Origin: Spiribacter halobius
Lineage (GTDB): Bacteria > Pseudomonadota > Gammaproteobacteria > Nitrococcales > Nitrococcaceae
NCBI RefSeq assembly: GCF_020883455.1
Contig: NZ_CP086615.1
Coordinates: 3,774,501 to 3,838,500, forward strand
Length of the DNA: 64,000 nt
Reading direction: 5' to 3'
A program made the position numbers and the translations under genes. The notes beneath the pieces were generated by a model that did not search any database, was not told where the DNA came from, and saw only the letters and a program-made list of their open reading frames with translations. Below are positions 1 through 64,000 of the stretch, piece after piece (position 1 is the first letter of the stretch; every line of letters begins with the position of its first letter).

Positions 1-708
1 CCGAATGATCTCCCGTTCCGCCTTGCTGAGGACCCCGGGCTTTTTCAGGATCGCCTCGGGGGTCCGCATCTTGCCGACGTCGTGGAGCAGACCACCGAGG
101 CCGAGCGCCTCGAGTTCCTCGCGCCCGAGACCGAGGTGCCGGCCAAAGGCGATGGCGAGCACGCAGACGTTCAGGCAGTGATTCGCGGTGTACTCGTCAC
201 GCTGGCGCAGGTTCGTAAGCCACAGCGAGGCGCTAGCGTTCTCCGAGATCACGGTGACCAGCTCCCGGACCACACTGCGGGCCGCGTCGGCATCGATGCT
301 GTGCCCAAGCCGCGCGTCCTCGAGAATCCGGTCGACTACGCGCCGCCCACGGTCGCGCGCATCGCGGGCAACCCGCACCAGAGGCCAGAAGCGCTGGAAT
401 TCTGGATAGGCGGCAATGCCGAACGCCGCTGCCACATCACCGCGGTCTGGCGACGAGGGGGCATCCTCGTTGGCATCGCCTGGTGTTGCCGACGACTCAC
501 CCGCGTCCAGTTGGCGCAGGGCATCGCCCCGGGAGCGCGCCTCGTCGATGAAGACGTGGCGGCAGAGTCGACGCAGCTCCCGCAGCTCGGGTTCCCCCTC
601 GATTGAGAAGCCCTGGAACAGGAACGGCGTACCCAGCCACGGACGATCCAATGCCACGACATAGAGCCCCGGCATGAGGTCACCGACAGCCACCTGCCTC
701 TCACCCAT
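1..708 (-). CDS. HD-GYP domain protein, 3' end beyond the window (partial)
   Basis: The 236 visible codons begin MGERQVAVGDLMPGLYVV, the usual start of the DUF3391 N-terminal domain found before HD-GYP phosphodiesterases. An HD domain begins at about residue 165 (NLRQRDEYTANHCLNVCVLA), followed by LGGLLHDVGKMRTPEAILKK with the metal-binding His-Asp pair. The downstream HHE and GYP motifs would lie outside the window, so activity cannot be judged. The family hydrolyses cyclic di-GMP. The ATG at 708 follows no strong ribosome site, but homologs commonly start with this phrase. It may be transposon cargo. Confidence 0.82.
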   Translation of the reverse strand, partial: MGERQVAVGDLMPGLYVVALDRPWLGTPFLFQGFSIEGEPELRELRRLCRHVFIDEARSRGDALRQLDAGESSATPGDANEDAPSSPDRGDVAAAFGIAAYPEFQRFWPLVRVARDARDRGRRVVDRILEDARLGHSIDADAARSVVRELVTVISENASASLWLTNLRQRDEYTANHCLNVCVLAIAFGRHLGLGREELEALGLGGLLHDVGKMRTPEAILKKPGVLSKAEREIIR

Positions 709-1246
709 GTGCGTCGCGCCCCCTGTGACGGCCGTCGATCCCAACCCGAAGTGACTGGCATACGCTTACGCGCAGTTTACCGCCGCCCGGCAGATTACTG
801 CGCATGCTGACGCCCAAATAGTCTACGGAAGTGACGCTCGCCTTTGTGTGCGCTTCGCCCGGTATTCGCCGGTAGTGCCCGAGTGAGCGCTCCCCCACCT
901 CTGCCGCGCCGCAACGTCTATACGCGGAACGCTCATTGGGGGCGTGACGCTGCATGGTCCGGGAGCACCTGCGCTCGCGGCCATCCCACGCCCATTGCGG
1001 CGGGCGACCGACGGCGCATGCGTGCGCTCCGAACCGCCGACGCGGGCACGGTAAGCGCCGCCCTATTGGCTCTTGCCCGACGCCCCAGGGGACTTATCCG
1101 GGGCGTGCCCGTTGCCGCCCCTGTTGGTAGCCACGCTTGCCCAACTCGGGAACGGGCGTCACGGAACCCCTCGGACTGTCATCGGCCAGAAGCTGTCGTT
1201 CAATGATCGAGCTCAGCCACCGTTAACGGTCGGCTGCAGCCCGTTG
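709..1246. other. Gene-free stretch
   Basis: The short open frames here have arginine- and proline-rich, low-complexity translations typical of GC-rich antisense reading. I recognise no gene, RNA or terminator. The upstream signals of the HD-GYP gene should lie at about 709-800. Confidence 0.5.
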
Positions 1247-1879
1247 TTAAGTGCCCACACTCAGTGGAGCGAGATTCTCGCTCAACACTTCATCCCGCAA
1301 GGCACCCAATCGATCCGCAATGGATACACCGCGATTGGCACGAACAGAGTACGAACCGCGAATCACCGGAGGAAAGGCGTCGTTAGTCTCAAACGACGCG
1401 TCGTCTAGCCATTCACCAAACCGATCTGCACCCCGAGTCCAAAGAGCTACATCACACTCACTGTTGAATGGCACCGACGTTCCGAATGCCTTGCGGGTTA
1501 CATTGCTGCTGCCAACAATTCCTAGGACGCACTTACCGCGCCTCTCCAGAAGAAAGATCTTGGCATGCCAGTTCATGCCTTTCCTGTAGTAGGCATCCAC
1601 GGTAGCGCCAGCCGCCGTCAGGCTATCCCGGAAAGCACGATATCGGTCTCGCCAGCCGTAGTTATGAACCCCAACAGTGGTGAGCGTTATCGTGTTTCGC
1701 ACAAGAGCCGAAACAAATCCCGGTTCCGCCGAGGCCCTATACCCGGATGGTGCGTCCTCCTGGAAAAACCCGGAACACATGATCGCCCGGTCTGCAATTC
1801 CCAAGGACAGTGATTTGACAATACTGTCTCGGAAAATATTGGGGGCATGGCTTCGGCGGAGGAAAATGGCTATTGGCAT
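1247..1879 (-). CDS. Phospholipase D-like nuclease-fold protein
   Basis: A protein of about 210 residues with one HKD-type motif: WHAKIFLLERRGKCVLGIVG followed by SSNVTRKAF, i.e. HxK and then GSSN. PLD-superfamily nucleases with one motif per chain act as dimers, and the same fold occurs in restriction and defence nucleases. The ATG at 1879 (MPIAIFLRRSHAP) is preferred over a TTG at 1903. It lies 97 bp downstream of the next gene on the same strand, so the two are probably co-transcribed. Base composition is lower in GC than the chromosomal part of the window, which suggests foreign origin. Substrate is unknown; a defence role is inference. Confidence 0.6.
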   Translation of the reverse strand: MPIAIFLRRSHAPNIFRDSIVKSLSLGIADRAIMCSGFFQEDAPSGYRASAEPGFVSALVRNTITLTTVGVHNYGWRDRYRAFRDSLTAAGATVDAYYRKGMNWHAKIFLLERRGKCVLGIVGSSNVTRKAFGTSVPFNSECDVALWTRGADRFGEWLDDASFETNDAFPPVIRGSYSVRANRGVSIADRLGALRDEVLSENLAPLSVGT

Positions 1880-1976
1880 GAACCAAGAACTCGTTTCACG
1901 CAAACCCGCGCTTGAGTCGTCGTGGGGCGCTCAGCGTCCTCGAGGTCGCACTCGAAGCGCTTGTTAGAGGTGATTT

Positions 1977-2654
1977 TCATCCAAGCCCAACAAGCTTCTT
2001 TGCCGCTTCTTTCATGATCTCGCGAGCCTCTTTTGAGGAGAGCGCCGCTTTTACTGCTGTTAATATCTTATTGAGTGCTACATGATACCATACACCTTTT
2101 CTAAGGTGGGGGAGATCTTCGGCCGCCTCCTCAATTTTCGTGGCAATGTTAGCCTTCTGCGCTGCGGTGAATAAGCCTGACTCTTCTAATTCAGAAAACC
2201 TTTGTTCGAGTCTTTCCAGACGTTCAACGAGATCAGAAATCTCCTGATCGGAGAACTTCTCATTGGGTTCCTCGATATGCTCCGAGATAAACTCCTCAAG
2301 CTGTTCAGCGAGTTCTCCAATTCCATCAGGACGTGCACCAGAAGCTCGGATTTCCCCCGCGAGGTTTTCAATCCAGTGATACATGCGGTCCGGAATCTGT
2401 CCGAAACCTAAGTCGCCATATATCTCTTCAGAAAGATGCTCCCCGGGTTTCTCAGTTGAGGCAACTCGGTGGGGTAGCCCTCCGATATCTTCAATCATTA
2501 TTTCGTACTGCTTCTCCGGCCGAAAAACGACCCTCAACAGAACCTTGCCCTTATCTGGAAAGGTAATATCGAACGCATCAATTCCGAACTCTGAGTTCAG
2601 TAACACAGAGTAGATATCATCGAGCAGATATTTGTTTAACTGTCGTTTGGCCAT
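1977..2654 (-). CDS. Hypothetical acidic helical protein, partner of the PLD-like gene
   Basis: I do not recognise this 225-residue protein. The N-terminal third (MAKRQLNKYLLDDIYSVLLN, then an aromatic- and beta-rich stretch) looks globular. Residues 110-180 are rich in Glu, Leu and Lys with heptad-like spacing (LVERLERLEQRFSELEES) and probably form a coiled coil. The C-terminus is an amphipathic helix ending KEAAKKLVGLG. GC content is far below the flanking chromosomal genes. No catalytic motif is visible. It precedes the PLD-like gene on the same strand, which suggests a two-gene unit. Confidence 0.6.
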   Translation of the reverse strand: MAKRQLNKYLLDDIYSVLLNSEFGIDAFDITFPDKGKVLLRVVFRPEKQYEIMIEDIGGLPHRVASTEKPGEHLSEEIYGDLGFGQIPDRMYHWIENLAGEIRASGARPDGIGELAEQLEEFISEHIEEPNEKFSDQEISDLVERLERLEQRFSELEESGLFTAAQKANIATKIEEAAEDLPHLRKGVWYHVALNKILTAVKAALSSKEAREIMKEAAKKLVGLG

Positions 2655-2945
2655 TTTTACTTCTAACAGTGATTAGGCAGACAGCGGATATTGATTACGA
2701 GTGCCCGGGACATATCACACCAGCAACGTTACGCAGACTAATGCGCACGCTGCTGGTTTCTTTGGGATTGCTTGGGTTGCTCACTCTAGCCTTCCTTGAT
2801 ATCAAACAAGCAGTCAGCCCCGGCTGATGGATAACGTAACCCTGCAGCGCACACAGGTCACATCCCACCCCGAAACACCGTCTAATGTCGTCTCTGGGTC
2901 GGATCGCGCCCAGAAGCGCCCGGTACGATACTCTCTGGTCCCCTA
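2655..2945. other. Intergenic stretch between divergent units
   Basis: This AT-richer stretch carries the upstream signals of the minus-strand pair and of the integrase-like gene. I see no gene or clear hairpin terminator in it. Confidence 0.4.
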
Positions 2946-3640
2946 ATGGAGACCGACGCCATGGATCATTCCAGTTGCCAGGCGACGCGGCTCCCCTGCA
3001 ACAAGGGTAGGATCTGCGGCCAGAAGCGACCAGTGAAGCGCGAGCATATCTGGGTCATACGGATCCGCCTTGAGCTCGCAGGCCGCCTACGGGACCTCGC
3101 GCTCTTCAGCCTAGGACGCGACAGCGAGCTCCGTAGCTGTGATCTAGTCCGGCTGAGGGTGCGCGACGTGATGCACGTAGGCCACGTTCTCCCCCGGGCG
3201 ATGCTAATCCAGTCCAAGACCCGCCGCCCGGTTCAGTTTGAACTCACTGAGGCAACCCGCACTGCGGTCGCGATGTGGGTGGGTACGACAGCGCTCGCTC
3301 CCAGCGGCCACCTCTTCCCAAGTCGCCTCAGCGACCCGCCGCACCTATCCACCCGACAGTACGCCCCTCTCCTGAAAGGCTGGCTACACCAGATTGCCCT
3401 GGATGCCGCAGAATACGGCACACACTCGATCCGCCGGACCAAGGCGACGATGATCTACCGGCAGACGCGCAACCCGCGCGCCGTGCCGCTACTGCTTGGC
3501 GATACCAGGCTGGAAAGCACCTCCGGTACCTCGGCGTCGAGGTTGTTGACGCCTTGCGTTTGGCCGAACAGACCAACATCCGAGTGACAGCCCGCTGGCG
3601 ACCGCCGCCACCGCGATCGCACAGAGCGGCCAGCAGCTGA
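2946..3640 (+). pseudogene. Tyrosine recombinase (integrase), frameshifted
   Basis: The first frame starts near 2946 and reads NKGRICGQKRPVKREHIWVI, a small integrase family with DLALFSLGRDSELRSCDLVR around the first catalytic Arg. It continues to HSIRRTKATMIYRQTRNPRA, the His-xx-Arg box. The frame breaks near 3520 after LLLGDTRLEST. The expected continuation VRYLGVEVVDALRLAEQTNI, with the nucleophilic Tyr, is in the next frame (stop at 3640). One missing G before TCCGGTACCTC explains it. The predicted product lacks the catalytic tyrosine. A sequencing error remains possible. Confidence 0.75.
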
Positions 3641-3660
3641 CGTTCCCTGCCCGTTTGTAG

Positions 3661-3891
3661 CTCGGAATCGGACGTGACGCGGGGACAACTTATGGCAACG
3701 CATCCACCGCCTTGTTCCGGTGCCTACAACCCACATCATGGAGGGATTTCGTTGAAAACAATGCCCAAAGTGTCTTTGATGCAAAGAACCCTGAGATCGG
3801 GTACAAGGAATCGCCAAAATTCGTACAAGTGGGAATTGCCTCCCAGGCACTGGCCCGGCTGAATCTGATATTGGGGGTAACAGATGACTAA
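3661..3891 (+). pseudogene. 3' remnant of a gene preceding the RES toxin gene
   Basis: This frame is open from 3661 to a TAA at 3889-3891 but has no convincing start (only a TTG near 3712). From about 3745 it reads like real protein: DFVENNAQSVFDAKNPEIGY, then KESPKFVQVGIASQALARLN. Its last codons overlap the ATG of the downstream gene by 8 bp (ATGACTAA), the spacing of translationally coupled genes. The GC content falls sharply near 3735, so I read it as the tail of a former partner truncated at the junction with the integrase segment. Family not recognised. Confidence 0.45.
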
Positions 3892-5332
3892 TGTATGTGC
3901 AGATTGCATTGGCGAGAGCTTCTTGCGTGCGCAAATCATACAGGATGGGCATGTGGCACGTTGCGACTTGTGCCAGTCTGAAGCGAACCCAACGATAGAA
4001 CTGGAGGAGTTGGCGGAACTGGTGCATTCCGCGCTGGACGAACATTTCTACATGACCTCCCCTGACCCAGAAGGCATTGATTATTTGGCCGCTAAATATG
4101 GGCATTGGGAGCAGCCTGGGGAGCCGGTAACCTACGCTATCATGAATCTGATTGCTTCGTCCGAAGAGTTGGCTGAAGCGGTTCGCGACTACCTGTCCGA
4201 TCGATATGACCCGTCGGGTAAAGATGCAATGATTGACCCATGTCCTTATGCAATCGATTCGCAATATGAAGAGCGCCCAATCGATACGTATGAGTTCCAG
4301 GAAAGCTGGGCATCCTTTCGTCGGGAAATCCTCTCCCGATCACGTTTCTTTAACCCGGTGGCAAAGTCTGCACTTGAACATCTATTTCGAGGCATAGCAC
4401 AGCTTGTAACGTATAGTGGTGATCCGGTCGTGCATGTCTTAGGTGCCGATGATTCAATTTTCCGTGCACGGCTTGCGAAATCGAGTGAAGCGCTGGAAGA
4501 TATTCTGAAGTCTGCCCCAAGGTCTCTCGGCTCGCCGCCGGGGCGTTATGCAAGCGCGGGCCGTATGAATGCCGAAGGCATTTCGGTGTTCTATGGTGCG
4601 ACCGATGTAAATACCTGCATAGCCGAAATGCGCGCACCGGTAGGGAGTTACGTTGTGAGCGGGCGGTTCTTTCCGCTTAGGGAGTTGCGACTATTGGATT
4701 TGACACGGTTGCGGCAAGTGTTTTTGCAGGGAAGCCTTTTTGATCCCGAACACACTGAATCCCTGTCACGGGTTCATTTCTTAAAGCGGCTTGAAGCAGA
4801 GTTATCGCAGCCTGTGATGCCGGGTTTAGAATCTAGGGATTACTTGCCGACCCAAGTGGTAGCGGAGTATTTGGGAACGCATCCTGATATGAAACTCGAC
4901 GGGGTCATGTTCGCCTCTTCACAGATAGCGGTGGAAGAGGGGAAAGGATCGGATACTGGTGAAGAGCAGCAGGGTAGGAACGTGGTGCTGTTTCCGCACG
5001 CCCGTGGTTTGGAGCGCTACGACATTCCGACTGGGACAAAAATAGAGGTTCACCGCCATCTCGGTGATCCTGATGACCCGGACCACAGTATTTGGATATG
5101 GGAGAGAGTGCCGCCTAGTTCGGAACAAGGAGAGAATGCGTCAGCAATAGATAGGGGTTTCGTATTATCGCCTCTGGTGCATCCGCCAAAATCATCTGAA
5201 GATGAGGTTGATGTAAGTATTGGGCTCGACCTGGGAAGTATTGAGGTTCGGAGAATCGAAGGCGTTAGTTACCAGACGTTTTCTTTTCACGTTAGCCGCC
5301 ATCGTAGTGAATCCAATGACAGCGATTTCTGA
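3884..5332 (+). CDS. HEPN-associated N-terminal / RES domain protein, probable NAD-degrading toxin
   Basis: 482 residues. A short Cys cluster (CADC at 5-8 and CDLC at 28-31) looks like a zinc knuckle. Residues about 40-190 fit the HEPN/RES N-terminal region seen in this family. Residues about 205-400 carry the RES domain: FRARLAKS, then PPGRYASAGRMNAEGISVFY and CIAEMRAP. RES proteins with an ADP-ribosyltransferase-like fold degrade NAD and act as toxins in toxin-antitoxin or abortive-infection systems. The gene is AT-rich and overlaps a truncated upstream frame. No Xre/DUF2384 antitoxin, the usual partner of short RES toxins, is adjacent. Toxin function is inferred from the family. Confidence 0.72.
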   Translation: MTNVCADCIGESFLRAQIIQDGHVARCDLCQSEANPTIELEELAELVHSALDEHFYMTSPDPEGIDYLAAKYGHWEQPGEPVTYAIMNLIASSEELAEAVRDYLSDRYDPSGKDAMIDPCPYAIDSQYEERPIDTYEFQESWASFRREILSRSRFFNPVAKSALEHLFRGIAQLVTYSGDPVVHVLGADDSIFRARLAKSSEALEDILKSAPRSLGSPPGRYASAGRMNAEGISVFYGATDVNTCIAEMRAPVGSYVVSGRFFPLRELRLLDLTRLRQVFLQGSLFDPEHTESLSRVHFLKRLEAELSQPVMPGLESRDYLPTQVVAEYLGTHPDMKLDGVMFASSQIAVEEGKGSDTGEEQQGRNVVLFPHARGLERYDIPTGTKIEVHRHLGDPDDPDHSIWIWERVPPSSEQGENASAIDRGFVLSPLVHPPKSSEDEVDVSIGLDLGSIEVRRIEGVSYQTFSFHVSRHRSESNDSDF

Positions 5333-5767
5333 GTTATCGTTATCGGCCGCTGTCCCGTCCGCGCCGGAACGCGCATCGGGCTTCGGGAAGAGTAGCTACA
5401 GATCACGAAGCGGCCAATAACACTTTGGCTCCGGAATGGCCGCTTAGGGTCGAGAGCCGCCGCACGGATTCAAAGGAAACACGCTTCTCGAGATCCCGTT
5501 TCGGTATCGCTGTCCGCACTGGAATACACCCCCGGAGGGCTGATCATCGGAGCGGGATCGGGGCCCGCGCCCGCTTCCCGTACCGGGATCTCGTTCTCTG
5601 GGCTCGGGCCCAACGGCACCCGCAACACCACGCCCTTGGCACTACCAGTGGCTCAACCTGGCCATTCCCGCGCAGAGAAGTGCCAGGTTGACGGCTACAG
5701 TGTATGTGCTTGCAGCGCGCGCCAGCAGACCGGTCGTGTCAAGGCGAAGTTCGTCGTCCCTCCGATC
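5333..5767. other. Gene-free stretch downstream of the RES gene
   Basis: No frame here gives a recognisable protein. Runs such as TPGGLIIGAGSGPAPASRTG on the plus strand hint at a decayed coding remnant, but no start or family can be assigned. The GC content returns to chromosomal level. Confidence 0.35.
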
Positions 5768-7147
5768 TCAGTCACCGGCCCACGAACGCCCCGCCTGTTC
5801 ATCATCGCCAAACTCTCCGTCAGCCTCTGCCGTGTCCCGGGACTGGATCTGCGGTGGTGGCGCCACCCATGCCCGCAGCCGCTGTCCCACTTGCTCGTAG
5901 AAGTGCGGCACAGCCTCCTCGAGGCGATCAATGAACACCCGGTTGCCGGTGAACTTGCCGGCAAGGTCGAGGCTGTAGAAAACCTCGAATGCGGAGGGCG
6001 GGCTGCTTCGCTCCGGATCCTCCAGGTGCCTGGGGTCTTCGCGCAGCTCGGCGAGCGAGGCTTTGAGGTGCTGCCCGCGCCCACGACGCAGCGCCCGGAC
6101 CTGAATTCCGTCTGCCTCCGCGTCCTTTAGCTGGCGCAGCAGCCAGTTCACCCGGGCCTTGGTCGACTTTTTGTCCCGCGGGGCGTCGAGGCGCATGGTC
6201 GCGAATATCGAGCGCCTTGCGATGTCAGCGGCCACCTCGATGTCGGACGCAGCATCTGGCACATCGAAGGTGCACGTCAGGCGGTGCTCACGCACGAGCA
6301 CATCCGCGTCATCCTCGAGGCGCTTATCCGCGTTCTTGCGATGCTCGCGCGGTAGCTTAAGACGTACGCTACGGCCGACCTTGCGCGAGAGGATGAGTCC
6401 GAGATCGCGCTGCTCCTGATGCCACGCGCTCACCGTATTGCGCACCTCCTCGGCATTCTTCGAGAGGGTGACCCGATCCCGAACCTGCGTGACGAGGTCC
6501 TTCCACTCGGGGTTCATGCTGCGAAAACCGGTCACACCACTGGTGTCGTGGCGCAGGTAGCGCACCACCTCTTCGAGCAGGAAGCGCTGATCGGCGCTGC
6601 CCACAGCCTCCTCTTCGAGCAGTAGCGTCGCCTCCGTCAGCAGGTACATCCATGACCAGTGGTAGAGCTCAACGCCCTTTGCGTCGCGTTTGGAGAGCTT
6701 GACCGGGTGGTGATCTGGGCGGGCGACGAACTGGTTGGTAATGGTGATGACCGCATTGACGCCGCGAGCCTTTGCGTCGGCGACATAGCGCTTCAGCTGA
6801 TCCTCGCTGACGACGTCGTTGCCGATCTTGCCCTCGAGGAGAGCAGTCCATTCCTGGCGAGTCGTATCGAGCACCAGCAGACCATCCGGGCGATCGTTCC
6901 CGCCGCCCTTGCCCTTCTTGCGAGGATGACTGTCGTCTTCGAAGACGATCTCAGTCAGGGCGGTAAAGCGCGCGCGCTTGCCAACGCGCTGGCCAAGGGA
7001 TCGCAGGGCAGCCTCACGGAACGCCTCGACCCCACGAAACGCTGCCAACACCACCGATACGGCCCGCTCTTCTCGGCTGGTATCCGCGACCACTGGAACC
7101 AACCGAGCGTGTTCACCGCGCACGACCTTCTCAAGAATGCCCGTCAT
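5768..7147 (-). CDS. Hypothetical protein with a PD-(D/E)XK-like nuclease motif
   Basis: About 459 residues from ATG 7147 (MTGILEKVVRGEHARLVPVV), preceded by AAGGGGGATCC; an upstream in-frame ATG at 7192 lacks this site. Residues about 85-145 read NDRPDGLLVLD, then WTALLEGKIGNDVVSEDQLK. This Asp...Glu-x-Lys pattern with a following helix resembles the PD-(D/E)XK core. The C-terminal half (about 230-420) is basic and helical with no known motif. It stands alone in a cargo region that also carries PLD, RES and integrase genes. DNA cleavage or a defence role is inferred from the motif and setting only. Confidence 0.55.
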   Translation of the reverse strand: MTGILEKVVRGEHARLVPVVADTSREERAVSVVLAAFRGVEAFREAALRSLGQRVGKRARFTALTEIVFEDDSHPRKKGKGGGNDRPDGLLVLDTTRQEWTALLEGKIGNDVVSEDQLKRYVADAKARGVNAVITITNQFVARPDHHPVKLSKRDAKGVELYHWSWMYLLTEATLLLEEEAVGSADQRFLLEEVVRYLRHDTSGVTGFRSMNPEWKDLVTQVRDRVTLSKNAEEVRNTVSAWHQEQRDLGLILSRKVGRSVRLKLPREHRKNADKRLEDDADVLVREHRLTCTFDVPDAASDIEVAADIARRSIFATMRLDAPRDKKSTKARVNWLLRQLKDAEADGIQVRALRRGRGQHLKASLAELREDPRHLEDPERSSPPSAFEVFYSLDLAGKFTGNRVFIDRLEEAVPHFYEQVGQRLRAWVAPPPQIQSRDTAEADGEFGDDEQAGRSWAGD

Positions 7148-7251
7148 GGATCCCCCTTCCTGCTTATTCGACGAGGGAGCGAACGCCCACACGCCTCTAG
7201 CAAAAGCTTCCCGTGTGTCAGTGCGGCCTAGGTGGCTAGCCTGTCATGCCC

Positions 7252-8364
7252 TCATCCATCGATGCACGCGAGGCCCTCGGCTCGAATATCGGCGACCCGC
7301 GCAGCACTTAGGCCGCTTATCCGTTGAAGGGCCTCGATTTCCGCCCAGGGCCTGCCTTCCACAATCGCCCGCGCGCGGGCGGGCCCGATGTGGATGATTC
7401 CGGTGAGCGCCTCCGCGCTCGCCTCATTCAGGTCGACACACTGTCGAGCCGCCACACCAGCGTCATTGGCCGGGCACCCGACGCGGGTATCGCCGACGGT
7501 GAGATAGACCGGCAGGTGATCGCTGACACGCTCGCGTACGTAGGCGTGTTCGAGCCCAAGACAATCGGGCACGAGGAAGATCCCGCTACTGGTGACGGTG
7601 AGCTCGCTTGGCTCGAGCCAAAGGTTGTCGTACAGATTTGCGTATTCGCCGTCATTCGTGGAGAGCGTTGTCGCGCCTTCCTCGAGCAGCGGGTCGGCTA
7701 GCGCATTCAGCTCATCCCAGGAGGCATGATCCGGAGCGAGATTGAAGTCGCCCACTAAAATGAGCGGGACCTCACCCCCTTTGTCATCAAGCCAAGTCCA
7801 GTAGTTATCCAGCGTCGTGATCTCGAGTACACGCTCGCCGACCGTATCGCCGTAGACGATGTGCACGGTTGCCAGGAGCAATTCCTCACCCGTTTCCCGA
7901 TCGCGGAAGCGGGCGGCGAACGGATCCCGCGCGAACCGATCACCCGGATCCGGGTACGCACCAATCCGGCCCGCGAGCACCACCTCGCTGCTGCGCCACA
8001 CGAACGTGTAGTGCTCCTGATACGAACTTCGGCCAAAAGCCCGACTCGTGAGCGCCCGCCAGGACTCGCCGGTATTCACTTCCAGGGTGCTTAGCAGCGT
8101 GTCGACAGCATTGGGATCCATCAGTTCTTGAATCGCAATGAGGTCAAAGGCCGCGGTCACGCTGGCGACGGCCTGCATGTCCTTGCCGTTGTCCCAACCG
8201 AGGTGACGAATATTCCAAGAGGCGAGGCGCAGGTCTGCAACGGCTGGCGCTGCGAGCATAAGCAGCGCCGCCAGGAAAATGCCATGGGCCACATGTCCTT
8301 GGCGCGGGCCCAGCTTCCTTACGGCTACGGGAGGCAGGGATTGCGATCTGGCAGAGACAACCAT
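7252..8364 (-). CDS. Secreted endonuclease/exonuclease/phosphatase family protein with C-terminal helix-hairpin-helix
   Basis: 370 residues. A basic N-terminus and hydrophobic stretch GIFLAALLMLAAPAVA form a signal peptide. The EEP (DNase I-like) fold follows: LRLASWNIRHLGW (Asn), IAIQELMD (Glu), LVGDFNLAPDHASWDEL (Asp-x-Asn) and SDHLPVYL (catalytic Asp-His). The last 60 residues (CVDLNEASAEALTGIIHIGP onward) are a ComEA-like helix-hairpin-helix unit that binds DNA non-specifically. Known EEP members cut DNA or phosphodiesters. The fusion suggests an exported DNase acting on extracellular DNA. Confidence 0.82.
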   Translation of the reverse strand: MVVSARSQSLPPVAVRKLGPRQGHVAHGIFLAALLMLAAPAVADLRLASWNIRHLGWDNGKDMQAVASVTAAFDLIAIQELMDPNAVDTLLSTLEVNTGESWRALTSRAFGRSSYQEHYTFVWRSSEVVLAGRIGAYPDPGDRFARDPFAARFRDRETGEELLLATVHIVYGDTVGERVLEITTLDNYWTWLDDKGGEVPLILVGDFNLAPDHASWDELNALADPLLEEGATTLSTNDGEYANLYDNLWLEPSELTVTSSGIFLVPDCLGLEHAYVRERVSDHLPVYLTVGDTRVGCPANDAGVAARQCVDLNEASAEALTGIIHIGPARARAIVEGRPWAEIEALQRISGLSAARVADIRAEGLACIDG

Positions 8365-8537
8365 TGCCGTTCTTTCCGTGGCATCGGCAGCCGATATACT
8401 GACACCATGATGGTGGTGGAGCGACCTGCAGCGGTCTGCGATGAACCTCTCATGGAGGGTGCCTAAGACCGGCTATGCTGAGTGCTCCGGTGGCCGTAGC
8501 CACCGTCCCTAAGGCAACCGCACACGGAGGTGTTCCG

Positions 8538-8750
8538 ATGCTAATACTCAGCCGCCGCGCCGGAGAGACCATACTTATCGGCGATGACATCCGTGTCACG
8601 GTGAGTGCAATTCAGGGAGGGCAGGTGCGGGTCGGGATCGATGCACCCGCTGAAGTCAGAATAGTGCGAGGCGAGTTGGCAGACGCCGATTCGCAGCCAA
8701 AGCCCATTAATGGAGACGACGACGGGGTTGTGGAAGACCCGGATCACTAG
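8538..8750 (+). CDS. csrA: Carbon storage regulator CsrA/RsmA, accessory copy
   Basis: 70 residues starting MLILSRRAGETILIGDDIRV, with VRVGIDAPAEVRIVRGEL in the RNA-binding strand; the functionally key Arg of the VxR segment is kept. CsrA dimers bind GGA motifs in mRNA leaders and control translation and stability. The ATG at 8538 follows GGAGG at a good distance; a longer upstream frame has no support. The C-terminal tail is acidic (NGDDDGVVEDPDH). The copy sits alone in mobile DNA next to an IS66 insertion, so it is probably an accessory regulator of the element rather than the housekeeping gene. Confidence 0.9.
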   Translation: MLILSRRAGETILIGDDIRVTVSAIQGGQVRVGIDAPAEVRIVRGELADADSQPKPINGDDDGVVEDPDH

Positions 8751-8855
8751 GCCTACCCCCTTGCTCGCCCGAGCGACAGCCGCCTGAACTTCTCGGCGCA
8801 TGCCTGCCTAGCGTAAGCGTACGACGACCACCCCTTGCGCAGGCCGGCGGATGGT

Positions 8856-9104
8856 CTAACGCGGCGGGTTGATCTCGTCGGTGCGCTCGCCTTCCTCGAG
8901 CGCGAGGTGGACGGCGGCGTCGAGCCGGCGCAGCAGCGCGGCGAGGTTCTCACCCCGGCGACGCCGCAGCATGGCCAGGGCGTTGTGCTCGTCGTTGGCG
9001 ATGGCGACGACGCCGACCGGGTCGAGGTGGCCGACCGTGATCTGGCCATCCTCCTCGATCAGGGCCTCGATGTTCGGCAGTGCCGGTGGCGGGGGCTCGG
9101 TCAT
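8856..9104 (-). CDS. Small accessory protein of the IS66 element
   Basis: 82 residues (MTEPPPPALPNIEALIEEDG...), acidic at the N-terminus and helical in the middle (NALAMLRRRRGENLAALLRR). It starts 11 bp after the tnpC stop and ends just inside the left inverted repeat, so it moves with the element. I recognise no domain; its role in transposition is unknown. Confidence 0.55.
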   Translation of the reverse strand: MTEPPPPALPNIEALIEEDGQITVGHLDPVGVVAIANDEHNALAMLRRRRGENLAALLRRLDAAVHLALEEGERTDEINPPR

Positions 9105-9115
9105 GGGATCTTCGC

Positions 9116-10693
9116 TCAGGCAGCCTGACGGCGATGGTCGCCCAGCTCGGCGGCCAGGTTCCAGGGCAGCAGCGCGTCGATCTCCCGGATCGGATGCTCG
9201 GCGATGCGCTCGAGCACCGTACGCAGGTAGGCGAAGGGGTCGAGCCCATTGAGTCGGGCGCTGCCGATGAGGCTGTAGATCAGTGCGGCGCGCTCCCCGC
9301 CGTGGTCGGAGCCCATGAACAGGTAGTTCTTGCGCCCGAGGGCGACCGTGCGCAGCGCCCGCTCGGCGGCGTTGTTGTCGATCTCAAGCCGCCCGTCGCC
9401 GAGGTAGCGCGCAAGCGCCTCCCAGCGGCCAAGGGCATAGCCCGCTGCCGCGGCGAGCGCGGATTTTGCCGAGAGCGTGCGCAGGATCTCCTCGAGCCAG
9501 GTTCTGAGCCCGGCAACGAGCGGGCCGGCGCGGGCCTCGCGGGCAGCGCGGCGCACCTCGGCCGGGCGGCCACGGATCTCGGCCTCCAGCGCGTAGAGCG
9601 CGCCGATGCGCGCGAGCGCCTCGCGCGCGAGCGGCGAGTCGGTGGCCGCGGCCACGTCGTGGAACTTGCGGCGCACGTGCGCCCAGCACGCCGCCTCCTC
9701 GATGCGCCCGCTGGCGTACAGCGCCCCGAAGCCGGCATAGCCGTCGGCCTGGAGCGTGCCGCGGTAGCCGGCCAGGTGGCGCTGGGGGTGGATGCCCTTG
9801 CGGTCGGCGCTGTAGCGGAAGACCACCGCGGGGGCGGCCGCGCCGCCCCAGCCGCGCTCCTCGCGCACGTAGGTCCACAGGCGCGCGGTGCGCGTGCGCC
9901 CGCGCCCGGGATCGAGCACCGGCACCGGCGTGTCGTCGGCGTGCAGGCTCGCGCCACCGAGGACGTGGCGCTCCAGCGCCTCGCCGAGCGGGGCGAGCAG
10001 CGCGCTCGCCGCGCCCACCCAGTCGGCGAGCGTGGAGCGCTCGATGGCAACGCCCTCGCGGGCATAGATCTGCGCCTGGCGGTAGAGCGGCAGGTGATCG
10101 CAGTACTTCGCCACGAGCACGTGGGCGAGCAGCCCCGGGCCGGCGAGCCCTCGGGCGATGGGCCGCTCCGCAGCCGGCGCCTGCACCACCGCCGCGCAGG
10201 CGCGGCAGCGCTGCTTGGGGCGCACGTGGCGGATCACCCGGAAGGAGGCCGGTACGTACTCGAGCACCTCCGAGACGTCCTCACCGAAGGTGACCAGCAC
10301 CCCGCCGCAGCTCGGGCAGGCGCAGGGGCCCTCATGGCGCTGGGTCTCACGCGACAGGTGCGCCGGCAGCGCCCGCGGGGTGCGCGGCGCGCTCTGCCGT
10401 GCCGGCTTGGTGGCAGGGGGAGCCGCCACCGCTTCCCCGGCCGGCTCCCCGCCAAGCGCCTCGATGGCGAGCTCGAGCTGCGCGATCTGCGCCTGCAGCC
10501 GCTCCGAGGAGCGCCCGAACTGCATCCGGCGCAGCTTCGCGAGCTGCAGGCGCAGCCGCTCGAGCTCCTCGGCCTGGCGGCGCACCGTCGCCTGCGAGGC
10601 GGCAAGCTCCGCGCGGCTCGCGAGCAGCAGCTCGCGCAGCGCCGCGGCGTCGACGGGCAGGGCGTCAGGCGGATGGGGAGTGGTGGATTGCAC
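9116..10693 (-). CDS. tnpC: IS66 family transposase TnpC
   Basis: 525 residues, full length for the family. The N-terminal 60 residues are a leucine-rich coiled coil (LERLRLQLAKLRRMQFGRSS). Next is a zinc-finger region (CACPSCGGVL, RCRACAAVVQAP). The DDE catalytic core has LHADDTPVPVLDPGRG (first Asp), LQADGYAGFGALY (second Asp) and a C-terminal region ending with the IS66 helix ERALRTVALGRKNYLFMGSD. Catalyses strand transfer. Transcribed after tnpA and tnpB. Confidence 0.95.
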   Translation of the reverse strand: MQSTTPHPPDALPVDAAALRELLLASRAELAASQATVRRQAEELERLRLQLAKLRRMQFGRSSERLQAQIAQLELAIEALGGEPAGEAVAAPPATKPARQSAPRTPRALPAHLSRETQRHEGPCACPSCGGVLVTFGEDVSEVLEYVPASFRVIRHVRPKQRCRACAAVVQAPAAERPIARGLAGPGLLAHVLVAKYCDHLPLYRQAQIYAREGVAIERSTLADWVGAASALLAPLGEALERHVLGGASLHADDTPVPVLDPGRGRTRTARLWTYVREERGWGGAAAPAVVFRYSADRKGIHPQRHLAGYRGTLQADGYAGFGALYASGRIEEAACWAHVRRKFHDVAAATDSPLAREALARIGALYALEAEIRGRPAEVRRAAREARAGPLVAGLRTWLEEILRTLSAKSALAAAAGYALGRWEALARYLGDGRLEIDNNAAERALRTVALGRKNYLFMGSDHGGERAALIYSLIGSARLNGLDPFAYLRTVLERIAEHPIREIDALLPWNLAAELGDHRRQAA

Positions 10694-10744
10694 CGGCTAA
10701 TTATACCCGGGCAGATCGGCCAAGTCGCTCTTTTTCGGATCGAT

Positions 10745-11092
10745 TCAGGCCGCGCATTGCGGGTCGAAGGTGCGCTGCGGGAGGCGCCAGTCGATGCCCT
10801 CGAGCAGCATCGAGAGCTGTGCGGCGGTGAGGTGCACCGCCCCCTCGCGCACCTGCGGCCAGATGAACCGGCCCCGCTCGAGGCGCTTGGCATAGAGGCA
10901 CAGCCCCTGGCCGTCCCACCAGAGCACCTTGATCCGATCCCCGCGCCGGCCGCGGAAGACGAACAGCTGCCCCGAGAAGGCGTTCTTCGCCAGCGCCTGC
11001 TGCACCAGCGCCGCGAGCCCGTCGAAGCCCTTGCGCATGTCGGTCACGCCGGCCACCAGGTAGATGCGCACCCCCGAGGGCAGCGCGATCAT
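10745..11092 (-). CDS. tnpB: IS66 family accessory protein TnpB
   Basis: 115 residues with the conserved IS66 Orf2 pattern: MIALPSGVRIYLVAGVTDMR, KGFDGLAALV, LFVFRGRRGDRIKVLWWDGQ and GLCLYAKRLERGRF. It overlaps the end of tnpA by 4 bp, indicating translational coupling. TnpB is needed for efficient IS66 transposition, but its biochemical role is not established. Confidence 0.94.
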   Translation of the reverse strand: MIALPSGVRIYLVAGVTDMRKGFDGLAALVQQALAKNAFSGQLFVFRGRRGDRIKVLWWDGQGLCLYAKRLERGRFIWPQVREGAVHLTAAQLSMLLEGIDWRLPQRTFDPQCAA

Positions 11093-11481
11093 CGCCCGAG
11101 CACCTCGAGCGCGACGCGCAGGGCCGCGGCGTCCGCCGCGCCGCGCACCACCAGGCGGTGGCCGGCGGCGAGCACGATCTCCAGGCTGCCCGACGGCGCC
11201 GCGCTCTTCACCTCCGGCGGCACCGGCGGCGGCTCGGAGGCGGCCAGGCGCACCGGCAGCAGGCTCAGCGCCGAACCCTCACTCGGCGCCCCAAGTTCCC
11301 CGAGGCGGTAGAGCCGGCGCCAGCGGAAGAGCTGGTTGGCGTTGACGTCGTGGCGGCGCGCGACCACCGAGACCGAGTCCGGGCCCTCGAGGCTCTCCTC
11401 AACGAGGCGGCGCTTGTATTCAATGCTGAAGCGCCGCCGGCGCTGGCGGCTCAGCGTCTGATCCCCATCGATGGTGTCCAC
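11089..11481 (-). CDS. tnpA: IS66 family accessory protein TnpA (HTH)
   Basis: About 130 residues. After a short leader it reads RRRRFSIEYKRRLVEESLEG and VVARRHDVNANQLFRWRRLY, a transposase-8-type helix-turn-helix. The GTG at 11481 follows TTGGAGGCGA and is preferred; a GTG at 11505 in the same frame is the longer alternative. First gene of the three-gene IS66 operon. Confidence 0.88.
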   Translation of the reverse strand: MDTIDGDQTLSRQRRRRFSIEYKRRLVEESLEGPDSVSVVARRHDVNANQLFRWRRLYRLGELGAPSEGSALSLLPVRLAASEPPPVPPEVKSAAPSGSLEIVLAAGHRLVVRGAADAAALRVALEVLGR

Positions 11482-11688
11482 CTCGCCTCCAAGTGGGCAC
11501 CTCACAAGTGCCCGCCTATGCGTGAGCGCTGATCATCGGCGAGGCGACGTCACAACGAGAAGTGGGTGCTGGCCGGACGCTTACTGCCTAGCGCCCCGGT
11601 GGCGTATTTCATTCTCCCTCTTTTTGCGATAGCTTCACCGCCGCAGTAATACCTGCGAGCCAAGAGAAACTGAAACAGGAGGCATCGA

Positions 11689-12006
11689 GTGGATCTATCC
11701 AAACACAGCATCAAGGAACTTGAGCAGCTGAAGCGCGACATCGAGAAAGAGATCGGCAGGAAGCAGCAGGAAGAGAAGAAGGAAGCGCTGCGCGAGGCAA
11801 AACGCGTCGCCGAGAAGTATGGTTTCGCGCTCGACGACCTCGTCGGTAGTGCGCCGAAGGCCAAGAAGCGTGCAGGCAAGGCGCCTGCCAAGTTCCGTCA
11901 TCCGGACGATCCAACCAAGACCTGGTCCGGGCGGGGCCGCAAGCCGCAGTGGATAAAGGACTGGGAGCAAACTGGGGGCGATCTCGACAAGCTCCGTGTG
12001 GCCTGA
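11689..12006 (+). CDS. H-NS family histone-like protein
   Basis: 105 residues from a GTG start preceded by AGGAGG. The N-terminal half is a long helix for oligomerisation (IKELEQLKRDIEKEIGRKQQ). The C-terminus has the DNA-binding core TWSGRGRKPQWIKDWEQTGG, with the W-x-GRGRxP loop that enters AT-rich minor grooves. H-NS proteins silence foreign, AT-rich genes. A copy on the element could mask its cargo from the host. The IS66 insertion lies about 100 bp upstream, so its promoter may be affected. Confidence 0.92.
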   Translation: MDLSKHSIKELEQLKRDIEKEIGRKQQEEKKEALREAKRVAEKYGFALDDLVGSAPKAKKRAGKAPAKFRHPDDPTKTWSGRGRKPQWIKDWEQTGGDLDKLRVA

Positions 12007-12036
12007 CGGCTCGGCCATCTGAGGAACCGGTCGGCT

Positions 12037-12056
12037 CCCGGCGCTTGAGCGCCGGG
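12037..12056 (+). terminator. Hairpin after the hns-like gene
   Basis: CCCGGCGC, loop TTGA, GCGCCGGG, followed by TTCT. It lies 30 bp after the stop; a short T-tract makes it a plausible but weak intrinsic terminator. Confidence 0.5.
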
Positions 12057-12627
12057 TTCTAGCTCATGGTGAAGTGAGCCCCTACCGCGCTAGCCCGAAC
12101 TCTGGCATCTCCCGCTCAAGGGCAACAGGCGCAAGTACCTTCGGGTGGGGAAAGGCACATGGAATTGGCTACGGTCGACCCTTGCCGTGCCCTCGGAAAT
12201 GGGCGGAAGAACCTGTCGCAAACTTGCTTCGCTCGGAGGCTGTGAACCGCTACGTCAGCTCGCGAACGATTCGGCACCGAACTTATTCACGCCCGGCTGT
12301 ATGACTCCGATCCCGGCACCGAGCGAATAGGGTCCGGGCGCGGTTTAAAGGACTCAGCCAACGTGCTGAAGATTCCCACGCGCCCCGTTCGTAGGCCCCC
12401 CGTGATCCAGGCATTGGGTCCATGGGGGGTGCTCCTAACCAGCCGAATTCCACCTCCGGCTCAAGCGCGACTCGCTTCGACGGACAGGCAGCTGGCTCGT
12501 GGCTGGTATGCCAGGGCGCTGTACCGAAACGCGTTGTCTCCGTCGATGCACAGTGAACGCGCATCGATGGCAGGGCACGAACGATCGGTCCAAGATCCTG
12601 TGGACGCTCCCGCCTCCGGTGACAGAC
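12057..12627. other. Gene-free stretch between hns-like gene and ccdA
   Basis: Several short frames exist but none has a recognisable product or ribosome site. I see no clear repeats. It may be decayed cargo. Confidence 0.4.
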
Positions 12628-12879
12628 ATGGCTTTTGGGCATGACAGCCGACGCAGCACGAAGAAGCGCGCCGTCCACCTAAGCCTCGATAGCGCCGTGG
12701 TTGATGAGGCAAGGTCACAGGGGATTAATCTGTCGCAGGTCCTCGAGGGGCATCTGCGCGAGGCGCTGCGGGCGCACCGCGAGCAGACCTGGCGTAATGA
12801 GAACCGCGACGCGATCCGGCACTACAACGAGCGCGCGGCTGAGCGCGGCAGCTTCGGCGACCGCTTCCGCTGTTTCTGA
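12628..12879 (+). CDS. ccdA: CcdA-family antitoxin
   Basis: 83 residues: a ribbon-helix-helix N-terminus (STKKRAVHLSLDSAVVDEAR, NLSQVLEGHLREAL) and the typical C-terminal toxin-neutralising tail WRNENRDAIRHYNERAAERG. CcdA binds its own operator and inhibits the gyrase poison CcdB. The downstream toxin reading frame is broken, so this antitoxin is orphaned here, although it could still act on another CcdB in the cell. Confidence 0.88.
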   Translation: MAFGHDSRRSTKKRAVHLSLDSAVVDEARSQGINLSQVLEGHLREALRAHREQTWRNENRDAIRHYNERAAERGSFGDRFRCF

Positions 12880-12991
12880 TACGCCGGTTCGATGGACTGA
12901 CCAACACCGATGTCCAGAGCGCACAGTGGCCCCACGCCTGATTGCGCTCCAGCATGACCTCCTCGACAATCTCAGTGCCGTCGTGCCTCCC
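12876..12991 (+). pseudogene. ccdB: Truncated, frameshifted CcdB toxin remnant
   Basis: Starting at the ccdA stop, one frame reads IRRFDGLTNTDVQSAQW and the next continues APRLIALQHDLLDNLSAVVP. Together they match the first 40 or so residues of CcdB. One lost G near 12929 explains the shift. The remaining 60 residues, including the gyrase-poisoning C-terminus, are absent, and the XRE gene begins at 13009. The toxin cannot be functional. Confidence 0.75.
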
Positions 12992-13008
12992 CACTCAGGG
13001 ACCTACCC

Positions 13009-13392
13009 ATGGACTGCGACGCCTACGAACTGCTGGATCAGCTTGCCAAGCGCCCCGCCACTCGGGAGGCCATGCGCCGTTCGGCTCTTGCCCTCGAGCT
13101 AGGACGGCTCGCCTTTGACATGCGCTCAGCGGCCGGCCTTAGCCAGGCGCAGCTTGCCAAGCGCCTGGGCACAAGCCGCACCGTGATCTCGCGACTTGAG
13201 GGGGGCAACGCCGGGCGCGTCCCCGGGCTCGATCAGATCGACAAAATTGCCGAGGCCTGTGGCTTCGAGGTCCGCCTCGAGGCCACCCGGATGCGTCCCG
13301 AGGCGGGTGCAGAAACGGCGGAAGTGGCCAGATTTCGCTTCTCTGTCACCAGCGCTGCCCCCTCCACGGCCGAGATCCCCCCTCGGCGGTAG
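13009..13392 (+). CDS. XRE-family HTH regulator (antitoxin-like)
   Basis: 127 residues. Residues 35-90 form a Cro/C1-type helix-turn-helix (MRSAAGLSQAQLAKRLGTSR, TVISRLEGGNAGRV, IDKIAEACGFEV), the arrangement seen in HigA-type antitoxins. No HigB/RelE-like toxin is directly adjacent. It lies 17 bp after the ccdB remnant. Confidence 0.75.
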   Translation: MDCDAYELLDQLAKRPATREAMRRSALALELGRLAFDMRSAAGLSQAQLAKRLGTSRTVISRLEGGNAGRVPGLDQIDKIAEACGFEVRLEATRMRPEAGAETAEVARFRFSVTSAAPSTAEIPPRR

Positions 13393-13605
13393 CGCCAATG
13401 GCAACCGCATTGGCGCTGCTTGCCTGGCGCCTCGGGTTGAGCGCTACGCGTCTTGCCGTGCACGTGGCACTGCGCGCCTGCGCGAGCGGCGAAGGATCTT
13501 AGTAGGCCGCGCCTGGACGACCCCAAGGGGCCGTCCGGCATCGCCCGCGACAGGGCCGGATCAGTGGCACGCATTCGCCTGCTCGGTCGAGCCCCATATC
13601 CTTGG
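13393..13605. other. Short intergenic stretch between convergent XRE and TnsF-like genes
   Basis: No gene seen. The minus-strand frame here does not continue the recombinase domain of the TnsF-like protein in any recognisable way. Confidence 0.35.
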
Positions 13606-15168
13606 TCACCCGGCATGCTGGCGTACGTAGTACTTCACGGCATGCGTGGACAGGGGCTGAACACCATTACGCCCAGGAAACAGCATCTCACCACGTGCCT
13701 CATCCAGGACTGACTCCCGAAATAGCCGCGCGACCTTCTCCTCGAGCCGAATATCCGACTCCCCAGGCCACAGAACGACTTTGTGACCCTGGTGGGTGAC
13801 CTCAGACCGGGTGAGCGCGAGCACGCGGGTTAGCGGCACTCCATAGAGGCGTGCAAGCAGTTCCGCCACCAGGGCGCGGCGCTTGGCGGCGGTGCAGGGC
13901 CGCTCCAGCGCCGTGGTGATCTGGCGGACCGTATGCTCAACGCGCGATGCATACCGGTTCTTCCTGGGTGGACGCCCCGGGGGCAACGCGATTGAGAGGC
14001 CGTGCTGCACCTTCAGAAAACGCACAAACCGCGTGAGGCTCGCCCGGTGGCCCGGATGGCGTCGAAGAAATCGCGTCAGGTGCTTCGCGTCGAGCTCGGT
14101 GGGCCGTTCAACCTGGGCGTGCTCTAGCAGCTTCGCTGCAGCGTTGACATAGACGCGTATGGATTTCTCGCGAAGCTTCGCCTGGGTATCCCGCGATAGC
14201 CAGTCAGCGTATTCGTGAAGCGTCCCGACCCAGACCCGATCGCCGAGGCGCTGGAGAGCCTGCAGTCGCCTGTCTCGCTCGATGAGCTCCGCGAGGTCAT
14301 CGTTGCTCCACGGCAGTCGAAGGCGGCGCACAAGGTAGGAAACCGGGAGGTAGTGCCGCCGAAGCCCCTCGGCTGTGAAAATGCGGTAGAGCGACTCCTG
14401 CGAGACCTCCTTCCAGTCGCTCAAGTGCCGATCGATCTCGGCGAAGAACTGCGCATAGTGGTCAAGTCGGCCCACCAGGGCCCCATCGGAGACCTCGAGC
14501 ACCGGCGAGCGACAGAAGTCCACGAATAGCCGGCGCACCCAGTACTGCTCGATGAGCTCTGCGTTCAAAGACGTGCGCCGCTCGGCACGCTCGCGCAGGG
14601 CGCAGGGGTCACAGAGGCGCCCCCCGCCCCCTGGGACCGGGACTCCACAACGAGGGCAGGCGTGGGATACCGGCCGTTCTGCGCCGCAGTCCCCACAAAG
14701 CGGGTGTCCCTGCGCGTCACGGCGCAGCACCTTACGGTATCGGCGGCAGACGCGGCACGTCTCCCGGGTAGGGTCGCAGCTCGAGCAGACTGCAGCGCCA
14801 TCGCGGATCCCGGGTAGCTCGCGAACACTTCGGCCGCAATGGCCGCATGTCTTCAGCTTTCGGTAGTACCGCGCGCAGGAGGGGCAGACGGCGCCGGCCT
14901 CGATAACGCGCCCTGCGACCGGCACCGGGCGCTCGCAGCGAACACACCGTCGGCTATTCCGCCAGCACTCGCCGCAAAGCCCATGGCCACGGTTGCGATG
15001 CACGCGAGTAGTGCGCCCGCACTGCTCGCAGCTCACGCGGATGAAAAGGCGCGCGTAGCAACTCTGGCAGTACCGGTTACCGCGGTAGCGCCGGTGCGCC
15101 TTGGCCATCGCGCGACCACATTCATCGCAACGGCGGCTGGCCTCTGCGGCGTGGTCCGATTGGCTCAT
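13606..15168 (-). CDS. tnsF: TnsF-like target selector: Cys-rich zinc-ribbon array plus inactive tyrosine-recombinase domain
   Basis: 520 residues. The first 190 hold a run of CxxC pairs (CDECGR, CQSCYA, CEQCGR, CGECWR, CVRCER, CPSCAR, CGHCGR, CSSCDP, CRVCRR, CGDCGA, CPRCG, CDPCAL), probably consecutive zinc ribbons. Residues about 310-400 resemble a recombinase SAM-like core-binding domain. From about 420 a tyrosine-recombinase catalytic fold begins (LLARLYGVPLTRVLALTRSE), but the usual G-x-R Arg is replaced (GVPLTR) and the protein ends at LSTHAVKYYVRQHAG, before the HxxR box and Tyr. Known TnsF has an inactivated recombinase domain and directs Tn6022-like elements to comM. It is the last gene of the tns cassette. 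Confidence 0.8.
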   Translation of the reverse strand: MSQSDHAAEASRRCDECGRAMAKAHRRYRGNRYCQSCYARLFIRVSCEQCGRTTRVHRNRGHGLCGECWRNSRRCVRCERPVPVAGRVIEAGAVCPSCARYYRKLKTCGHCGRSVRELPGIRDGAAVCSSCDPTRETCRVCRRYRKVLRRDAQGHPLCGDCGAERPVSHACPRCGVPVPGGGGRLCDPCALRERAERRTSLNAELIEQYWVRRLFVDFCRSPVLEVSDGALVGRLDHYAQFFAEIDRHLSDWKEVSQESLYRIFTAEGLRRHYLPVSYLVRRLRLPWSNDDLAELIERDRRLQALQRLGDRVWVGTLHEYADWLSRDTQAKLREKSIRVYVNAAAKLLEHAQVERPTELDAKHLTRFLRRHPGHRASLTRFVRFLKVQHGLSIALPPGRPPRKNRYASRVEHTVRQITTALERPCTAAKRRALVAELLARLYGVPLTRVLALTRSEVTHQGHKVVLWPGESDIRLEEKVARLFRESVLDEARGEMLFPGRNGVQPLSTHAVKYYVRQHAG

Positions 15169-15198
15169 TGCCCACTTCCCTCTGGGGCAGTTGCTCGG

Positions 15199-16275
15199 CT
15201 AGGTCAACGACTTTAGCAGCGCACGGGCCCGGCGCTCCCGGTAGGCCTCGAGCTTCTCACGCTTGCGTCGCTGCCAGGCGGCAGCCGGGCGGGCCGAGCG
15301 CGTGACCCGAGTCCGCTGCTGTCCCGATGGGAGGCGGGCGATCTCGGCGGCGACGACCCCGTCGAGGTGAAGTCTTGCGAAGACACGCTGGGTCATACGG
15401 GACTCCTGGGCGCCTACTCGGAACGCCTCCGGCCAGTTCGACAGCCAGGCCGCCACGGTCTCGATCAAGAGCGCGCGTTGCTCGACTCTCCGATGTTCCA
15501 GGCGTCGCCGCTCCAGCGATCCCTCAGGCAAACCGGGAAGACCGAGACTTGCCCTGAGCCGCGCATGGATGCGCGGGTCGCCGACAGCCGAGAATAAGGA
15601 GCGATAGGTCGCGGCCGAGCCCTGGGGGTACGCGTCGACATCTTGCCGCGCCTCACTCGCCCGCACACCAGCAGCCGAGAGCAGCAGTCGCTGCAGGGCC
15701 CAGGCGCTCGCTGATGGCTGCGCCGCGGTCTCCGCGGGCGCAGACAGAAGCCCATGGCAGCGCTCACAGGCCTCGAGCCGTGGAATCAGGTTGCGATGCG
15801 GCGCGGGTGGGGCTCCGCAGTGGGGACAGGCGTCGAGCAGAACGCGTCGGTGGCGCTCACACCCGAAGACGAACGCAAGGCGCCAGCGCTTGATAAAGCC
15901 GCTGCCTTCGGCGAGGCAGTCGGGGCAGAATTGCTGGCCATGGTGCTGCCTCGCCCGGTGATAGATGCCGAGCGAGAGCACGAAGGGAGTAACGCCCGGG
16001 ATGCTCGCGTTCTTGACCAGCGCGGCCTGTTCCGGAGCCAGGGTTAGGTCGGTGACCTCGGGCAACGAGAGGCCCGACGTCTTGCACGCGGCCGCGAGCA
16101 CGGCGAGGGGTACGCCCCGGTCAATGTCGCGTGTCCAGAGCTCCATCCTCGGCCAGTAGAGCCGGTGGAACCGATAGGGCTGACTCCCGTGCGCGAACGC
16201 AACGCGACAGAGATAGGAGCTGAGAAGCTCCTCGGGGCGTGGCCGCAGCCGGAACGCCCATCGGGCGGGGATCAC
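15199..16275 (-). CDS. tniQ: TniQ/TnsD-family protein
   Basis: 358 residues. It opens with the TniQ signature RPRPEELLSSYLCRVAFAHG. A zinc-binding block follows (FCPDCLAEG, FGCERHRRVLLDACPHCGAP, CERCHG). The C-terminal part is a helical, arginine-rich region. TniQ proteins connect the target-recognition factor to TnsC. The 358-residue length suits a short TniQ working with a separate selector. Its ATG overlaps the tnsC stop (ATGA). Confidence 0.88.
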   Translation of the reverse strand: MIPARWAFRLRPRPEELLSSYLCRVAFAHGSQPYRFHRLYWPRMELWTRDIDRGVPLAVLAAACKTSGLSLPEVTDLTLAPEQAALVKNASIPGVTPFVLSLGIYHRARQHHGQQFCPDCLAEGSGFIKRWRLAFVFGCERHRRVLLDACPHCGAPPAPHRNLIPRLEACERCHGLLSAPAETAAQPSASAWALQRLLLSAAGVRASEARQDVDAYPQGSAATYRSLFSAVGDPRIHARLRASLGLPGLPEGSLERRRLEHRRVEQRALLIETVAAWLSNWPEAFRVGAQESRMTQRVFARLHLDGVVAAEIARLPSGQQRTRVTRSARPAAAWQRRKREKLEAYRERRARALLKSLT

Positions 16276-17162
16276 AGCGCCCGCGCCTGCTCACCGTAGT
16301 TCTTCAGGCTCACCCACTCGATCTCGTCGAGCATCTGCGGCTCGATACGCTCCTTGCCCTCGCGCAGCGCATGCACGGCCGCGGCCTTCAGCACGCCGCT
16401 CACACCCCCGATCAGCCCCTCACTCATGTTGAACACCTTGATCGCCGTTTCCCGGTTGGTGAGGTTGGACGGCTCGGCAAGCGGCAGAAGACGCTCGAAG
16501 CTCGCGAGCAGGCGCAGGAACTCCCGGTCCAGCTTCCAGCGGGCAAGCCCGAACGGCGCGAAGCGGCTGGAGATCTGCGGGTCGGTGTGCAGCGCGCGGA
16601 TCGCATCCCGCGTGCCCACCGCCACGATCGGGAGCTTAAGCGCGTTGCTCAGGTTCTTCAGTACGCCGAGGAAGTGGCGCTGGGCTCGAGCATGTCCGTA
16701 GAGGATGTTGTGGATCTCATCGATGACGAGCATGCGGCACTTGACGTACTCGAGCACCGAGAGCGCCTGCTCCTTTTTGCGCTGTACCGGGTCAGTGTCA
16801 CGGTGCGCGATCATGAGCTGCAGGAGCAGCTCGGACCAGAACCGGGACTCGTTCGGCTCCGAGGGCATGTTCATCACCACGACCGGCACTTCCGGGTGGC
16901 CGTTGTCGCGACAGTAGGATGGGTACAGGCTCTCGAAGTGGGAGATGATGGTGCTCTTCCCGTTGCCGCTTTCCCCGACGAGCAACATGTTCTGCATGCG
17001 CAGCGTCCTGGGGTACATCAACAGGTCGGAGAGCGCGTCGATCGCCTGCTGCGCCCGCGAGTATCCGATCCACCGATCCCGGCGAAGCTCGTGAATCCGC
17101 GCAGACAGCGGAAGGTCAACGGTGTCCCTGATTTCCCACTCAAGGTGCTCGAGGCTCTTCAT
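16272..17162 (-). CDS. tnsC: TnsC/TniB AAA+ ATPase
   Basis: 296 residues. Walker A at VGESGNGKSTIISHF, Walker B at MLVIDEIHNIL, sensor region PIVAVGTRDAI. TnsC-family ATPases polymerise on target DNA and activate the transposase. The length and the IGYSRAQQAIDALSDLLMYP N-terminus fit the TniB-like branch. Start and stop overlap neighbours by 4 bp on both sides, so tnsB-tnsC-tniQ is tightly coupled. Confidence 0.92.
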   Translation of the reverse strand: MKSLEHLEWEIRDTVDLPLSARIHELRRDRWIGYSRAQQAIDALSDLLMYPRTLRMQNMLLVGESGNGKSTIISHFESLYPSYCRDNGHPEVPVVVMNMPSEPNESRFWSELLLQLMIAHRDTDPVQRKKEQALSVLEYVKCRMLVIDEIHNILYGHARAQRHFLGVLKNLSNALKLPIVAVGTRDAIRALHTDPQISSRFAPFGLARWKLDREFLRLLASFERLLPLAEPSNLTNRETAIKVFNMSEGLIGGVSGVLKAAAVHALREGKERIEPQMLDEIEWVSLKNYGEQARAL

Positions 17163-19117
17163 CGCTCCACCCCCAGATCATCGAAGGCCGTGACCGGTTC
17201 GGAGAACAGGTCATCCTCGGCGAGGTCGGTATTCACCGCGGCGTTGGTGTCGTTTTCCACCGGCAGCCTTTTGCCGGATGGCTCGGCAGGACCCGCTGGA
17301 GACTTGCGCTTCCCCTTGCCCGAGCCCCTGGAAGCCCCTCCCGTGGAGGCCCTGACGCGGTGAGCCTGCCGGCGGGCCTTCTTGGACTTGTGCTTGGCCT
17401 CCTCAACGCGCTCCCGCATGCGTTGGACGGCCTCGAAGATGGCGTCCTCGTCCACATGCTTGCGGCCCTCCTCGGCAAGACGGCGCTGGGCGGCACGCAC
17501 CTCCCAGAGGCTCACCGCCGGGTGGGCGACGTTGCGGTAGGGGATCGTGTAGTACTCGTTCGCCTCGGGGTCGAAGAAGTACACCCGGCTGATGTCGCGC
17601 GGGTCCCGGCGAATGATGAACTGCCGTTTGGCCTTGGGATGCGAGGGATCCATCGCGTTGATCCACGGGGTCAGCACCTCGTGGAAGTAGAAGATCTTGT
17701 CGATCTGGATCCCGTAGGTCTGAACGGTGCGCATCACGTAAGGCAGGAAGTCGAGCCGAAGCCGTGCCGGGTCCGCGGGAATGTCGGGAACACCAATCCC
17801 GGGCTGCTCGTCGTTGCCAAGCACGCCGATCTCCCACTGGCGCTTCGGTGGCAGGCCGAGCCCTGAGTGCTCGCGCTGGTGGTAGACATTGACGATGTAG
17901 TCGACGAGCTGCTGCTCGAACTCCCGAAGCGTCAGTGCGGCCTTCCCTTCGGAGTCGTAGCCGGAACGCGCGGCGGGCGAGGCGAACGTGGTGCCTGGGA
18001 GCTTGTGAATCTGCTTGGCGTTGGTGCCCATCAACCGCTCGATATGCCCCCCGTAGTGAGGAAGCTTCACCGGCCGCAGCTGGAGCTCGATGGCGTACTG
18101 CTCGCAAGCCCGCTGCAGCATGGCCCCTCGGAACTCCTTCGCGTTATCCGCATGGACCACCCGCATCTTCCCCCAGACCGGCCACTCGCCCGGCACATCA
18201 AGGTCCGCGAGGTAGCCTTCCTTTGGGAGCATTCCGTTGGCCAGGCACATGCCTACAGAAACGGCGCTTGGCGGATCCATCGAAATGTAGATCCCGACGA
18301 CCATTCGGCTGTACACGTCGATCGCAAGCGTGACCCAGGGACGGCCCATGGGCAGGCGCGTTTCTTCCTCGACGACGATGATGTCAGCCTCGGTGTGGTC
18401 GATCTGCACGATCGAAAGAGGGAAGTCCGCTCCGGGAAACCCACCTCGAATTGGCTGAAACATATTCCGCGCTTCATCGCGACGTCCCCGCCGACGCAGA
18501 GAAACCGCGCGCGGCAACTCTCGAATACGGTTCCTGACCGTATTCGGATGAGGCGGCTTGAGGCCGGCCTTTTTGCATTCCTCGACGACACGAGCTGCCA
18601 CATCCCCGGGAGAGGGCCGCTGATTGCTCAAGTAATACTGATTGATTACGGACTCAGTGATCGCCTCAGCCTTTTTCGAGAGGCGCCTCCCACCCCGCTT
18701 CGGACCACGCCGGCCCGGAATCAAGCAGGAGAGATGGCGTGAGTCCTGGAAGCGGCGGAGCCACTCATAGAGTGTTGCCACATGAACGCCAGCTTCCTTC
18801 GCCTTCGCCTCTGCGGCCTCACGAGTGCGCATTGGATTATCGAGAAGCGGCTTGATGGCGTCGAACCGCCGCTGCGCCTCGGCCCAGTCCTCCTCAGAGA
18901 TCTCAGCGATGTCCTTGCCAGCCGCCACGGCCTCTCCGGCCTCTTCGGCCGGGTGCACCGACGTCAACTGCGCGATGCGCAGGCGCTCCATAGCCAGCGT
19001 TTCCAGGTTCTGGGCCAGGATCGCGTCGAGGCCCAGAACATGGGTGACCTTATAGCGTCGCTCGCCTAGAACAACGACTGATCCAGGTCGAACTGATAGG
19101 AATGTGGATCGTTCCAT
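17159..19117 (-). CDS. tnsB: TnsB-family DDE transposase
   Basis: 652 residues from ATG 19117 (MERSTFLSVRPGSVVVLGER), preceded by GGGGAGGGATTCGT; the open frame extends upstream but overlaps tnsA. N-terminal HTH domains (residues about 100-190) are followed by an rve-type core: FPLSIVQIDHTEADIIVVEE (first Asp), MRVVHADNAKEFRG (second Asp) and GGHIERLMGTNAKQ (Glu). The C-terminus is Lys/Ser-rich and ends in acidic residues, like the TnsC-binding tail of TnsB. TnsB binds the ends and joins the 3' strands to the target. Confidence 0.93.
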   Translation of the reverse strand: MERSTFLSVRPGSVVVLGERRYKVTHVLGLDAILAQNLETLAMERLRIAQLTSVHPAEEAGEAVAAGKDIAEISEEDWAEAQRRFDAIKPLLDNPMRTREAAEAKAKEAGVHVATLYEWLRRFQDSRHLSCLIPGRRGPKRGGRRLSKKAEAITESVINQYYLSNQRPSPGDVAARVVEECKKAGLKPPHPNTVRNRIRELPRAVSLRRRGRRDEARNMFQPIRGGFPGADFPLSIVQIDHTEADIIVVEEETRLPMGRPWVTLAIDVYSRMVVGIYISMDPPSAVSVGMCLANGMLPKEGYLADLDVPGEWPVWGKMRVVHADNAKEFRGAMLQRACEQYAIELQLRPVKLPHYGGHIERLMGTNAKQIHKLPGTTFASPAARSGYDSEGKAALTLREFEQQLVDYIVNVYHQREHSGLGLPPKRQWEIGVLGNDEQPGIGVPDIPADPARLRLDFLPYVMRTVQTYGIQIDKIFYFHEVLTPWINAMDPSHPKAKRQFIIRRDPRDISRVYFFDPEANEYYTIPYRNVAHPAVSLWEVRAAQRRLAEEGRKHVDEDAIFEAVQRMRERVEEAKHKSKKARRQAHRVRASTGGASRGSGKGKRKSPAGPAEPSGKRLPVENDTNAAVNTDLAEDDLFSEPVTAFDDLGVER

Positions 19118-19815
19118 ACGAATCCCTCCCCGGCTTGTATCCAGATGGGTGTGTTCATTGTCAGCGGCTGTGTGAGATCGGCATTCACTCGGTTGATGGC
19201 CACCAATCGCCACAGGCTCGGAATTGCCTTCATCCGATTCGTCTTGTCGTAAAAGCATGCCGCCAACAATGCGGCCGGCGTCGATTCGCCGAGCACCACG
19301 AGCGTGCTAACCAACTTTTCTTCCATCGCGCGGTCTTCTGGACGATGGATATAGCCGCGGAGGAACTTGGCATTGCCTAGATACCCACTCCCCCTTATCT
19401 CAACTTCCGTGAGGATCGAGAACGTCATACCGTTCTTCTTTGCGTATTGCCTCGCCGCCTTAAAGGCGGGCTTGCGGTCCTTCCACTGTGCCCAGAGGTT
19501 TTCCCGGTACTTGATCTCGAAGAGTCCTGCGGGGGCATCCAGGTACCGAACGAGAAAGTCGGGCGTGTAGTGGCGGAGTCTCCCGTCCGTGCCCTGGAAG
19601 TGGATGCGCAGCGGTTGTTCGATCACCTCCGTGACGGTCGGATCGAAGTCCACGATGTTGAGGAAGTCGCACTCAAGCGAGGACTCGAACCGAACGGACC
19701 TACCACGTACGTGCGCCTGTCCAGTGACGCTGCGGCGGCTCCGTCCGATGCGACGCACCGGCCCCTCTAAATCCAGTCGGAGGATCTTCTGTTTTTGCTT
19801 AGGCCAGTCGCGCAT
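19066..19815 (-). CDS. tnsA: TnsA endonuclease
   Basis: About 249 residues from ATG 19815 (MRDWPKQKQKILRLDLEGPV); a longer in-frame ATG at 19881 would run into the transposon end. The TnsA nuclease motifs are FESSLECDFLNIVDFDPTV (Glu and Asp), HYTPDFLVRYLD (Asp) and GLFEIKYRENLW (Glu-x-Lys). TnsA cleaves the 5' strands so that transposition is cut-and-paste. It is the gene nearest the right end, and its 3' end overlaps the tnsB start by about 50 bp. Confidence 0.92.
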   Translation of the reverse strand: MRDWPKQKQKILRLDLEGPVRRIGRSRRSVTGQAHVRGRSVRFESSLECDFLNIVDFDPTVTEVIEQPLRIHFQGTDGRLRHYTPDFLVRYLDAPAGLFEIKYRENLWAQWKDRKPAFKAARQYAKKNGMTFSILTEVEIRGSGYLGNAKFLRGYIHRPEDRAMEEKLVSTLVVLGESTPAALLAACFYDKTNRMKAIPSLWRLVAINRVNADLTQPLTMNTPIWIQAGEGFVWNDPHSYQFDLDQSLF

Positions 19816-19907
19816 ACCGTTGTCCTCTAGTCGCGGGATCACTTGTGCGAAGCAATGTAACCCCTTGTTTAATTCTACCATGATCGCCTCATCTACTGTA
19901 TTTTACA
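19816..19907. repeat. Transposon right end with possible TnsB-binding repeats
   Basis: Read inward from 19907 the end starts TGTAAAATACAG. Two similar 18-bp units lie on the minus strand at 19882-19899 (ACAGTAGATGAGGCGATC) and 19829-19846 (ACAAGTGATCCCGCGACT), sharing ACAxxxGATxxxGCGA-like spacing. Repeated TnsB sites are expected at Tn7-type ends, but only this end is visible and the match is loose. Confidence 0.5.
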
Positions 19908-20569
19908 GCGGCGGGCGCCCGCGCCCCGGCGAGATCTCCCTCGCCCACAACGGCGTGCTCTTCCTCGACGAGCTGCCGGAGTTCAGCCGCGCGGCCCTGG
20001 AGACGCTGCGCGAGCCGCTGGAGACCGGCGCGGTGACCATCTCCCGCGCCGCCGCCAAGCTGACCTTCCCGGCCCGCTTCCAGCTCATCGCCGCCATGAA
20101 CCCCTGCCCCTGCGGCCACCTGGGCGACCCGATCGAGCCCTGTCGCTGCAGCCCGGATCAGGTCAACCGCTACCGCGGACGGCTCAGCGGCCCGCTCCTG
20201 GACCGGGTCGACCTGCAGGTGGACGTCCCGCGGCTCACCGCCCTGGAGCTCGCCGGGTCCGATCCCGGCGAGCCCTCGGCCGCCGTCCGCGCACGCGTGA
20301 TCGAGGCCCGCGAGCGCCAGCTGCGACGGGACGGCGTGCCCGCCGCCCGGCTCACGCCCGCCGCCCTGGCGCGCAGCTGCCAGCCCGATACGGCCGCCCG
20401 CCGCCTGCTCACCGAGGCCGCGGAGCGCCTGCGCCTGTCCGCACGGGCGTGGGATCGCTGTCTGCGCATCGCCCGCACCATCGCCGATCTGGCCGGCGCC
20501 GACCAACCGGGAGAGGCCCACGTGGCCGAGGCGGTCAGCTACCGCGAGCGCCTGAGCGCGGGCGGCTGA
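19908..20569 (+). pseudogene. comM: comM (YifB, Mg-chelatase-like AAA ATPase) 3' fragment
   Basis: From the junction the frame reads GGRPRPGEISLAHNGVLFLD, then ELPEFSRAALETLREPLETG, FQLIAAMNPCPCGHLG and the C-terminal helical region to the TGA at 20567-20569. This is the second half of ComM: Walker B, the AMNPCPCG motif and lid. The N-terminal domain and Walker A are missing, cut off by the transposon. ComM is a hexameric helicase promoting branch migration in natural transformation. Loss should lower integration of divergent DNA. The cut is within a conserved glycine stretch. Confidence 0.93.
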
Positions 20570-20576
20570 GGCGGCG

Positions 20577-21266
20577 CTACACCGTCAGGTACTGGCGCAC
20601 CAGATCGTCACCGAGCTCTGCCATGGGGCCGGCGGCGACGCTGCGGCCGCGGTCGAGGATGCAGAAGGTGTCCGCGGTGCGGCGGGCGAAGGGCAGCTTC
20701 TGCTCCACCAGCAGCACCGTCAGCCCCTGCTCGCGGTTCAGCCGGCGGATGATGTCGCCGATCTCGCGCACGATGTTGGGCTGGATGCCTTCGGTGGGCT
20801 CATCCAAGATCAGCAGCTTCGGCTCCAGGCACAGTGCGCGGCCGATGGCGAGCTGCTGCTGCTGCCCGCCGGAGAGGTCGCCGCCGCGGCGATGGCGCAT
20901 CTCCCGCAGCACCGGGAAGAGCTCGTGGACCAGCGCCGGGATGTCGCGCCGGCCCATGGCTGCCCGGGCGATCCGCAGGTTCTCCTCCACCGTGAGCAGG
21001 GGGAAGATCTCCCGGCCCTGGGGCACATAGCCGATCCCGGCCCGCGCCCGGCGCTCCGTGGGCTCCCGCTGGACCGCCCGGCCATCGAACCGGATCTCCC
21101 CCGACCGGGCCTCGAGCAGCCCCACGACGGTCTTCAGAACAGTGGTCTTGCCCACACCGTTGCGGCCCATCAGGCAGGTGCAGGCACCGCTCGGCACCTC
21201 CAGATCCACGTCCCAAAGGGTGTGGCTCTCGCCGTAGTACTGATTGAGCCTCTCTATCGACAGCAC
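20577..21266 (-). CDS. urtE: Urea ABC transporter ATP-binding protein UrtE
   Basis: 229 residues from a GTG at 21266 (LSIERLNQYYGESHTLWDVD) with AGGGAG upstream; the longer open frame runs through an intergenic repeat. Walker A GRNGVGKTTVLKT, signature LSGGQQQQLAIGRAL, Walker B LLILDEPTEGIQPNIV. The GIQPN and NQYYGES phrases are typical of UrtE rather than LivF. It lies 325 bp after urtD, separated by a large inverted repeat, and ends 7 bp from the comM stop on the other strand. Confidence 0.93.
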   Translation of the reverse strand: MLSIERLNQYYGESHTLWDVDLEVPSGACTCLMGRNGVGKTTVLKTVVGLLEARSGEIRFDGRAVQREPTERRARAGIGYVPQGREIFPLLTVEENLRIARAAMGRRDIPALVHELFPVLREMRHRRGGDLSGGQQQQLAIGRALCLEPKLLILDEPTEGIQPNIVREIGDIIRRLNREQGLTVLLVEQKLPFARRTADTFCILDRGRSVAAGPMAELGDDLVRQYLTV

Positions 21267-21307
21267 AATGCAAGCTCCCTTCGTGTTCCACGGGCCGGGG
21301 TCGCCGG

Positions 21308-21556
21308 CGTAGGTCGTGCGCGGCGCAGCCGCGTGCGACGTTTCCCGCGAAGAAGCCCCGGCGCGTGAAGGACGGTGTGGTGTGCCTCGCCCCGGGACCC
21401 TCTGCGGCAGGGATGCCGCAGTGGAGCCTCCAGGGACGGATTCACGGCGTGTCCCGGGGCGAGGTACACCGCACCGCCCCTGACACCGTAGCCCGTGCGG
21501 GGGCCCAAGCCGGATCCGGGGAACGTCGCACGCGGCTGCGCCGCGCACGACCTACG
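21308..21556. repeat. Large inverted repeat between urtD and urtE
   Basis: Outer arms of 34 bp (21308-21341 and 21523-21556) are exact reverse complements. Inner arms around CTCGCCCCGGGAC and GTCCCGGGGCGAG also pair, leaving a central segment containing CTGCGGCAGGGATGCCGCAG. Its translation is arginine- and proline-rich and looks non-coding. The element may be a dispersed repeat. Folded in mRNA it would separate urtE from urtD. Confidence 0.85.
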
Positions 21557-21591
21557 ACCCGTCTCCCGTCACCCGGCACCCGATACCCGCA

Positions 21592-22428
21592 TCATTCCCC
21601 CAGATAGACCTCCACCACCCGCGGGTCCGCCTGCACCTCGGCCATGCTGCCCTCGGCCAGGACGCTGCCCTGATGGAGGACCGTGACCTTGCGGGCGATG
21701 GAGCGCACGAACTCCATGTCGTGCTCCACCACCACCACGGAATGGCGGCCCGCGAGCCGGGTGAGCAGCTCCGCGGTGCGGTCCATCTCCTGGTGCGTCA
21801 TGCCGGCCACCGGCTCGTCCACCAGCAGCAGCCGCGGCTCCTGCATCAGCAGCATGCCGATCTCGAGCCACTGCTTCTGGCCATGGGAGAGCTCGCCGGC
21901 GGGTCGGGGCGCGACATCCGCCAGGCCCACCTCGTCCAGCACGGCAGCAATGCGGTCCCGGGCGGCACTGTCGAGCCGGGCGCCGAGCACGGGCCACACC
22001 CGGCGGTCGCCGGCCATGGCGAGCTCGAGGTTCTCCACCACCCGGTGGCTCGGGAACACGGTGGGCTTCTGGAACTTGCGCCCGATCCCGGCCTGGGCGA
22101 TCTCGGTCTCCTGCAGCCGCAGCAGGTCCAGGCGCTGGCCGAAGAAGGCGCGACCGCTGTCCGGCCGCGTGCGACCGGTGATCACGTCCATCATGGTCGT
22201 CTTGCCGGCGCCGTTCGGGCCGATGATGCAGCGCAGCTCGCCGTCGTCGATGTAGAGGGTGAGCGCATCCAGGGCGCGGAAGCCGTCGAAGCTGACGGTG
22301 ACATCCTCGAGGTAGAGGATCGGGCCGTGCCGGGTATCCAGCCGGGCGTCCAGATCCTGGCGCGGGCGCACGATGTCGAAGACCTGGTCCCGGCGCATCA
22401 CCTCCCGGGTTCGGGCGAGCATGCTCAT
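21592..22428 (-). CDS. urtD: Urea ABC transporter ATP-binding protein UrtD
   Basis: 278 residues. Walker A IGPNGAGKTTMMDVITGRTR, signature LSHGQKQWLEIGMLL, Walker B LLLVDEPVAGMTHQEMD. The N-terminal LYLEDVTVSFDGFRALDALT and the QKQWLEIGM and PVAGMT phrases are typical of UrtD. It energises import of urea at the cytoplasmic face with UrtE. Overlaps the end of urtC by 4 bp. Confidence 0.94.
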   Translation of the reverse strand: MSMLARTREVMRRDQVFDIVRPRQDLDARLDTRHGPILYLEDVTVSFDGFRALDALTLYIDDGELRCIIGPNGAGKTTMMDVITGRTRPDSGRAFFGQRLDLLRLQETEIAQAGIGRKFQKPTVFPSHRVVENLELAMAGDRRVWPVLGARLDSAARDRIAAVLDEVGLADVAPRPAGELSHGQKQWLEIGMLLMQEPRLLLVDEPVAGMTHQEMDRTAELLTRLAGRHSVVVVEHDMEFVRSIARKVTVLHQGSVLAEGSMAEVQADPRVVEVYLGE

Positions 22429-23546
22429 CCGTCACCTCCGCGGCGGCGCAGCAGGCCGACGATGCCCCGCGGGAAGAACAGCGTCACCGCGACGAACAGC
22501 CCCCCGAGCACGAACAGCCAGAGCTCTGCGAGCCAGGAGGTGAGCAGGGTCTGCGCCCAGTTCACCAGCACCCCGCCCCAGGCAGCGCCGAACAGCGTGC
22601 CGCGGCCGCCCACGGCCACCCACACCACCGCCTCGATGGAGTTCAGTGGCGAGAACTCGCTCGGGTTGATGATGCCCACCTGGGGCACGTAGAGGGCGCC
22701 GGCGAGACCGGCGAGCATCGCCGAGACGGTCCACAGCCAGACCTTGTAGTGGTCCGTGCGGTAGCCGAGCGAGCGCGCCCGCGGCTCGGCATCGCGCACG
22801 GCCATCACCACCCGACCGAGGCGCGAGCGCACGATCATCCGGCAGATCAGATAGCCGCCGGCCAGCGCCAGCACCGAGGCGACGAACAGAGCCACCCGCG
22901 TGCCCGGCGCGGAGATCGAGAAGCCGAGGATGTCCTTGAAGTCGGTAAGGCCGTTGTTGCCGCCGAAGCCCATCTCGTTGCGGAAGAAGGCGAGCATGAG
23001 GGCATAGGTCATCGCCTGGCTCATGATCGAGAGGTACACCCCGGTCACCCGCGAGCGGAAGGCCAGCCAGCCGAACACGAAAGCCAGCGCCCCCGGCGCC
23101 AGAAACACCATCAGAGCGGCGAACCAGAACTGGTCGAAACCCATCCAGTACCAGGGCAGCTCCTCCCAGCCGAGGAAGACCATGAAGTCCGGGAGCACCG
23201 GGTCGCCGTAGACGCCGCGGTCGCCGATCTGGCGCATCAGGTACATGCCCATGGCATAGCCGCCGAGGGCGAAGAAGGCGCCGTGGCCGAGACTCAGGAT
23301 GCCGCAGAATCCCCACACCAGATCCAGCGCCAGGGCCAGCAGCGCGAAGCACAGATAACGCCCGAGCACGGTCACCGCGTAGGTGGACACATGGAAGGGC
23401 GAGCCCTCCGGCACCAGCAGGTTCGCCACCGGCACCACCACGGCCAGCAGCGCCAGTACCCCGAGCAGGATGCGGCCGCCTAGGTCGCCGTGGAGCAGGC
23501 GCCGATGCGGTGCGGCGGGAATGACGTCGGTGGGGCTCGCGGCCAT
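22425..23546 (-). CDS. urtC: Urea ABC transporter permease UrtC
   Basis: 373 residues with about nine membrane segments. Typical LivM/UrtC phrases are CFALLALALDLVWGFCGILS, LGHGAFFALGGYAMGMYLMR and RDAEPRARSLGYRTDHYKVW. The loop MRQIGDRGVYGDPVLPDFMV is typical of UrtC. It forms the inner-membrane channel with UrtB. It lies 3 bp from urtB and overlaps urtD. Confidence 0.93.
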   Translation of the reverse strand: MAASPTDVIPAAPHRRLLHGDLGGRILLGVLALLAVVVPVANLLVPEGSPFHVSTYAVTVLGRYLCFALLALALDLVWGFCGILSLGHGAFFALGGYAMGMYLMRQIGDRGVYGDPVLPDFMVFLGWEELPWYWMGFDQFWFAALMVFLAPGALAFVFGWLAFRSRVTGVYLSIMSQAMTYALMLAFFRNEMGFGGNNGLTDFKDILGFSISAPGTRVALFVASVLALAGGYLICRMIVRSRLGRVVMAVRDAEPRARSLGYRTDHYKVWLWTVSAMLAGLAGALYVPQVGIINPSEFSPLNSIEAVVWVAVGGRGTLFGAAWGGVLVNWAQTLLTSWLAELWLFVLGGLFVAVTLFFPRGIVGLLRRRGGDG

Positions 23547-23549
23547 CGC

Positions 23550-25196
23550 TCAGCCCTCCGCCGCCGCGCGCCCGCGCTGCGGGAAGAGCCCCTGCGGCCG
23601 CTTCTGGATGAAGAGGATGATGAACATCAGCACCAGCACCTTGGCCAGCACCGCGCCGGTCTGGGGCTCCAGGAACTTGTTCAGCACCCCGAGGGTGAGC
23701 CCGCCGACGAGGGTGCCCCACAGGTTGCCGACGCCGCCGAAGACCACCACCAGGAAGGAGTCGATGATGTAGCCCTGGCCGAGGTTGGGGCCGACGTTGG
23801 TGAGCTGGGAGAGCGCCACGCCGGCGAGCCCGGCCACGCCGGCACCCAGACCGAAGGTGAGCGCGTCCACCCGCGCCGAGCTCACGCCCACCGCCCGCGC
23901 CATGGCCCGGTTCTGGGACACCGCCCGAACACGAAGCCCCAGCGTGGTGCGCTTGAACACGGCGATCAGCACGAAGAACACCGCCAGCGCGAAGGCGATC
24001 ACGTAGAGCCGGTTGAGGGTCAGCGTGAACACCGGGTTGAGCTCCAGGGAGCCGCTCATCCAGCTCGGGGTGTTCACCTGCCGGTTGAGCGGCGAGAACA
24101 CCGTGCGCACCAGCTGCTGCAGCACCAGGCTCAGGCCGAAGGTGGCGAGCAGCGTCTCCAGAGGCCGACCGTAGAGGAAGCGGATCACCCCGCGCTCGAT
24201 GGCAACGCCGAAGGCGCCGGCCACCAGGAACGCCGCCGGGATCGCCACCAGGATGGAGGCGTCGATGTGGTTCGGCATCAGCTGCTGGACCACGTAGGTG
24301 GTGTAGGCGCCGATCATGATCAGCTCGCCGTGGGCCATGTTGATGACGCCCATGACGCCGAAGGTGATGGCGAGCCCGAATGCCGCCAGCATGAGCACCG
24401 ACCCCATGGACAGGCCGAAGAACACCTGCTCGGCAAGACCCCACCAGGCCCGTTCGTTCTCGATGCTGGTCAGCACCTCGGCGGCACGCCGCTGCACGGC
24501 GGGATCCGGGTCCTGCTCGGCCACATCCCGCAGCCGATTGCGCACGCGATCCTGCAGTGCGCCCTCGAGGGCACCGACCGCCTCGAGCCGAACCGCCGGG
24601 TCTTCGGCCTCCAGACGTGACAGGGCCAGCGCAACGGCCATGGTTTCGCGGATGGTGGCGACCGGCTCGTCCTCGATGGCGGCGCGGATGAGGTTGGTGG
24701 CCTCCCGACTCAGGTTCGACAGCAGCCGATCCACCGCCGCCTCCCGGGTCGCCGGTTCGGGGCTGTTCAGGCCGGCCACCGCCAGCAGATCCTGGATCTC
24801 GCCGCGGATGGCGTTGTTGATCACCACCCGGCGAATCTCGTAGCGGGTGGCCTCGCCCGCGGGCTCGCCGGTCACCGGATCCGTGAGGGCGTAGCCGTCC
24901 TCCGTCTCGCGGGCGATCACGACGTCACCGCCGCGGATCCGGAAGAACAGACGGCTCTCCGAGAGGGCCCGCAGCACGGGCTCGGCCCGGGGATGGCCGC
25001 TCTCCGCCACGGCGGCGGCCGCCGCCGACTTCGCCGGGAAGCTGTCCGCGTTCAGCTGCCGCACCAGATCGGCGAACGCCTCGTCATCCGGCTGGGCCAC
25101 GGCGGGCACGGCCAGCAGGCAGAGCACCAGGGCGAGCAGCGCCAGCCGGCAAATCTCACCGATTCGCGGCTGCGGGCGGTATCGGAATGACTGCAT
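23550..25196 (-). CDS. urtB: Urea ABC transporter permease UrtB
   Basis: 548 residues from ATG 25196 (MQSFRYRPQPRIGEICRLAL). A signal segment (LALLALVLCLLAVPAVAQ) is followed by a periplasmic HEAT-like helical region with residues such as EPATREAAVDRLLSNLSREA. From about 285 on there is a LivH-type permease (LAITFGVMGVINMAHGELIM, FGLSLVLQQLVRTVFSPLNR). This long form is typical of UrtB. The codons for RPQPRIGEICRL coincide with one end of a dispersed intergenic repeat, so the signal peptide start has been altered by it. Confidence 0.92.
   Translation of the reverse strand: MQSFRYRPQPRIGEICRLALLALVLCLLAVPAVAQPDDEAFADLVRQLNADSFPAKSAAAAAVAESGHPRAEPVLRALSESRLFFRIRGGDVVIARETEDGYALTDPVTGEPAGEATRYEIRRVVINNAIRGEIQDLLAVAGLNSPEPATREAAVDRLLSNLSREATNLIRAAIEDEPVATIRETMAVALALSRLEAEDPAVRLEAVGALEGALQDRVRNRLRDVAEQDPDPAVQRRAAEVLTSIENERAWWGLAEQVFFGLSMGSVLMLAAFGLAITFGVMGVINMAHGELIMIGAYTTYVVQQLMPNHIDASILVAIPAAFLVAGAFGVAIERGVIRFLYGRPLETLLATFGLSLVLQQLVRTVFSPLNRQVNTPSWMSGSLELNPVFTLTLNRLYVIAFALAVFFVLIAVFKRTTLGLRVRAVSQNRAMARAVGVSSARVDALTFGLGAGVAGLAGVALSQLTNVGPNLGQGYIIDSFLVVVFGGVGNLWGTLVGGLTLGVLNKFLEPQTGAVLAKVLVLMFIILFIQKRPQGLFPQRGRAAAEG
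25145..25178. repeat. Solo end of the TATCTCACCGATTCG repeat, inside the urtB start
   Basis: AAATCTCACCGATTCGCGGC, continuing TGCGGGC, matches the right end of the MITE-like copy at 29040-29227 and the copy at 44165-44201. It overlaps codons of the urtB signal peptide. Confidence 0.7.
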
Positions 25197-25257
25197 GGGT
25201 TCGCACTCCGCAGGCGTGCGGCCCGCCGGCTGGCGGGCCGCACCCGGGGACGGCGGC

Positions 25258-26574
25258 TCAATCGCCGTAGTCCTGGCCGGAACAGGTGGCCGTGGCCACG
25301 TTGTAGTTGCCGCAGGCGAGCGGTCGGCGCCAGTCGGCGATGATGTCCGCGCTCTCGGGGAGGTAATCCGACCAGGCATCCCCCGGCACCTCACCCGGCG
25401 TCTCCCAGACCACGGCGAACTGACCGTCGGGCTGGATCTCGCCGATCATCACCGGCTTGGTGGCGTGGTGGTTCGGCATCATCGCGGCATAGCCGCCGGA
25501 GAGATTGGGCACGGTGACGCCGATCATGGCCTCCTTCACCGCGTCCACGTCCGTGGTGCCGGCCCGCTGCACCGCCTTCACCCACATGTTGAAGCCGATG
25601 TAGTGGGCCTCCATGGGATCGTTGGTGACGGCGTCGGTGTCGCCCTGGAACTCGTGCCAGGCCTGGATGAAGTCCAGGTTCTCCTCGGTGGGCACGCTCA
25701 TGAAGTAGTTCCAGGCGGCGAGATGCCCCACCAGCGGCTCGGTGTCCATGCCCGAGAGCTCCTGCTCACCCACCGAGAAGGCCACCACCGGGATGTCCGA
25801 GGCGGACACGCCCTGATTGCCGAGCTCGGTGTAGAAGGGGACGTTGGCATCACCGTTGATGGTGGAGACCACCGCGGTCTTCTTGCCCTGGCTGCCGAAC
25901 TCGCGCACCTCGGAGACGATGCTCTGCCAGTCGGAGTGCCCGAAAGGCGTGTAGTTGATCATGATGTCCTCGGCGGCGACGCCGCTGTCCTGCAGGTACT
26001 GCTCGAGGATCTTGTTGGTGGTGCGCGGGTAGACGTAGTCGGTGCCAAGGAGGGCCCAGCGTTCGACGCCCACCTGGTTCATCAGGTAATCCACCGCGGG
26101 GATCGCCTGCTGGTTCGGCGCCGCGCCCAGGTAGAACACGTTCTCCGAGGACTCCTCCCCCTCGTACTGCACCGGGTAGAAGAGCAGCCCGTTCAGCTCC
26201 TCCACCACCGGCAGCACGGACTTCCGCGAGACCGAGGTCCAGGCACCGAAGATGACGTCCACCTCGTCTTCGGAGAGCAGCTGGCGCGCCTGCTCGGCGA
26301 AGCGCGGCCAGTCCGAGGCCGGATCCACCACCACCGGCTCCAGCTCGCGACCGAGCAGCCCGCCTTCGGCGTTCTGCTGCTCGATCAGCATCTCCACGGT
26401 CTCCTTCAGCGTGGTCTCGCTGATGGCCATGGTGCCGGAGAGCGAATGCAGGATACCGACCCGGATGGGGTCGTCCTGGGCCATCGCGGGGCCGGCGGTG
26501 AGTCCGGCCAGGGCGAGCGCCCCGGCCACCAGTGCCCGACGCGGCGAATGCGCGCGCAACCGTTGCTCGGTCAT
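25258..26574 (-). CDS. urtA: Urea ABC transporter substrate-binding protein UrtA
   Basis: 438 residues. A signal peptide (LVAGALALAGLTAGPAMAQ) is followed by a type I periplasmic binding protein (Peripla_BP_5). Phrases typical of UrtA are IRVGILHSLSGTMAISETTL, VVVDPASDWPRFAEQARQLL, FYPVQYEGEESSENVFYLGA and NHHATKPVMIGEI. It binds urea in the periplasm. It is the first gene of urtABCDE, with a sigma54-like promoter and an NtrC-like site upstream. Confidence 0.95.
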   Translation of the reverse strand: MTEQRLRAHSPRRALVAGALALAGLTAGPAMAQDDPIRVGILHSLSGTMAISETTLKETVEMLIEQQNAEGGLLGRELEPVVVDPASDWPRFAEQARQLLSEDEVDVIFGAWTSVSRKSVLPVVEELNGLLFYPVQYEGEESSENVFYLGAAPNQQAIPAVDYLMNQVGVERWALLGTDYVYPRTTNKILEQYLQDSGVAAEDIMINYTPFGHSDWQSIVSEVREFGSQGKKTAVVSTINGDANVPFYTELGNQGVSASDIPVVAFSVGEQELSGMDTEPLVGHLAAWNYFMSVPTEENLDFIQAWHEFQGDTDAVTNDPMEAHYIGFNMWVKAVQRAGTTDVDAVKEAMIGVTVPNLSGGYAAMMPNHHATKPVMIGEIQPDGQFAVVWETPGEVPGDAWSDYLPESADIIADWRRPLACGNYNVATATCSGQDYGD

Positions 26575-26653
26575 TGTTCAGCTCCCTCGTCTGTGCGGTA
26601 GCGACCGCGGGCGCGCCACCCTGGGGCGATGGCGACCCGGCCGGACGTTGCAT

Positions 26654-26670
26654 TGCAGCAGACGTGCCAG
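26654..26670 (-). promoter_or_regulatory. Sigma54-like promoter of urtABCDE
   Basis: Minus strand CTGGCACGTCTGCTGCA: the GG at -24 and GC at -12 have the required 10-base spacing, and the left half TGGCACG is perfect. It lies 80 bp before the urtA ATG. The TTGC half is CTGC here, one mismatch. Confidence 0.65.
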
Positions 26671-26764
26671 CCGAGGGAACCGCAGACGCAGCGCGGTTCG
26701 CCGACGATCTGCGCGCGGCCGGCGGCATGTGGATGCCCGAAGATGGGGCGGCGGCCAGGGCGGG

Positions 26765-26781
26765 GTCACCATTCTGGTGCA
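26765..26781. promoter_or_regulatory. NtrC-like enhancer site upstream of urtA
   Basis: GTCACCATTCTGGTGCA against the NtrC palindrome TGCACCA-n3-TGGTGCA: 12 of 14 specified bases match. It lies about 100 bp upstream of the sigma54-like promoter, a normal enhancer distance. Confidence 0.55.
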
Positions 26782-26799
26782 GCGCTGGTCGCTCGCCCG

Positions 26800-26826
26800 C
26801 TCCCCCACGCCACCGGCGTGGGGGAG
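26800..26826 (-). terminator. Strong hairpin downstream of the TonB receptor gene
   Basis: CTCCCCCACGCC, loop ACC, GGCGTGGGGGAG: a perfect 12-bp stem. A second, weaker inverted repeat (CTGACGGGA / TCCCGTCAG) lies at 26855-26893, nearer the stop codon. No long T-tract follows on the minus strand, so termination is plausible but not proven. Confidence 0.5.
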
Positions 26827-26903
26827 AGTTCAGGCGGGAGGCAGGCATGCGCTACTGACGGGAAGGGCCACTCGGCGGGCACTCTCCCGTCAGCTGGGCG
26901 CGG

Positions 26904-29255
26904 TCACCACTCGGCGCGATAGCTGAGGCTCACGGTCCGCCCCTGGCCCTGGGCGAAGGCGCTGTCGGTGCCGAACGACTGGGCCGCCACCGGGAAGTAG
27001 TCCTCGTTGAGCAGGTTCTCGACGCCGAGCTGCAGCTCGCCCGGCCCGATGTCGAAGCCGGCGTGATAGTCGAAGATCACGAAGGAGTCCACTTCGTCCG
27101 GCGTGCCGGCAAAGTTGGTGGCGCCGTCCGGCTCGCGGTCACCGGAATACAGCAACTGCAGGCGGTTGCGCCACCAGCCGTACGGGCTGTACTCCGCGAA
27201 GCCGGTAATCTTGACCGGCGGGACCCGGCGCGTCGGCAGCTCCTCGTCGAGATCGCCGTCGCCGTCCGCGTCCGTGTTGCTGTCCGCCCAGGTGACGGTG
27301 CCGCCCGCGGACCACTGCGGGTTCAGCTCCGCCTCGAGGCTCAGCTCAACGCCGAAGATTTCCTCGGGCTCGCGAACGGGCTGGGCGAAGCCCTCGAACG
27401 TGGTGCCGAGATCGGACTCCGAGTAGAAGCCGACCAGCGAGCCCTCGATCCTGTCCCAGCTGCCGCGCAGCCCCAGCTCATAGTGATCCACCTTCTGGGC
27501 CTCGGGATCGAGGTCCTCGGCGGATCCACCGCCCCCCGCCCAGGCCGAGGCCGCGGACTGCAGCTCGCCGATCGCCTCCGTCACCGTGAAACCCTGGGAG
27601 AAGCCACCGAAGAGGTCGATGTTCTCGGTGATGAAGGCCACCCCCCGGGCATTGAACAGCGTCTCCGAATAGTCGAGCTCGCCCCCCTGCACGGTGCCCC
27701 CGGGCCCCGAGAACGTGGGGACGTCCAGCTGGATTTCCTCGTGGCGCACCCCGGAGGTGATCGTACCGATACTGCCCACGGGCAGCTCCAGCTGGGCGAA
27801 ACCCGCAACGGCGTCCTGCTCGACGAACGGCACGGACGCCGTACCGAAGGGGTTGTCCCCAACGATGATTTCGTTCGTCTCCGAGTTGAGGTAGTCGACG
27901 CCCCATTGGACTCGAGGGCCCGCGGGGTCGCCGAGCACCGGTGTGTCGATCGTCAGCCGGGCACCGGTTTTCTCCGCCTCGTTGGTTGACCCTGCGAGAA
28001 AGTCGGGATCGATGGGAAAGGTCGCCAGGTAATCCTGATAGTACCCCTGGAGGTCGACGCTGCTGCCCCCGATGTCCCGGTTCGTGTAGGTGAGGTTGAC
28101 CAGCTCGTTCTCCGTACGGCCCTGATTGCCCAGGGGTTCGCCGGGAACCGCCGTCGCCTTCTCGCGCTCGCCGAAGTCACCTGCGGAGGTGACGAAGTCG
28201 GTGTCCTGCTCGATGTCGTAGCTGTTGACCATGACTTCCAGACGCTGACGGCCCTGGTCGAAGTCGTAACCGAGCTTGCCGAGGACGTTTCTCTCGTCCG
28301 AGTCGGCGAGGCCGCCCTGGCCACCCAGCGGATCCGGCGGGATGCGGTCCCCGTCGGCGTCGAAGAAGCCATTGCGCTGTGCGAAGCTGCCGTTGAGGAT
28401 GAAGTCGACGCCCCCGCGCTGGCCGGAGACGCCAAGGCTGGCGTGGCCCTGTAAAGACCCGTCCGGATGCTCGGTGGAGAACCGCATACCCGCCTCGGCG
28501 AAGCTGCTGAGCGCCTCGCGGCCCGGGTCACGGGTGATGTAGTTCACCAGGCCGCCGGTGGCGCCGAAGCCAAAGGCCGCTGTCCCGCCGCGGATCACCT
28601 CGATGCGCTCGATCGCACTGGGATCGATGATCTTCAGATCGCGGGCGCTGTCACGAAGGGGGGTCGAGATCGGCACCCCATCCACGAGCACGAGGAAGTT
28701 CCGGCCGCGCAGATTCTGCGTGAAATTGGTCGAACCCTCGGTGCTTATGCCGAAGCCGGGGACCGTCTTGCCGAGGATGTCGCCGATATCGCGGCTGATG
28801 GCGGACTGCTGCTCGATGGTCTCGCGATCGACCACGGTGGTGGCGCGGGTGAGATCGGCCGCGGTCCCGCCCGGACGGGCCGCGGTCACGCCGATGGCCT
28901 CCACCCGGAGGGCCTGCCCCTGACCCGGGGTGTCCTCCGCGGCCTCGGACGGGCTTGATGAGGTGCCTTGCGACTGACCAAGCACCGCGGGTGAAATGGC
29001 AAGCAAGGTTGCGCAGACAGTGGCCGGCGCGTTGCGAGCGCCTAGCCCGCATATCTCACCGATTCGCGAAGCGAGGGCGTGGAGATGGCGGGCAGGACAA
29101 GGCGCGCGAGAGTCCGGGCGCGCAGGCGTACTCGACAGTACGTCGAGCACCCGGGCCGAGCGCAACGCCGGCCTGCCTGCCAGATCCGCGCCCGCAGCCG
29201 TGAATCGGTGAGATATGCGGGCTAGGCCGGCCCGAAGGAAACGGATGGGATCCAC
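26904..29255 (-). CDS. TonB-dependent outer-membrane receptor, siderophore type
   Basis: 783 residues as read from ATG 29255. The plug domain is RATTVVDREtIEQQSAISRD-like, then NFTQNLRGRNFLVLVDGVPI and IERIEVIRGGTAAFGFGATG. A 22-strand-type barrel ends in LSYRAEW with the terminal aromatic. The signal segment PATVCATLLAISPAVLG lies only at about residue 80: codons 10-70 are read through a MITE-like repeat (29040-29227). So the N-terminus is either extended by the insertion or starts after it. Adjacent to an AraC-type regulator, as ferric-siderophore receptors often are. Ligand unknown. Confidence 0.88.
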   Translation of the reverse strand: MDPIRFLRAGLARISHRFTAAGADLAGRPALRSARVLDVLSSTPARPDSRAPCPARHLHALASRIGEICGLGARNAPATVCATLLAISPAVLGQSQGTSSSPSEAAEDTPGQGQALRVEAIGVTAARPGGTAADLTRATTVVDRETIEQQSAISRDIGDILGKTVPGFGISTEGSTNFTQNLRGRNFLVLVDGVPISTPLRDSARDLKIIDPSAIERIEVIRGGTAAFGFGATGGLVNYITRDPGREALSSFAEAGMRFSTEHPDGSLQGHASLGVSGQRGGVDFILNGSFAQRNGFFDADGDRIPPDPLGGQGGLADSDERNVLGKLGYDFDQGRQRLEVMVNSYDIEQDTDFVTSAGDFGEREKATAVPGEPLGNQGRTENELVNLTYTNRDIGGSSVDLQGYYQDYLATFPIDPDFLAGSTNEAEKTGARLTIDTPVLGDPAGPRVQWGVDYLNSETNEIIVGDNPFGTASVPFVEQDAVAGFAQLELPVGSIGTITSGVRHEEIQLDVPTFSGPGGTVQGGELDYSETLFNARGVAFITENIDLFGGFSQGFTVTEAIGELQSAASAWAGGGGSAEDLDPEAQKVDHYELGLRGSWDRIEGSLVGFYSESDLGTTFEGFAQPVREPEEIFGVELSLEAELNPQWSAGGTVTWADSNTDADGDGDLDEELPTRRVPPVKITGFAEYSPYGWWRNRLQLLYSGDREPDGATNFAGTPDEVDSFVIFDYHAGFDIGPGELQLGVENLLNEDYFPVAAQSFGTDSAFAQGQGRTVSLSYRAEW
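29040..29227. repeat. MITE-like repeat with perfect 26-bp terminal inverted repeats
   Basis: The ends 29040-29065 and 29202-29227 are exact reverse complements, each containing TAGCCCGCATATCTCACCGA. The interior includes TACTCGACAGTACGTCGAGC. Related copies or solo ends occur at 25145-25178, 30396-30537 and 44165-44201. No transposase is inside. It sits in frame within the 5' part of the TonB receptor gene. Confidence 0.85.
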
Positions 29256-29300
29256 GATGCCCCCCTGAAGTCATTGGTTTTGGGTTTACACACCTCCTGT

Positions 29301-29318
29301 CAATGCGAATGATTCCGT
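29301..29318. promoter_or_regulatory. Possible Fur box upstream of the TonB receptor
   Basis: AATGCGAATGATTCCG resembles half of a Fur box (AATGATAATCATT). The core ATTCGCA(A/T)T is shared with sites before the fhuD-like gene (near 50006) and partly before fhuC (near 46190). Iron repression is inferred from this and the gene functions. Confidence 0.35.
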
Positions 29319-29356
29319 TTTTGGGAAGCGAGTGCCTGTGGGCAGCGCCAGGAAAG

Positions 29357-30361
29357 CTATGCGATGTGCCGCATCCGCCGAACAGCCCGGGGCGGGATAC
29401 CGAAGCGCGCGCGGAAGGCCGTAGCGAAGTTGCTCGGGTGGGTATAACCCGCCGTCTCGGCCGCGGCCTGGACCGTCTGCCCCTCCTCCAGCAGGCGCCG
29501 CGCCAGGGTAAGCCGCCGTTCCCGCAGATAGGTGAACACCGAGCACCCGTAGGCCTGAGCGAACTTCTCGCGCAGCGCGCTCGGGCTCATGCAGGCAAGG
29601 GCGGCAAGCCCATCCAGGGTGTGGGATTCCCCCGGGCGTGTTTCGAGCCGCTGGCGTACCCGCTCCAGCAGAGCGCGCTCGCGGACCGGACGCGCGCCGG
29701 ACTGCTCCATCGGCGCGGCCATCGGGAGGGCGTGCGCGAGTAGCTGAAGGGCAAGCCCCATCGCCTCGAGCTCCGCCAGCGCGGCGCGGCGCCCACCGCG
29801 GAGCCATTCGTCCAGCCCCGCCGCGAGCCCGCGTGGCAGCGGCACCGGCCAGAGCCCCGGTGTCGGGCACCGAAACCGCGCGCCGAATCGCGCCGCCAGC
29901 GTCGGCTCCGGAAGCGGTGAGCCCTCGAGCAGGGAGACATTCACCGCGCGGATGTGCTGGCCGGCCGGGTGCAGCGCCGAGAGTGCTCCGCCTCCCGGAT
30001 GGACGACCAGAGCTGCCCCACCGCCCCGCAACGGCAGCAACTCTCCCGCACATTCGAGCTCCGCAGTGCCCTGCAGGAGAACGATCACCGAGGCGTGCGC
30101 CGGTGCCTCCGGCTGCGCGACCGCTGCATAGGTCCGGTGGATAATGAGGTCGGAGCCCACCATCCGCAGGCCGTCGCGTGGCTCCAGCTCCTCCACCCGC
30201 CCCTCGGCCACCGCCGGCAGGCAGGTCGAGCCAGCATCATTGGCAGCCCGCGCAAAACGATGGCGCAGCCGGTAACGGGTCTCGAAGGCAGACAGCTCCG
30301 CCGGCGTCAGTATCTGCCCACCCCGGCTGTCGGCGTCCCGGGCAGCGCCTACGCTGGCCAT
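29357..30361 (-). CDS. AraC-family transcriptional regulator (PchR-like)
   Basis: 334 residues from ATG 30361. The N-terminal half is a cupin-like sensor region; the C-terminal 100 residues hold two HTH units (HTLDGLAALACMSPSALREK, RRLLEEGQTVQAAAETAGYT, HPSNFATAFRARFGIPPRAV). PchR-type regulators sense ferric-siderophores and activate receptor genes. It lies upstream of the TonB receptor on the same strand, separated by about 100 bp with a Fur-like site, so the receptor is its likely target. Confidence 0.87.
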   Translation of the reverse strand: MASVGAARDADSRGGQILTPAELSAFETRYRLRHRFARAANDAGSTCLPAVAEGRVEELEPRDGLRMVGSDLIIHRTYAAVAQPEAPAHASVIVLLQGTAELECAGELLPLRGGGAALVVHPGGGALSALHPAGQHIRAVNVSLLEGSPLPEPTLAARFGARFRCPTPGLWPVPLPRGLAAGLDEWLRGGRRAALAELEAMGLALQLLAHALPMAAPMEQSGARPVRERALLERVRQRLETRPGESHTLDGLAALACMSPSALREKFAQAYGCSVFTYLRERRLTLARRLLEEGQTVQAAAETAGYTHPSNFATAFRARFGIPPRAVRRMRHIA

Positions 30362-30395
30362 GACACATCCCGGCACGCGCGCGGGTTCGAACCGC

Positions 30396-30537
30396 CTGCC
30401 TCAGTGATTCGCGCAACGAAGGCGGGGAGATGGCGCGCTGGGGTACTCGACAGTATGTCGAGCACGCGGGCCGGGCGCGACGCCGGACTGCCCGCCAAGT
30501 CCGCGCCCGCAGCCGCGAATCGATGAGATACGGGGAT
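30396..30537. repeat. Degenerate copy of the MITE-like repeat
   Basis: Contains TACTCGACAGTATGTCGAGC and CGCGCCCGCAGCCGCGAATC followed by GATGAGATA, matching the interior and right end of the 29040-29227 copy. The left terminal repeat is partly lost. Confidence 0.7.
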
Positions 30538-30729
30538 TGACGAGGCGATGAGCAGCCAGTGAAGGCGAAATCTCGTGGCGGACATGGTCGCGAGGGCTGC
30601 CTTACTGTGGTGGTGCAAGCGGGCCGGCATGCCGCAAAGCGCGCGGCGCACGCACCCCGCGCGCGCCCGCAGGAGGCACGGCAGCGAGGCGCGAGGCCCT
30701 GAAGACTATAGCGCGACAAAAGCGTTTAT

Positions 30730-30748
30730 GCGAACACGTTGCGTTCGC
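30730..30748 (-). terminator. Hairpin at the end of the urease operon
   Basis: GCGAAC, loop of 7, GTTCGC, ten bases after the ureG stop. On the minus strand it is followed by ATAAACGCTTTTG. It could end the long guanidine-urease transcript. Confidence 0.5.
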
Positions 30749-30757
30749 GTATGCGAC

Positions 30758-31387
<630 letters not shown>

Positions 31388-31549
31388 GGCTGCCTCCTGG
31401 GGCGATACCGTTTCGTGTTTCGGGTTTTTGGAGCCGTGCTCCGCGCGGCCGTCGGCGAGCGCTGCGCGCTTGCCGACCTACGCCGTATCCTGCGATGTCA
31501 ACAGATTCCCTCCAGCGGACCCGCGCTGGGCTAAGCCGAAAGCGTCCGT

Positions 31550-32212
31550 TCAACTTCGAAACAACCGCGTGTATTGCGTCTCGTGCCAGCTGCTGGCCAG
31601 GGAAACGCCGGGTGCGGTTGCGCCGAGATCGTCGTCCGGGAGCGTGGCGGCGTGGGCGACGGCCGCCGGCATTTCCGCGGCGACGTCCCGCAGCACCCGC
31701 TGACCCGCCGTCTGGCCAAGCGGGATGATCTTCACGCCCGCCGCCACCTGGCTCTCCAGCCAGGCCCAGAGATAGGCGCGGGCCGCGGCCCAGGCACTTA
31801 CCTGCCAGCCCACGGCGGCGAGGGCGAAGGCGGTAGCCCAGGTCACGTCGCCATCCACGTCGAAGGCGGCAGCCCGGGGCTCGCCGAGGTCCGCCAGAAG
31901 CCGCGCCAGGGCACGGCCGAGATGGCGATCCTCGGCCCGGAGCTCGGCGGTCTCGCGGGCGGCCAGCAGCCGCAGGGTCCAGGCGGCCACCGCGGCGGGC
32001 TCATCCGCCGCCCAGGCACGGTGCAGGCGCAGCAGCACCGGTACGTCGAGCCCGGCGAGGGCGTGCCGGATCTGGCCGCCGGTCCAGGCCGCCAGGCCTT
32101 CGGCATCCGTCACCCAGCCCTGCTCCACGGCCGTCTCGAGCCCGGCCGAATAGGCGTACGCCCCCACCGGCAGCGACGGGCTCACCAGCTGCCAGAGGCG
32201 CAGCTCCGCCAT
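31550..32212 (-). CDS. ureF: Urease accessory protein UreF
   Basis: 220 residues from ATG 32212 (MAELRLWQLVSPSLPVGAYA). Typical UreF features are SPSLPVGAYAYSAGLETAVE and the C-terminal GQTAGQRVLRDVAAEMPAAV with SSWHETQYTRLFRS. UreF gates the nickel transfer from UreG to urease within the UreDFG complex. Starts 5 bp after ureE. Confidence 0.95.
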   Translation of the reverse strand: MAELRLWQLVSPSLPVGAYAYSAGLETAVEQGWVTDAEGLAAWTGGQIRHALAGLDVPVLLRLHRAWAADEPAAVAAWTLRLLAARETAELRAEDRHLGRALARLLADLGEPRAAAFDVDGDVTWATAFALAAVGWQVSAWAAARAYLWAWLESQVAAGVKIIPLGQTAGQRVLRDVAAEMPAAVAHAATLPDDDLGATAPGVSLASSWHETQYTRLFRS

Positions 32213-32216
32213 CGCC

Positions 32217-32861
32217 TCAGCGCCGGTCACCGGTTTCCCCTTCGCCGTCACCGGCGCTGGTCGAGACGCTGGTGGACGCGCTGGCCGTGGCGTCGCCGCC
32301 GGCGCGGGCAACCGCCTCGGCATGGGCGCGGCGGTGGGTCTCGAAGTGGGCGTCCGGCCCGGCCCCGTGATCATCGCCATGGCTGTGAGTGTGGCTGTGG
32401 GCATGGCTGCCGGACTGGCCGTGGCCGTGGGCGTGGCCGTGGGCGTAGGCGCCGGCCTCCGGTTCGAAGGGCGCCCGCTCCGGGAACACCCGCAGGCCGA
32501 GCCCCGTGACCATTTCGTCGAGGACGTGGTCGTGGCGGTAGCGCACCCACGTGTCCCCCACCTCCAGCGCCACATGCCGGTTGCCCAGGTGATAGGCCGC
32601 CCGGGCCACCATTCGCGGATCGCGGTGGAAGGCGGTGGAGACGCTCTCCGGGGCGGCGGCGATGCGCACCACCGTGCCGTCCTCGGCCCGCAGCCGCTCG
32701 CCGCCCCGCAGCGGCTGCCCACCCCGGGGCAGCATCACCCCGGCCTCACGGCCGTCATCCAGCCGGGCCCGAAACCGCGAGCGCTCCCGCAGCTCGAAAG
32801 GCAGCGTCAGCGAGGCGTCGGCCTCCTCCCCCGGCGGCAGTCGCTCGGTCAATCTCATCAT
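32217..32861 (-). CDS. ureE: Urease accessory nickel chaperone UreE
   Basis: 214 residues. The N-terminal peptide-binding domain (LTERLPPGEEADASLTLPFE) is followed by the metal domain with YHLGNRHVALEVG, the conserved nickel-site region. The tail from about 140 is histidine-rich (HGHAHGHGQSGSHAHSHTHS, then DDHGAGPDAH), an added nickel store. Two adjacent ATGs (32861, 32858) are possible starts after GGAGAG. A long hairpin repeat precedes it. Confidence 0.94.
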   Translation of the reverse strand: MMRLTERLPPGEEADASLTLPFELRERSRFRARLDDGREAGVMLPRGGQPLRGGERLRAEDGTVVRIAAAPESVSTAFHRDPRMVARAAYHLGNRHVALEVGDTWVRYRHDHVLDEMVTGLGLRVFPERAPFEPEAGAYAHGHAHGHGQSGSHAHSHTHSHGDDHGAGPDAHFETHRRAHAEAVARAGGDATASASTSVSTSAGDGEGETGDRR

Positions 32862-32903
32862 GGTCGTCGCTCTCCGATATCTCTGCATCGGTGCTGCGCG
32901 CAG

Positions 32904-33000
32904 CGATTCAACACAACGACACCACGAGCACAACGTCAGAGAAGAAAAGCAGGGTCTTCCGTTGTGATTCGTTGTGCCCTTTGTGTCGTCGTGTTGAATC
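32904..33000. repeat. Urease-operon hairpin repeat, copy 1
   Basis: Begins GATTCAACACAACGACACCA and ends in its near reverse complement GTGTCGTCGTGTTGAATC. It fills the ureC-ureE gap. Two relatives stand at 35101-35201 and 35302-35407. Confidence 0.85.
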
Positions 33001-33026
33001 CCCGCGCCAAGCCAATAATCCCAGCA

Positions 33027-34729
<1,703 letters not shown>

Positions 34730-34730
<1 letters not shown>

Positions 34731-35035
34731 CAGAGCTCCCCCATGATCTCGCCGCGGAAACCGAACACCCGCCGCGCACCGGCGTAGGCCACGAGCTCCA
34801 CCTCGCGCTCCTGCCCGGGCTCGAAGCGCACCGCCGTACCCGCCGGGATGTTCAGCCGAAAGCCCACCGCCTGCTCGCGGTCAAACCGCAGCGCCGGATT
34901 CACCTCGTGGAAGTGGTAGTGGGAGCCCACCTGGACGGGCCGGTCCCCGGTATTCGCCACCGTCACCGTGCACGTCTCGCGCCCGGCGTTGAGGGTGATC
35001 TCCCCGGGCTCGGCAAGGATCTCGCCTGGAATCAT
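34730..35035 (-). CDS. ureB: Urease subunit beta
   Basis: 101 residues from ATG 35035 with AGGAGAACGCAG upstream. [20 protein letters not shown] and the core [20 protein letters not shown] are typical of the family. Structural subunit of the urease trimer. Two hairpin repeats lie between it and ureA. Confidence 0.97.
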
Positions 35036-35100
35036 CTGCGTTCTCCTGTGTTCCTGACAGGCAAAGCGGCCAACCGAAAAAGGCGCAGCAATCGCCGGGG

Positions 35101-35201
35101 GATTCAACACAACGACACCACGGACACCACGGAACACAACGCGGGAACAGAACAATTCTCCGTTGTGGATCGTTGTGCCCATTGTGTCGTTGTGTTGAAT
35201 C
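35101..35201. repeat. Urease-operon hairpin repeat, copy 2
   Basis: GATTCAACACAACGACACCA ... GTGTCGTTGTGTTGAATC. Long imperfect palindrome in the ureA-ureB gap, same family as 32904-33000. Confidence 0.87.
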
Positions 35202-35301
35202 TCATACCGCCTGCAATCCCGAGCCTGCGCCTGTGTTCGTCGTCGGGAGAGGGACCAACCGCAGGGACGCGCAGGACGCGAAGGCAAAGTATTCGCCGCG
35301 G

Positions 35302-35407
35302 GATTCAACACGACGACACCACGAGCACCACGGGGCACAACGCGAGAACGGAAAACAATTCCTTCCCTTGTGAATCGTTGTGTCCGTAGTGTCGTTGTGT
35401 TTATTCC
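35302..35407. repeat. Urease-operon hairpin repeat, copy 3
   Basis: GATTCAACACGACGACACCA ... AGTGTCGTTGTGTTTATTC. More diverged right arm than copies 1 and 2. The flanks contain another pair, GACGCGAAGGCAAAG and CTTCGCGTCTTTGCG, at 35274-35288 and 35430-35444. Confidence 0.82.
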
Positions 35408-35458
35408 CATCCGTCTTCATCTTCGCGCCCTTCGCGTCTTTGCGGTTGTCCCCGCCCC

Positions 35459-35761
<303 letters not shown>

Positions 35762-35770
35762 GGGTCCTCC

Positions 35771-36634
35771 TCAGGTGTTCCAGATCCGCGGGCGGCAGGG
35801 CTCGCGGCCGTGCAGCGCCGGGCGCAGCGCCGCCCAGGCACGCTCGCGCAGCCGGTAGCCGGCGAGCGTCCCGGGTCCGCGCCAGCGCAGTACCAGCAGA
35901 TCGCCCAGCAGGGTCACGCCGGCCTCACCGGTGACCCCGGTCACCGCCTCCCGTACCGCCCCCACCTCGGCCTCCCCGGCGCCGGCAGCCACGAGGGTGG
36001 CGAAGGCGCTCCAGCCGGCGAGCCCCCAGGGCGAATCCAGGACCTGGCCGTCACCGGCGTAGCGGCCGTGCTCCAGCAGCAGCGGCCGGCCGTCGCGCCA
36101 GACCTCGAGGCCCTGGCGGTACTGGCCGCTCGCGAAGCGCTCGCCCGCGGCAGGGCGCCCCAGGCAGCTCAGCTCCCAGGCGATGCAGCGGGCGCCGCCC
36201 TGCAGCTCGATGCGGGTGAGCGAGCGGGCCCGGGCGCCGGTGAAGGCGATCTGCTCCTGGGGCAGCCATTCCAGCGTCCCGCCATCGGCCACCTGCAGGG
36301 TCTGTACCAGCTGCGACTGCGCCCCCAGGCTGCGGTAGAGCTTGGTGGCCCCGGGGCTGGTGAGCAGGGCCCAGGCGCCAGCGGCCACCTCCAGGTCCAG
36401 CGCCAGCCGGTCGCCGCCCACCACGCCCCCCGGCGGGTGGAGCAGATAGCTGTGGCAGGGCCCGCCCTCCGGGTGGAAGCTGCGCTGCACCCGCAGGGGG
36501 CCCTCATGGCGGCGATGCACCAGCTCGGTGCGCCCATGGCGCGGGGCAAAGGCGAGCTCGAGCCGCGCCCGCCAGCCTGTGGGCTCCGCCGTGGCGGCCG
36601 CCGGGGACAGCCAGTGCTCCCGGGCCAGGGCCAT
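35771..36634 (-). CDS. ureD: Urease accessory protein UreD
   Basis: 287 residues from ATG 36634, which overlaps the hupE stop (TGATG). UreD/UreH signatures are GPLRVQRSFHPEGGPCHSYL, LHPPGGVVGGDRLALDLEVA and TSPGATKLYRSLGA. It scaffolds the UreFG complex on apo-urease for nickel insertion. Confidence 0.95.
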   Translation of the reverse strand: MALAREHWLSPAAATAEPTGWRARLELAFAPRHGRTELVHRRHEGPLRVQRSFHPEGGPCHSYLLHPPGGVVGGDRLALDLEVAAGAWALLTSPGATKLYRSLGAQSQLVQTLQVADGGTLEWLPQEQIAFTGARARSLTRIELQGGARCIAWELSCLGRPAAGERFASGQYRQGLEVWRDGRPLLLEHGRYAGDGQVLDSPWGLAGWSAFATLVAAGAGEAEVGAVREAVTGVTGEAGVTLLGDLLVLRWRGPGTLAGYRLRERAWAALRPALHGREPCRPRIWNT

Positions 36635-37215
36635 CAGCCGAGGCCGGCCAGCAGCGTCGCGCCGGCCGCCGCGGTGGCCGCCCCGCCAGCGCGCACCAGC
36701 ACCGCGCCAAGCCGGTAGCGCCCGAGCTGCCCGGCGATCATGCCGGCGGCGTGCAGCAGCGCCGTGGCGGCAAGGAAGCCTCCCCCGTACAGCGCCGCCG
36801 AGGCCCCGGCCGCCATCTCCGCGCCGTGGGCGAAGCCGTGGAACAGGGCGAAGGCCCCCGTCAGGGCGATGCCGGCGCCCAGCGGGATGCGCGCCGCGCA
36901 GGCCACCAGCAGGCCGAAGGCAAGCACCGACCCGGCGACGCCGAGCTCCACCGCGGGCAGGCCGACGCCGGCAAGGGCGAGGCCACCGCCGGCGGCCATC
37001 AGTGCGAGGAAGCTCGCCGGCACGGCCCATAGCGCCCGGCCGCCGGCCTGGGCGGCCCAGAGCCCGACGGCCAGCATGGCCAGCAGGTGGTCGAGCCCGC
37101 CCAGGGGATGGGCGAAGCCGTAGCCGAAGCCGCCGACATCGTGGCCGGTGTGGGCGAGGGCCGCACCGGGCAGGGCCAGGGCAGCGAGAGCGAGCAGCGG
37201 TGTACGTATGGGCAT
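36634..37215 (-). CDS. HupE/UreJ-family nickel transport protein
   Basis: 193 residues. A signal-like start (LLALAALALPGAALAHTGHD), then HPLGGLDHLLAMLAVGLWAA with the conserved His-rich signature and about six membrane segments, including FALFHGFAHGAEMA. HupE/UreJ proteins import nickel. Placed between the guanidine-hydrolase-like gene (28 bp away) and ureD, it can supply nickel to both enzymes. Confidence 0.9.
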   Translation of the reverse strand: MPIRTPLLALAALALPGAALAHTGHDVGGFGYGFAHPLGGLDHLLAMLAVGLWAAQAGGRALWAVPASFLALMAAGGGLALAGVGLPAVELGVAGSVLAFGLLVACAARIPLGAGIALTGAFALFHGFAHGAEMAAGASAALYGGGFLAATALLHAAGMIAGQLGRYRLGAVLVRAGGAATAAAGATLLAGLG

Positions 37216-37243
37216 GATGGTTCTCCTCTCGGGATGAAGGGGT

Positions 37244-38446
37244 TCAGACCTCGCCGGCGCCGTAGTCGCGCAGCAGCTTGCGGTGCTCGCCGAGCTTGCC
37301 GTGGGCGACGGTGGCGCCGAGCACGTCGACGATGGCGCGCACGCCGAGCAGGGCGGTGATCTCGGAGGTGTCGTAGGGCGGCGAGACCTCCACCACCTCC
37401 ATGCCGCAGATGCCCTCGGCGGCGACCCGGCCGAGCATGTACAGCACCTCCCGGGGCAGGAAGCCGCCGGGCTCCGGCCAGCCGGTGCCGGGGACGAAGC
37501 CGCAGTCGACACTGTCGATGTCGAAGCTGATGTAGACCGCGTCCGCGTCCTTCCAGGCCACCTCCAGGGCGATCTCCACCACCTTGTCCAGGCCCAGGCG
37601 CTCGACGTCGTGCATGGTGAGGATGGTGGTGTCGCGCTTGCGCGCCTCCTTGATCGCCTGGCGCGGCACCTGCCAGCCGCCGATGCCCACCTGCACCAGA
37701 TTGGTGGCAGGGACGTTGGGCAGGTCGGTGGCGTGAAACCAGGGCGTGGTGTGCATGCGCTCGTCCAGGTCCTTCTCCTGGATGTCCGCATGCCGGTCGA
37801 AGTGGACGATGCCGATGCGCCTGTCCGTGCAGCGGGCGATGCCGCGCACGCAGGGGAAGCCGATGGAGTGGTCGCCGCCCATGATCACCGGCAGCGCTCC
37901 CGACCGGAACACGTGCTCCACGCCGCGGGAGATCTGGTCGAAGGTCTTCTCGATGTTGGCCGGGATGGTGAAGATGTCGCCGGCATCACACAGCGTCATC
38001 TGCTCGCGCAGGTCGACGCCGAGCTCGTAGTTGAAGGGCGTGTACAGCGCGGAGATCTTGCGCATGCCCTGGGGGCCGAAGCGCGTACCCGGGCGGTAGG
38101 TGGTGCCGCCATCGAAGGGCACGCCGAGAACGGCGGCGTCGTAATGGCCGACGTCGCCGATATCCTCGCAGTAGGGCGCCTTCATGAAGGTGTTGATGCC
38201 GGCGAAGTGCGGCAGCTCACCCCGGGCGAAGGTGGGGATGGAGCGGTCCTCGATGGAGTCCGCCCCCTGCAGGCCGAGCGCCAGACAGCGGCGCTCCTCG
38301 GCGTCCCAGGCGTCGTGGGGCAGCTCCGCCTCCCGGTGCATCATCCTCCAGCCCTGGAGCTGGGTGCGGTCGAAGGTCGGGTGATGCCGGCGCGTGCGGC
38401 CGGCGCTGCCGGCCCCGGGCGCGGGTCGGTGACGGTATCTAGGCAT
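37244..38446 (-). CDS. gdmH: Agmatinase-family ureohydrolase, probable nickel-dependent guanidine hydrolase
   Basis: 400 residues. Ureohydrolase metal motifs are VIMGGDHSIGFPCV, VHFDRHADIQ (Arg where agmatinases usually have Ala in DAH) and ISFDIDSVDCGFVPGTGWPE, with MEVVEVSPPYD near the end. The long N-terminal extension before FAGINTFMKAPYCEDIGDVG and the block DLDERMHTTPWFHATDLPNV resemble the guanidine hydrolase branch (Synechocystis Sll1077 type), which makes urea and ammonia from guanidine. A guanidine-I riboswitch upstream, guanidine-type ABC genes and urease downstream support it over agmatinase. Its ATG overlaps the ATPase stop. Confidence 0.82.
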   Translation of the reverse strand: MPRYRHRPAPGAGSAGRTRRHHPTFDRTQLQGWRMMHREAELPHDAWDAEERRCLALGLQGADSIEDRSIPTFARGELPHFAGINTFMKAPYCEDIGDVGHYDAAVLGVPFDGGTTYRPGTRFGPQGMRKISALYTPFNYELGVDLREQMTLCDAGDIFTIPANIEKTFDQISRGVEHVFRSGALPVIMGGDHSIGFPCVRGIARCTDRRIGIVHFDRHADIQEKDLDERMHTTPWFHATDLPNVPATNLVQVGIGGWQVPRQAIKEARKRDTTILTMHDVERLGLDKVVEIALEVAWKDADAVYISFDIDSVDCGFVPGTGWPEPGGFLPREVLYMLGRVAAEGICGMEVVEVSPPYDTSEITALLGVRAIVDVLGATVAHGKLGEHRKLLRDYGAGEV

Positions 38447-39221
38447 GGCGGAGAGCCTCCTGCTGGGTCGGGTCGAGGCCGGCCAGCTCCGGCGGCGGCT
38501 CGCCGCGCCGGGCCACCGGCAGGTCGTAGGTGATGGTGGCGCCGTAGCGCTCCGGGGCCTGGGGGTCGTGCCGGACCTTGTCGAAGACCAGCAGCCGGGT
38601 GCCCAGGTGGAAGCCCTCCTCGAGGTCGTGGGTGACCATGAAGATGGTCAGCCCCTCGTTCTCCCAGAGCTCGAGGATCAGGGCGTGCATATCCTTGCGG
38701 ATGCCGGGATCAAGGGCGCCGAAGGGCTCGTCCAGCAGCATCAGCGGCGGCCGGCGCACCAGCGACTGGGCGATGGACAGGCGCTGCTGCATGCCGCCGG
38801 AGAGCGCCGTGGCGTACTGATCCCGGGCATGGCCGAGGCCGACCCGCTCGAGCATGGCCTGGCCCTCCGCGACGGCGCGGCGGCGGGACGCGCCGAACAG
38901 CCGCCCGAGGCGCGACTCCCGCAGCTCGATGGCGAGCAGCACGTTGCCGAGCGCCGTGAGGTGCGGAAACACCGAGTAGCGCTGGAAGACGATGCCGCGG
39001 CGGGCATCCGGCTCGGCAGGCAGCGGCTCGCCGCCGAGGCGGATCTCGCCGGCGCTCGGCGGCTCGGCGCCGAGCAGCAGGCGCAGGAAGGTGCTCTTGC
39101 CGCAGCCAGAGGCGCCGACGATGGTCACGAAGGCGCGCTCATCCACCGTCAGGCTGAGCCGCTCGAGGACCTCGGTCGCCCCATAGCGCTTGGCCACATT
39201 GTCGATCTCGATATAGGCCAT
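38439..39221 (-). CDS. ABC transporter ATP-binding protein, guanidine-type (SsuB/TauB family)
   Basis: 260 residues. Walker A GASGCGKSTFLRLLLGAEPP, signature LSGGMQQRLSIAQSL, Walker B LMLLDEPFGALDPGIRKDMH. Close to nitrate/taurine-type importers that accompany urea-carboxylase-associated and guanidine genes. It energises uptake with the permease (9 bp upstream) and the divergent binding protein. Confidence 0.9.
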   Translation of the reverse strand: MAYIEIDNVAKRYGATEVLERLSLTVDERAFVTIVGASGCGKSTFLRLLLGAEPPSAGEIRLGGEPLPAEPDARRGIVFQRYSVFPHLTALGNVLLAIELRESRLGRLFGASRRRAVAEGQAMLERVGLGHARDQYATALSGGMQQRLSIAQSLVRRPPLMLLDEPFGALDPGIRKDMHALILELWENEGLTIFMVTHDLEEGFHLGTRLLVFDKVRHDPQAPERYGATITYDLPVARRGEPPPELAGLDPTQQEALRHA

Positions 39222-39230
39222 GGCTGCTCC

Positions 39231-40049
39231 CTAGGCGCTGGCCGCGGTCCACGGGAACGCACGCCGGCGCAGCAGGCGCAGCAGCGTGTCCGCCGAGAAG
39301 GCGATCAGGGTGATCCAGGCCACGTAGGGCAGGATCACGTCCATCGCGAGATACCGGCGCAACAGGAAGATGCGGTAGCCGAGCCCTTCCTCCGCGGCGA
39401 TGGCCTCGGCGGCAATGAGGAACAGCCACGCCGGCCCGAGACCCAGGCGAACGGACTCGATCAGCCGCGGCAGGATCTGCGGCAGCGCCACCCGCAGCAG
39501 GATCTGCCCGCTGCTCGCGCCAAGCGTCTGCGCCTTGATCAGCTGCTCCTCCGGGATCTCCAGGGTGCGCTGCTGCAGGTCCCGGGTCATGAACGGGGTA
39601 ATGCCGAAGACGATCAGCATCACCTTGGCGGCCTCGCCGAGACCGAAGGTGATGAACAGGATCGGCAGCACCGAGAGCGGCGGTATCAGCGAGAAGGCCT
39701 TGACCACCGGCGACAGCCCCGCCCGCGCATAGGGCAGCAGGCCGGTGAGGATACCGATGCAGAGCGCGGTCACCGCCGCCACGGAGACACCGAGGCCGAT
39801 GCGCTCCAGGCTTGCGAGGGTATCGGTCCAGAGCAGGTACTCGCCGGTGCGCCGGCTCGGCTCGAAGGCCATGCGCACGATGGCGTCGAGGAACTGCCCC
39901 GGCGCCGGCAGCAGGCGGTCGTCCGGATTCGCCGCAAGCCGTGCCCGCGAGGCGCTCAGATAGACCGCGGCGAGCACGACGAACGGCAGCGCCCCGAGCA
40001 GTACCGCGCCGACGCGCCCGGGGCGCCGGTTGATCAGCCGGCGGGCCAT
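39231..40049 (-). CDS. ABC transporter permease, guanidine-type (SsuC/TauC family)
   Basis: 272 residues with about six membrane segments. The EAA loop is LIKAQTLGASSGQILLRVAL followed by PQILPRLIESVRLGLGPAW. First gene of the long guanidine-urease run. Its leader carries a guanidine-I riboswitch and, further up, a sigma54 promoter. Confidence 0.9.
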   Translation of the reverse strand: MARRLINRRPGRVGAVLLGALPFVVLAAVYLSASRARLAANPDDRLLPAPGQFLDAIVRMAFEPSRRTGEYLLWTDTLASLERIGLGVSVAAVTALCIGILTGLLPYARAGLSPVVKAFSLIPPLSVLPILFITFGLGEAAKVMLIVFGITPFMTRDLQQRTLEIPEEQLIKAQTLGASSGQILLRVALPQILPRLIESVRLGLGPAWLFLIAAEAIAAEEGLGYRIFLLRRYLAMDVILPYVAWITLIAFSADTLLRLLRRRAFPWTAASA

Positions 40050-40138
40050 GGGCTCGCCATGCGGCGGGGGTGACTGGGGGTCTGGGCGGGCATGGGCTCA
40101 ACTCCCGTTGCCGTGTCGGGTCCAGGGGGACAGCGCGC

Positions 40139-40236
40139 CGACCTCCCGGGCTTTTGTCCCGCCGTGTACCCCCCGCAGCAGGAGGCGACGACTCTCGGAC
40201 CAGACATCCCTCCCGGGACCGGAACCCTAGTCGTCC
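40139..40236 (-). ncRNA. Guanidine-I (ykkC) riboswitch
   Basis: On the minus strand the conserved blocks appear in order: ACTAGGGTTCCGG, then TCTGGTCCGAGAGTCGTCG, then GGGGTACACGGCGGGACAAA followed by AGCCCGGGAGGTC. These are the signature segments of the ykkC class that senses guanidinium. It lies about 90 bp before the permease ATG. Guanidine binding should turn on expression of the transport and hydrolase genes. Confidence 0.95.
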
Positions 40237-40302
40237 TTCGCCAGCGCCGGGCCGCTGTCGGCGGCCTGGCAGGGCACGCCCCTGGGCTGGTGAGACCAAA
40301 GG

Positions 40303-40319
40303 AGCAAACGCCGTGCCAG
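40303..40319 (-). promoter_or_regulatory. Sigma54 promoter for the guanidine-urease operon
   Basis: Minus strand CTGGCACGGCGTTTGCT matches the -24/-12 consensus YTGGCACGRNNNTTGCW at every specified base. Transcription should start near 40292, placing the whole riboswitch in the leader. Confidence 0.88.
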
Positions 40320-40348
40320 ACGCGTGATAGGTCGAGGGATCAGGCAGT

Positions 40349-40365
40349 TGCACCGACTCGGCGCA
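40349..40365. promoter_or_regulatory. NtrC-like site 1 between the divergent promoters
   Basis: TGCACCGACTCGGCGCA: TGCACC and GGTGCA halves with 5-base spacing and one mismatch. It lies between the two sigma54 promoters and could serve both. Confidence 0.6.
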
Positions 40366-40423
40366 GCGACCGCCGAGCCCGGGGCCGGGAAACGCCCTGG
40401 CGTGGTGCAGCCACAAGGGCCGG

Positions 40424-40440
40424 CGCACCGGTGCGGTGCG
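40424..40440. promoter_or_regulatory. NtrC-like site 2 between the divergent promoters
   Basis: CGCACCGGTGCGGTGCG: two mismatches, only at the outermost bases, to TGCACC-n5-GGTGCA. About 67 bp upstream of the plus-strand promoter. Confidence 0.55.
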
Positions 40441-40506
40441 AGATGATCCCGCCGCGCGTCGCCCTTCCGCCCCGAACGGCAGCCGGACGTCTGCCCGAGC
40501 GACCCG

Positions 40507-40522
40507 TGGCACGCGCGTTGCT
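40507..40522 (+). promoter_or_regulatory. Sigma54 promoter for the binding-protein gene
   Basis: TGGCACGCGCGTTGCT fits TGGCACG-n4-TTGCW exactly. The start codon follows 64 bp downstream. No guanidine riboswitch is visible in this leader. Confidence 0.85.
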
Positions 40523-40585
40523 TACGGTCCTGCCCGACGCCGATGGACCTTCATCGGCCCGCCCATCGTCCGAGGGAGAGACCCC

Positions 40586-41659
40586 ATGACCGTCCGCAAT
40601 CCCCTTCGCCCGCTCACCGGCCTGCTCGTGGCCAGCGCGCTCATGTTCGGACCGGGCGCCAGTGCCCAGGATGACGGGCCCTACCGCATCGCCTGGTCCA
40701 TCTACGCCGGCTGGATGCCGTGGCAGTACATCGGTGACTCCGGGATCATGGATCGCTGGGCCGAGCGCTACGGCATCGAGGTGGAGATCGTCCAAGTCAA
40801 CGACTACATCGAGTCGATCAACCAGTACACCGCCGGCGCCTTCGAAGGCGTCGTGGCCACCAGCATGGACTCGCTCTCCATTCCGGCCGCCAGCGGCGTC
40901 GACACCACGGCACTCATCGTCGGCGACTACTCCAATGGCAACGACGGCCTGGTGCTCAAGGGCAGCGACGACCTCGCCGACGTCGAGGGGCGGGACGTGC
41001 ACCTGGTGGAGCTGTCGGTGTCGCACTATCTGCTCGCCCGGGCCCTGGACAGCGTCGGCCTCCAGGAGCGGGACGTGAACGTGGTCAACCTCTCCGATGC
41101 CGATCTGGTGGCCGCGTTCGACGACGAGGCCGTGACCGCCACCGCCACCTGGCAACCGCTGCTGGACGCCGTGCTCGAGCATCCCGAGGCCAACCTGGTG
41201 TTCGACTCCTCCGAAATCCCCGGTCACATCAAGGATCTGCTGGTGGTCAACACCGAAGCCCTGGAGGCCAACCCGGACCTCGGCCGCGCGCTGGTCGGGG
41301 CCTGGTACGAGATGATGACGCTGATGTCGGGCGATGACGCCGAGGCGCGGGAGATCCGCACGCAGCTCGGCGAGGCCTCGGGCACGGACCTGGAGGGCTA
41401 CGACCGCCAGCTCGCCGGCATGCGCATGTTCTACGAGCCCACCGCGGCGGTGGACTTCATCGAGAGCGAGCAGGCCCGCGAGGCCATGGCCCAGGTGCGG
41501 GACTTCTCCTTCCGCCAGGGCCTGCTCGGCGAGGGCGCGCCCTCGCCGGACTTCATCGGCATCGAGTTCCCGGACGGCGAGGTGCTCGGCCGCGAGAGCA
41601 ACGTGCGACTGCGCTTCACCTCGGAGTACATGCGCATGGCTGCCGAAGGCGCGCTGTGA
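40586..41659 (+). CDS. ABC transporter substrate-binding protein, guanidine/urea-carboxylase-associated type
   Basis: 357 residues. A signal peptide (LTGLLVASALMFGPGASAQ) precedes a NitT/TauT-like binding domain: PYRIAWSIYAGWMPWQYIGD, VNDYIESINQYTAGAFEGVV and DALTIPAASGVDTTALIVGD-like core. This family is often annotated as putative urea ABC transporter binding protein and associates with guanidine riboswitches. ATG 40586 follows GAGGGAGAG. It is divergent from its permease and ATPase. Confidence 0.9.
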   Translation: MTVRNPLRPLTGLLVASALMFGPGASAQDDGPYRIAWSIYAGWMPWQYIGDSGIMDRWAERYGIEVEIVQVNDYIESINQYTAGAFEGVVATSMDSLSIPAASGVDTTALIVGDYSNGNDGLVLKGSDDLADVEGRDVHLVELSVSHYLLARALDSVGLQERDVNVVNLSDADLVAAFDDEAVTATATWQPLLDAVLEHPEANLVFDSSEIPGHIKDLLVVNTEALEANPDLGRALVGAWYEMMTLMSGDDAEAREIRTQLGEASGTDLEGYDRQLAGMRMFYEPTAAVDFIESEQAREAMAQVRDFSFRQGLLGEGAPSPDFIGIEFPDGEVLGRESNVRLRFTSEYMRMAAEGAL

Positions 41660-42780
41660 CGGCGGCCGCGGCGGCACCGCCGCGGCCGGCCGAGCGCCTG
41701 GCCAACGGCCTGCCCCTGCTGCGCCGGCCCGGGGCCCTGCCCTGGGTAGCCGCCGGTATCTGGTGGCAGGCCGGCAGCCGTTATGAACCCGCCGCGAGCC
41801 CCGGGCTCGCGCACTGCCTGGAGCACCTCTGGCTCGCCGGCAGCGCCGAGCGCGATCGCCGCATCGACGGCCTCGGCGGGCGCGTCAACGCGGAGACCGG
41901 CCGCGAGCTCAGCGGGCTGTACGGCGTCGCCCCGGCCGCGGACGCCGCCGCGCTCGCCGAATTGCTCGCCGACGCCTTCATGGAGCCGCGGCTGGATGCG
42001 GCTGCCATCGCTGCCGAGCGCCCGGCCATGCTGGCGGAGCTGGCCGCCCTGCGCGCCAACCCTGCCGAGCGGGCCGTACAGCGTGCCATCGCCCGCGCCT
42101 GGGCAGGCCATCCGGCCGCCCGCGCGCCTGAAGGCACACCCGACGGGATCCGAAACCTCGACTCCGCCGGTGTCGGCGACTACCGCGATCAGCGCCTGCA
42201 CGCCGGCCGGCTGGCGCTGGTCCTGCTCGGCGACTGGCCCAACAGCGCCGTGCAGCCGCTGACCAAGGCTCTCGCCCGCCTGCCGGCCGGCCAGCCACCA
42301 AGCCTCGACCCCCTGCCGGTGAGCACGCTGACAGAGCCGGTGCCGGCGGGCGCCTGCCATCTGGTCTGGGCCCTGCCCGCCGCGAACGGCGGCGCGGCCG
42401 CCGCCCTCGCGGATCTGCTGGCCGGCGGCCTCGGCAGCCGTCTATTCCGGCGGCTGCGCGAGACCGGGCTCGGCGTCTACGACATTCGGGCCGCGACGGA
42501 GGTCGTCGCCGGGGGCGCGCTCTGCCTGCTTTGCACCTCGGCCCCCGCGGGTGCCGGGGCAGAGGTGGCGGCGAGAGTGGAAGCCATGCTCGACGAGCTG
42601 GCCGCCGAGGGCCCCAGCGAAGCCGAACGGGCGCTCCTGGCCGCCCGCCAACGGGCCATGGAGGGCCTCGCCGGTCTGCAGCCCGAGGACTGGATGCGAC
42701 GCCTCGTCCTGGAGCGCCTCGCGGACGCCACCCCGGCCCGGATGACCCGGCCCTGCATTCGCGTCGCCGAGCCGCTGTAA
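41656..42780 (+). CDS. M16 family (pitrilysin-like) metallopeptidase, single-domain
   Basis: 374 residues from a GTG overlapping the previous stop (GTGA). The inverted zinc motif HCLEH is in SPGLAHCLEHLWLAGSAERD, with further acidic residues NAETGRELSG. The second half is the inactive M16-type lobe (LLAGGLGSRLFRRLRETGLG). M16 proteins cleave small peptides. The coupling with a guanidine binding protein is unexplained. Confidence 0.8.
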   Translation: MTAAAAAPPRPAERLANGLPLLRRPGALPWVAAGIWWQAGSRYEPAASPGLAHCLEHLWLAGSAERDRRIDGLGGRVNAETGRELSGLYGVAPAADAAALAELLADAFMEPRLDAAAIAAERPAMLAELAALRANPAERAVQRAIARAWAGHPAARAPEGTPDGIRNLDSAGVGDYRDQRLHAGRLALVLLGDWPNSAVQPLTKALARLPAGQPPSLDPLPVSTLTEPVPAGACHLVWALPAANGGAAAALADLLAGGLGSRLFRRLRETGLGVYDIRAATEVVAGGALCLLCTSAPAGAGAEVAARVEAMLDELAAEGPSEAERALLAARQRAMEGLAGLQPEDWMRRLVLERLADATPARMTRPCIRVAEPL

Positions 42781-42855
42781 CGCGCAGGCGTTGAACGGAT
42801 CCTCACCGGTACAATCCGATTCAGGTGAACCATCATCCGCATCCCGGGGGGTTTC

Positions 42856-44121
42856 TTGCGCGTTCTGGTCATCGGCGGCGGCGTCATCGGCACCACCACG
42901 GCGTGGTTTCTCGTTCACGACGGTCACGAGGTAACGCTGATCGAACGCGAGCCGGCGCTGGCCGCGGAAGGCAGCCATGCCAACGGCGGCATGCTGCACG
43001 CGAGCCACACCGAGCCCTGGAACTCCCCGGCCGCCATCCGTCAGCTCCTGCGCTGGCTCGGCCGGGAGGACTCCCCACTGCTGCTGCGCCCGACCCAGAT
43101 CCCGCGGCTCGCCGGCTGGGGGCTCGGCTTCCTGCGTTACAGCCGCGCCCACCATCACGCCCGCAACACGCAGGTCAACGCGCGGCTCGCCGTCTACAGC
43201 CTCGAGGTCATGCGTGCGCTGCGCACCGAAACCGGGCTGCACTACGACGACAGCGCGGGGGGCATCCTCAAGATCTTCCGCAGCGCAGCGGAGCTTGCGA
43301 CTGCGCTCCGCACCTCGGAGCTGATGGCGGCGCTCGGCGTCGACTTCGAGCAGCTCGACACGGCGGGGGTGGTAGCCCGGGAACCCGCACTCTCCGACGT
43401 ACGCGACGAGCTCTGCGGCGGTCTGTTCTACCCCCAGGACGAGATCGGCGATGCGCGCCTCTTCACCGAGCGGCTTGGCGCGCTCGCCGCCGAGCGAGGT
43501 GCGGAGATCAGGCTCGGCGAGCGGGTGCAGCGCCTAGAGCGGGATGGAGACCGGATCGGCGCCGTGGTCACGGACCAGTGCCGCCACCGCGCGGACGCCT
43601 ACGTGCTTGCCACCGGTGCCGAGGCGCCGCTGCTCGCGCGCCAGGCGGGGCTGCGTCTGCCCATCCGGCCGGTAAAGGGCTACTCGGCCACGCTCGACGT
43701 CGGCGGCAAGCCCGGCGCGCCGTCCCTGCCCATCATCGACGACGGGCGCAAGATCGTCATGTCCCGGCTGGGGGATCGGCTGCGCATCGCCGGCACGGCC
43801 GAGTTCGCAGGCTATGATCGCGAGATCCGGCCCCAGCGGGTGCAGACGGTGATCCGCCAGGGACTCGCCAGCTTCCCGCGGCTCGCCGCCGCGGTGGACC
43901 CGGCGACGGCCACCCCCTGGGCCTGCCTGCGGCCGATGACCATGGACGGCCCGCCGATCCTGGGCGCCACACCGGTTCGCAACCTGTTCCTGAACACGGG
44001 ACCGGGCCACCTGGGCTGGACGTTCGCCGCCGGTGCCGGTCGGGTGGTGGCAGACGTGGTGCAGGGGTGCGAGCCGGCGATCTCTCTGGAGGGGCTCGGC
44101 CTGGAACGCTACCGCGGATAG
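42856..44121 (+). CDS. FAD-dependent D-amino-acid dehydrogenase (DadA-like)
   Basis: 421 residues from a TTG after GGGGGGTTTC. N-terminal FAD-binding VLVIGGGVIGTTTAWFLVHD with acidic end of strand 2 (LIERE). Then SHANGGMLHASHTEPWNSPA, which is typical of DadA, and C-terminal FLNTGPGHLGWTFAAGAGRV closing the flavin site. Oxidises D-amino acids to keto acids and ammonia at the membrane. The TTG start is the weakest part of the call. Confidence 0.87.
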   Translation: MRVLVIGGGVIGTTTAWFLVHDGHEVTLIEREPALAAEGSHANGGMLHASHTEPWNSPAAIRQLLRWLGREDSPLLLRPTQIPRLAGWGLGFLRYSRAHHHARNTQVNARLAVYSLEVMRALRTETGLHYDDSAGGILKIFRSAAELATALRTSELMAALGVDFEQLDTAGVVAREPALSDVRDELCGGLFYPQDEIGDARLFTERLGALAAERGAEIRLGERVQRLERDGDRIGAVVTDQCRHRADAYVLATGAEAPLLARQAGLRLPIRPVKGYSATLDVGGKPGAPSLPIIDDGRKIVMSRLGDRLRIAGTAEFAGYDREIRPQRVQTVIRQGLASFPRLAAAVDPATATPWACLRPMTMDGPPILGATPVRNLFLNTGPGHLGWTFAAGAGRVVADVVQGCEPAISLEGLGLERYRG

Positions 44122-44164
44122 CCGTCTGCGCCGTGGAACGTGCCCCGGCCGCGGCGCGGACTGA

Positions 44165-44201
44165 TAGCCCGCATATCTCACCGATTCGCGGCTGCGGGCT
44201 A
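44165..44201. repeat. Short palindromic copy of the TATCTCACCGATTCG repeat
   Basis: TAGCCCGCATATCTCACCGA, then TTCGCGGCTGCGGGCTA: a fused pair of repeat ends forming a short hairpin between the dadA-like and cytochrome genes. Confidence 0.75.
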
Positions 44202-44215
44202 GGCCCGCTACACCG

Positions 44216-44719
44216 TCAGGACTCCGGGATCTCCAGGCCGGTCTCGTCCTCGACCATGTACTCGATGGCGGCGCGGATCTCCTCCTCGGTCGCCGATCCG
44301 CCCTGGGCCGGCATGTTGCCGTAGCCGTCGTACACGTTGCTCACCAGAGTCTCCCAGCCCTTGCCGATGCGCTCGCCCCAGGCGTCCTGGTCACCCACGG
44401 CCGGGGCATTCTGGAAGTTGCCCTGATGGCAGGCGATGCACACCGCCTGGGTCACCTCCTCGCCACTGCGCGGTTCGTCGCTCGCCTCCTCCGCCGAGGC
44501 CTGCTGCATGGTGGCCGGCATCGGCTCGCCGGTGAGCCGCACCTCGCCCACCGGGGCAAGGTTGCGCTCGGCACGCTCAATCGCGAGCTCGCGCTGACCT
44601 TCGGTATCCGCCTCGTAGAGCACCGTCGCGATGATGATGAGCAAGATGGTCACGCCCACCAGCATGCCGATGACGCCGATGAAGTTCCGGATGAAGATGC
44701 TGTCCTGCTCGTGACTCAC
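44216..44719 (-). CDS. Membrane-anchored cytochrome c5-family protein
   Basis: 167 residues from GTG 44719 (SHEQDSIFIRNFIGVIGMLV) after AGGGGAACGC. One membrane helix (GVIGMLVGVTILLIIIATVL) anchors a periplasmic domain with one haem c site VCIACHQG and a distal Met candidate in YGNMPAQGGSA. Class I (c5-like) electron carrier. Partner enzyme not visible. Confidence 0.87.
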   Translation of the reverse strand: MSHEQDSIFIRNFIGVIGMLVGVTILLIIIATVLYEADTEGQRELAIERAERNLAPVGEVRLTGEPMPATMQQASAEEASDEPRSGEEVTQAVCIACHQGNFQNAPAVGDQDAWGERIGKGWETLVSNVYDGYGNMPAQGGSATEEEIRAAIEYMVEDETGLEIPES

Positions 44720-44901
44720 CGCGTTCCCCTGATCATTGCTGGTAGGGGCCCGTACGAATGCACGCAGTCCCCGGCCCCCGGACAAATCGGCCACCGAGTA
44801 TAGCGGTAATGCCCAGGGCCGAAAACTCGCACGGCCCCGCGTCCGGGGCTATCGCAGCACACGGGCTTGCGGTTACACTTTGCGGCCGACATAGCGCACC
44901 T

Positions 44902-44978
<77 letters not shown>

Positions 44979-44985
44979 TACATTC

Positions 44986-45015
44986 AAAGGGGCCACCCGC
45001 CAGGGTGGCCCCTTT
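44986..45015 (+). terminator. Intrinsic terminator after tRNA-Arg
   Basis: AAAGGGGCCACCC, loop GCCA, GGGTGGCCCCTTT: a perfect 13-bp stem ending in T residues. Confidence 0.88.
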
Positions 45016-45035
45016 GCATGTCAGGACCCGCATCT

Positions 45036-45155
45036 GAGGATTCGAACCTCTGACGAACCAACCCCGGTTCGACAACCGCGCGCAAGCGCGGTTGGACGGC
45101 CGGCAGGCCGGGCCCGAAGGGCCGAGGGGCGCAGCCCCGAGCAATCCTCTCGGGC
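45036..45155. repeat. tRNA-Arg-derived fragments
   Basis: 45036-45054 is an exact 19-base reverse complement of the tRNA T-arm (44948-44966), and 45143-45155 is a 13-base direct copy of AATCCTCTCGGGC. Small hairpins (AACCGCGC / GCGCGGTT, GGGGC / GCCCC) lie between them. Origin unknown; a remnant of integration or rearrangement at the tRNA is possible. Confidence 0.6.
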
Positions 45156-45244
45156 TGCAGTCTCCTCCCGGCGAGAGCCCTCGCATCCTGGTTCCCGATG
45201 TTCGATGCTTGGGCGTCACGCACTCGCCTGAAGGAGTCCGCCCC

Positions 45245-46168
45245 GTGTCCGAGCTCATCCTGCACCACTACCCGCCGTCCCCCTTTTCGGAGAAGGTACG
45301 CATCGCCTTCGGCATCAAGGGGGTTGCCTGGCGGTCGGTGGAGATCCCGCGGGTACCGCCGCGGCCCCTGCTCTTCCCCATGACCGGCGGCTACCGGCGC
45401 ACTCCCGTGTTGCAGGTGGGTGCGGATATCTACTGCGATACTGCACTGATCCTCGCCGAGCTGGAGCGCCGTTACCCCCGGCCGACGCTCTTCCCCGAGC
45501 CGGATCCAGGCCTGACCCTCGCCTTCGGGGAGTGGGTGGACGGACCACTGTTCCGCGCCGCGGTGGCGGTCGTTCTGGGTACTGCGGCCGAGAACCTGCC
45601 GGAGGACTTCGCACGGGACCGGGTTCGGATCTACTTCGGCCCCGGCGCGCGCCTGGAGGACCTGGTGGCGGCGCTGCCCGACTGGCGCGAGCAGCTCCAG
45701 GGGCGGTTGCGCTGGCTGGAGCAGTCACTGCCGGCAGGGGCGGACTACTTCTGCGGCGGGCGCCCCGGGCAGCGGGACGCTCAGGCCTGGTATCTGTGCT
45801 GGTTCCTCAATGGCCGTCACCCCGAGGGTCGCGCCATGGTGGACGCCCATCCCCGGCTCGCTGCCTGGTATCTGCGGATGGAGGCCATCGGCCACGGCAG
45901 TGAGTCGCCACTCTCGGGGGAGGAGGCGCTGGCCCTCTGCGCCGCCAGCGAGCCGGGGGCCACTGCCACCGGCGTGGCGGACAACCCCCAGGGCCTGCGG
46001 CAGGGTGATGCGGTCGCCGTGCGCCCCCAGGGTGAGGGGGGCGATCCTGAAGTGGAGGGCACGCTGCAGTCCCTCGACGCCGTGCGGCTTTCTCTCCAGC
46101 GGCGCGATCCGGAAGCGGGCACCGTCACCGTTCACTTCCCCCGGGTGGGCTACCGGCTGCGGGCCTGA
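45245..46168 (+). CDS. Glutathione S-transferase family protein
   Basis: 307 residues from GTG 45245 after GAAGGAGTCC; the longer upstream frame crosses tRNA debris and is rejected. The N-terminal thioredoxin-like domain is MSELILHHYPPSPFSEKVRI, GYRRTPVLQVGADIYCDTAL with the cis-Pro. A helical domain follows (WREQLQGRLRWLEQSLPAGA). The last 70 residues (QGDAVAVRPQGEGGDPEVEG...) form an extra beta-rich tail not usual for GSTs. Substrate unknown. Confidence 0.85.
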   Translation: MSELILHHYPPSPFSEKVRIAFGIKGVAWRSVEIPRVPPRPLLFPMTGGYRRTPVLQVGADIYCDTALILAELERRYPRPTLFPEPDPGLTLAFGEWVDGPLFRAAVAVVLGTAAENLPEDFARDRVRIYFGPGARLEDLVAALPDWREQLQGRLRWLEQSLPAGADYFCGGRPGQRDAQAWYLCWFLNGRHPEGRAMVDAHPRLAAWYLRMEAIGHGSESPLSGEEALALCAASEPGATATGVADNPQGLRQGDAVAVRPQGEGGDPEVEGTLQSLDAVRLSLQRRDPEAGTVTVHFPRVGYRLRA

Positions 46169-46276
46169 AGCCTCATCCGCACGCGTGCAAACGCGAATGC
46201 GAGCGGTTAGTGTAGCGGCCAGCCGCGGCGGCGTGTCCCCGCGGCGCGCTGGAACCACGGCGACCGGATTACCTGC

Positions 46277-47092
46277 ATGGCAGCCACCACCGCGTACACC
46301 GTCGAGGCCGCGGCCGCGCAAACGCTCTTCGCGCTCCAGGACGTCACCTTCCGCGTCGACGGGCGGACGCTGCTCGGGCCGGTGGATCTGACCCTCGCTG
46401 CCGGGCAGGTGCACGGGCTCATCGGCCACAACGGCTCCGGCAAGACCAGCCTGCTGCGCCTGCTCGCGCGCCAGCAACCCTGCAGCAGCGGCCACATCCG
46501 CTTTGCCGGCCGCCCGCTGGACGCCTGGCCCCAGCGCGCCCTGGCGCGGGAGATCGCCTATCTCGCCCAGAGCCTGCCCGCTTCCACCGGGCTCACCGTG
46601 CGCGAGCTGACCGCCCTCGGGCGCTATCCCTGGCACGGCGCACTCGGGCGCTTCGGCGCCGAGGACCGGGCGCAGGTGGAGGATGCCCTGGCGCTGACGG
46701 ACATGCAGGGCCTGAGCGAGCGACTGGTGGACACGCTCTCCGGCGGCGAGCGCCAGCGCGCCTGGATCGCCATGCTGGTGGCGCAAAACGCCCGCTGCCT
46801 GCTGCTCGACGAGCCCATCTCCGCCCTGGACATCGCCCACCAGGTGGACGTCATGGGCCTGCTGCAGCGGCTCAGTCACGAGCGCGGCCTCACCGTCATC
46901 ACCGTGCTGCACGACGTCAACATGGCCGCGCGCTACTGCGACGAGCTCATCGCCCTGCAGGCCGGCCGTCTCATCGAGCGCGGCGAGCCCGCGACGATCC
47001 TGCAGCCCGAGCGCCTGGAGCGCATCTACGGCATCCCCATGGGGGTGATGACCCATCCCCGCCTCGGCGTGCCCATCGGCTACGTGGCCTGA
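46277..47092 (+). CDS. fhuC: Iron-siderophore ABC transporter ATP-binding protein (FhuC-like)
   Basis: 271 residues. Walker A IGHNGSGKTSLLRLLARQQP, signature LSGGERQRAWIAMLV, Walker B LLLDEPISALDIAHQVDVMG. ALGRYPWHGALGRFG and VLHDVNMAARYCDELIALQA are typical of FhuC/FecE. It is convergent with the permease gene, 4 bp away, so it has its own promoter although it serves the same importer. Confidence 0.92.
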   Translation: MAATTAYTVEAAAAQTLFALQDVTFRVDGRTLLGPVDLTLAAGQVHGLIGHNGSGKTSLLRLLARQQPCSSGHIRFAGRPLDAWPQRALAREIAYLAQSLPASTGLTVRELTALGRYPWHGALGRFGAEDRAQVEDALALTDMQGLSERLVDTLSGGERQRAWIAMLVAQNARCLLLDEPISALDIAHQVDVMGLLQRLSHERGLTVITVLHDVNMAARYCDELIALQAGRLIERGEPATILQPERLERIYGIPMGVMTHPRLGVPIGYVA

Positions 47093-47096
47093 GGCT

Positions 47097-49130
47097 CTAG
47101 CCCTCACGCCGGTGCAGCAGCCACATGAAGTAGAGCCCTCCGAGCAGCGAGGCGGTGAGGCCCGCCGGCAGCTCGTAGGGCGCCAGCGCCTGGCGCCCCA
47201 GCCAGTCCGCGGCCACCATCAGCGCCACGCCGATGGCCGCGGCACCCGCCAGCTGATCCCGCGCCCGGCGCAGCCCGAGCAGGCTTGCGAGATGCGGCGC
47301 CATGAGGCCGACGAAGCTGAGCGGGCCCACCACCAGTGTCGCCGCCGCGGTAAGCAGCGCCGCCAGCATGAGCAGCACGAGCCGCCCCCGCCGCACGGCC
47401 AGGCCCCGCGCCGCCGCCTGCTCGCCGCCGAGGGCGAGCAGATCGAGCCAGCGATGCAGCGCGAGGCAGACGGGCAGGAGCAGCAGCGCGACCGCGAGGG
47501 TGGCCAGCGCCCCCGGGAGGCTCACGCCGTAGGTCGACCCGGATACCCAGTCCAGGGCCCGGCTCCACTGCAGGCTGCCGCTCGCGAGCACCATGCCGAG
47601 GCCGCCGTCGAACAGGGCCTTCATGGCGATGCCCACCAGCAGCAGCTGCTCCGGGGCGTAGCCGCCGCGCCGCCCGAGGGCGAGCAGCAGGGTCACGGTC
47701 ACCAGCCCGCCGGCCGTTCCCGCCGCCATCAGCGCCGGGGTCGACGCGGCCGGCAGCGCCAGGGCCAGGGCAACGACGCCCGCCAGCGCGCCGCCGCTGA
47801 TGCCGAGCACCTCCGGGCTTGCCATGGGGTTGCGGGTGAGCCGCTGCAGCAGCACGCCGGCCAGCGCCAGGAGGAGCCCGGCGCTGGCTGCCCCGAGCAC
47901 CCGCGGCAGCCGCCAGGGCGCGAGCTCGGTCACCTGCCACGGGATATCCCAGCGCCAGCCAAGCGGGGTCTGGACAACGGCCACGGCGATCAGGCCGGCC
48001 ACCGCAGCCGCGGACGCCAGGCCGGCAATGCGCCGGCCCGGCCGCGCGCTGGCGGCCACCGGGGCGGCTCCGGTACGCGGCGTCGCCGGCAGGCGCTGGC
48101 GGTGCAGCAGCCAGAGCAGCAGCGGCGCGCCCAGCACCGCGGTGAAGGCCCCCGTGGGCAGCAGGCCCGGAAGCCGGGCATCCAGCGGCTGCACCACCTG
48201 ATCGGCCAGCCAGAGCAGGCCGGCGCCGAGCAGCGTCGCGCCGAGCAGGCGCTGCGCGAAGGTTCGGGCGCCGCACAGGCGCGCCAGCGCCGGGCCGGCG
48301 AGACCGACGAAGCCGATGACGCCCACGGCGCTGACCACGCAGGCCGTCAGGTACACCGCGACCGCGAGACAGAGCAGCCGCAGGCGCTGCAGTGACAGGC
48401 CGAGGGCCCGCACCCCCTCGTCACCCAGGCTGAGCAGGGTCAGCGGGCGCACCAGCAGCACGAGCCCCGCGAGCCCGAGCGCGATCCGTGGCGCCAGGAA
48501 CGCCACCTCGCCCCAGCCATGCTGCGCCAGCGCGCCGCCGCCCCAGAGCAGCAGCCCCTGCAGGTCGTACTCGAAGAACAGCAGCAGCGCCGCATTGAGC
48601 GCGCCGGCGTAGAGGCTGACCACCAGCCCCGCGAGCACCAGGGTGAGCGGCTCGAGTCCGCCCCGCCAGGCGAGCGCCACGGTGAGCCCGAGGGCGGCAC
48701 CGGCGCCCAGCACCGCCACCGGCTCGGCGAGCGCACCAAGCCCGGCCGGCACCAGCAGCGTGCCCACCGACAGCGCGAGCTGCGCGCCGCCGGCCACCCC
48801 CAGGGTGAGCGGCGAGGCGATCGGGTTGCGCAGCACCTGCTGCAGCACCGCCCCCGCCGCCCCCAGGGCCGCGCCGGCAAGCAAGGCGACGGCCAGTCGC
48901 GGCAGCCAGCCGTAGAGCGTGGCCGTGACCGTGTACGGCGCCGTCGCCGGGTGTAGCCAGCCATCCACGAGGGTACCGATGCCCGGCAGTGCCGGCGCGT
49001 TGTGCAGGCACAGGGCAAGCCCAGCCAGCAGCAGCGCTGCGCCGGCGATGCCCGGCCACCGGTCAGCCGCCGCGCGCAACGGCGGGCTCCAGGGCTTCGG
49101 CGAAGCGGATGGCGGCGTACATCCCGCCAA
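47097..49130 (-). CDS. fhuB: Iron-siderophore ABC transporter permease, double-length (FhuB-like)
   Basis: 677 residues made of two FecCD-type permease halves, each with about ten membrane segments. Half 1 has QQVLRNPIASPLTLGVAGGA and half 2 has LQRLTRNPMASPEVLGISGG. This fused form is typical of FhuB. The ATG at 49130 overlaps the binding-protein gene by 68 bp; a TTG at 49079 after GGAG is a realistic shorter start. It forms the inner-membrane channel for ferric-hydroxamate type ligands. Confidence 0.92.
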   Translation of the reverse strand: MAGCTPPSASPKPWSPPLRAAADRWPGIAGAALLLAGLALCLHNAPALPGIGTLVDGWLHPATAPYTVTATLYGWLPRLAVALLAGAALGAAGAVLQQVLRNPIASPLTLGVAGGAQLALSVGTLLVPAGLGALAEPVAVLGAGAALGLTVALAWRGGLEPLTLVLAGLVVSLYAGALNAALLLFFEYDLQGLLLWGGGALAQHGWGEVAFLAPRIALGLAGLVLLVRPLTLLSLGDEGVRALGLSLQRLRLLCLAVAVYLTACVVSAVGVIGFVGLAGPALARLCGARTFAQRLLGATLLGAGLLWLADQVVQPLDARLPGLLPTGAFTAVLGAPLLLWLLHRQRLPATPRTGAAPVAASARPGRRIAGLASAAAVAGLIAVAVVQTPLGWRWDIPWQVTELAPWRLPRVLGAASAGLLLALAGVLLQRLTRNPMASPEVLGISGGALAGVVALALALPAASTPALMAAGTAGGLVTVTLLLALGRRGGYAPEQLLLVGIAMKALFDGGLGMVLASGSLQWSRALDWVSGSTYGVSLPGALATLAVALLLLPVCLALHRWLDLLALGGEQAAARGLAVRRGRLVLLMLAALLTAAATLVVGPLSFVGLMAPHLASLLGLRRARDQLAGAAAIGVALMVAADWLGRQALAPYELPAGLTASLLGGLYFMWLLHRREG

Positions 49131-49953
49131 AGGCCCAGACCGGCGGCAGCCGCCGCAGGCCGCCGGAGGCGACCGCGGGCAGCGACTGCCAGACCCGGCT
49201 CCCGGTCATCATGGTCGCGGCGGCGGCCGGCACCGGCTCGACGATCACCAGCCGCGCCGCCTCGGCGTTCAGCCGTCCCAGCGGCACCAGGGCGAACCCC
49301 CAGTGGTTGGTCCCCCCCTGCCAGGCGTTGGCAAGGCCCGCCCGCGCCAGCACCGCCCCGTACAGGCCGTTATCGCCGAATACCCGCAGGTGGGCCGCGT
49401 CCATGAACTGCGCGATGTAGATGGGCCCGTCCAGCGCCGCGGCGGTGCGCCGCAGGGCCGCGATGGCAGCCTCGAGGCGGGCGCGCAGGCGCTCGAAGGC
49501 CGGCTCCCGCCCATACTCCCCGGCCAGCTCGCGGGCCAGCCCAATGGCCGTCTCCAGCGCATCCGCGCCGGGCACGTGCAGGGAGCGCTCGCGCACCGGG
49601 GCGATGCGCTCGAGCCCGGGAGTCCGCCGGTAGGGGGTGACCAGAATGGCCTCGGGCGCCAGAGCGCGCAGGGTGGCCCGGTGCGGGGCGCCGCGGCGGC
49701 CCACGTCCACCGTCCCGGCGGGCAGCACCGGCTCGCCGACCCAGTCCCGGTAGGCCGCCGCGTCGGCGACCCCAGCGGGATGCACGCCGAGCGCGATCAG
49801 GGTCTCGGCGAAGGGCCAGTCGATGGCCACCACGGGCGCGCGCTCGGCCGCGGCATGACTGCCGGCCGCCAGCATGAGCCAGGCGGCGAGGATCAGCCTG
49901 AAGCCGGCGGTGGCCGGCGCCACCGCCGGCGTGCCGGGGGTACTGGCGCGCAT
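49063..49953 (-). CDS. fhuD: Iron-siderophore ABC transporter substrate-binding protein (FhuD-like)
   Basis: 296 residues. Signal peptide LILAAWLMLAAGSHAAAE, then VVAIDWPFAETLIALGVHPA and YRDWVGEPVLPAGTVDVGRR, the start of FhuD-type binding domains. PGLERIAPVRERSLHVPGAD and the long backbone helix follow. No lipobox is seen, so it should be soluble. A site with core GATTCGCAAT stands upstream near 50006. Confidence 0.9.
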   Translation of the reverse strand: MRASTPGTPAVAPATAGFRLILAAWLMLAAGSHAAAERAPVVAIDWPFAETLIALGVHPAGVADAAAYRDWVGEPVLPAGTVDVGRRGAPHRATLRALAPEAILVTPYRRTPGLERIAPVRERSLHVPGADALETAIGLARELAGEYGREPAFERLRARLEAAIAALRRTAAALDGPIYIAQFMDAAHLRVFGDNGLYGAVLARAGLANAWQGGTNHWGFALVPLGRLNAEAARLVIVEPVPAAAATMMTGSRVWQSLPAVASGGLRRLPPVWAFGGMYAAIRFAEALEPAVARGG

Positions 49954-50043
49954 CGGGCGGGCTTCCGCTGTCCGAAAGGCAGGCTACGGTATGCAAGTCG
50001 CGTCTGATTCGCAATACGGTTCCCGAGGCGGACCGCGGCCGGG

Positions 50044-51171
50044 TCACCCGCCCAGCGCGGTGAACACCGCCGCGCTCCCCTGCCCGCCCATGGCGGGGAC
50101 GGCGGCGATGCCGGTCTCGTCTGGGGCGAGGTCGTGGAACAGCCGGCAGACCAGCAGCGCCCCGGAGGCGCCGAAGGGGTGACCGAAGGCGAGGGCGCCA
50201 CCATGGAGGTTCGTCCGCGCCTCGGGGAGCCCGGCGCCCCGCAGACAGGCGAGAGCCTGCCCGGCGAAGGCCTCGTTCAGCTCGATGCGCGCGGCGCCCG
50301 TGAACGGCGCGCGCTCGGCCAGCCGCGCGAGGGCGGGGACCGCCGAGTAGCCGGCACGGCCGGGGTCGCAGCCCGCGCGGGCGGCAGCGACCAGGCGCAG
50401 GCTGCGGCCTGGGGCAAGGCGTTGTGCCAGCGCGCTGGAGACCACCAGTGCCACCACCGCCGCGTCCGCCTCTGCGGCGACGTTACCCACGGTGGCGCTG
50501 CCGCCGGGGCCGAGGAGCGGCGGCAGGCGCGCGAGGCGGCGCTCGTCGAGATCCGCCCGCGGGCCCTCGTCGGTGTCGTCGCCAACGCACTCGGCGCGCA
50601 GGTGCCCGGAGCGCAGGGCCGCAGCGGCCCGGGCGTGGCTGCGTGCGGCCCAGGCGTCCTGCTCGGCGCGGGTGATGCCCTCCGCGGCGGCGAGCACGTC
50701 CGCCCCCGCCACGGGGTCGGGATCCGGATACGGCGGCGCGCTGAACGGGGCACGCGGCAGGAACGCGGGCGTGCCGCCGCGATGCGCCGGGCGAGCGACC
50801 CGCCAGGGCGCGGTGCTGCAGCTCTCGACGCCGCCCGCGAGCACCGCCTCCGCCTGCCCGGCCGCCACGCGCTGGCAGGCGTCGATGATCGTGTCCAGGC
50901 CGCTGGCGCACTGGCGGTCCACGGTGAAGGCAGGGACCTCCACCGGCAGGCCGCCGGCAAGAGCGACCCGGCGGGCCACGTTGCCGCCCTCGAGGGCGTT
51001 GCCGAGCCAGACCTCGTCAATTGCCCCCGGCGGCAGGCCCGCGTCCGCCAGCACGGCCCCCACGAGGGGGGCGCCCAGCCGGTCCACCGTGCGCGTGCGC
51101 TGCCGGCCGCCGGCACGGCCGACGGCGGTGCGCCGGCAGGCGATGATCAGCGCCTCGGCCCGTGCGCTCAC
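50044..51171 (-). CDS. Thiolase-family protein (YhfS-like)
   Basis: 375 residues from a GTG overlapping the ligase stop. The acylated nucleophile is in FTVDRQCASGLDTIIDACQR, then RIELNEAFAGQALACLRGAG and LHGGALAFGHPFGASGALLV (catalytic His). The C-terminal catalytic Cys of thiolases (C-x-GGGxG) is missing: the segment reads AVPAMGGQGSAAVF. Such a protein may condense or cleave poorly, or do a different acyl transfer. Last gene of the biotin-linked operon. Confidence 0.87.
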   Translation of the reverse strand: MSARAEALIIACRRTAVGRAGGRQRTRTVDRLGAPLVGAVLADAGLPPGAIDEVWLGNALEGGNVARRVALAGGLPVEVPAFTVDRQCASGLDTIIDACQRVAAGQAEAVLAGGVESCSTAPWRVARPAHRGGTPAFLPRAPFSAPPYPDPDPVAGADVLAAAEGITRAEQDAWAARSHARAAAALRSGHLRAECVGDDTDEGPRADLDERRLARLPPLLGPGGSATVGNVAAEADAAVVALVVSSALAQRLAPGRSLRLVAAARAGCDPGRAGYSAVPALARLAERAPFTGAARIELNEAFAGQALACLRGAGLPEARTNLHGGALAFGHPFGASGALLVCRLFHDLAPDETGIAAVPAMGGQGSAAVFTALGG

Positions 51172-52505
51172 AGCAGACGCTCCCCACGCTCGCCGCCGCC
51201 TGCGAGGGCGGCGGCGAGGGCACGGCGATCGAGCTTGCCGCCTGGCGTGCGTGGTGGCACTCCGATGACGCGCGCGACGCGCAGCGGCGCGGGCGCGAGC
51301 CCCCGGATCACCCGCCGCAGCGCGGCCCGTGCGCCGGCGGGAGGAGGCCCGGCAGTGACCACCGCCGCGACTGCCCGTGTGGTGCGCCGCGCGTCCGGCA
51401 CCGCGACCAGCGCCGCCTCCTCGATCCAGGGCAGGGCCTCGAGGCCGTGCTCCAGGGGCGCGGGGTCCAGCAGCACCCCGCCCGCGTCGATGCACGCGTC
51501 CGCCCGCCCGAGCAGGCGCAGGTGCCCGCTTCCGGTCACGGCGACGCGATCGTTCACGGTGATCCAGCCGCGGGCATCGGCGAGCGGTCGCGGCGCCCCG
51601 TCCGGTCCCTCCTCCGCCAGCGCAGCATAGGGCGTGCGCACGCGCAGGCGGCCGCCGGCGCCAGCCACCGCCTCCACGCCCGGGAACAGCGGTCCGACGT
51701 CCGCCAGGTCGCGGGCGTCCAGCTCCGGTTGCAGGGCCAGGAAGCTCGTCTCCGCCGTGCCGTAGAAGGTCGCGATCCGGACCCCCGGCCAGGCGCTGTG
51801 CAGGAGGGCGATCTGCGCCGGAGTAGGCCGGGTGCCACCGGTGATGATGCGCTGCGGCCGGGGCCCGCCGCGGGCGGCCGGGGCGAGTCGCGCGAGCCCG
51901 GCCACCAGCGCCGGGGCACCGTAGACCACCGTCGGCGCAAGCGCCGTGAGCAGGCGCCGGGCGACGCCAGGGCGCACCCGCGGCAGGACGCCGAGGGCAG
52001 CGCCCAGGTGAAGCGCCCGCAGTGCGGCATAGGGCACCAGGGAGAATTGCGGGCCGCCGAGCACGAGGACACGATCCGCCGGGCTCAGCCCAAGCAGTGA
52101 TTCCTCGGCCGCAAAGCAGCGCAGCCAGGCGCCGCGGTCCCGCAGCAGGCGGCGTGCCGGGCCGGTGGTGCCGGTGGTGCGCAGGGCCATGCACGGGACG
52201 TCTTCGGGGCCAGGAGCCGGCGCCTCGCCGGATGCCGGCGGCCCCTCGGAGCGCCCCATTGGGTCCAGCGTCCAGACCGAGCCGCGCAGGGCGCAGCCGG
52301 CGAGCCAGGGCAGCCAGATGCGGACGTCCTCCCCTGCGACGGGACAGCGCTGCCCGGGTGCGAGAGATGCCGCCGCCCCAAGGGCACGGCACAGGAGCTC
52401 CTCGCGACAGAGCGCGCCCACGGGGGCGAATACCGCCGGTGCCTCCGGGGCCGTTCCGGCCGCCCTGGCCCAGCGCGCCAGCAGCCCGGGGCCAGCGGCG
52501 CTCAT
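51168..52505 (-). CDS. AMP-binding acyl-CoA ligase (YhfT-like)
   Basis: 445 residues, short for the family. The ATP-binding loop is LRTTGTTGPARRLLRD; the adenylation motif is IATFYGTAETSFLAL; the hinge GRADACIDAGGVLLDP; the catalytic Lys in PRTPGGKLDRRALAA. Activates a carboxylic acid to acyl-AMP and acyl-CoA. Overlaps bioY by 4 bp, so it is made with a biotin transporter, as in Bacillus yhfUTS. Substrate is unknown. Confidence 0.87.
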   Translation of the reverse strand: MSAAGPGLLARWARAAGTAPEAPAVFAPVGALCREELLCRALGAAASLAPGQRCPVAGEDVRIWLPWLAGCALRGSVWTLDPMGRSEGPPASGEAPAPGPEDVPCMALRTTGTTGPARRLLRDRGAWLRCFAAEESLLGLSPADRVLVLGGPQFSLVPYAALRALHLGAALGVLPRVRPGVARRLLTALAPTVVYGAPALVAGLARLAPAARGGPRPQRIITGGTRPTPAQIALLHSAWPGVRIATFYGTAETSFLALQPELDARDLADVGPLFPGVEAVAGAGGRLRVRTPYAALAEEGPDGAPRPLADARGWITVNDRVAVTGSGHLRLLGRADACIDAGGVLLDPAPLEHGLEALPWIEEAALVAVPDARRTTRAVAAVVTAGPPPAGARAALRRVIRGLAPAPLRVARVIGVPPRTPGGKLDRRALAAALAGGGERGERLL

Positions 52506-53050
52506 GCTCGCTGCAGCACCGGATAGCCCCGCTGCACCGCCGCTGCGACCAGGGCCGCCGCGACGGCCTTCAGCAGGTCACCGGGCAGGAAGCCCGCCGA
52601 GAGCAGTAGCACCTGGGCGATCGAGGTGTCGGTGATCAGCGCCCAGTAGGGCACGCCCGGCAGATACAGTCCGCCAATGCCGCCCACGACGCTCGCGATC
52701 AGGAAGCGTGGCACCGGCGGGCGCACCGGCAGCCGCTCGGCGAGCAGCCCGGTGATCCAGGCGCCGAGGACGAAGCCGAGCAGGAAGCCCCCCGTCGGTC
52801 CGGCAAGGATGCCGAGCCCGCCACGCCCGCCGGCGAGCAGCGGCAGGCCCAGCAGGACCAGCAGCACGAAGATCGCCATGGCCCCGGCGCCACGGCGCGC
52901 GCCGAGGATGCAGCCGGCGAGCATCACGCCCATGGACTGCGCGGTGATGGGCACGCCGAAGCCGAGGGTGATCTTGGGCATGAGGCCGAGCGCCGCCATC
53001 ACGGCGGCGAACAGTCCCATGAGGACGAGGTCGCGGGTCGGGTGGCTCAT
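52502..53050 (-). CDS. bioY: Biotin transporter substrate-binding membrane protein BioY
   Basis: 182 residues with six membrane helices: LVLMGLFAAVMAALGLMPKI, FGVPITAQSMGVMLAGCILG, the BioY signature GLPLLAGGRGGLGILAGPTG and GFLLGFVLGAWITG. S component of the ECF biotin importer. ATG overlaps the bioN stop (ATGA). Confidence 0.95.
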   Translation of the reverse strand: MSHPTRDLVLMGLFAAVMAALGLMPKITLGFGVPITAQSMGVMLAGCILGARRGAGAMAIFVLLVLLGLPLLAGGRGGLGILAGPTGGFLLGFVLGAWITGLLAERLPVRPPVPRFLIASVVGGIGGLYLPGVPYWALITDTSIAQVLLLSAGFLPGDLLKAVAAALVAAAVQRGYPVLQRA

Positions 53051-53694
53051 TGCGGTTCTTCCTGCTCCCTGTGGTCATGGTGGTCGTCCGTCTCCCTGGC
53101 CAGCGCGCCCCGCGCCTCCACCGCCTCGGCCACGCGGTCGGAGAGGCGCAGCGCCCGGATTGTGAGCGGCACGGCGAGGGCCAGGGGGTTGCGGCGAAGC
53201 CCGCGCGCCGCCTGGGCTGCGCGCGCCTCCTCGATCATGCCCTGGAGCATGGGCACGAATCGCACCGCCATGGTCAGGGCAAAGGCGATCCGGGCCGGGG
53301 CGACACCCAGGCGGCGCAACGGCGCCAGGACCCGCTCGAGCACCGCCATCATCTCGGAGAAGGGCGTGGTGGCCGTCACCAGGCCTGCCGCCCAGACCAG
53401 TCCGAGCACCCGCGCCACGGTGAGCGCAGCCGCCGTCGGGCCGTCGAACCAGGCCTGGGCGAGCGCGATCAGGGCAAGCAAAGGCGCCAGGTTGCGGGCC
53501 TGGTGCCAGACCGCGGCAACCGGTACCCGGCCAAGGGGATAGAGGGCCGCCACCACCGTGGCACCGGCAACGGTGACCGGCAGGCTCGGGACGGCGAAGG
53601 CCACGGTGCCGAGCAGCATGAGCGCGAGCAGCTTGGCACCCGCCGGCAGGGCGTGCACGGGGGACGGCCCGGGGACGTACAGGCCGGCGATCAT
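53047..53694 (-). CDS. bioN: ECF transporter transmembrane protein BioN (EcfT)
   Basis: 215 residues with about four or five membrane segments. Signatures are LYVPGPSPVHALPAGAKLLA and the coupling-helix motifs VAPARIAFALTMAVRFVPML and EARAAQAARGLRRN (Ala-Arg-Gly). Couples ATP hydrolysis by BioM to BioY. Overlaps both neighbours by 4 bp. Confidence 0.93.
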   Translation of the reverse strand: MIAGLYVPGPSPVHALPAGAKLLALMLLGTVAFAVPSLPVTVAGATVVAALYPLGRVPVAAVWHQARNLAPLLALIALAQAWFDGPTAAALTVARVLGLVWAAGLVTATTPFSEMMAVLERVLAPLRRLGVAPARIAFALTMAVRFVPMLQGMIEEARAAQAARGLRRNPLALAVPLTIRALRLSDRVAEAVEARGALARETDDHHDHREQEEPQ

Positions 53695-54407
53695 GCGGCT
53701 GCCTCCGCCGCCTCACGCGCCTCGACCAGCGCCAGGTAGGCGTCGACGGCCGTGCCCGGTGGGGCGTCGGCGTGCAGACGGCCGCCGTCGACCACCAGCA
53801 CCCGGTCGAAGCCTTCCAGCAGCTCGAGATCGTGAGTGGCGACGATCAGGCGCTGGGACAGCGGCTCCAGCAGTCGCCGCAGGCGACGCTGCCCGGGCAG
53901 GTCCAGCATGCTGGTGGGCTCATCCAGCACCAGGATTTCCGGGCGCATGGCGAGGATGCAGGCAAGGGCAAGGCGGCGCTTCTCGCCGCCGCTCAGCAGG
54001 TGCGCGGAGCGCGCGGTCATTCCGGCGAGACCGAACTGCGCCAGCGCCGCCTCCGCGCGCTGGCGGCGGGCCTCTGGCGCCAGGCCCAGCGCCTTCAGAC
54101 CCAGATCCATCTCCTCCCCCACCGTGGGCATGAGGATCTGCGCATCCGCGTCCTGGAAGACGAACCCCACCCGGCGGCGCACCCGGCGCGTGGCGCGGGC
54201 CACGTCCAGACCGTCCACCCGCACCCGTCCGGCAGTGGGGGTGACCAGCCCGTTCAGGCAGCGGAGCAGCGTGCTCTTGCCGGAGCCGTTCGCCCCGATG
54301 AGGCCGATGCGCTGCTCCGTCAGCCGCAGCGCCGGGATATCCAGGAGCTGCTGCCCGTGGGCCTCGACTCGCAGCGCCTGCAGCTCGATGGCGGGCTCAG
54401 CGCCCAT
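53691..54407 (-). CDS. bioM: ECF transporter ATP-binding protein BioM (EcfA)
   Basis: 238 residues. Walker A IGANGSGKSTLLRCLNGLVT, VGFVFQDADAQILMPTVGEE with the Q-loop, signature LSGGEKRRLALACIL, Walker B ILVLDEPTSMLDLPGQRRLR. Overlaps the end of the MaoC-like gene. Confidence 0.94.
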   Translation of the reverse strand: MGAEPAIELQALRVEAHGQQLLDIPALRLTEQRIGLIGANGSGKSTLLRCLNGLVTPTAGRVRVDGLDVARATRRVRRRVGFVFQDADAQILMPTVGEEMDLGLKALGLAPEARRQRAEAALAQFGLAGMTARSAHLLSGGEKRRLALACILAMRPEILVLDEPTSMLDLPGQRRLRRLLEPLSQRLIVATHDLELLEGFDRVLVVDGGRLHADAPPGTAVDAYLALVEAREAAEAAA

Positions 54408-54885
54408 TGCCCGCCCCCGCGACGATCACGCTGAGGAACCGACCGGTGAGGGCCGCGCGCCCGGCCCCCTCTCGCTCCAAACGGGCCGCGGTCTCCAGCC
54501 AGTAGCGCCCGCCGCCGAGCGGGCGGAAGCGCTGCGGCCGCCCACGCAGGCGGATGCGCTGGCCGGCGGCCACGGGGCTGCGGATGCGCAGGCCGTCGTA
54601 ACCCGCCTGCAGCAGGCGCTCGGCCCAGGGCAGCGGGTAGAGGCCCTGCAGCAGGCCGGCGGCGAGCCCGACCAGCAGCGCGCCCTGGGCGACAACGGGC
54701 TCGCCGGCAGCCAAGCCGCCTCCGTGGATCGGCTGGTCGTCGCCGGTGAGCGCTGCGAACTCACGGAACGCGGCCAGCGGGACCGGCTGCCACGCCGTCG
54801 GTGGCAGCTCGCGACCGACGGCCTCGGCGAGTGAGTCCGGCGTCGGCCAGGGCGTTGGCGCCGCGGGGGCGTCCGGGCACGGCAT
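54397..54885 (-). CDS. MaoC-like hot-dog domain protein
   Basis: 162 residues. The hydratase motif is FAALTGDDQPIHGGGLAAGE, with the catalytic Asp and His of MaoC-type enoyl-CoA hydratases; residues about 105-150 hold the second beta section (IRSPVAAGQRIRLRGRPQRF). It is first in the bioMNY-ligase-thiolase operon, behind a BirA box. Together with the ligase and thiolase it suggests acyl-CoA chemistry on a biotin-related acid. The true substrate is unknown. Confidence 0.8.
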   Translation of the reverse strand: MPCPDAPAAPTPWPTPDSLAEAVGRELPPTAWQPVPLAAFREFAALTGDDQPIHGGGLAAGEPVVAQGALLVGLAAGLLQGLYPLPWAERLLQAGYDGLRIRSPVAAGQRIRLRGRPQRFRPLGGGRYWLETAARLEREGAGRAALTGRFLSVIVAGAGNGR

Positions 54886-54976
54886 GGGGCTCTCCGGTGA
54901 GTGACGGCGGCATCGCTGTTCGCTGCCGCCACGACGAAACGGAATGAACGCCAGTCTGCCGGGCGGGACGGGGTTC

Positions 54977-55006
54977 GTAAACCTGAGATGGATCGGTGGG
55001 GTTTAC
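54977..55006. promoter_or_regulatory. BirA box (biotin operator)
   Basis: GTAAACC at 54977-54983 and GGTTTAC at 55000-55006 are exact inverted halves with a 16-base spacer, matching the BirA operator TTGTAAACC-n15/16-GGTTTACAA. It lies about 90 bp upstream of the MaoC-like gene, so biotin should repress this operon. Confidence 0.85.
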
Positions 55007-55229
55007 GGCAGCCGCATGGCGGGACCACGGGCTCCGGGCTTGCGCGCGGAGCGCAGTGCCGGACGCCGCGCAGCGGCGTTTCGCGGTCGGAGACCGCTCC
55101 CAAGGGGATCGCGCCGGAATCGGCGCGGCGGCGGGGACCTGCCCCGCCTCGCGTCCGGAACGCCCGCTGGAGCGGCTCCAGCGCCGCGGCGCACAGGCCC
55201 GCTGAGACCTGACAATACTTCCGAAACGA
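55007..55229. other. Structured intergenic stretch before the biotin operon
   Basis: No gene. A hairpin CGCTGGAG-CGG-CTCCAGCG (55165-55183) lies after the metR stop on its strand and may act as terminator. Other GC-rich inverted repeats are weak. Confidence 0.45.
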
Positions 55230-56156
55230 TTAGTAACCAGGTCCCCTGATGCCGGCGAGGCGCTCCCGCCCGATGTGGCGGGAGAGGCCAACGAAGGCCT
55301 CGACATAGGGCAGAGCCGCGTCCTCCTCGCGCACCGCGGCGTAGAGGGTGCTCCAGAGCCCATCGCGCCCGAGGGCGACCGAGGTAACGCGTCGGCGGTC
55401 CTGGTGCTCGGCAAGGGCCCAGGCCGGCAGCGCCGCCACGCCGCGCCGGCTCGCCACCAGCTGCACCAGCAGCGCGGTGAGCTCGGCGGTGCGCACCGCC
55501 GCCGGCTCCACCCCGGCCGGGGTGAGAAAGTGCTGGAAGATATCGAGGCGGCTGCGACAGACGGGGTAGGTGATCACCGTCTCGCCGGCGAGATCCTGCG
55601 GCTCGACCGAGGCACGTCGGGCCAGCGGCGCCTCCGCCGCCACCGCCAGCCGGACCTCGTGGCGGAACAGCGGCAGATAGCGAATGCCGCCAAGCAGCGG
55701 ATCCGGGTCCGCCGTCACCACCAGGTCGATGGCGCCGCGCAGCAACGCCGGCAGGGCATGGAAACTGAAGCCGAGGGAGACGTCGGTCTCCACCTCCGGC
55801 CACTGCGCCCGGTAGGCGTCCAGCGCCGGCAGCAGCCACTGGAAGCAGCTGTGGCACTCGAGGGCGAGATGCAGACGCCCACTCTGCCCGCCCTGCAGGC
55901 GCTCCAGCTGGCGCAGGGTGCCGTCGACCTCGGGGAGCACCCGGCGCGCCAGGTCGAGCAGCCGCTCGCCGGCGGCAGTCGGCCGCAGCGGCCGGGCTGC
56001 CCTATGGAACAGCACCGTGTCGAGCTGTGCCTCGAGCGCCTTCACCTGGTGGGACAGTGCGCTCTGCGTGAGATGCAGGCGCCCGGCCGCCGCCACGAAG
56101 CCGCCACCCTCCTCGATGGCGAGGAGCGTGCGCAGATGGCGGAGCTCGATCTTCAT
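55230..56156 (-). CDS. metR: LysR-family regulator MetR
   Basis: 308 residues. N-terminal HTH: IELRHLRTLLAIEEGGGFVA and LHLTQSALSHQVKALEAQLD. The effector domain contains LALECHSCFQWLLPALDAYR, a phrase typical of MetR, which senses homocysteine. Divergent from metE, the usual MetR arrangement and target. Confidence 0.94.
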   Translation of the reverse strand: MKIELRHLRTLLAIEEGGGFVAAAGRLHLTQSALSHQVKALEAQLDTVLFHRAARPLRPTAAGERLLDLARRVLPEVDGTLRQLERLQGGQSGRLHLALECHSCFQWLLPALDAYRAQWPEVETDVSLGFSFHALPALLRGAIDLVVTADPDPLLGGIRYLPLFRHEVRLAVAAEAPLARRASVEPQDLAGETVITYPVCRSRLDIFQHFLTPAGVEPAAVRTAELTALLVQLVASRRGVAALPAWALAEHQDRRRVTSVALGRDGLWSTLYAAVREEDAALPYVEAFVGLSRHIGRERLAGIRGPGY

Positions 56157-56173
56157 GAGACTACCTCATATTG

Positions 56174-56187
56174 ATGATGAACATCAT
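56174..56187. promoter_or_regulatory. Possible MetR operator
   Basis: ATGATGAACATCAT, a palindrome with a 2-base centre, in the 99-bp metR-metE gap. MetR sites are TGAAnnnnnTTCA, which this matches only partly. Confidence 0.45.
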
Positions 56188-56255
56188 GAGCTTGCCTCAC
56201 CTCGGATCGGATGCCTAGGCTCCCGGGTCACCCCACATCACGGTGAGGCAGCCCC

Positions 56256-58484
56256 ATGCCACGGATTCACAACCTCGGATTCCCCCGTATCGGCGCCCGA
56301 CGCGAGCTCAAGCGCGCCCTCGAGGGCTACTGGGCCGGTCGGCTCGACGCCGACGAGCTGCAGCGCCGCGGCGCCGAGCTCCGGCGCCGGCACTGGCGCC
56401 AGCAGGCCGCCGCCGGGGTCGACCCGGTGCCGGTGGGCGACTTCTCCTGGTACGACCATGTGCTGGACGTCACGGCCATGCTCGGCGTCATCCCCGAGCG
56501 CTTCGCCGGCAACCCGCTGGATCTGGATACCCGCTTCCACATGGCCCGGGGGCGTGCGGCGGGTCGGCCCGACGTCGCGCCCTGCCCGATGACCAAGTGG
56601 TTCGACACCAACTACCACTACATCGTCCCCGAGCTCGAGGCGGCGAGCCGCTTCCGCGCCGACCCGGCGCCGCTGGTCGCGGAGCTCGCCGAGGCGCGGG
56701 CCGAGGGCCACACCCCCAAGCCGGTGCTGGTGGGGCCACTGACCTGGCTGCGGCTTGCCCGGCCCATCGACGGCAGCGACCCGCTTGCCCACGCGGACGC
56801 CCTCGCCGAGGCCTACGCGCGGCTGCTGCAGGGGTTGGGCGAGGCCGGCGCCGACTGGGTGCAGCTGGACGAGCCGGCGCTGGCCACCGATCTGCCGCAG
56901 GACTGGTGGGCCGCCGCCGAGCGGATCTACGATGCCCTGCGGACAGGCCCCGTGCGGGTGCTGCTGGCGGTCTACTTCGGTGACGCCGGGCCCTGGCAGC
57001 CCCGCCTGGAGTCGCTGCCGGTGGCCGGCCTGCACCTGGACGGGGTGCGTGCCACGGAGACGCTGGCCACTGCACTGGAGCGCTGGGACGGCGAGCGCGT
57101 GCTCTCGGCCGGGGTCATCGACGGCCGCAACGTCTGGCGCAGCGACCTCGACGCCCTCGCCGGCCGCCTCGGGCCGGCGGCACGCCGCCTCGGCGATGCC
57201 CTCTGGCTCGCTCCCTCCTGCCCGCTGCTGCACGTGCCGGTAGACCTGGAGGGCGAGACCCGCCTGCCCGAGGGGCTCCGCCCGCGGCTCGCCTTCGCCG
57301 TGCAGAAGCTCGACGAGCTCGGCGAGCTGGCGCGCCGGCTCGACGCCGCGGAGTTGCCGGCATCCGCCGGCGGCGCCACCGCCACGACCAGGGCAGAGGA
57401 CGTGGTGTTCCCGCCGGAGCGGCTGCGCCGCCGCCGTCCCTACCCCGAGCGGGCCCCACGCCAGCGCGAACACCTGCGCCTGCCACGCGTGCCCACCACC
57501 ACCATCGGCTCGCTGCCGCAGACGGCGGAGATCCGCCGCACCCGCCGGGACTGGCGCGCCGGGCGACTCGACGATGCAGCCTACGAGACGCGGATGCGCG
57601 AGGAGATCGGCCAGGCCATTGCCGAGCAGGAGGCCCTGGGGCTGGATGTGCTGGTGCACGGCGAGGCCGAGCGCAACGACATGGTGGAGTACTTCGGCGA
57701 GCGTCTGGAGGGCATTGCCACCACGGCCGGCGGCTGGGTCCAGAGCTACGGCAGCCGCTGCGTCAAGCCGCCCATCGTGCACGGGGCGATAAGCCGGCCT
57801 GGCCCGATCACCGTGCCCTGGTTCCGGCATGCGCAGTCGCTCACCGAGCGCCCGGTCAAGGGCATGCTCACCGGGCCGGTGACCATCCTGCAGTGGTCCT
57901 TCGTGCGCACTGACCAGCCCCGGGCGGAGACCGCACGGCAGCTCGCCGAAGCCCTGCGCGCGGAGGTGGCGGAGCTGGAGGCCGCCGGCGCGCGCATCAT
58001 CCAGATCGACGAGCCTGCCCTGCGCGAGGGCCTGCCGCTGCGCGCCGCCGAACGCCCCGACTACCTGCGCTGGGCGGTGGACGCCTTCCGCCTCGCCTCC
58101 GCCGGGGTGGACGACAGCACCCAGATCCACACCCACATGTGCTATTCCGAGTTCGGTGACATTCTCGACGCCATCACCGAGCTCGACGCCGACGTCATCA
58201 CCATCGAGGCGGCGCGCTCGCGCATGGCCCTGCTGGACGCCTTCGCCGAGCACGGCTATCCGAACGAGATCGGCCCAGGGATTTATGACATCCACTCCCC
58301 CCGGGTGCCCGAGCAGCAGGAGATGCTGGCCCTGCTCGAGGCCGCGGCACGCGTGTTCCCGCTGGAACGGCTGTGGGCCAACCCCGACTGCGGGCTGAAA
58401 ACCCGCAGCTGGGCGGAAATCCGCCCGGCGCTCGCCAACCTGGTGGCCGCGGCGCGCACGCTGCGGGCACGCCACGAGGACTGA
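56256..58484 (+). CDS. metE: Cobalamin-independent methionine synthase
   Basis: 742 residues, full length. N-terminal NLGFPRIGARRELKRALEGY and KWFDTNYHYIVPE; C-terminal catalytic half with zinc ligands in IHTHMCYSEFGDILDAI (His and Cys), TIEAARSRMALLDAF and NPDCGLKTRSWAEI (Cys). Transfers the methyl group from 5-methyltetrahydropteroyl-triglutamate to homocysteine. ATG 56256 follows GTGAGGCAGCCCC. Confidence 0.97.
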   Translation: MPRIHNLGFPRIGARRELKRALEGYWAGRLDADELQRRGAELRRRHWRQQAAAGVDPVPVGDFSWYDHVLDVTAMLGVIPERFAGNPLDLDTRFHMARGRAAGRPDVAPCPMTKWFDTNYHYIVPELEAASRFRADPAPLVAELAEARAEGHTPKPVLVGPLTWLRLARPIDGSDPLAHADALAEAYARLLQGLGEAGADWVQLDEPALATDLPQDWWAAAERIYDALRTGPVRVLLAVYFGDAGPWQPRLESLPVAGLHLDGVRATETLATALERWDGERVLSAGVIDGRNVWRSDLDALAGRLGPAARRLGDALWLAPSCPLLHVPVDLEGETRLPEGLRPRLAFAVQKLDELGELARRLDAAELPASAGGATATTRAEDVVFPPERLRRRRPYPERAPRQREHLRLPRVPTTTIGSLPQTAEIRRTRRDWRAGRLDDAAYETRMREEIGQAIAEQEALGLDVLVHGEAERNDMVEYFGERLEGIATTAGGWVQSYGSRCVKPPIVHGAISRPGPITVPWFRHAQSLTERPVKGMLTGPVTILQWSFVRTDQPRAETARQLAEALRAEVAELEAAGARIIQIDEPALREGLPLRAAERPDYLRWAVDAFRLASAGVDDSTQIHTHMCYSEFGDILDAITELDADVITIEAARSRMALLDAFAEHGYPNEIGPGIYDIHSPRVPEQQEMLALLEAAARVFPLERLWANPDCGLKTRSWAEIRPALANLVAAARTLRARHED

Positions 58485-58665
58485 CCGCCTACCGGCACAA
58501 GGGCCAGGGGCGGTCCGACCCCTGGCCGAAGCCCGCACAGGTCCATCCGCTCTGCAGTGATACAGTCCAAAGAATCGAGGCCGCGTCCGGGGCCATGATG
58601 TGCGGGGCTCCCGGTGGCGCCATCCGGCAGTGGGGGCAAATGCAGCGGCGGTGAAGAGGCGGCCA

Positions 58666-60771
58666 ATGCTCCACGTCTTCGTCGTGGACGATCAGAATAC
58701 CAATCGCAAGCTCCTGGCGAAGCTGGCTGGATCGCTCCGCCCGGCCGTTCGTGTCCACGAGTTCGCATCGCCCCTGCAGGCGCTGGATGCCGCCGCCACT
58801 GCGGCGCCGGACCTGGTCGTGACCGACTACGTCATGCCCGAGATGACCGGGGCCGAGCTGGTGCGCGCCCTGCGCGCGATCCCGGAATGCATCGAGCTGC
58901 CGGTGATCGTGGTCACCGCCTACGGCGACCGCGAGTACCGCTACGACGCTCTGGCCGCCGGCGCCACGGACTTCCTCCTGAGCCCGGTGGACCACGCCGA
59001 GTTCAAGGCCCGCGCCGGCAACCTGCTGGTCCTCCGGCGCCAGCAGCGGATCATCCGCCGCCGCGCCGCCCTGCTGGAGGCGCGCCTGAGCAGCCGCACC
59101 CGCCTGCAGGAGGAGGAGCTGCGGCACAGCGAGGAGAAGCTGCGCCTGGTGGTGAATACCGTGCCGGCCATGGTCAGCGCCATCGATCCGCAAGGCCGCT
59201 GCGTCTACATCAACAACCGCCAGGGGGTGTTCTTCGGTGTCGATCCGGAGATCGCCGCCGGCCAGCCGCTGGACAGAGTCTTCGATGCCGACTATGCCCA
59301 GCGTCACCAGGCCCTGAACGCCACCATCCTGCAGGAGCGCAGCGGCATCCAGGACATAGAGGAGCGCCTCGCCGACACCCATGGCCGCGAGCACGTGTTC
59401 CTCACCACCAAGGCCCCGCTGTACTCGGTCAATGACAGCATCTCCAGCATCGTCACGATCTCGGTGGACATCACCGAGCGCAAGGAGCTGGAATCCAGCC
59501 TCTGGAACCAGGCCCACTACGACGCGCTCACCGGCCTGCCCAACCGCAGCCTGCTGCACGACCGGCTCACCCATGCGCTGACGCGGGTGCACCGGGAGCA
59601 TGCCCTGCTCGGCGTGTTCTACGTCGACCTCGACGGCTTCAAGGACATCAACGATGCCTACGGCCACAGCGTGGGCGATCAGGTCCTGCGCGCCTCGGCC
59701 GAGCGCCTCGGACAGAGGGTGCGGGCCGCGGATACCCTCGCCCGCCTCGGCGGCGACGAGCTGGTGGCGGTGGTCGAGGGCATGCGCTCCGCGGACGAGG
59801 CCGACACCTTTGCCAGCAAGCTACTGGACGCGCTGCGCGATCCGCTGCCCGCCGCCGGTCTGCGCTTCCAGCTGCGGGCGAGCATCGGCATCGCCCTGAG
59901 CTACGATGGCCAGGAGAGCCCGGAGAGCATCCTCTCCCAGGCGGACGCCGCCCTCTACGACGCCAAGGCCCAGGGCGGCAACCAGTGGGCCTACTACACC
60001 CCCGCCCTCACCGCCCGCGCCCAGCGCCGAATACAGCTGGAGGGCGCGCTGCGCCATGCGCTGGACCAGGATCTCGCCCAGCTCGGCCTGGCGGTGCAGC
60101 CGATCCGGACACTCGAGGGCGACGTGCTCGGTCACGAGGCGCTGGTGCGCTGGGAGCACCCGGTGGACGGCTGGGTGCCGCCGCACGAGTTCCTCGCCGT
60201 CGCCGAGTCCACCGGGCTCATGTCGGAGCTGGGCCGGCTGATGCTCACGGCGGCGACCCAGTGGGCGATGCGGGAGGACGCGGGGCGGATCGCGGTCAAC
60301 GTCTCGCCGGAGGAGCTCGCGGCCCAGGGCTTCACGGCCACCTGCCTCGGCATCCTGGAGCGTACCGGCCTGCCACCGCAGCGACTGGAGCTGGAAATAA
60401 CCGAGGGGGGGCTGATGCGCCAGGACGAGGCCACGCTTCACCGCCTGGACAGCCTGCGCCGGCGCGGGGTGAGCATTGCCATCGACGATTTCGGCACCGG
60501 CTATTCCTCGCTCCAGTACATCAAGGCCCTGCCCGTGGACCGGCTCAAGATCGATCGCAGCTTCATCGCCGGACTGGCCGGAGATGCCGATAATCGCGCC
60601 ATCGTTGCCGCCGCCCTGACGGTCGCCCAGCATTTCGGTCTGGAGGTGGTCGCCGAGGGCGTGGAGAGCGCCGCGGATGCCGAGGCCCTCGCACAGATCG
60701 GCGTACGCGAGATGCAGGGTTTCCACTGCGGGCGCCCGACGCTCGTGGCACGCTTCTCGGAACTGCTGTGA
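58666..60771 (+). CDS. Response regulator REC-PAS-GGDEF-EAL protein
   Basis: 701 residues from ATG 58666 after AAGAGGCGGCC. REC at 1-120 ([15 protein letters not shown], phosphoacceptor in [13 protein letters not shown], Lys replaced by Ser-Pro context FLLSPVDH). PAS at about 165-285. GGDEF about 290-450 with [10 protein letters not shown], so the last Phe is Leu. EAL from about 465 with [43 protein letters not shown] and VVAEGVES, a full catalytic set. It probably degrades cyclic di-GMP and may also make it. Followed by an RpfC-like kinase, so it likely receives that kinase's phosphate. Confidence 0.92.
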
Positions 60772-60800
60772 CTGGGCTCCGCCCAGTGGGAGAACGGCTG

Positions 60801-63335
60801 ATGGCACGCGCGGCGCCGCATTCACTGCTCGCCCGCATCCGGGCGCGCCTCGCCGGGCGGCCGGACAGCGAGCACAACCAGGCCGTCGTGCGCCTGGCCA
60901 TTGTCGCCCTCATCGGCGGCTACTCGCTCGCCCTCTGGAGCGGCGGCGCGATCACGGCCGCCGAGTTCCGCCTGTGCGGGCTCATCGCCGCCGGCTATCT
61001 TGCGCTGTCGGCGCTCTATTTCGGGCTGATCCTGCACCGGCCGGGGCGCTCGCCCACCCGGCGGCTACTCGCCATGGCGACGGACATGGGCACGCTGACG
61101 CTGTTCATCGCCGTCAGCGGCGTCTGGGGCACGGCGCTGTACCCTGTCTACCTGTGGATCACCCTCGGCAACGGCTTCCGGTACGGCCTGTTCTACCTCG
61201 GGGCCTCGGCGGTGACGAGCCTGGCGGGCTTCGGCTGGATCGTCGCCACCGCCGACTACACCCACGCCGGCTGGCGCATCGAGCAGTACGGGCTGCTGGC
61301 GGGGCTGGTCATCGTGCCCGCCTATGCGGCGAGCCTGATCCGCCGGCTCACCCAGGCGAAGGCCGAGGCGGAGGCGGCGAACCACGCCAAGAGCCGCTTC
61401 CTCGCCAACATGAGCCACGAGCTGCGGACACCGCTGAACTCCATCATCGGCATGAGCGATCTGCTCCGGGCAACCCGCCTGGACACCGAGCAGCGCGAGA
61501 TGGTGGGCACCGTGCAGACCTCTGGCCGGGCCCTGCTCGGGCTGATCAACGACATCCTCGACCTCTCCCGAATCGAAGCCGGCCGCATGCCGGTGGAGCG
61601 GGTAGACTTCGACCTCGATCACGAGCTTGCCCAGATCGGCGCCATCCTTCGCCCGCAGACCGACGCTCGCGGGCTCTCCCTTACCCTGGCCGTCGATGCC
61701 CGCGTGCCGCCCCGGCTCACGGGCGACATCCAGCACCTGCGGCAGATCCTGCTCAACCTCGGCTCCAACGCGGCCAAGTTCACCGAGCGCGGGGGCGTGC
61801 GCATCGCCGTGCAGTATTGCGGCGAGGGGGCCGACGGCGTGCAGCTGCGGTTCAGCGTGGCGGACACCGGCGTCGGCCTGCCGGCCTCCGCCTTGCAGGA
61901 GATCTTCGAGAGCTTCAGCCAGGGGCGTAATGCCGTGGCCGGCCAGCGCGGCGGCACCGGCCTCGGGCTCGCCATCTCGCGCCAGCTCGCCGGCCTGCTC
62001 GGCGGGCAGATCCATGTCGCGAGCCAGGAGAACGTCGGCAGCACCTTCACCCTGGAACTGACGCTGGCGCCCGCGGCGGCGGAGGAGGCGGCCAGGACGG
62101 CCGCAGGCGGTGCGCCGACGCTGCTCTGCCTGAGCGGTACCCTGGCCAGCCCGGCGCTGCTGCGCCCGGTGATGGCCGACAGCGGCTGGCGCCTGCAGAC
62201 GGTGGAGGGTCTCGAGGAGGCGGCGCGCGAGGCCGCCGCCGGCGGCAGCGGGCGCGTTTTCCTGGCGCTCGACAGCGAGGCCGCGGCGGACGCCCTCGGC
62301 ACGCTGCACCGGCGCCTGCCGCGACTGCGCTGCGCCTGTCTGCTGCTCGGCGAGGCCACCACGCCAGTGGCATTGTCGGCGGAGGCGGTGGTGGAGCTGC
62401 CGACAGACCCCGATCAGGCCAGCCTGGCGCGCGCCCTGCGGGCCCTGGCGGCGCTGGATCCGCTCGGCGCGAGCGCCGCCTCCGGCGATGCGGCGGACGG
62501 CACCCAAACGCACCGGCGGCCACTGCGGGTACTCGGGGCCGATGACAACGCCATCAACCGCCGGGTCACGGCCAAGATCCTGGAGGGCGCGGGACATGAG
62601 GTGGAGATGGTCGAGAGCGGCGATGCCGCCCTGGACCGCCTCGAGGAGGCGCGGTTCGACGCCGTGCTGATGGACGTCAACCTGCCCGGCACCAGCGGCA
62701 TCGACGCGGTGAAGCTCTACCGCTTCGCCCACCCCGGCGACGACGGTCCGCCGTTCATCGCACTCACCGCCGACGTCACCGAGGAAACCCGCGCGGCCTG
62801 CCGCGATGCGGGCATGGCCGGTTTCCTCGCCAAGCCCATCGACGCCGGGCGGCTGCTCGACACCCTGGACAGCCTCACCGGTGGCGCAGCCGAGGCCCGG
62901 GCGGAGGACGCCGCGCCGAGCAATGTCACGCCCATCGAGCGCCATCCGACCTTCGCCGGCGACCTCGGCCCGGTGCTCGACGAGCGCACCCTCGCCCGGC
63001 TGCTCGAGCTGGATCCGGATCCGGCCTTCGTGCGCGACGTCCTCGAGGACTACCTCGGCGACGCGGGCAACCTCATCGAGCAGCTGGTGGCGGCTCTCGA
63101 GCGCGGCGCCATCGGCGAGGCACGGGACGCCGCCCATGCCCTGCGCGGCACCTCCGCCAATGTCGGGGCGCAGCGCCTGCAGCGGCTGGCCAGCGAGCTC
63201 CACGGCGCCCCGGCGGCACGGCTCGCCAGCGACGGCCTGCGCCGGTCGCGGGAGCTGCCGGCGGAGCTCACCCGCTTCCTCGAGGCTGCGCGCCGCTACG
63301 TCGGCCACCGCGCAGGGCAGCGGCACAGCCGCTGA
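60801..63335 (+). CDS. rpfC: Hybrid sensor histidine kinase, RpfC-like
   Basis: 844 residues from ATG 60801 after GGGAGAACGG; a GTG at 60768 overlapping the previous stop is the alternative. Five or so membrane helices in 30-185. His[22 protein letters not shown]. ATPase: [43 protein letters not shown] about 585-705 with [13 protein letters not shown] and LAKPIDAG. HPt at the C-terminus with [20 protein letters not shown]. This 5TM-HK-REC-HPt order is that of the DSF sensor RpfC, and the next gene is RpfF-like. Confidence 0.88.
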
Positions 63336-63353
63336 CCCCACGCGGGCCGACGG

Positions 63354-64000
63354 TCAGTCGCGGACACGGCGGTCCTGTGCCGCTGCCAGGCGCGCCATGC
63401 GCCGCAGCTCGGGCTCGCCCAGGGTGAGCGCCGAATCCACCCACACCTCGGTGATATCCACGAGCTCCTCGTGACTGACGGGATGGACACGCTCCCGGAT
63501 GCGCTGCAGCGCCCGCCGGGTGCGAAGCTGACGGCGCTCGCGGCGGATGAAGTCGTGCACGCCGCTCTCGCCTTCGCCGTCCTCGACCAGCACGTCCACG
63601 ATGCCCGCCTCGTGCATCTCCTCGGCGCTGTAGACCCGCCCGCTCAGAATCAACCGCTCCGCGTAGGCGGGGCTCACCCGGCGGCTGAGGAAGCTGTAGG
63701 CCCCCATGCCGGGAAACAGGCCGAACAGGATCTCCGGCAGGCCGAACTTGGCGCTACGCTCGGCGATGATGACGTCGTCGGCGAGGGCGCACTCGAAGCC
63801 GCCACCGAGGGCGTCCCCCTGCACCAGCGAGATGGTGCAGATGGGCAGGTTCAGGTTGGTGGCGCGACGATGCTGCCCGTCGACGCAGGCCCGCGCGTAG
63901 TGCAGCAGACCGGCGCGATCACCGGCGCGAATCAGCTCCATGAAGCTGGCGAGATCGCCACCGAGGTTGTAGATCCCCGGCAGACGGGAACCGGTGACCA
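63354..64000 (-). CDS. rpfF: DSF synthase RpfF-like crotonase, 5' end beyond the window (partial)
   Basis: The visible part covers about the last 215 residues. SLVQGDALGGGFECALADDV and KFGLPEILFGLFPGMGAYSF hold the two catalytic Glu of RpfF; ERLILSGRVYSAEEMHEAGI follows. The frame stays open to the right edge (VTGSRLPGIYNLGGDLASFM), so the start is outside. RpfF makes cis-2-unsaturated fatty acid signals from acyl-ACP. Convergent with the rpfC-like gene, 18 bp apart. Confidence 0.92.
   Translation of the reverse strand, partial: VTGSRLPGIYNLGGDLASFMELIRAGDRAGLLHYARACVDGQHRRATNLNLPICTISLVQGDALGGGFECALADDVIIAERSAKFGLPEILFGLFPGMGAYSFLSRRVSPAYAERLILSGRVYSAEEMHEAGIVDVLVEDGEGESGVHDFIRRERRQLRTRRALQRIRERVHPVSHEELVDITEVWVDSALTLGEPELRRMARLAAAQDRRVRD

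Follow-up and report, generated by a model that had tools for sequence, protein, structure and literature searches.

The window analysed here, a stretch of 64,000 nucleotides from Spiribacter halobius, contains a gene whose product joins a long series of CxxC pairs to a recombinase-like part that stops short of an active site, and the question raised by this locus is whether such a protein is an oddity or a known kind of target selector. The first-pass annotation took it for a TnsF selector, with a dead and truncated recombinase fold, of a comM-directed Tn7-like element, and this reading is borne out both by the protein families encoded in the operon and by an insertion in comM. The gene is the last in an operon with the order tnsA-tnsB-tnsC-tniQ-tnsF, all on the minus strand (Table 1), and hence follows tniQ in a tnsABC-tniQ operon, as tnsF does. 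Its neighbours are Tn7 genes, and no YRec or HTH match was found in the stretch around it. We are highly confident that it encodes TnsF, which selects the attachment site for a Tn6022-like Tn7 transposon, and that the recombinase-like tail is dead. TnsF is thus a known kind of protein and the features initially flagged as odd are the family's own; what is new is a longer remnant of the catalytic domain.

Table 1. Features of the tnsF locus and the interrupted comM gene (positions in the window)
Feature	Position	Strand	Evidence
Right-hand 19.9 kb of the 137,419-bp element; last base 19907 (...TTTTACA)	1..19907		
tnsF, 520 aa target selector	13606..15168	-	ORF and homolog alignment
Partial catalytic domain of TnsF (residues 428-518; match to positions 26-125 of the Tsy catalytic-domain profile, which has 184)	13615..13887	-	21.1 bits
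Two core-binding-like helical domains of TnsF, residues ~205-400 (approximate; limits inferred from published TnsF architecture)	13969..14556	-	Phage_int_SAM_4 below cut-off
Zinc-ribbon array of TnsF, 12 CxxC pairs, residues 14-189	14602..15129	-	Pfam DZR_2 above cut-off, DZR just below; 24 invariant Cys
tniQ, longest ORF, 358 aa	15199..16275	-	Pfam TniQ 3.2e-20
tnsC, TniB family	16272..17162	-	Pfam TniB 2.2e-68
tnsB, longest ORF; true start probably further in	17159..19258	-	Pfam Mu-transpos_C 1.2e-11
tnsA	19066..19881	-	Pfam Tn7_TnsA-like_N 2.5e-16
5-bp target-site duplication GCGGC; other copy at left end	19908..19912	+	
3' part of the interrupted gene comM, with the codon for the Walker B Gly at 19952	19908..20569	+	

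The element interrupts comM, a natural-transformation gene. Of the comM matches in the 4.17-Mb genome only two are strong; these are the two halves of the gene, which share a strand, whereas two others are weak. The 5' half is separated from the 3' part by 137.4 kb, GCGGC is found at both junctions, and removal in silico of the element together with one GCGGC yields an open comM. The first base of the element is at G000:C1:3656989 (TGACAATT...), outside the window, and the span from there to window position 19907 is 137,419 bp. The same junction base was found in seven of seven comM-flanked loci, that is, loci where the 3' part of comM adjoins tnsA (the window, L020, L021, L050, L054, L062 and L063), and this base precedes the Walker B glycine codon by 44 bp. 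Immediately past the junction stands GCGGC in six of these loci and GAGGC in one; the left-hand copy of the duplication was read for the window element and L020. Position in comM near Walker B and a 5-bp duplication are as in Tn6022-like elements, and according to the passages of Faure et al. (PMC10293859) on targeting, TnsF depends on a 10-bp stretch within the Walker B codons. One of the seven loci encodes a stop-terminated fusion of TniQ with the first part of the TnsF zinc array (L021:7722-9791), which adjoins comM at the same comM base and resembles a fusion case described in part of the same paper (PMC10293859).

The zinc-ribbon array, estimated in the first-pass annotation at about twelve CxxC pairs and considered unusually long, contains exactly 12, starting at residues 14, 34, 47, 65, 75, 95, 108, 128, 138, 158, 171 and 186. 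Since all 24 Cys are invariant across an alignment of 12 homologous sequences, the array is not a chance pattern. Its length is the family norm, with 11-13 CxxC pairs in 21 of the 21 rows compared, full-length Tsy relatives included. According to the sections of Faure et al. (2023) on its architecture, TnsF has a zinc-finger region in its first 199 aa and a recombinase-like part without the catalytic chamber (PMC10293859). Many zinc fingers and a lost chamber, the two features singled out as unusual, are therefore the published description of the family, as far as these sections go, the absence of an active site being the defining mark of Tn7-type TnsF.

Beyond the array, the protein has a tyrosine-recombinase-like core with an incomplete catalytic domain, the first part of which matches a Tsy profile while the remainder is absent. 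A Phage_int_SAM_4 match at residues 328-369 falls below the cut-off (E 0.021), and the core-binding-like region is helical in a low-confidence AlphaFold2 model built on a two-row alignment (pLDDT 53.9), which was kept out of fold searches. Profile comparison of TnsF with tyrosine recombinases gave a collinear but weak match (probability 3.9%, E 0.011), and among solved structures there was no TnsF match by sequence and no recombinase match with either profile. The extent of the tail was measured against a profile of 184 positions built from the catalytic domains of four Tsy-type proteins. The window tail scored 21.1 bits over positions 26-125 and the tail of a TnsF from an Acidovorax plasmid 25.5 bits, compared with 3.4 bits for the best of 1000 shuffles of the window tail (784 of which gave any score). 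The best of the remaining Tn7-type tails, from Halomonas, reached 4.8 bits and the others listed at most 3.4, the maximum also for Acinetobacter TnsF; no score was obtained for the G655 tail, and G638, a fragment, lacks this part. The catalytic domain is kept through the FPGR..LST.AV.Y segment in the window and Acidovorax proteins, whereas other Tn7-type tails stop earlier, and these two proteins look like less eroded forms of a domesticated recombinase.

The protein ends in KYYVRQHAG, ahead of the HxxR-to-Tyr region of its full-length Tsy relatives, as first noted, and neither the HxxR region nor the nucleophilic Tyr of an active tyrosine recombinase occurs in the protein or in the DNA just downstream of it. 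The first catalytic Arg is also missing, as the motif GVPLTR at residue 443 had suggested: Pro445 occupies this position when aligned by eye with element-encoded recombinases (LGLR in A6). However, this loss is not diagnostic, since the corresponding residues, again by eye, are Lys, Gln, Gln and Thr in the four Tsy-type homologs and Arg in Acidovorax TnsF. These Tsy-type proteins (L012, L056, L057 and L064) appear by eye to lack the canonical first Arg and, in at least three of the four, the Arg of HxxR, but to keep a Tyr, while the neighbouring YRec has the canonical set; the YRec may supply part of their chemistry. The suggestion that the window protein is an informative variant of TnsF holds, but on other grounds than those given for it, as its catalytic remnant is longer, not shorter, than that of Acinetobacter (Tn6022-type) TnsF. 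This longer remnant is a modest new variant. The passages of PMC10293859 on pCAT, truncation and helix K make no mention of a long-tailed form, which may well be among the 1,099 homologs of Faure et al., and literature on TnsF, Tn6022 and comM yielded no further characterisation of TnsF.

Homologs were collected from plasmids (67 records with a match), from the class (369 genomes; five matches, among them that of the window itself and at least two chance ones), from the phylum (398 genomes; 18 matches, many weak), from one order (348 genomes; five matches) and from one scan of genome contigs (two loci, one weak). Among 59 near relatives the only TnsF match was the window's own copy, and four scans of viral contigs, one with the window TnsF and three with other TnsFs, found no relatives. 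The comparison set comprises 21 rows: the window, four Tsy-type proteins and 16 further rows in which no recombinase adjoins the gene. Left out of the tree were the TniQ-TnsF zinc-region fusion (L021), a broken frame (L023), two fragments (L055 and L065), the chance matches L008 and L009, and other weak matches of the phylum search. tnsB, tnsC and tniQ stand alongside tnsF in 14 of the 16 other rows, one of the 14 being a fragment, so that 13 other tree rows have a complete TnsF frame in an operon with TnsB, TnsC and TniQ; none of these genes is found in the stretch of the Halomonas row, and for G655 the contig runs out close to tnsF. Identity between the window TnsF and other TnsFs is 22-31% in the 12-row alignment and at most 34% elsewhere. 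Homologs with the full catalytic set in the same position would have argued against a dead selector, but all Tn7-type rows stop short of both the HxxR and the Tyr region; full-length homologs do occur, though within Tsy elements, where they neighbour a tyrosine recombinase.

The tail ends directly ahead of the active-site region of its full-length relatives, as it would in an active recombinase gene whose C-terminus had only recently been removed by a local frameshift or stop. The missing part, approximately 59 profile positions, left no match in three frames over 1 kb downstream of the tnsF stop (the positive control scored 154 bits), which refutes a local frameshift at 13606; only an assembly error deleting the entire remnant would revive this explanation, to which we give practically no credence. 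Moreover, Acidovorax TnsF ends at the same place and the region is absent from every Tn7-type homolog with a complete frame.

Slightly less improbable, though still very unlikely, is a selector re-aimed away from comM, with the insertion seen today dating from earlier or owed to a different selector. Family homologs do occur on plasmids, where the target is presumably not comM, but the window element sits at the comM base common to all seven loci and no second tnsF was found in the genome. That tnsF is decaying and has ceased to function, in a 137-kb island that is itself stranded, is likewise unlikely, if less so: the element is very large, carries an IS66-type insertion and has a left end without clear repeats common to the right end (none at 18 bp with up to three mismatches). 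Against decay, the five tns genes are all open, 24 of 24 Cys are kept, GC3 is even along the whole tnsF frame (0.72-0.83) and both copies of the duplication are intact. A dead-tailed comM selector remains our reading, and the window TnsF is probably functional.

The trees bear on when the tail was shortened. In a tree limited to the zinc and core regions, the four Tsy-type rows group on one side (91/94); the window is placed, with poor support (51/39), beside the root of the Tn7-type side. Without three doubtful rows, the window again lies outside both short-tailed clades, each supported at 99/99, while a tree of TnsB, TnsC and TniQ places it beside the Xanthomonas-type clade (91/88). In topology tests, one clade uniting the short-tailed TnsFs was not rejected (p-AU 0.184), and neither was one uniting the two long-tailed proteins (p-AU 0.455); several branches are long. 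A long tail in the common ancestor of Tn7-type TnsF is the plainest reading, since a domain once truncated is not readily restored; shortening would then have come later, perhaps in two events. Tentatively, and with a little less than even confidence, we suggest that the window TnsF is a surviving early stage of domestication, in which the HxxR-to-Tyr part was cut in one piece first and the rest was pared later, probably twice independently, with the TniQ-docking surface kept.

How such a protein might work at the window comM can be extrapolated from published work on AjTn6022, whose TnsF, in the passages of Faure et al. describing these experiments, is needed for transposition, binds TniQ and binds comM DNA (PMC10293859). 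By analogy, the zinc array and core-binding-like domains would bind comM DNA in the region of the Walker B codons, and the partial catalytic domain, putatively the rest of a Tsy-like tyrosine recombinase catalytic domain after loss from the HxxR region to the Tyr, would dock on the C-terminal part of TniQ. TniQ would recruit TnsC, TnsAB would then insert the element, and TnsF would perform no recombinase chemistry itself. Near its C-terminus the TniQ encoded in the window carries a basic stretch, which seems, as an impression from its sequence, to fit the published TnsF contact. TnsF shows a recombinase turned into a homing device for transposons that disable comM, and a form with a longer catalytic remnant offers a construct for asking which part of the enzyme TniQ docking needs and which was lost first.

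The element itself shows the cargo capacity of a comM-directed transposon: at 137.4 kb, with most of its cargo outside the window, it is close to the 140 kb of the longest Tn7-like element in the set of Benler et al., as given in the portion of that paper on element size (PMC8649781). It contains no second set of tns genes. PF18623 found no tnsE in the genome, nor in two TnsF-carrying Acinetobacter records, so the model may be blind. An IS66-type transposase (DDE_Tnp_IS66, 9119-10693) lies just beyond tnsF within 9116-11505, with two smaller frames upstream of it that look by eye like accessory genes, and between tnsF and this IS (12499-13392) lie small genes whose products resemble, by eye, a CcdA-type antitoxin and, from a Pfam HTH_31 match, an Xre-type HTH protein. 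The gene at 3884-5332 encodes a RES-domain protein that also matches, weakly, a HEPN/RES N-terminal domain, and is possible toxin-like or defence cargo. Other cargo with defence-model matches comprises a SIR2-domain protein near the element's left end (L014:3063-5447), a pair with weak MBL-like and E1-E2 matches (L014:17138-19997), a PDC-S37-like protein of 1992 aa (L015:1692-7667) and a strong GajA (Gabija) match (L019:10390-12114).

Compared with known systems, the window protein shares with TnsF of Tn6022, formerly orf3/tniE, the N-terminal zinc array, the recombinase-like core without a catalytic chamber, the gene position after tniQ and the comM insertion, but has 520 aa against a published 498 aa (Faure et al., 2023; PMC10293859, sections on TnsF). 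Identity is also low, at 22-31% measured on aligned homologs, AjTnsF itself being outside the alignment, and the window remnant matches approximately 100 profile positions, unlike the low-scoring Acinetobacter tails. The TnsF-like protein of Tsy elements, which according to the same sections keeps an active domain (PMC10293859), likewise has a zinc array and core, and the window tail matches the first two thirds of its catalytic domain; however, it continues through the HxxR region to the Tyr and lies beside a YRec, mostly also an HTH protein, rather than Tn7 genes. Nearest by identity (33-34%), and also in TnsB, TnsC and TniQ, are the Xanthomonas/Lysobacter-type proteins (L011, L050 and L062), of which L050 and L062 have the same comM site, but these have lost the FPGR..LST segment from their tails. 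Acidovorax TnsF (L010) differs in being on a plasmid, in its 30% identity and, by eye, in having an Arg at the first catalytic position, yet its tail is of equal extent and ends at the same place as that of the window protein.

Follow-up and report, generated by a model that had tools for sequence, protein, structure and literature searches.

The window analyzed here, a 64,000-nucleotide stretch of the Spiribacter halobius genome, was found to contain six overlapping genes on the minus strand behind a predicted BirA-type operator (Table 1). These encode a MaoC-like protein, the three components of a biotin importer (bioM, bioN, and bioY), an AMP-dependent ligase, and a thiolase-like acyltransferase. 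All genes named in the initial annotation, together with their overlapping starts, were present at this place and on this strand.

Operon organization and the predicted BirA operator

The MaoC-like gene was taken as the first gene of the operon because the operator sits ahead of it, 89 nt before its start. As read from the sequence, the MaoC-like gene overlaps bioM by 11 nt, the bioM/bioN, bioN/bioY, and bioY/ligase junctions are ATGA overlaps, and the ligase/thiolase junction is a GTGA overlap, which places the thiolase start at 51171. Scans for promoters and terminators at both ends of the operon found nothing.

Table 1. Features of the Spiribacter halobius biotin transport operon (positions within the window).
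Feature	Position	Strand	Remarks
Predicted BirA-type operator, TCGTAAACC-N16-GGTTTACGG (+ strand letters)	54975..55008	-	89 nt before MaoC start
MaoC-like hot-dog protein, 162 aa	54397..54885	-	PF01575 21.4 bits, below cut-off 27
bioM, ECF ATPase, 238 aa	53691..54407	-	PF00005 110.6 bits
bioN, ECF T component, 215 aa	53047..53694	-	PF02361 CbiQ 49.9 bits
bioY, biotin S component, 182 aa	52502..53050	-	PF02632 123.1 bits
AMP-dependent ligase, YhfT-like, 445 aa	51168..52505	-	PF00501; best NCBIfam NF005797/PRK07638, 91 bits
Thiolase-like acyltransferase, 375 aa	50044..51171	-	TIGR01930 282 bits, cut-off 240.55

The Pfam cut-offs were passed by BioY, CbiQ/BioN, the ABC ATPase, the AMP-binding domain, and Thiolase_N/C. 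With PF02632, PF02361, and PF00005 above their cut-offs in adjacent genes, bioMNY is an ECF biotin transporter by family assignment; the best NCBIfam match of bioM was ECF_ATPase_1, with a score below the cut-off of that family. The M-N-Y gene order is that of the tripartite BioMNY of the Rhodobacter capsulatus type, from which the present locus differs in that the transporter genes appear to be cotranscribed with the ligase and thiolase-like genes.

The operator agrees at 15 of 18 positions with the BirA consensus, TTGTAAACC-N15/16-GGTTTACAA, and none of 20 shuffled windows gave a comparable match. The core GTAAACC-N16-GGTTTAC occurred exactly once in the 4.17 Mb genome, at the window operator, while no site with one mismatch and four sites with two were found. 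In Aquisalimonas lutea, bioM is preceded by a box that keeps this spacer but matches less well (13/18; L033:4051-4084). A group II BirA with a helix-turn-helix DNA-binding domain is encoded elsewhere in the S. halobius genome (G000:C1:3378102-3378791) and would presumably bind the predicted operator. The match of the operator and the presence of this regulator support the earlier proposal of a BirA-controlled operon.

The best PDB match of the MaoC-like protein was the dehydratase-like Rv0130, and the D...H hydratase motif is kept (TGDDQPIH, aligned with TGDHQWIH of Rv0130), while the PF01575 score remained under the gathering threshold (Table 1). No close relative of the protein was found in 94 related genomes (best 33%), and the nearest module, that of A. 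lutea, has no MaoC gene. A conserved hydratase, as initially suggested, is therefore not supported: the gene is specific to the S. halobius genome and is not part of the conserved set.

Distribution of the module and of biotin synthesis genes

Besides S. halobius, the BioMNY-ligase-thiolase module was found in Alphaproteobacteria, other Gammaproteobacteria, and one actinomycete, including plasmids of Azospirillum, Paracoccus, Microvirga, and Streptantibioticus. A scan of genome contigs yielded A. lutea as the only close relative, and further relatives came from the plasmids and the phylum sample. In each of the 15 other carriers from the phylum sample, the ligase gene lay next to the thiolase gene, and in eight of these the two stood beside BioY. 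The partners of the pair varied: nitroreductases occurred in Rhodobacterales and two gammaproteobacteria, and hot-dog proteins were represented by MaoC here and by 4HBT in Rhizobiaceae. The earlier view of a conserved set without assigned function thus holds for the recurring ligase-thiolase module, but not for its hydratase-like member.

A BirA-controlled set of BioY, ligase, and thiolase was known before in Bacillus and Staphylococcus, with its function unassigned. The yhfS-yhfT genes are under BirA control (PMC6391492, PMC7235819), and the operon shares with yhfUTS of Bacillus subtilis and the bioY/yhfS-yhfT regulon of Staphylococcus aureus a BioY, a PRK07638-type ligase, a PRK06690-type thiolase, and control by BirA (PMC6391492). 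The kinship proposed in the initial annotation is reflected in the NCBIfam matches, where PRK07638 was the best for the ligase and PRK06690 the third for the thiolase, although both scores are far under the equivalog cut-offs (91 versus 518 and 205 versus 498 bits, respectively). In contrast to the Bacillus and Staphylococcus sets, the present operon includes dedicated BioMN components and a MaoC-like gene, and its genome encodes neither BioB nor BioD. By its gene content and family assignments, the S. halobius operon is a variant of that known, functionally unassigned set. Bacillus and Staphylococcus carry yhfTS yet are able to make biotin.

In S. halobius, neither the best BioB match (24.2 bits) nor the best BioD match (23.8 bits) reached its cut-off. 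Among the 17 carrier genomes, S. halobius included, BioB was absent from 14 and BioD from 16. In the phylum sample without S. halobius, BioB was missing from 12 of 15 carriers versus 82 of 381 other genomes. No BioB over cut-off was found in A. lutea, while three other genomes of its genus lack the module and have BioB. Within the order, BioB loss compared on ordinary counts did not differ significantly (2/2 versus 11/37, p = 0.11). The association with BioB loss is also partly phylogenetic, as BioB is absent from many of the sampled alphaproteobacteria in any case.

The initial annotation had proposed the salvage of a biotin precursor acid, for example pimelate or desthiobiotin. The ligase and thiolase could in principle make pimeloyl-CoA, and the Bacillus and Staphylococcus homologues occur in hosts with full bio operons. 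However, as the carriers mostly lack BioB and BioD, a precursor route is barely credible.

Catalytic residues of the ligase and the thiolase-like protein

The catalytic residues of adenylate-forming (ANL) ligases, Glu (A5), Arg (A8), and Lys (A10), were invariant among all 31 ligases compared. The PF00501 match covers profile positions 154-353 of 384, and the N-terminal part is either shortened or too divergent to be matched. Long open reading frames in L098 and L100 hinted at a ligase-thiolase fusion, but the two genes lie in different frames.

Together with the Cys-His dyad of the thiolase-like protein and the dedication of the operon to biotin import, the invariant adenylation residues would fit a trapping or alternative transfer of biotin, in which the ligase forms biotinyl-AMP or biotinyl-CoA for retention and the thiolase-like enzyme passes the group on in parallel to BirA. 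This is distinctly unlikely, since a normal BirA ligase is present and no need for a second route is evident.

The thiolase-like protein passed the TIGR01930 cut-off (Table 1) and shares with the thiolases (acetyl-CoA C-acyltransferases) the family, Cys89, Asn316, and His348. The nucleophile Cys89 and His348 (in the GHP motif) were present in the window protein and in all 29 module thiolases. In contrast, Cys378, the general base of the CxG motif expected in a functional thiolase, is replaced by Pro in the window protein and by Pro, Ser, Gly, or Ala in all 29 module thiolases examined, while it is retained in all five other thiolases of the S. halobius genome. The surroundings of Cys89 also differ, with D-x-Q-C in the module protein instead of the N-x-x-C usual in thiolases. 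The module thiolases formed a single clade with a support of 0.996. Since the base for Claisen chemistry is lost, the thiolase-like partner is not an ordinary thiolase. What we take to be the Bacillus YhfS sequence, used as a lead only, matched PRK06690 best (389 bits) and also lacks Cys378. An AlphaFold2 model of the thiolase built from two sequences had a mean pLDDT of 33 and was set aside.

The loss of Cys378 speaks against the earlier suggestion that the biotin side chain is shortened by thiolysis: ordinary thiolytic shortening is unlikely because the residue is absent from the module thiolases. A full beta-oxidation of the side chain by the ligase, the MaoC hydratase, and the thiolase, as the family names would imply, is highly improbable, given that the operon also lacks an acyl-CoA dehydrogenase and a hydroxyacyl dehydrogenase, that MaoC is not conserved, and that an auxotroph would gain little by destroying scarce biotin.

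The residues left after the loss of Cys378 are C-N-H, or C-H-H in two gammaproteobacteria, resembling those of ketoacyl synthases. A re-lengthening of shortened biotin such as bisnorbiotin could thus be envisaged, where the ligase would make the CoA ester and the thiolase-like enzyme would join a malonyl unit to it by condensation. Partners of the reductase and hot-dog types, of which the nitroreductases, MaoC, and 4HBT might be examples, would complete the C2 extension. This scheme is very unlikely: position 316 is Met in the Rhodobacterales members, which is poor for decarboxylative condensation, the partners are inconstant, and most operons have no ketoreductase. A thiolase-superfamily enzyme is likewise tied to biotin in BioZ and the ketoacyl synthases of precursor synthesis. 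BioZ yields 3-ketopimeloyl-ACP in biotin producers (PMC11089781), unlike the carriers of the module, which mostly lack BioB and BioD.

Proposed role of the ligase and thiolase-like pair

Given that Cys378 is lost while Cys89, His348, and the adenylation residues of the ligase are kept, a route in which an acid is activated and its acyl group then transferred by way of Cys89 is a better fit than thiolysis. We tentatively favor a reading of the operon as the biotin-starvation set of an auxotroph, in which the pair would salvage or process imported or side-chain-altered biotin. At low biotin, BirA would leave the operator, and the BioMNY importer, the ligase, and the thiolase-like enzyme would be made. 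The ligase may then adenylate a carboxylic acid imported by BioY, either biotin or a side-chain-altered form, and hand the acyl group to CoA or straight to Cys89 of its partner, which would transfer or release it. As a more specific and quite unlikely version, the pair could form a vitamin-repair step that returns altered biotin, such as bisnorbiotin, to usable biotin in auxotrophs through a thiolase fold without the Claisen base.

Several observations run against the biotin-starvation reading, among them the phylogenetic component of the BioB association noted above. The pair lacked an adjacent BioY in seven of the 16 phylum-sample carriers, so that it may not always act on biotin; no convincing BioR or BirA box was found upstream of the alphaproteobacterial module operons; and the Bacillus and Staphylococcus hosts are producers.

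The seven carriers, as well as the acyl-CoA families to which the proteins belong, would also suit a supply of fatty acids. As low biotin disables acetyl-CoA carboxylase, the operon might add enzymes for external fatty acids, with the ligase and acyltransferase linked to BioY by shared regulation and not by substrate. This appears unlikely on balance. The pair is kept in the importer operon in alphaproteobacteria and the actinomycete, where no known biotin operator was found (the alphaproteobacteria having been scanned), which suggests a shared substrate, and much of the N-terminal part of the ligase appears to be gone.

The question of function is narrowed by the spread of the module to distant groups, by its concentration in biotin non-producers, and by the absence of the thiolase base throughout the clade. 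Scavenged biotin or a related compound, and not a precursor, is the most likely substrate of the pair, and normal thiolysis is not its likely chemistry. The recurrence in distant bacteria, most of them non-producers, points to an unsolved step in the use of scavenged biotin rather than in its synthesis, and two purified enzymes with a few acids would allow a direct test of this long-standing gap in vitamin metabolism.

Operon layout and BirA-type operator

As the initial annotation stated, a BirA-type operator is followed by overlapping genes for a MaoC-like protein, BioM, BioN, BioY, an AMP-dependent ligase and a thiolase-like protein. The MaoC/bioM junction overlaps by 11 nt, the bioM/bioN, bioN/bioY and bioY/ligase junctions each overlap as ATGA, and the ligase/thiolase junction overlaps as GTGA. 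With all five junctions overlapping, the predicted genes have the layout expected of a single, translationally coupled operon. A scan 3' of the thiolase gene gave no terminator, and fhuD begins roughly 90 nt further on, in the same orientation. In Paracoccus alcaliphilus, a fhuB gene was also located at most about 4 kb from the module (the bioM-bioN-bioY-ligase-thiolase set).

Features of the operon and other elements in the window
Feature	Position	Strand	Remark
BirA-type operator TCGTAAACC-N16-GGTTTACGG	54975-55008		89 nt before MaoC start; 15/18 consensus positions
MaoC-like protein	54885-54397	minus	
bioM	54407-53691	minus	
bioN	53694-53047	minus	
bioY	53050-52502	minus	
AMP-dependent ligase	52505-51168	minus	
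Thiolase-like protein	51171-50044	minus	
FhuC, FhuB, FhuD genes	46277-49953		ferric hydroxamate; directly downstream of operon
Guanidine-I riboswitch	40141-40241	minus	89.6 bits
Rfam 5' ureB sRNA match	34297-34579	plus	89.9 bits; may be mere homology to ureB coding region

The operator was scored against the BirA consensus of E. coli and Bacillus operators, and shuffled windows yielded no comparable site. Its core, GTAAACC-N16-GGTTTAC, occurs exactly once in the genome. Allowing one mismatch adds no site; with two mismatches there are four, against one for the reversed control pattern. A BirA above the curated cut-off is encoded in the genome; its N-terminal helix-turn-helix and the adjoining type III pantothenate kinase were read from translation. 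We infer that BirA would bind this predicted operator. A second biotin-protein-ligase-like protein (G000:C1:75247-75900 of the same genome; 80 bits, below cut-off) lies beside a HemF-like gene and has no obvious helix-turn-helix. Aquisalimonas lutea, the nearest operon relative, carries a weaker box (13/18, likewise with a 16-base spacer) shortly before bioM.

Distribution of the module and biotin synthesis genes

The module is widespread yet patchy. The ligase matched only itself at E < 1e-20 among 369 gammaproteobacterial genomes, and the same gene order was found on plasmids of Azospirillum, a Paracoccus and Microvirga and on a megaplasmid of the actinomycete Streptantibioticus cattleyicolor. 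Carriers (ligase match >280 bits) comprised 16 of 397 Pseudomonadota genomes; the thiolase gene directly follows the ligase in all of them, and BioY adjoins the pair in nine, including S. halobius. A nitroreductase-family gene is added in Rhodobacterales modules and in two gammaproteobacteria (G573, G275). In Rhizobiaceae (L103-L105, L048), the pair occurs without BioY and with a 4HBT hot-dog gene, possibly acting on a different substrate; a zinc-type dehydrogenase and an NAD(P)-binding protein are nearby. A further short AMP-binding protein lies ~1.1 kb from the module thiolase of Paracoccus sp. SMMA_5 (L047:9214-10407). The MaoC gene is a local addition: its best relative in 94 related genomes shares 33%, it is absent in A. 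lutea, and no relatives were found in plasmids.

The complete S. halobius genome (a single contig of 4.17 Mb) gave best matches to BioB and BioD of 24 bits each, below cut-off; judged on these two genes, it presumably cannot make biotin via the known route. BioB was present in 38 of 59 related genomes, where A. lutea, the only other carrier, is without it; the three A. lutea congeners with completeness of 90% or more carry BioB and no module. Among Pseudomonadota, BioB was missing in 13/16 carriers; with S. halobius left out, it was missing in 12/15 carriers versus 82/381 others (p = 4e-6, ignoring phylogeny). Alphaproteobacteria, which often lack BioB, make up most of the carriers, and a within-order count was not significant; the direction of the association is nevertheless clear. 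BioD was missing in 16 of 17 carriers, exceeding the cut-off in one. Since carriers mostly lack BioB, the earlier suggestion of salvage of a biotin precursor acid is unlikely.

Catalytic residues of the ligase and thiolase-like protein

All 31 ligases compared share the A5 glutamate, A8 arginine and A10 lysine, so adenylation should work; many of them, the window protein among them, have a shortened N-terminal part. The module thiolases group in a single clade (support 0.996). In 29 of them, counting the Rhizobium acidisoli homologue, whose pair lies apart from BioY, Cys89 and His348 never vary, position 316 holds Asn, Met or His, and none has Cys378. The five other S. halobius thiolases keep all catalytic residues (Asn316 replaced by His in one). 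In thiolases, Cys378 takes or gives back the proton at C2 of acetyl-CoA; its loss means that thiolysis or Claisen condensation with acetyl-CoA in the usual way is not expected, which makes shortening of the biotin side chain by ordinary thiolysis unlikely. An acyl-Cys89 intermediate is possible. The module thiolases of G573 and G275 (L101, L107) have His at 316 (LHDAFA), a Cys-His-His set resembling ketoacyl synthases.

Relation to known sets and proposed role

In Staphylococcus aureus it is established that BirA controls yhfS-yhfT and bioY (PMC6391492, PMC7235819), and such control has also been reported for Bacillus subtilis (PMC11089781); these papers assign yhfS-yhfT no function. The anticipated kinship with the Bacillus set was borne out: the yhfT and yhfS NCBIfam models were the best or near-best matches of the window ligase and thiolase, but scores fell far below equivalog cut-offs, and the window set is therefore called a variant rather than an ortholog.

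The main rival explanation is that the pair serves a fatty-acid response as acetyl-CoA carboxylase fails. The ligase and thiolase genes are co-translated with the importer genes in the window, and the pair stays linked to the importer in lineages where no known biotin operator was found, which speaks for a common substrate rather than common regulation alone. The reported absence of a BioR site in the Paracoccus denitrificans bioMNY2 operon (PMC4554459) agrees with the present operator scan. We propose that the pair acts on the importer's substrate, biotin or side-chain-altered biotin. Under scarce biotin, the operon would be made in a cell dependent on biotin import; the ligase would activate either form, and its thiolase-like partner would transfer or release the activated acyl group.
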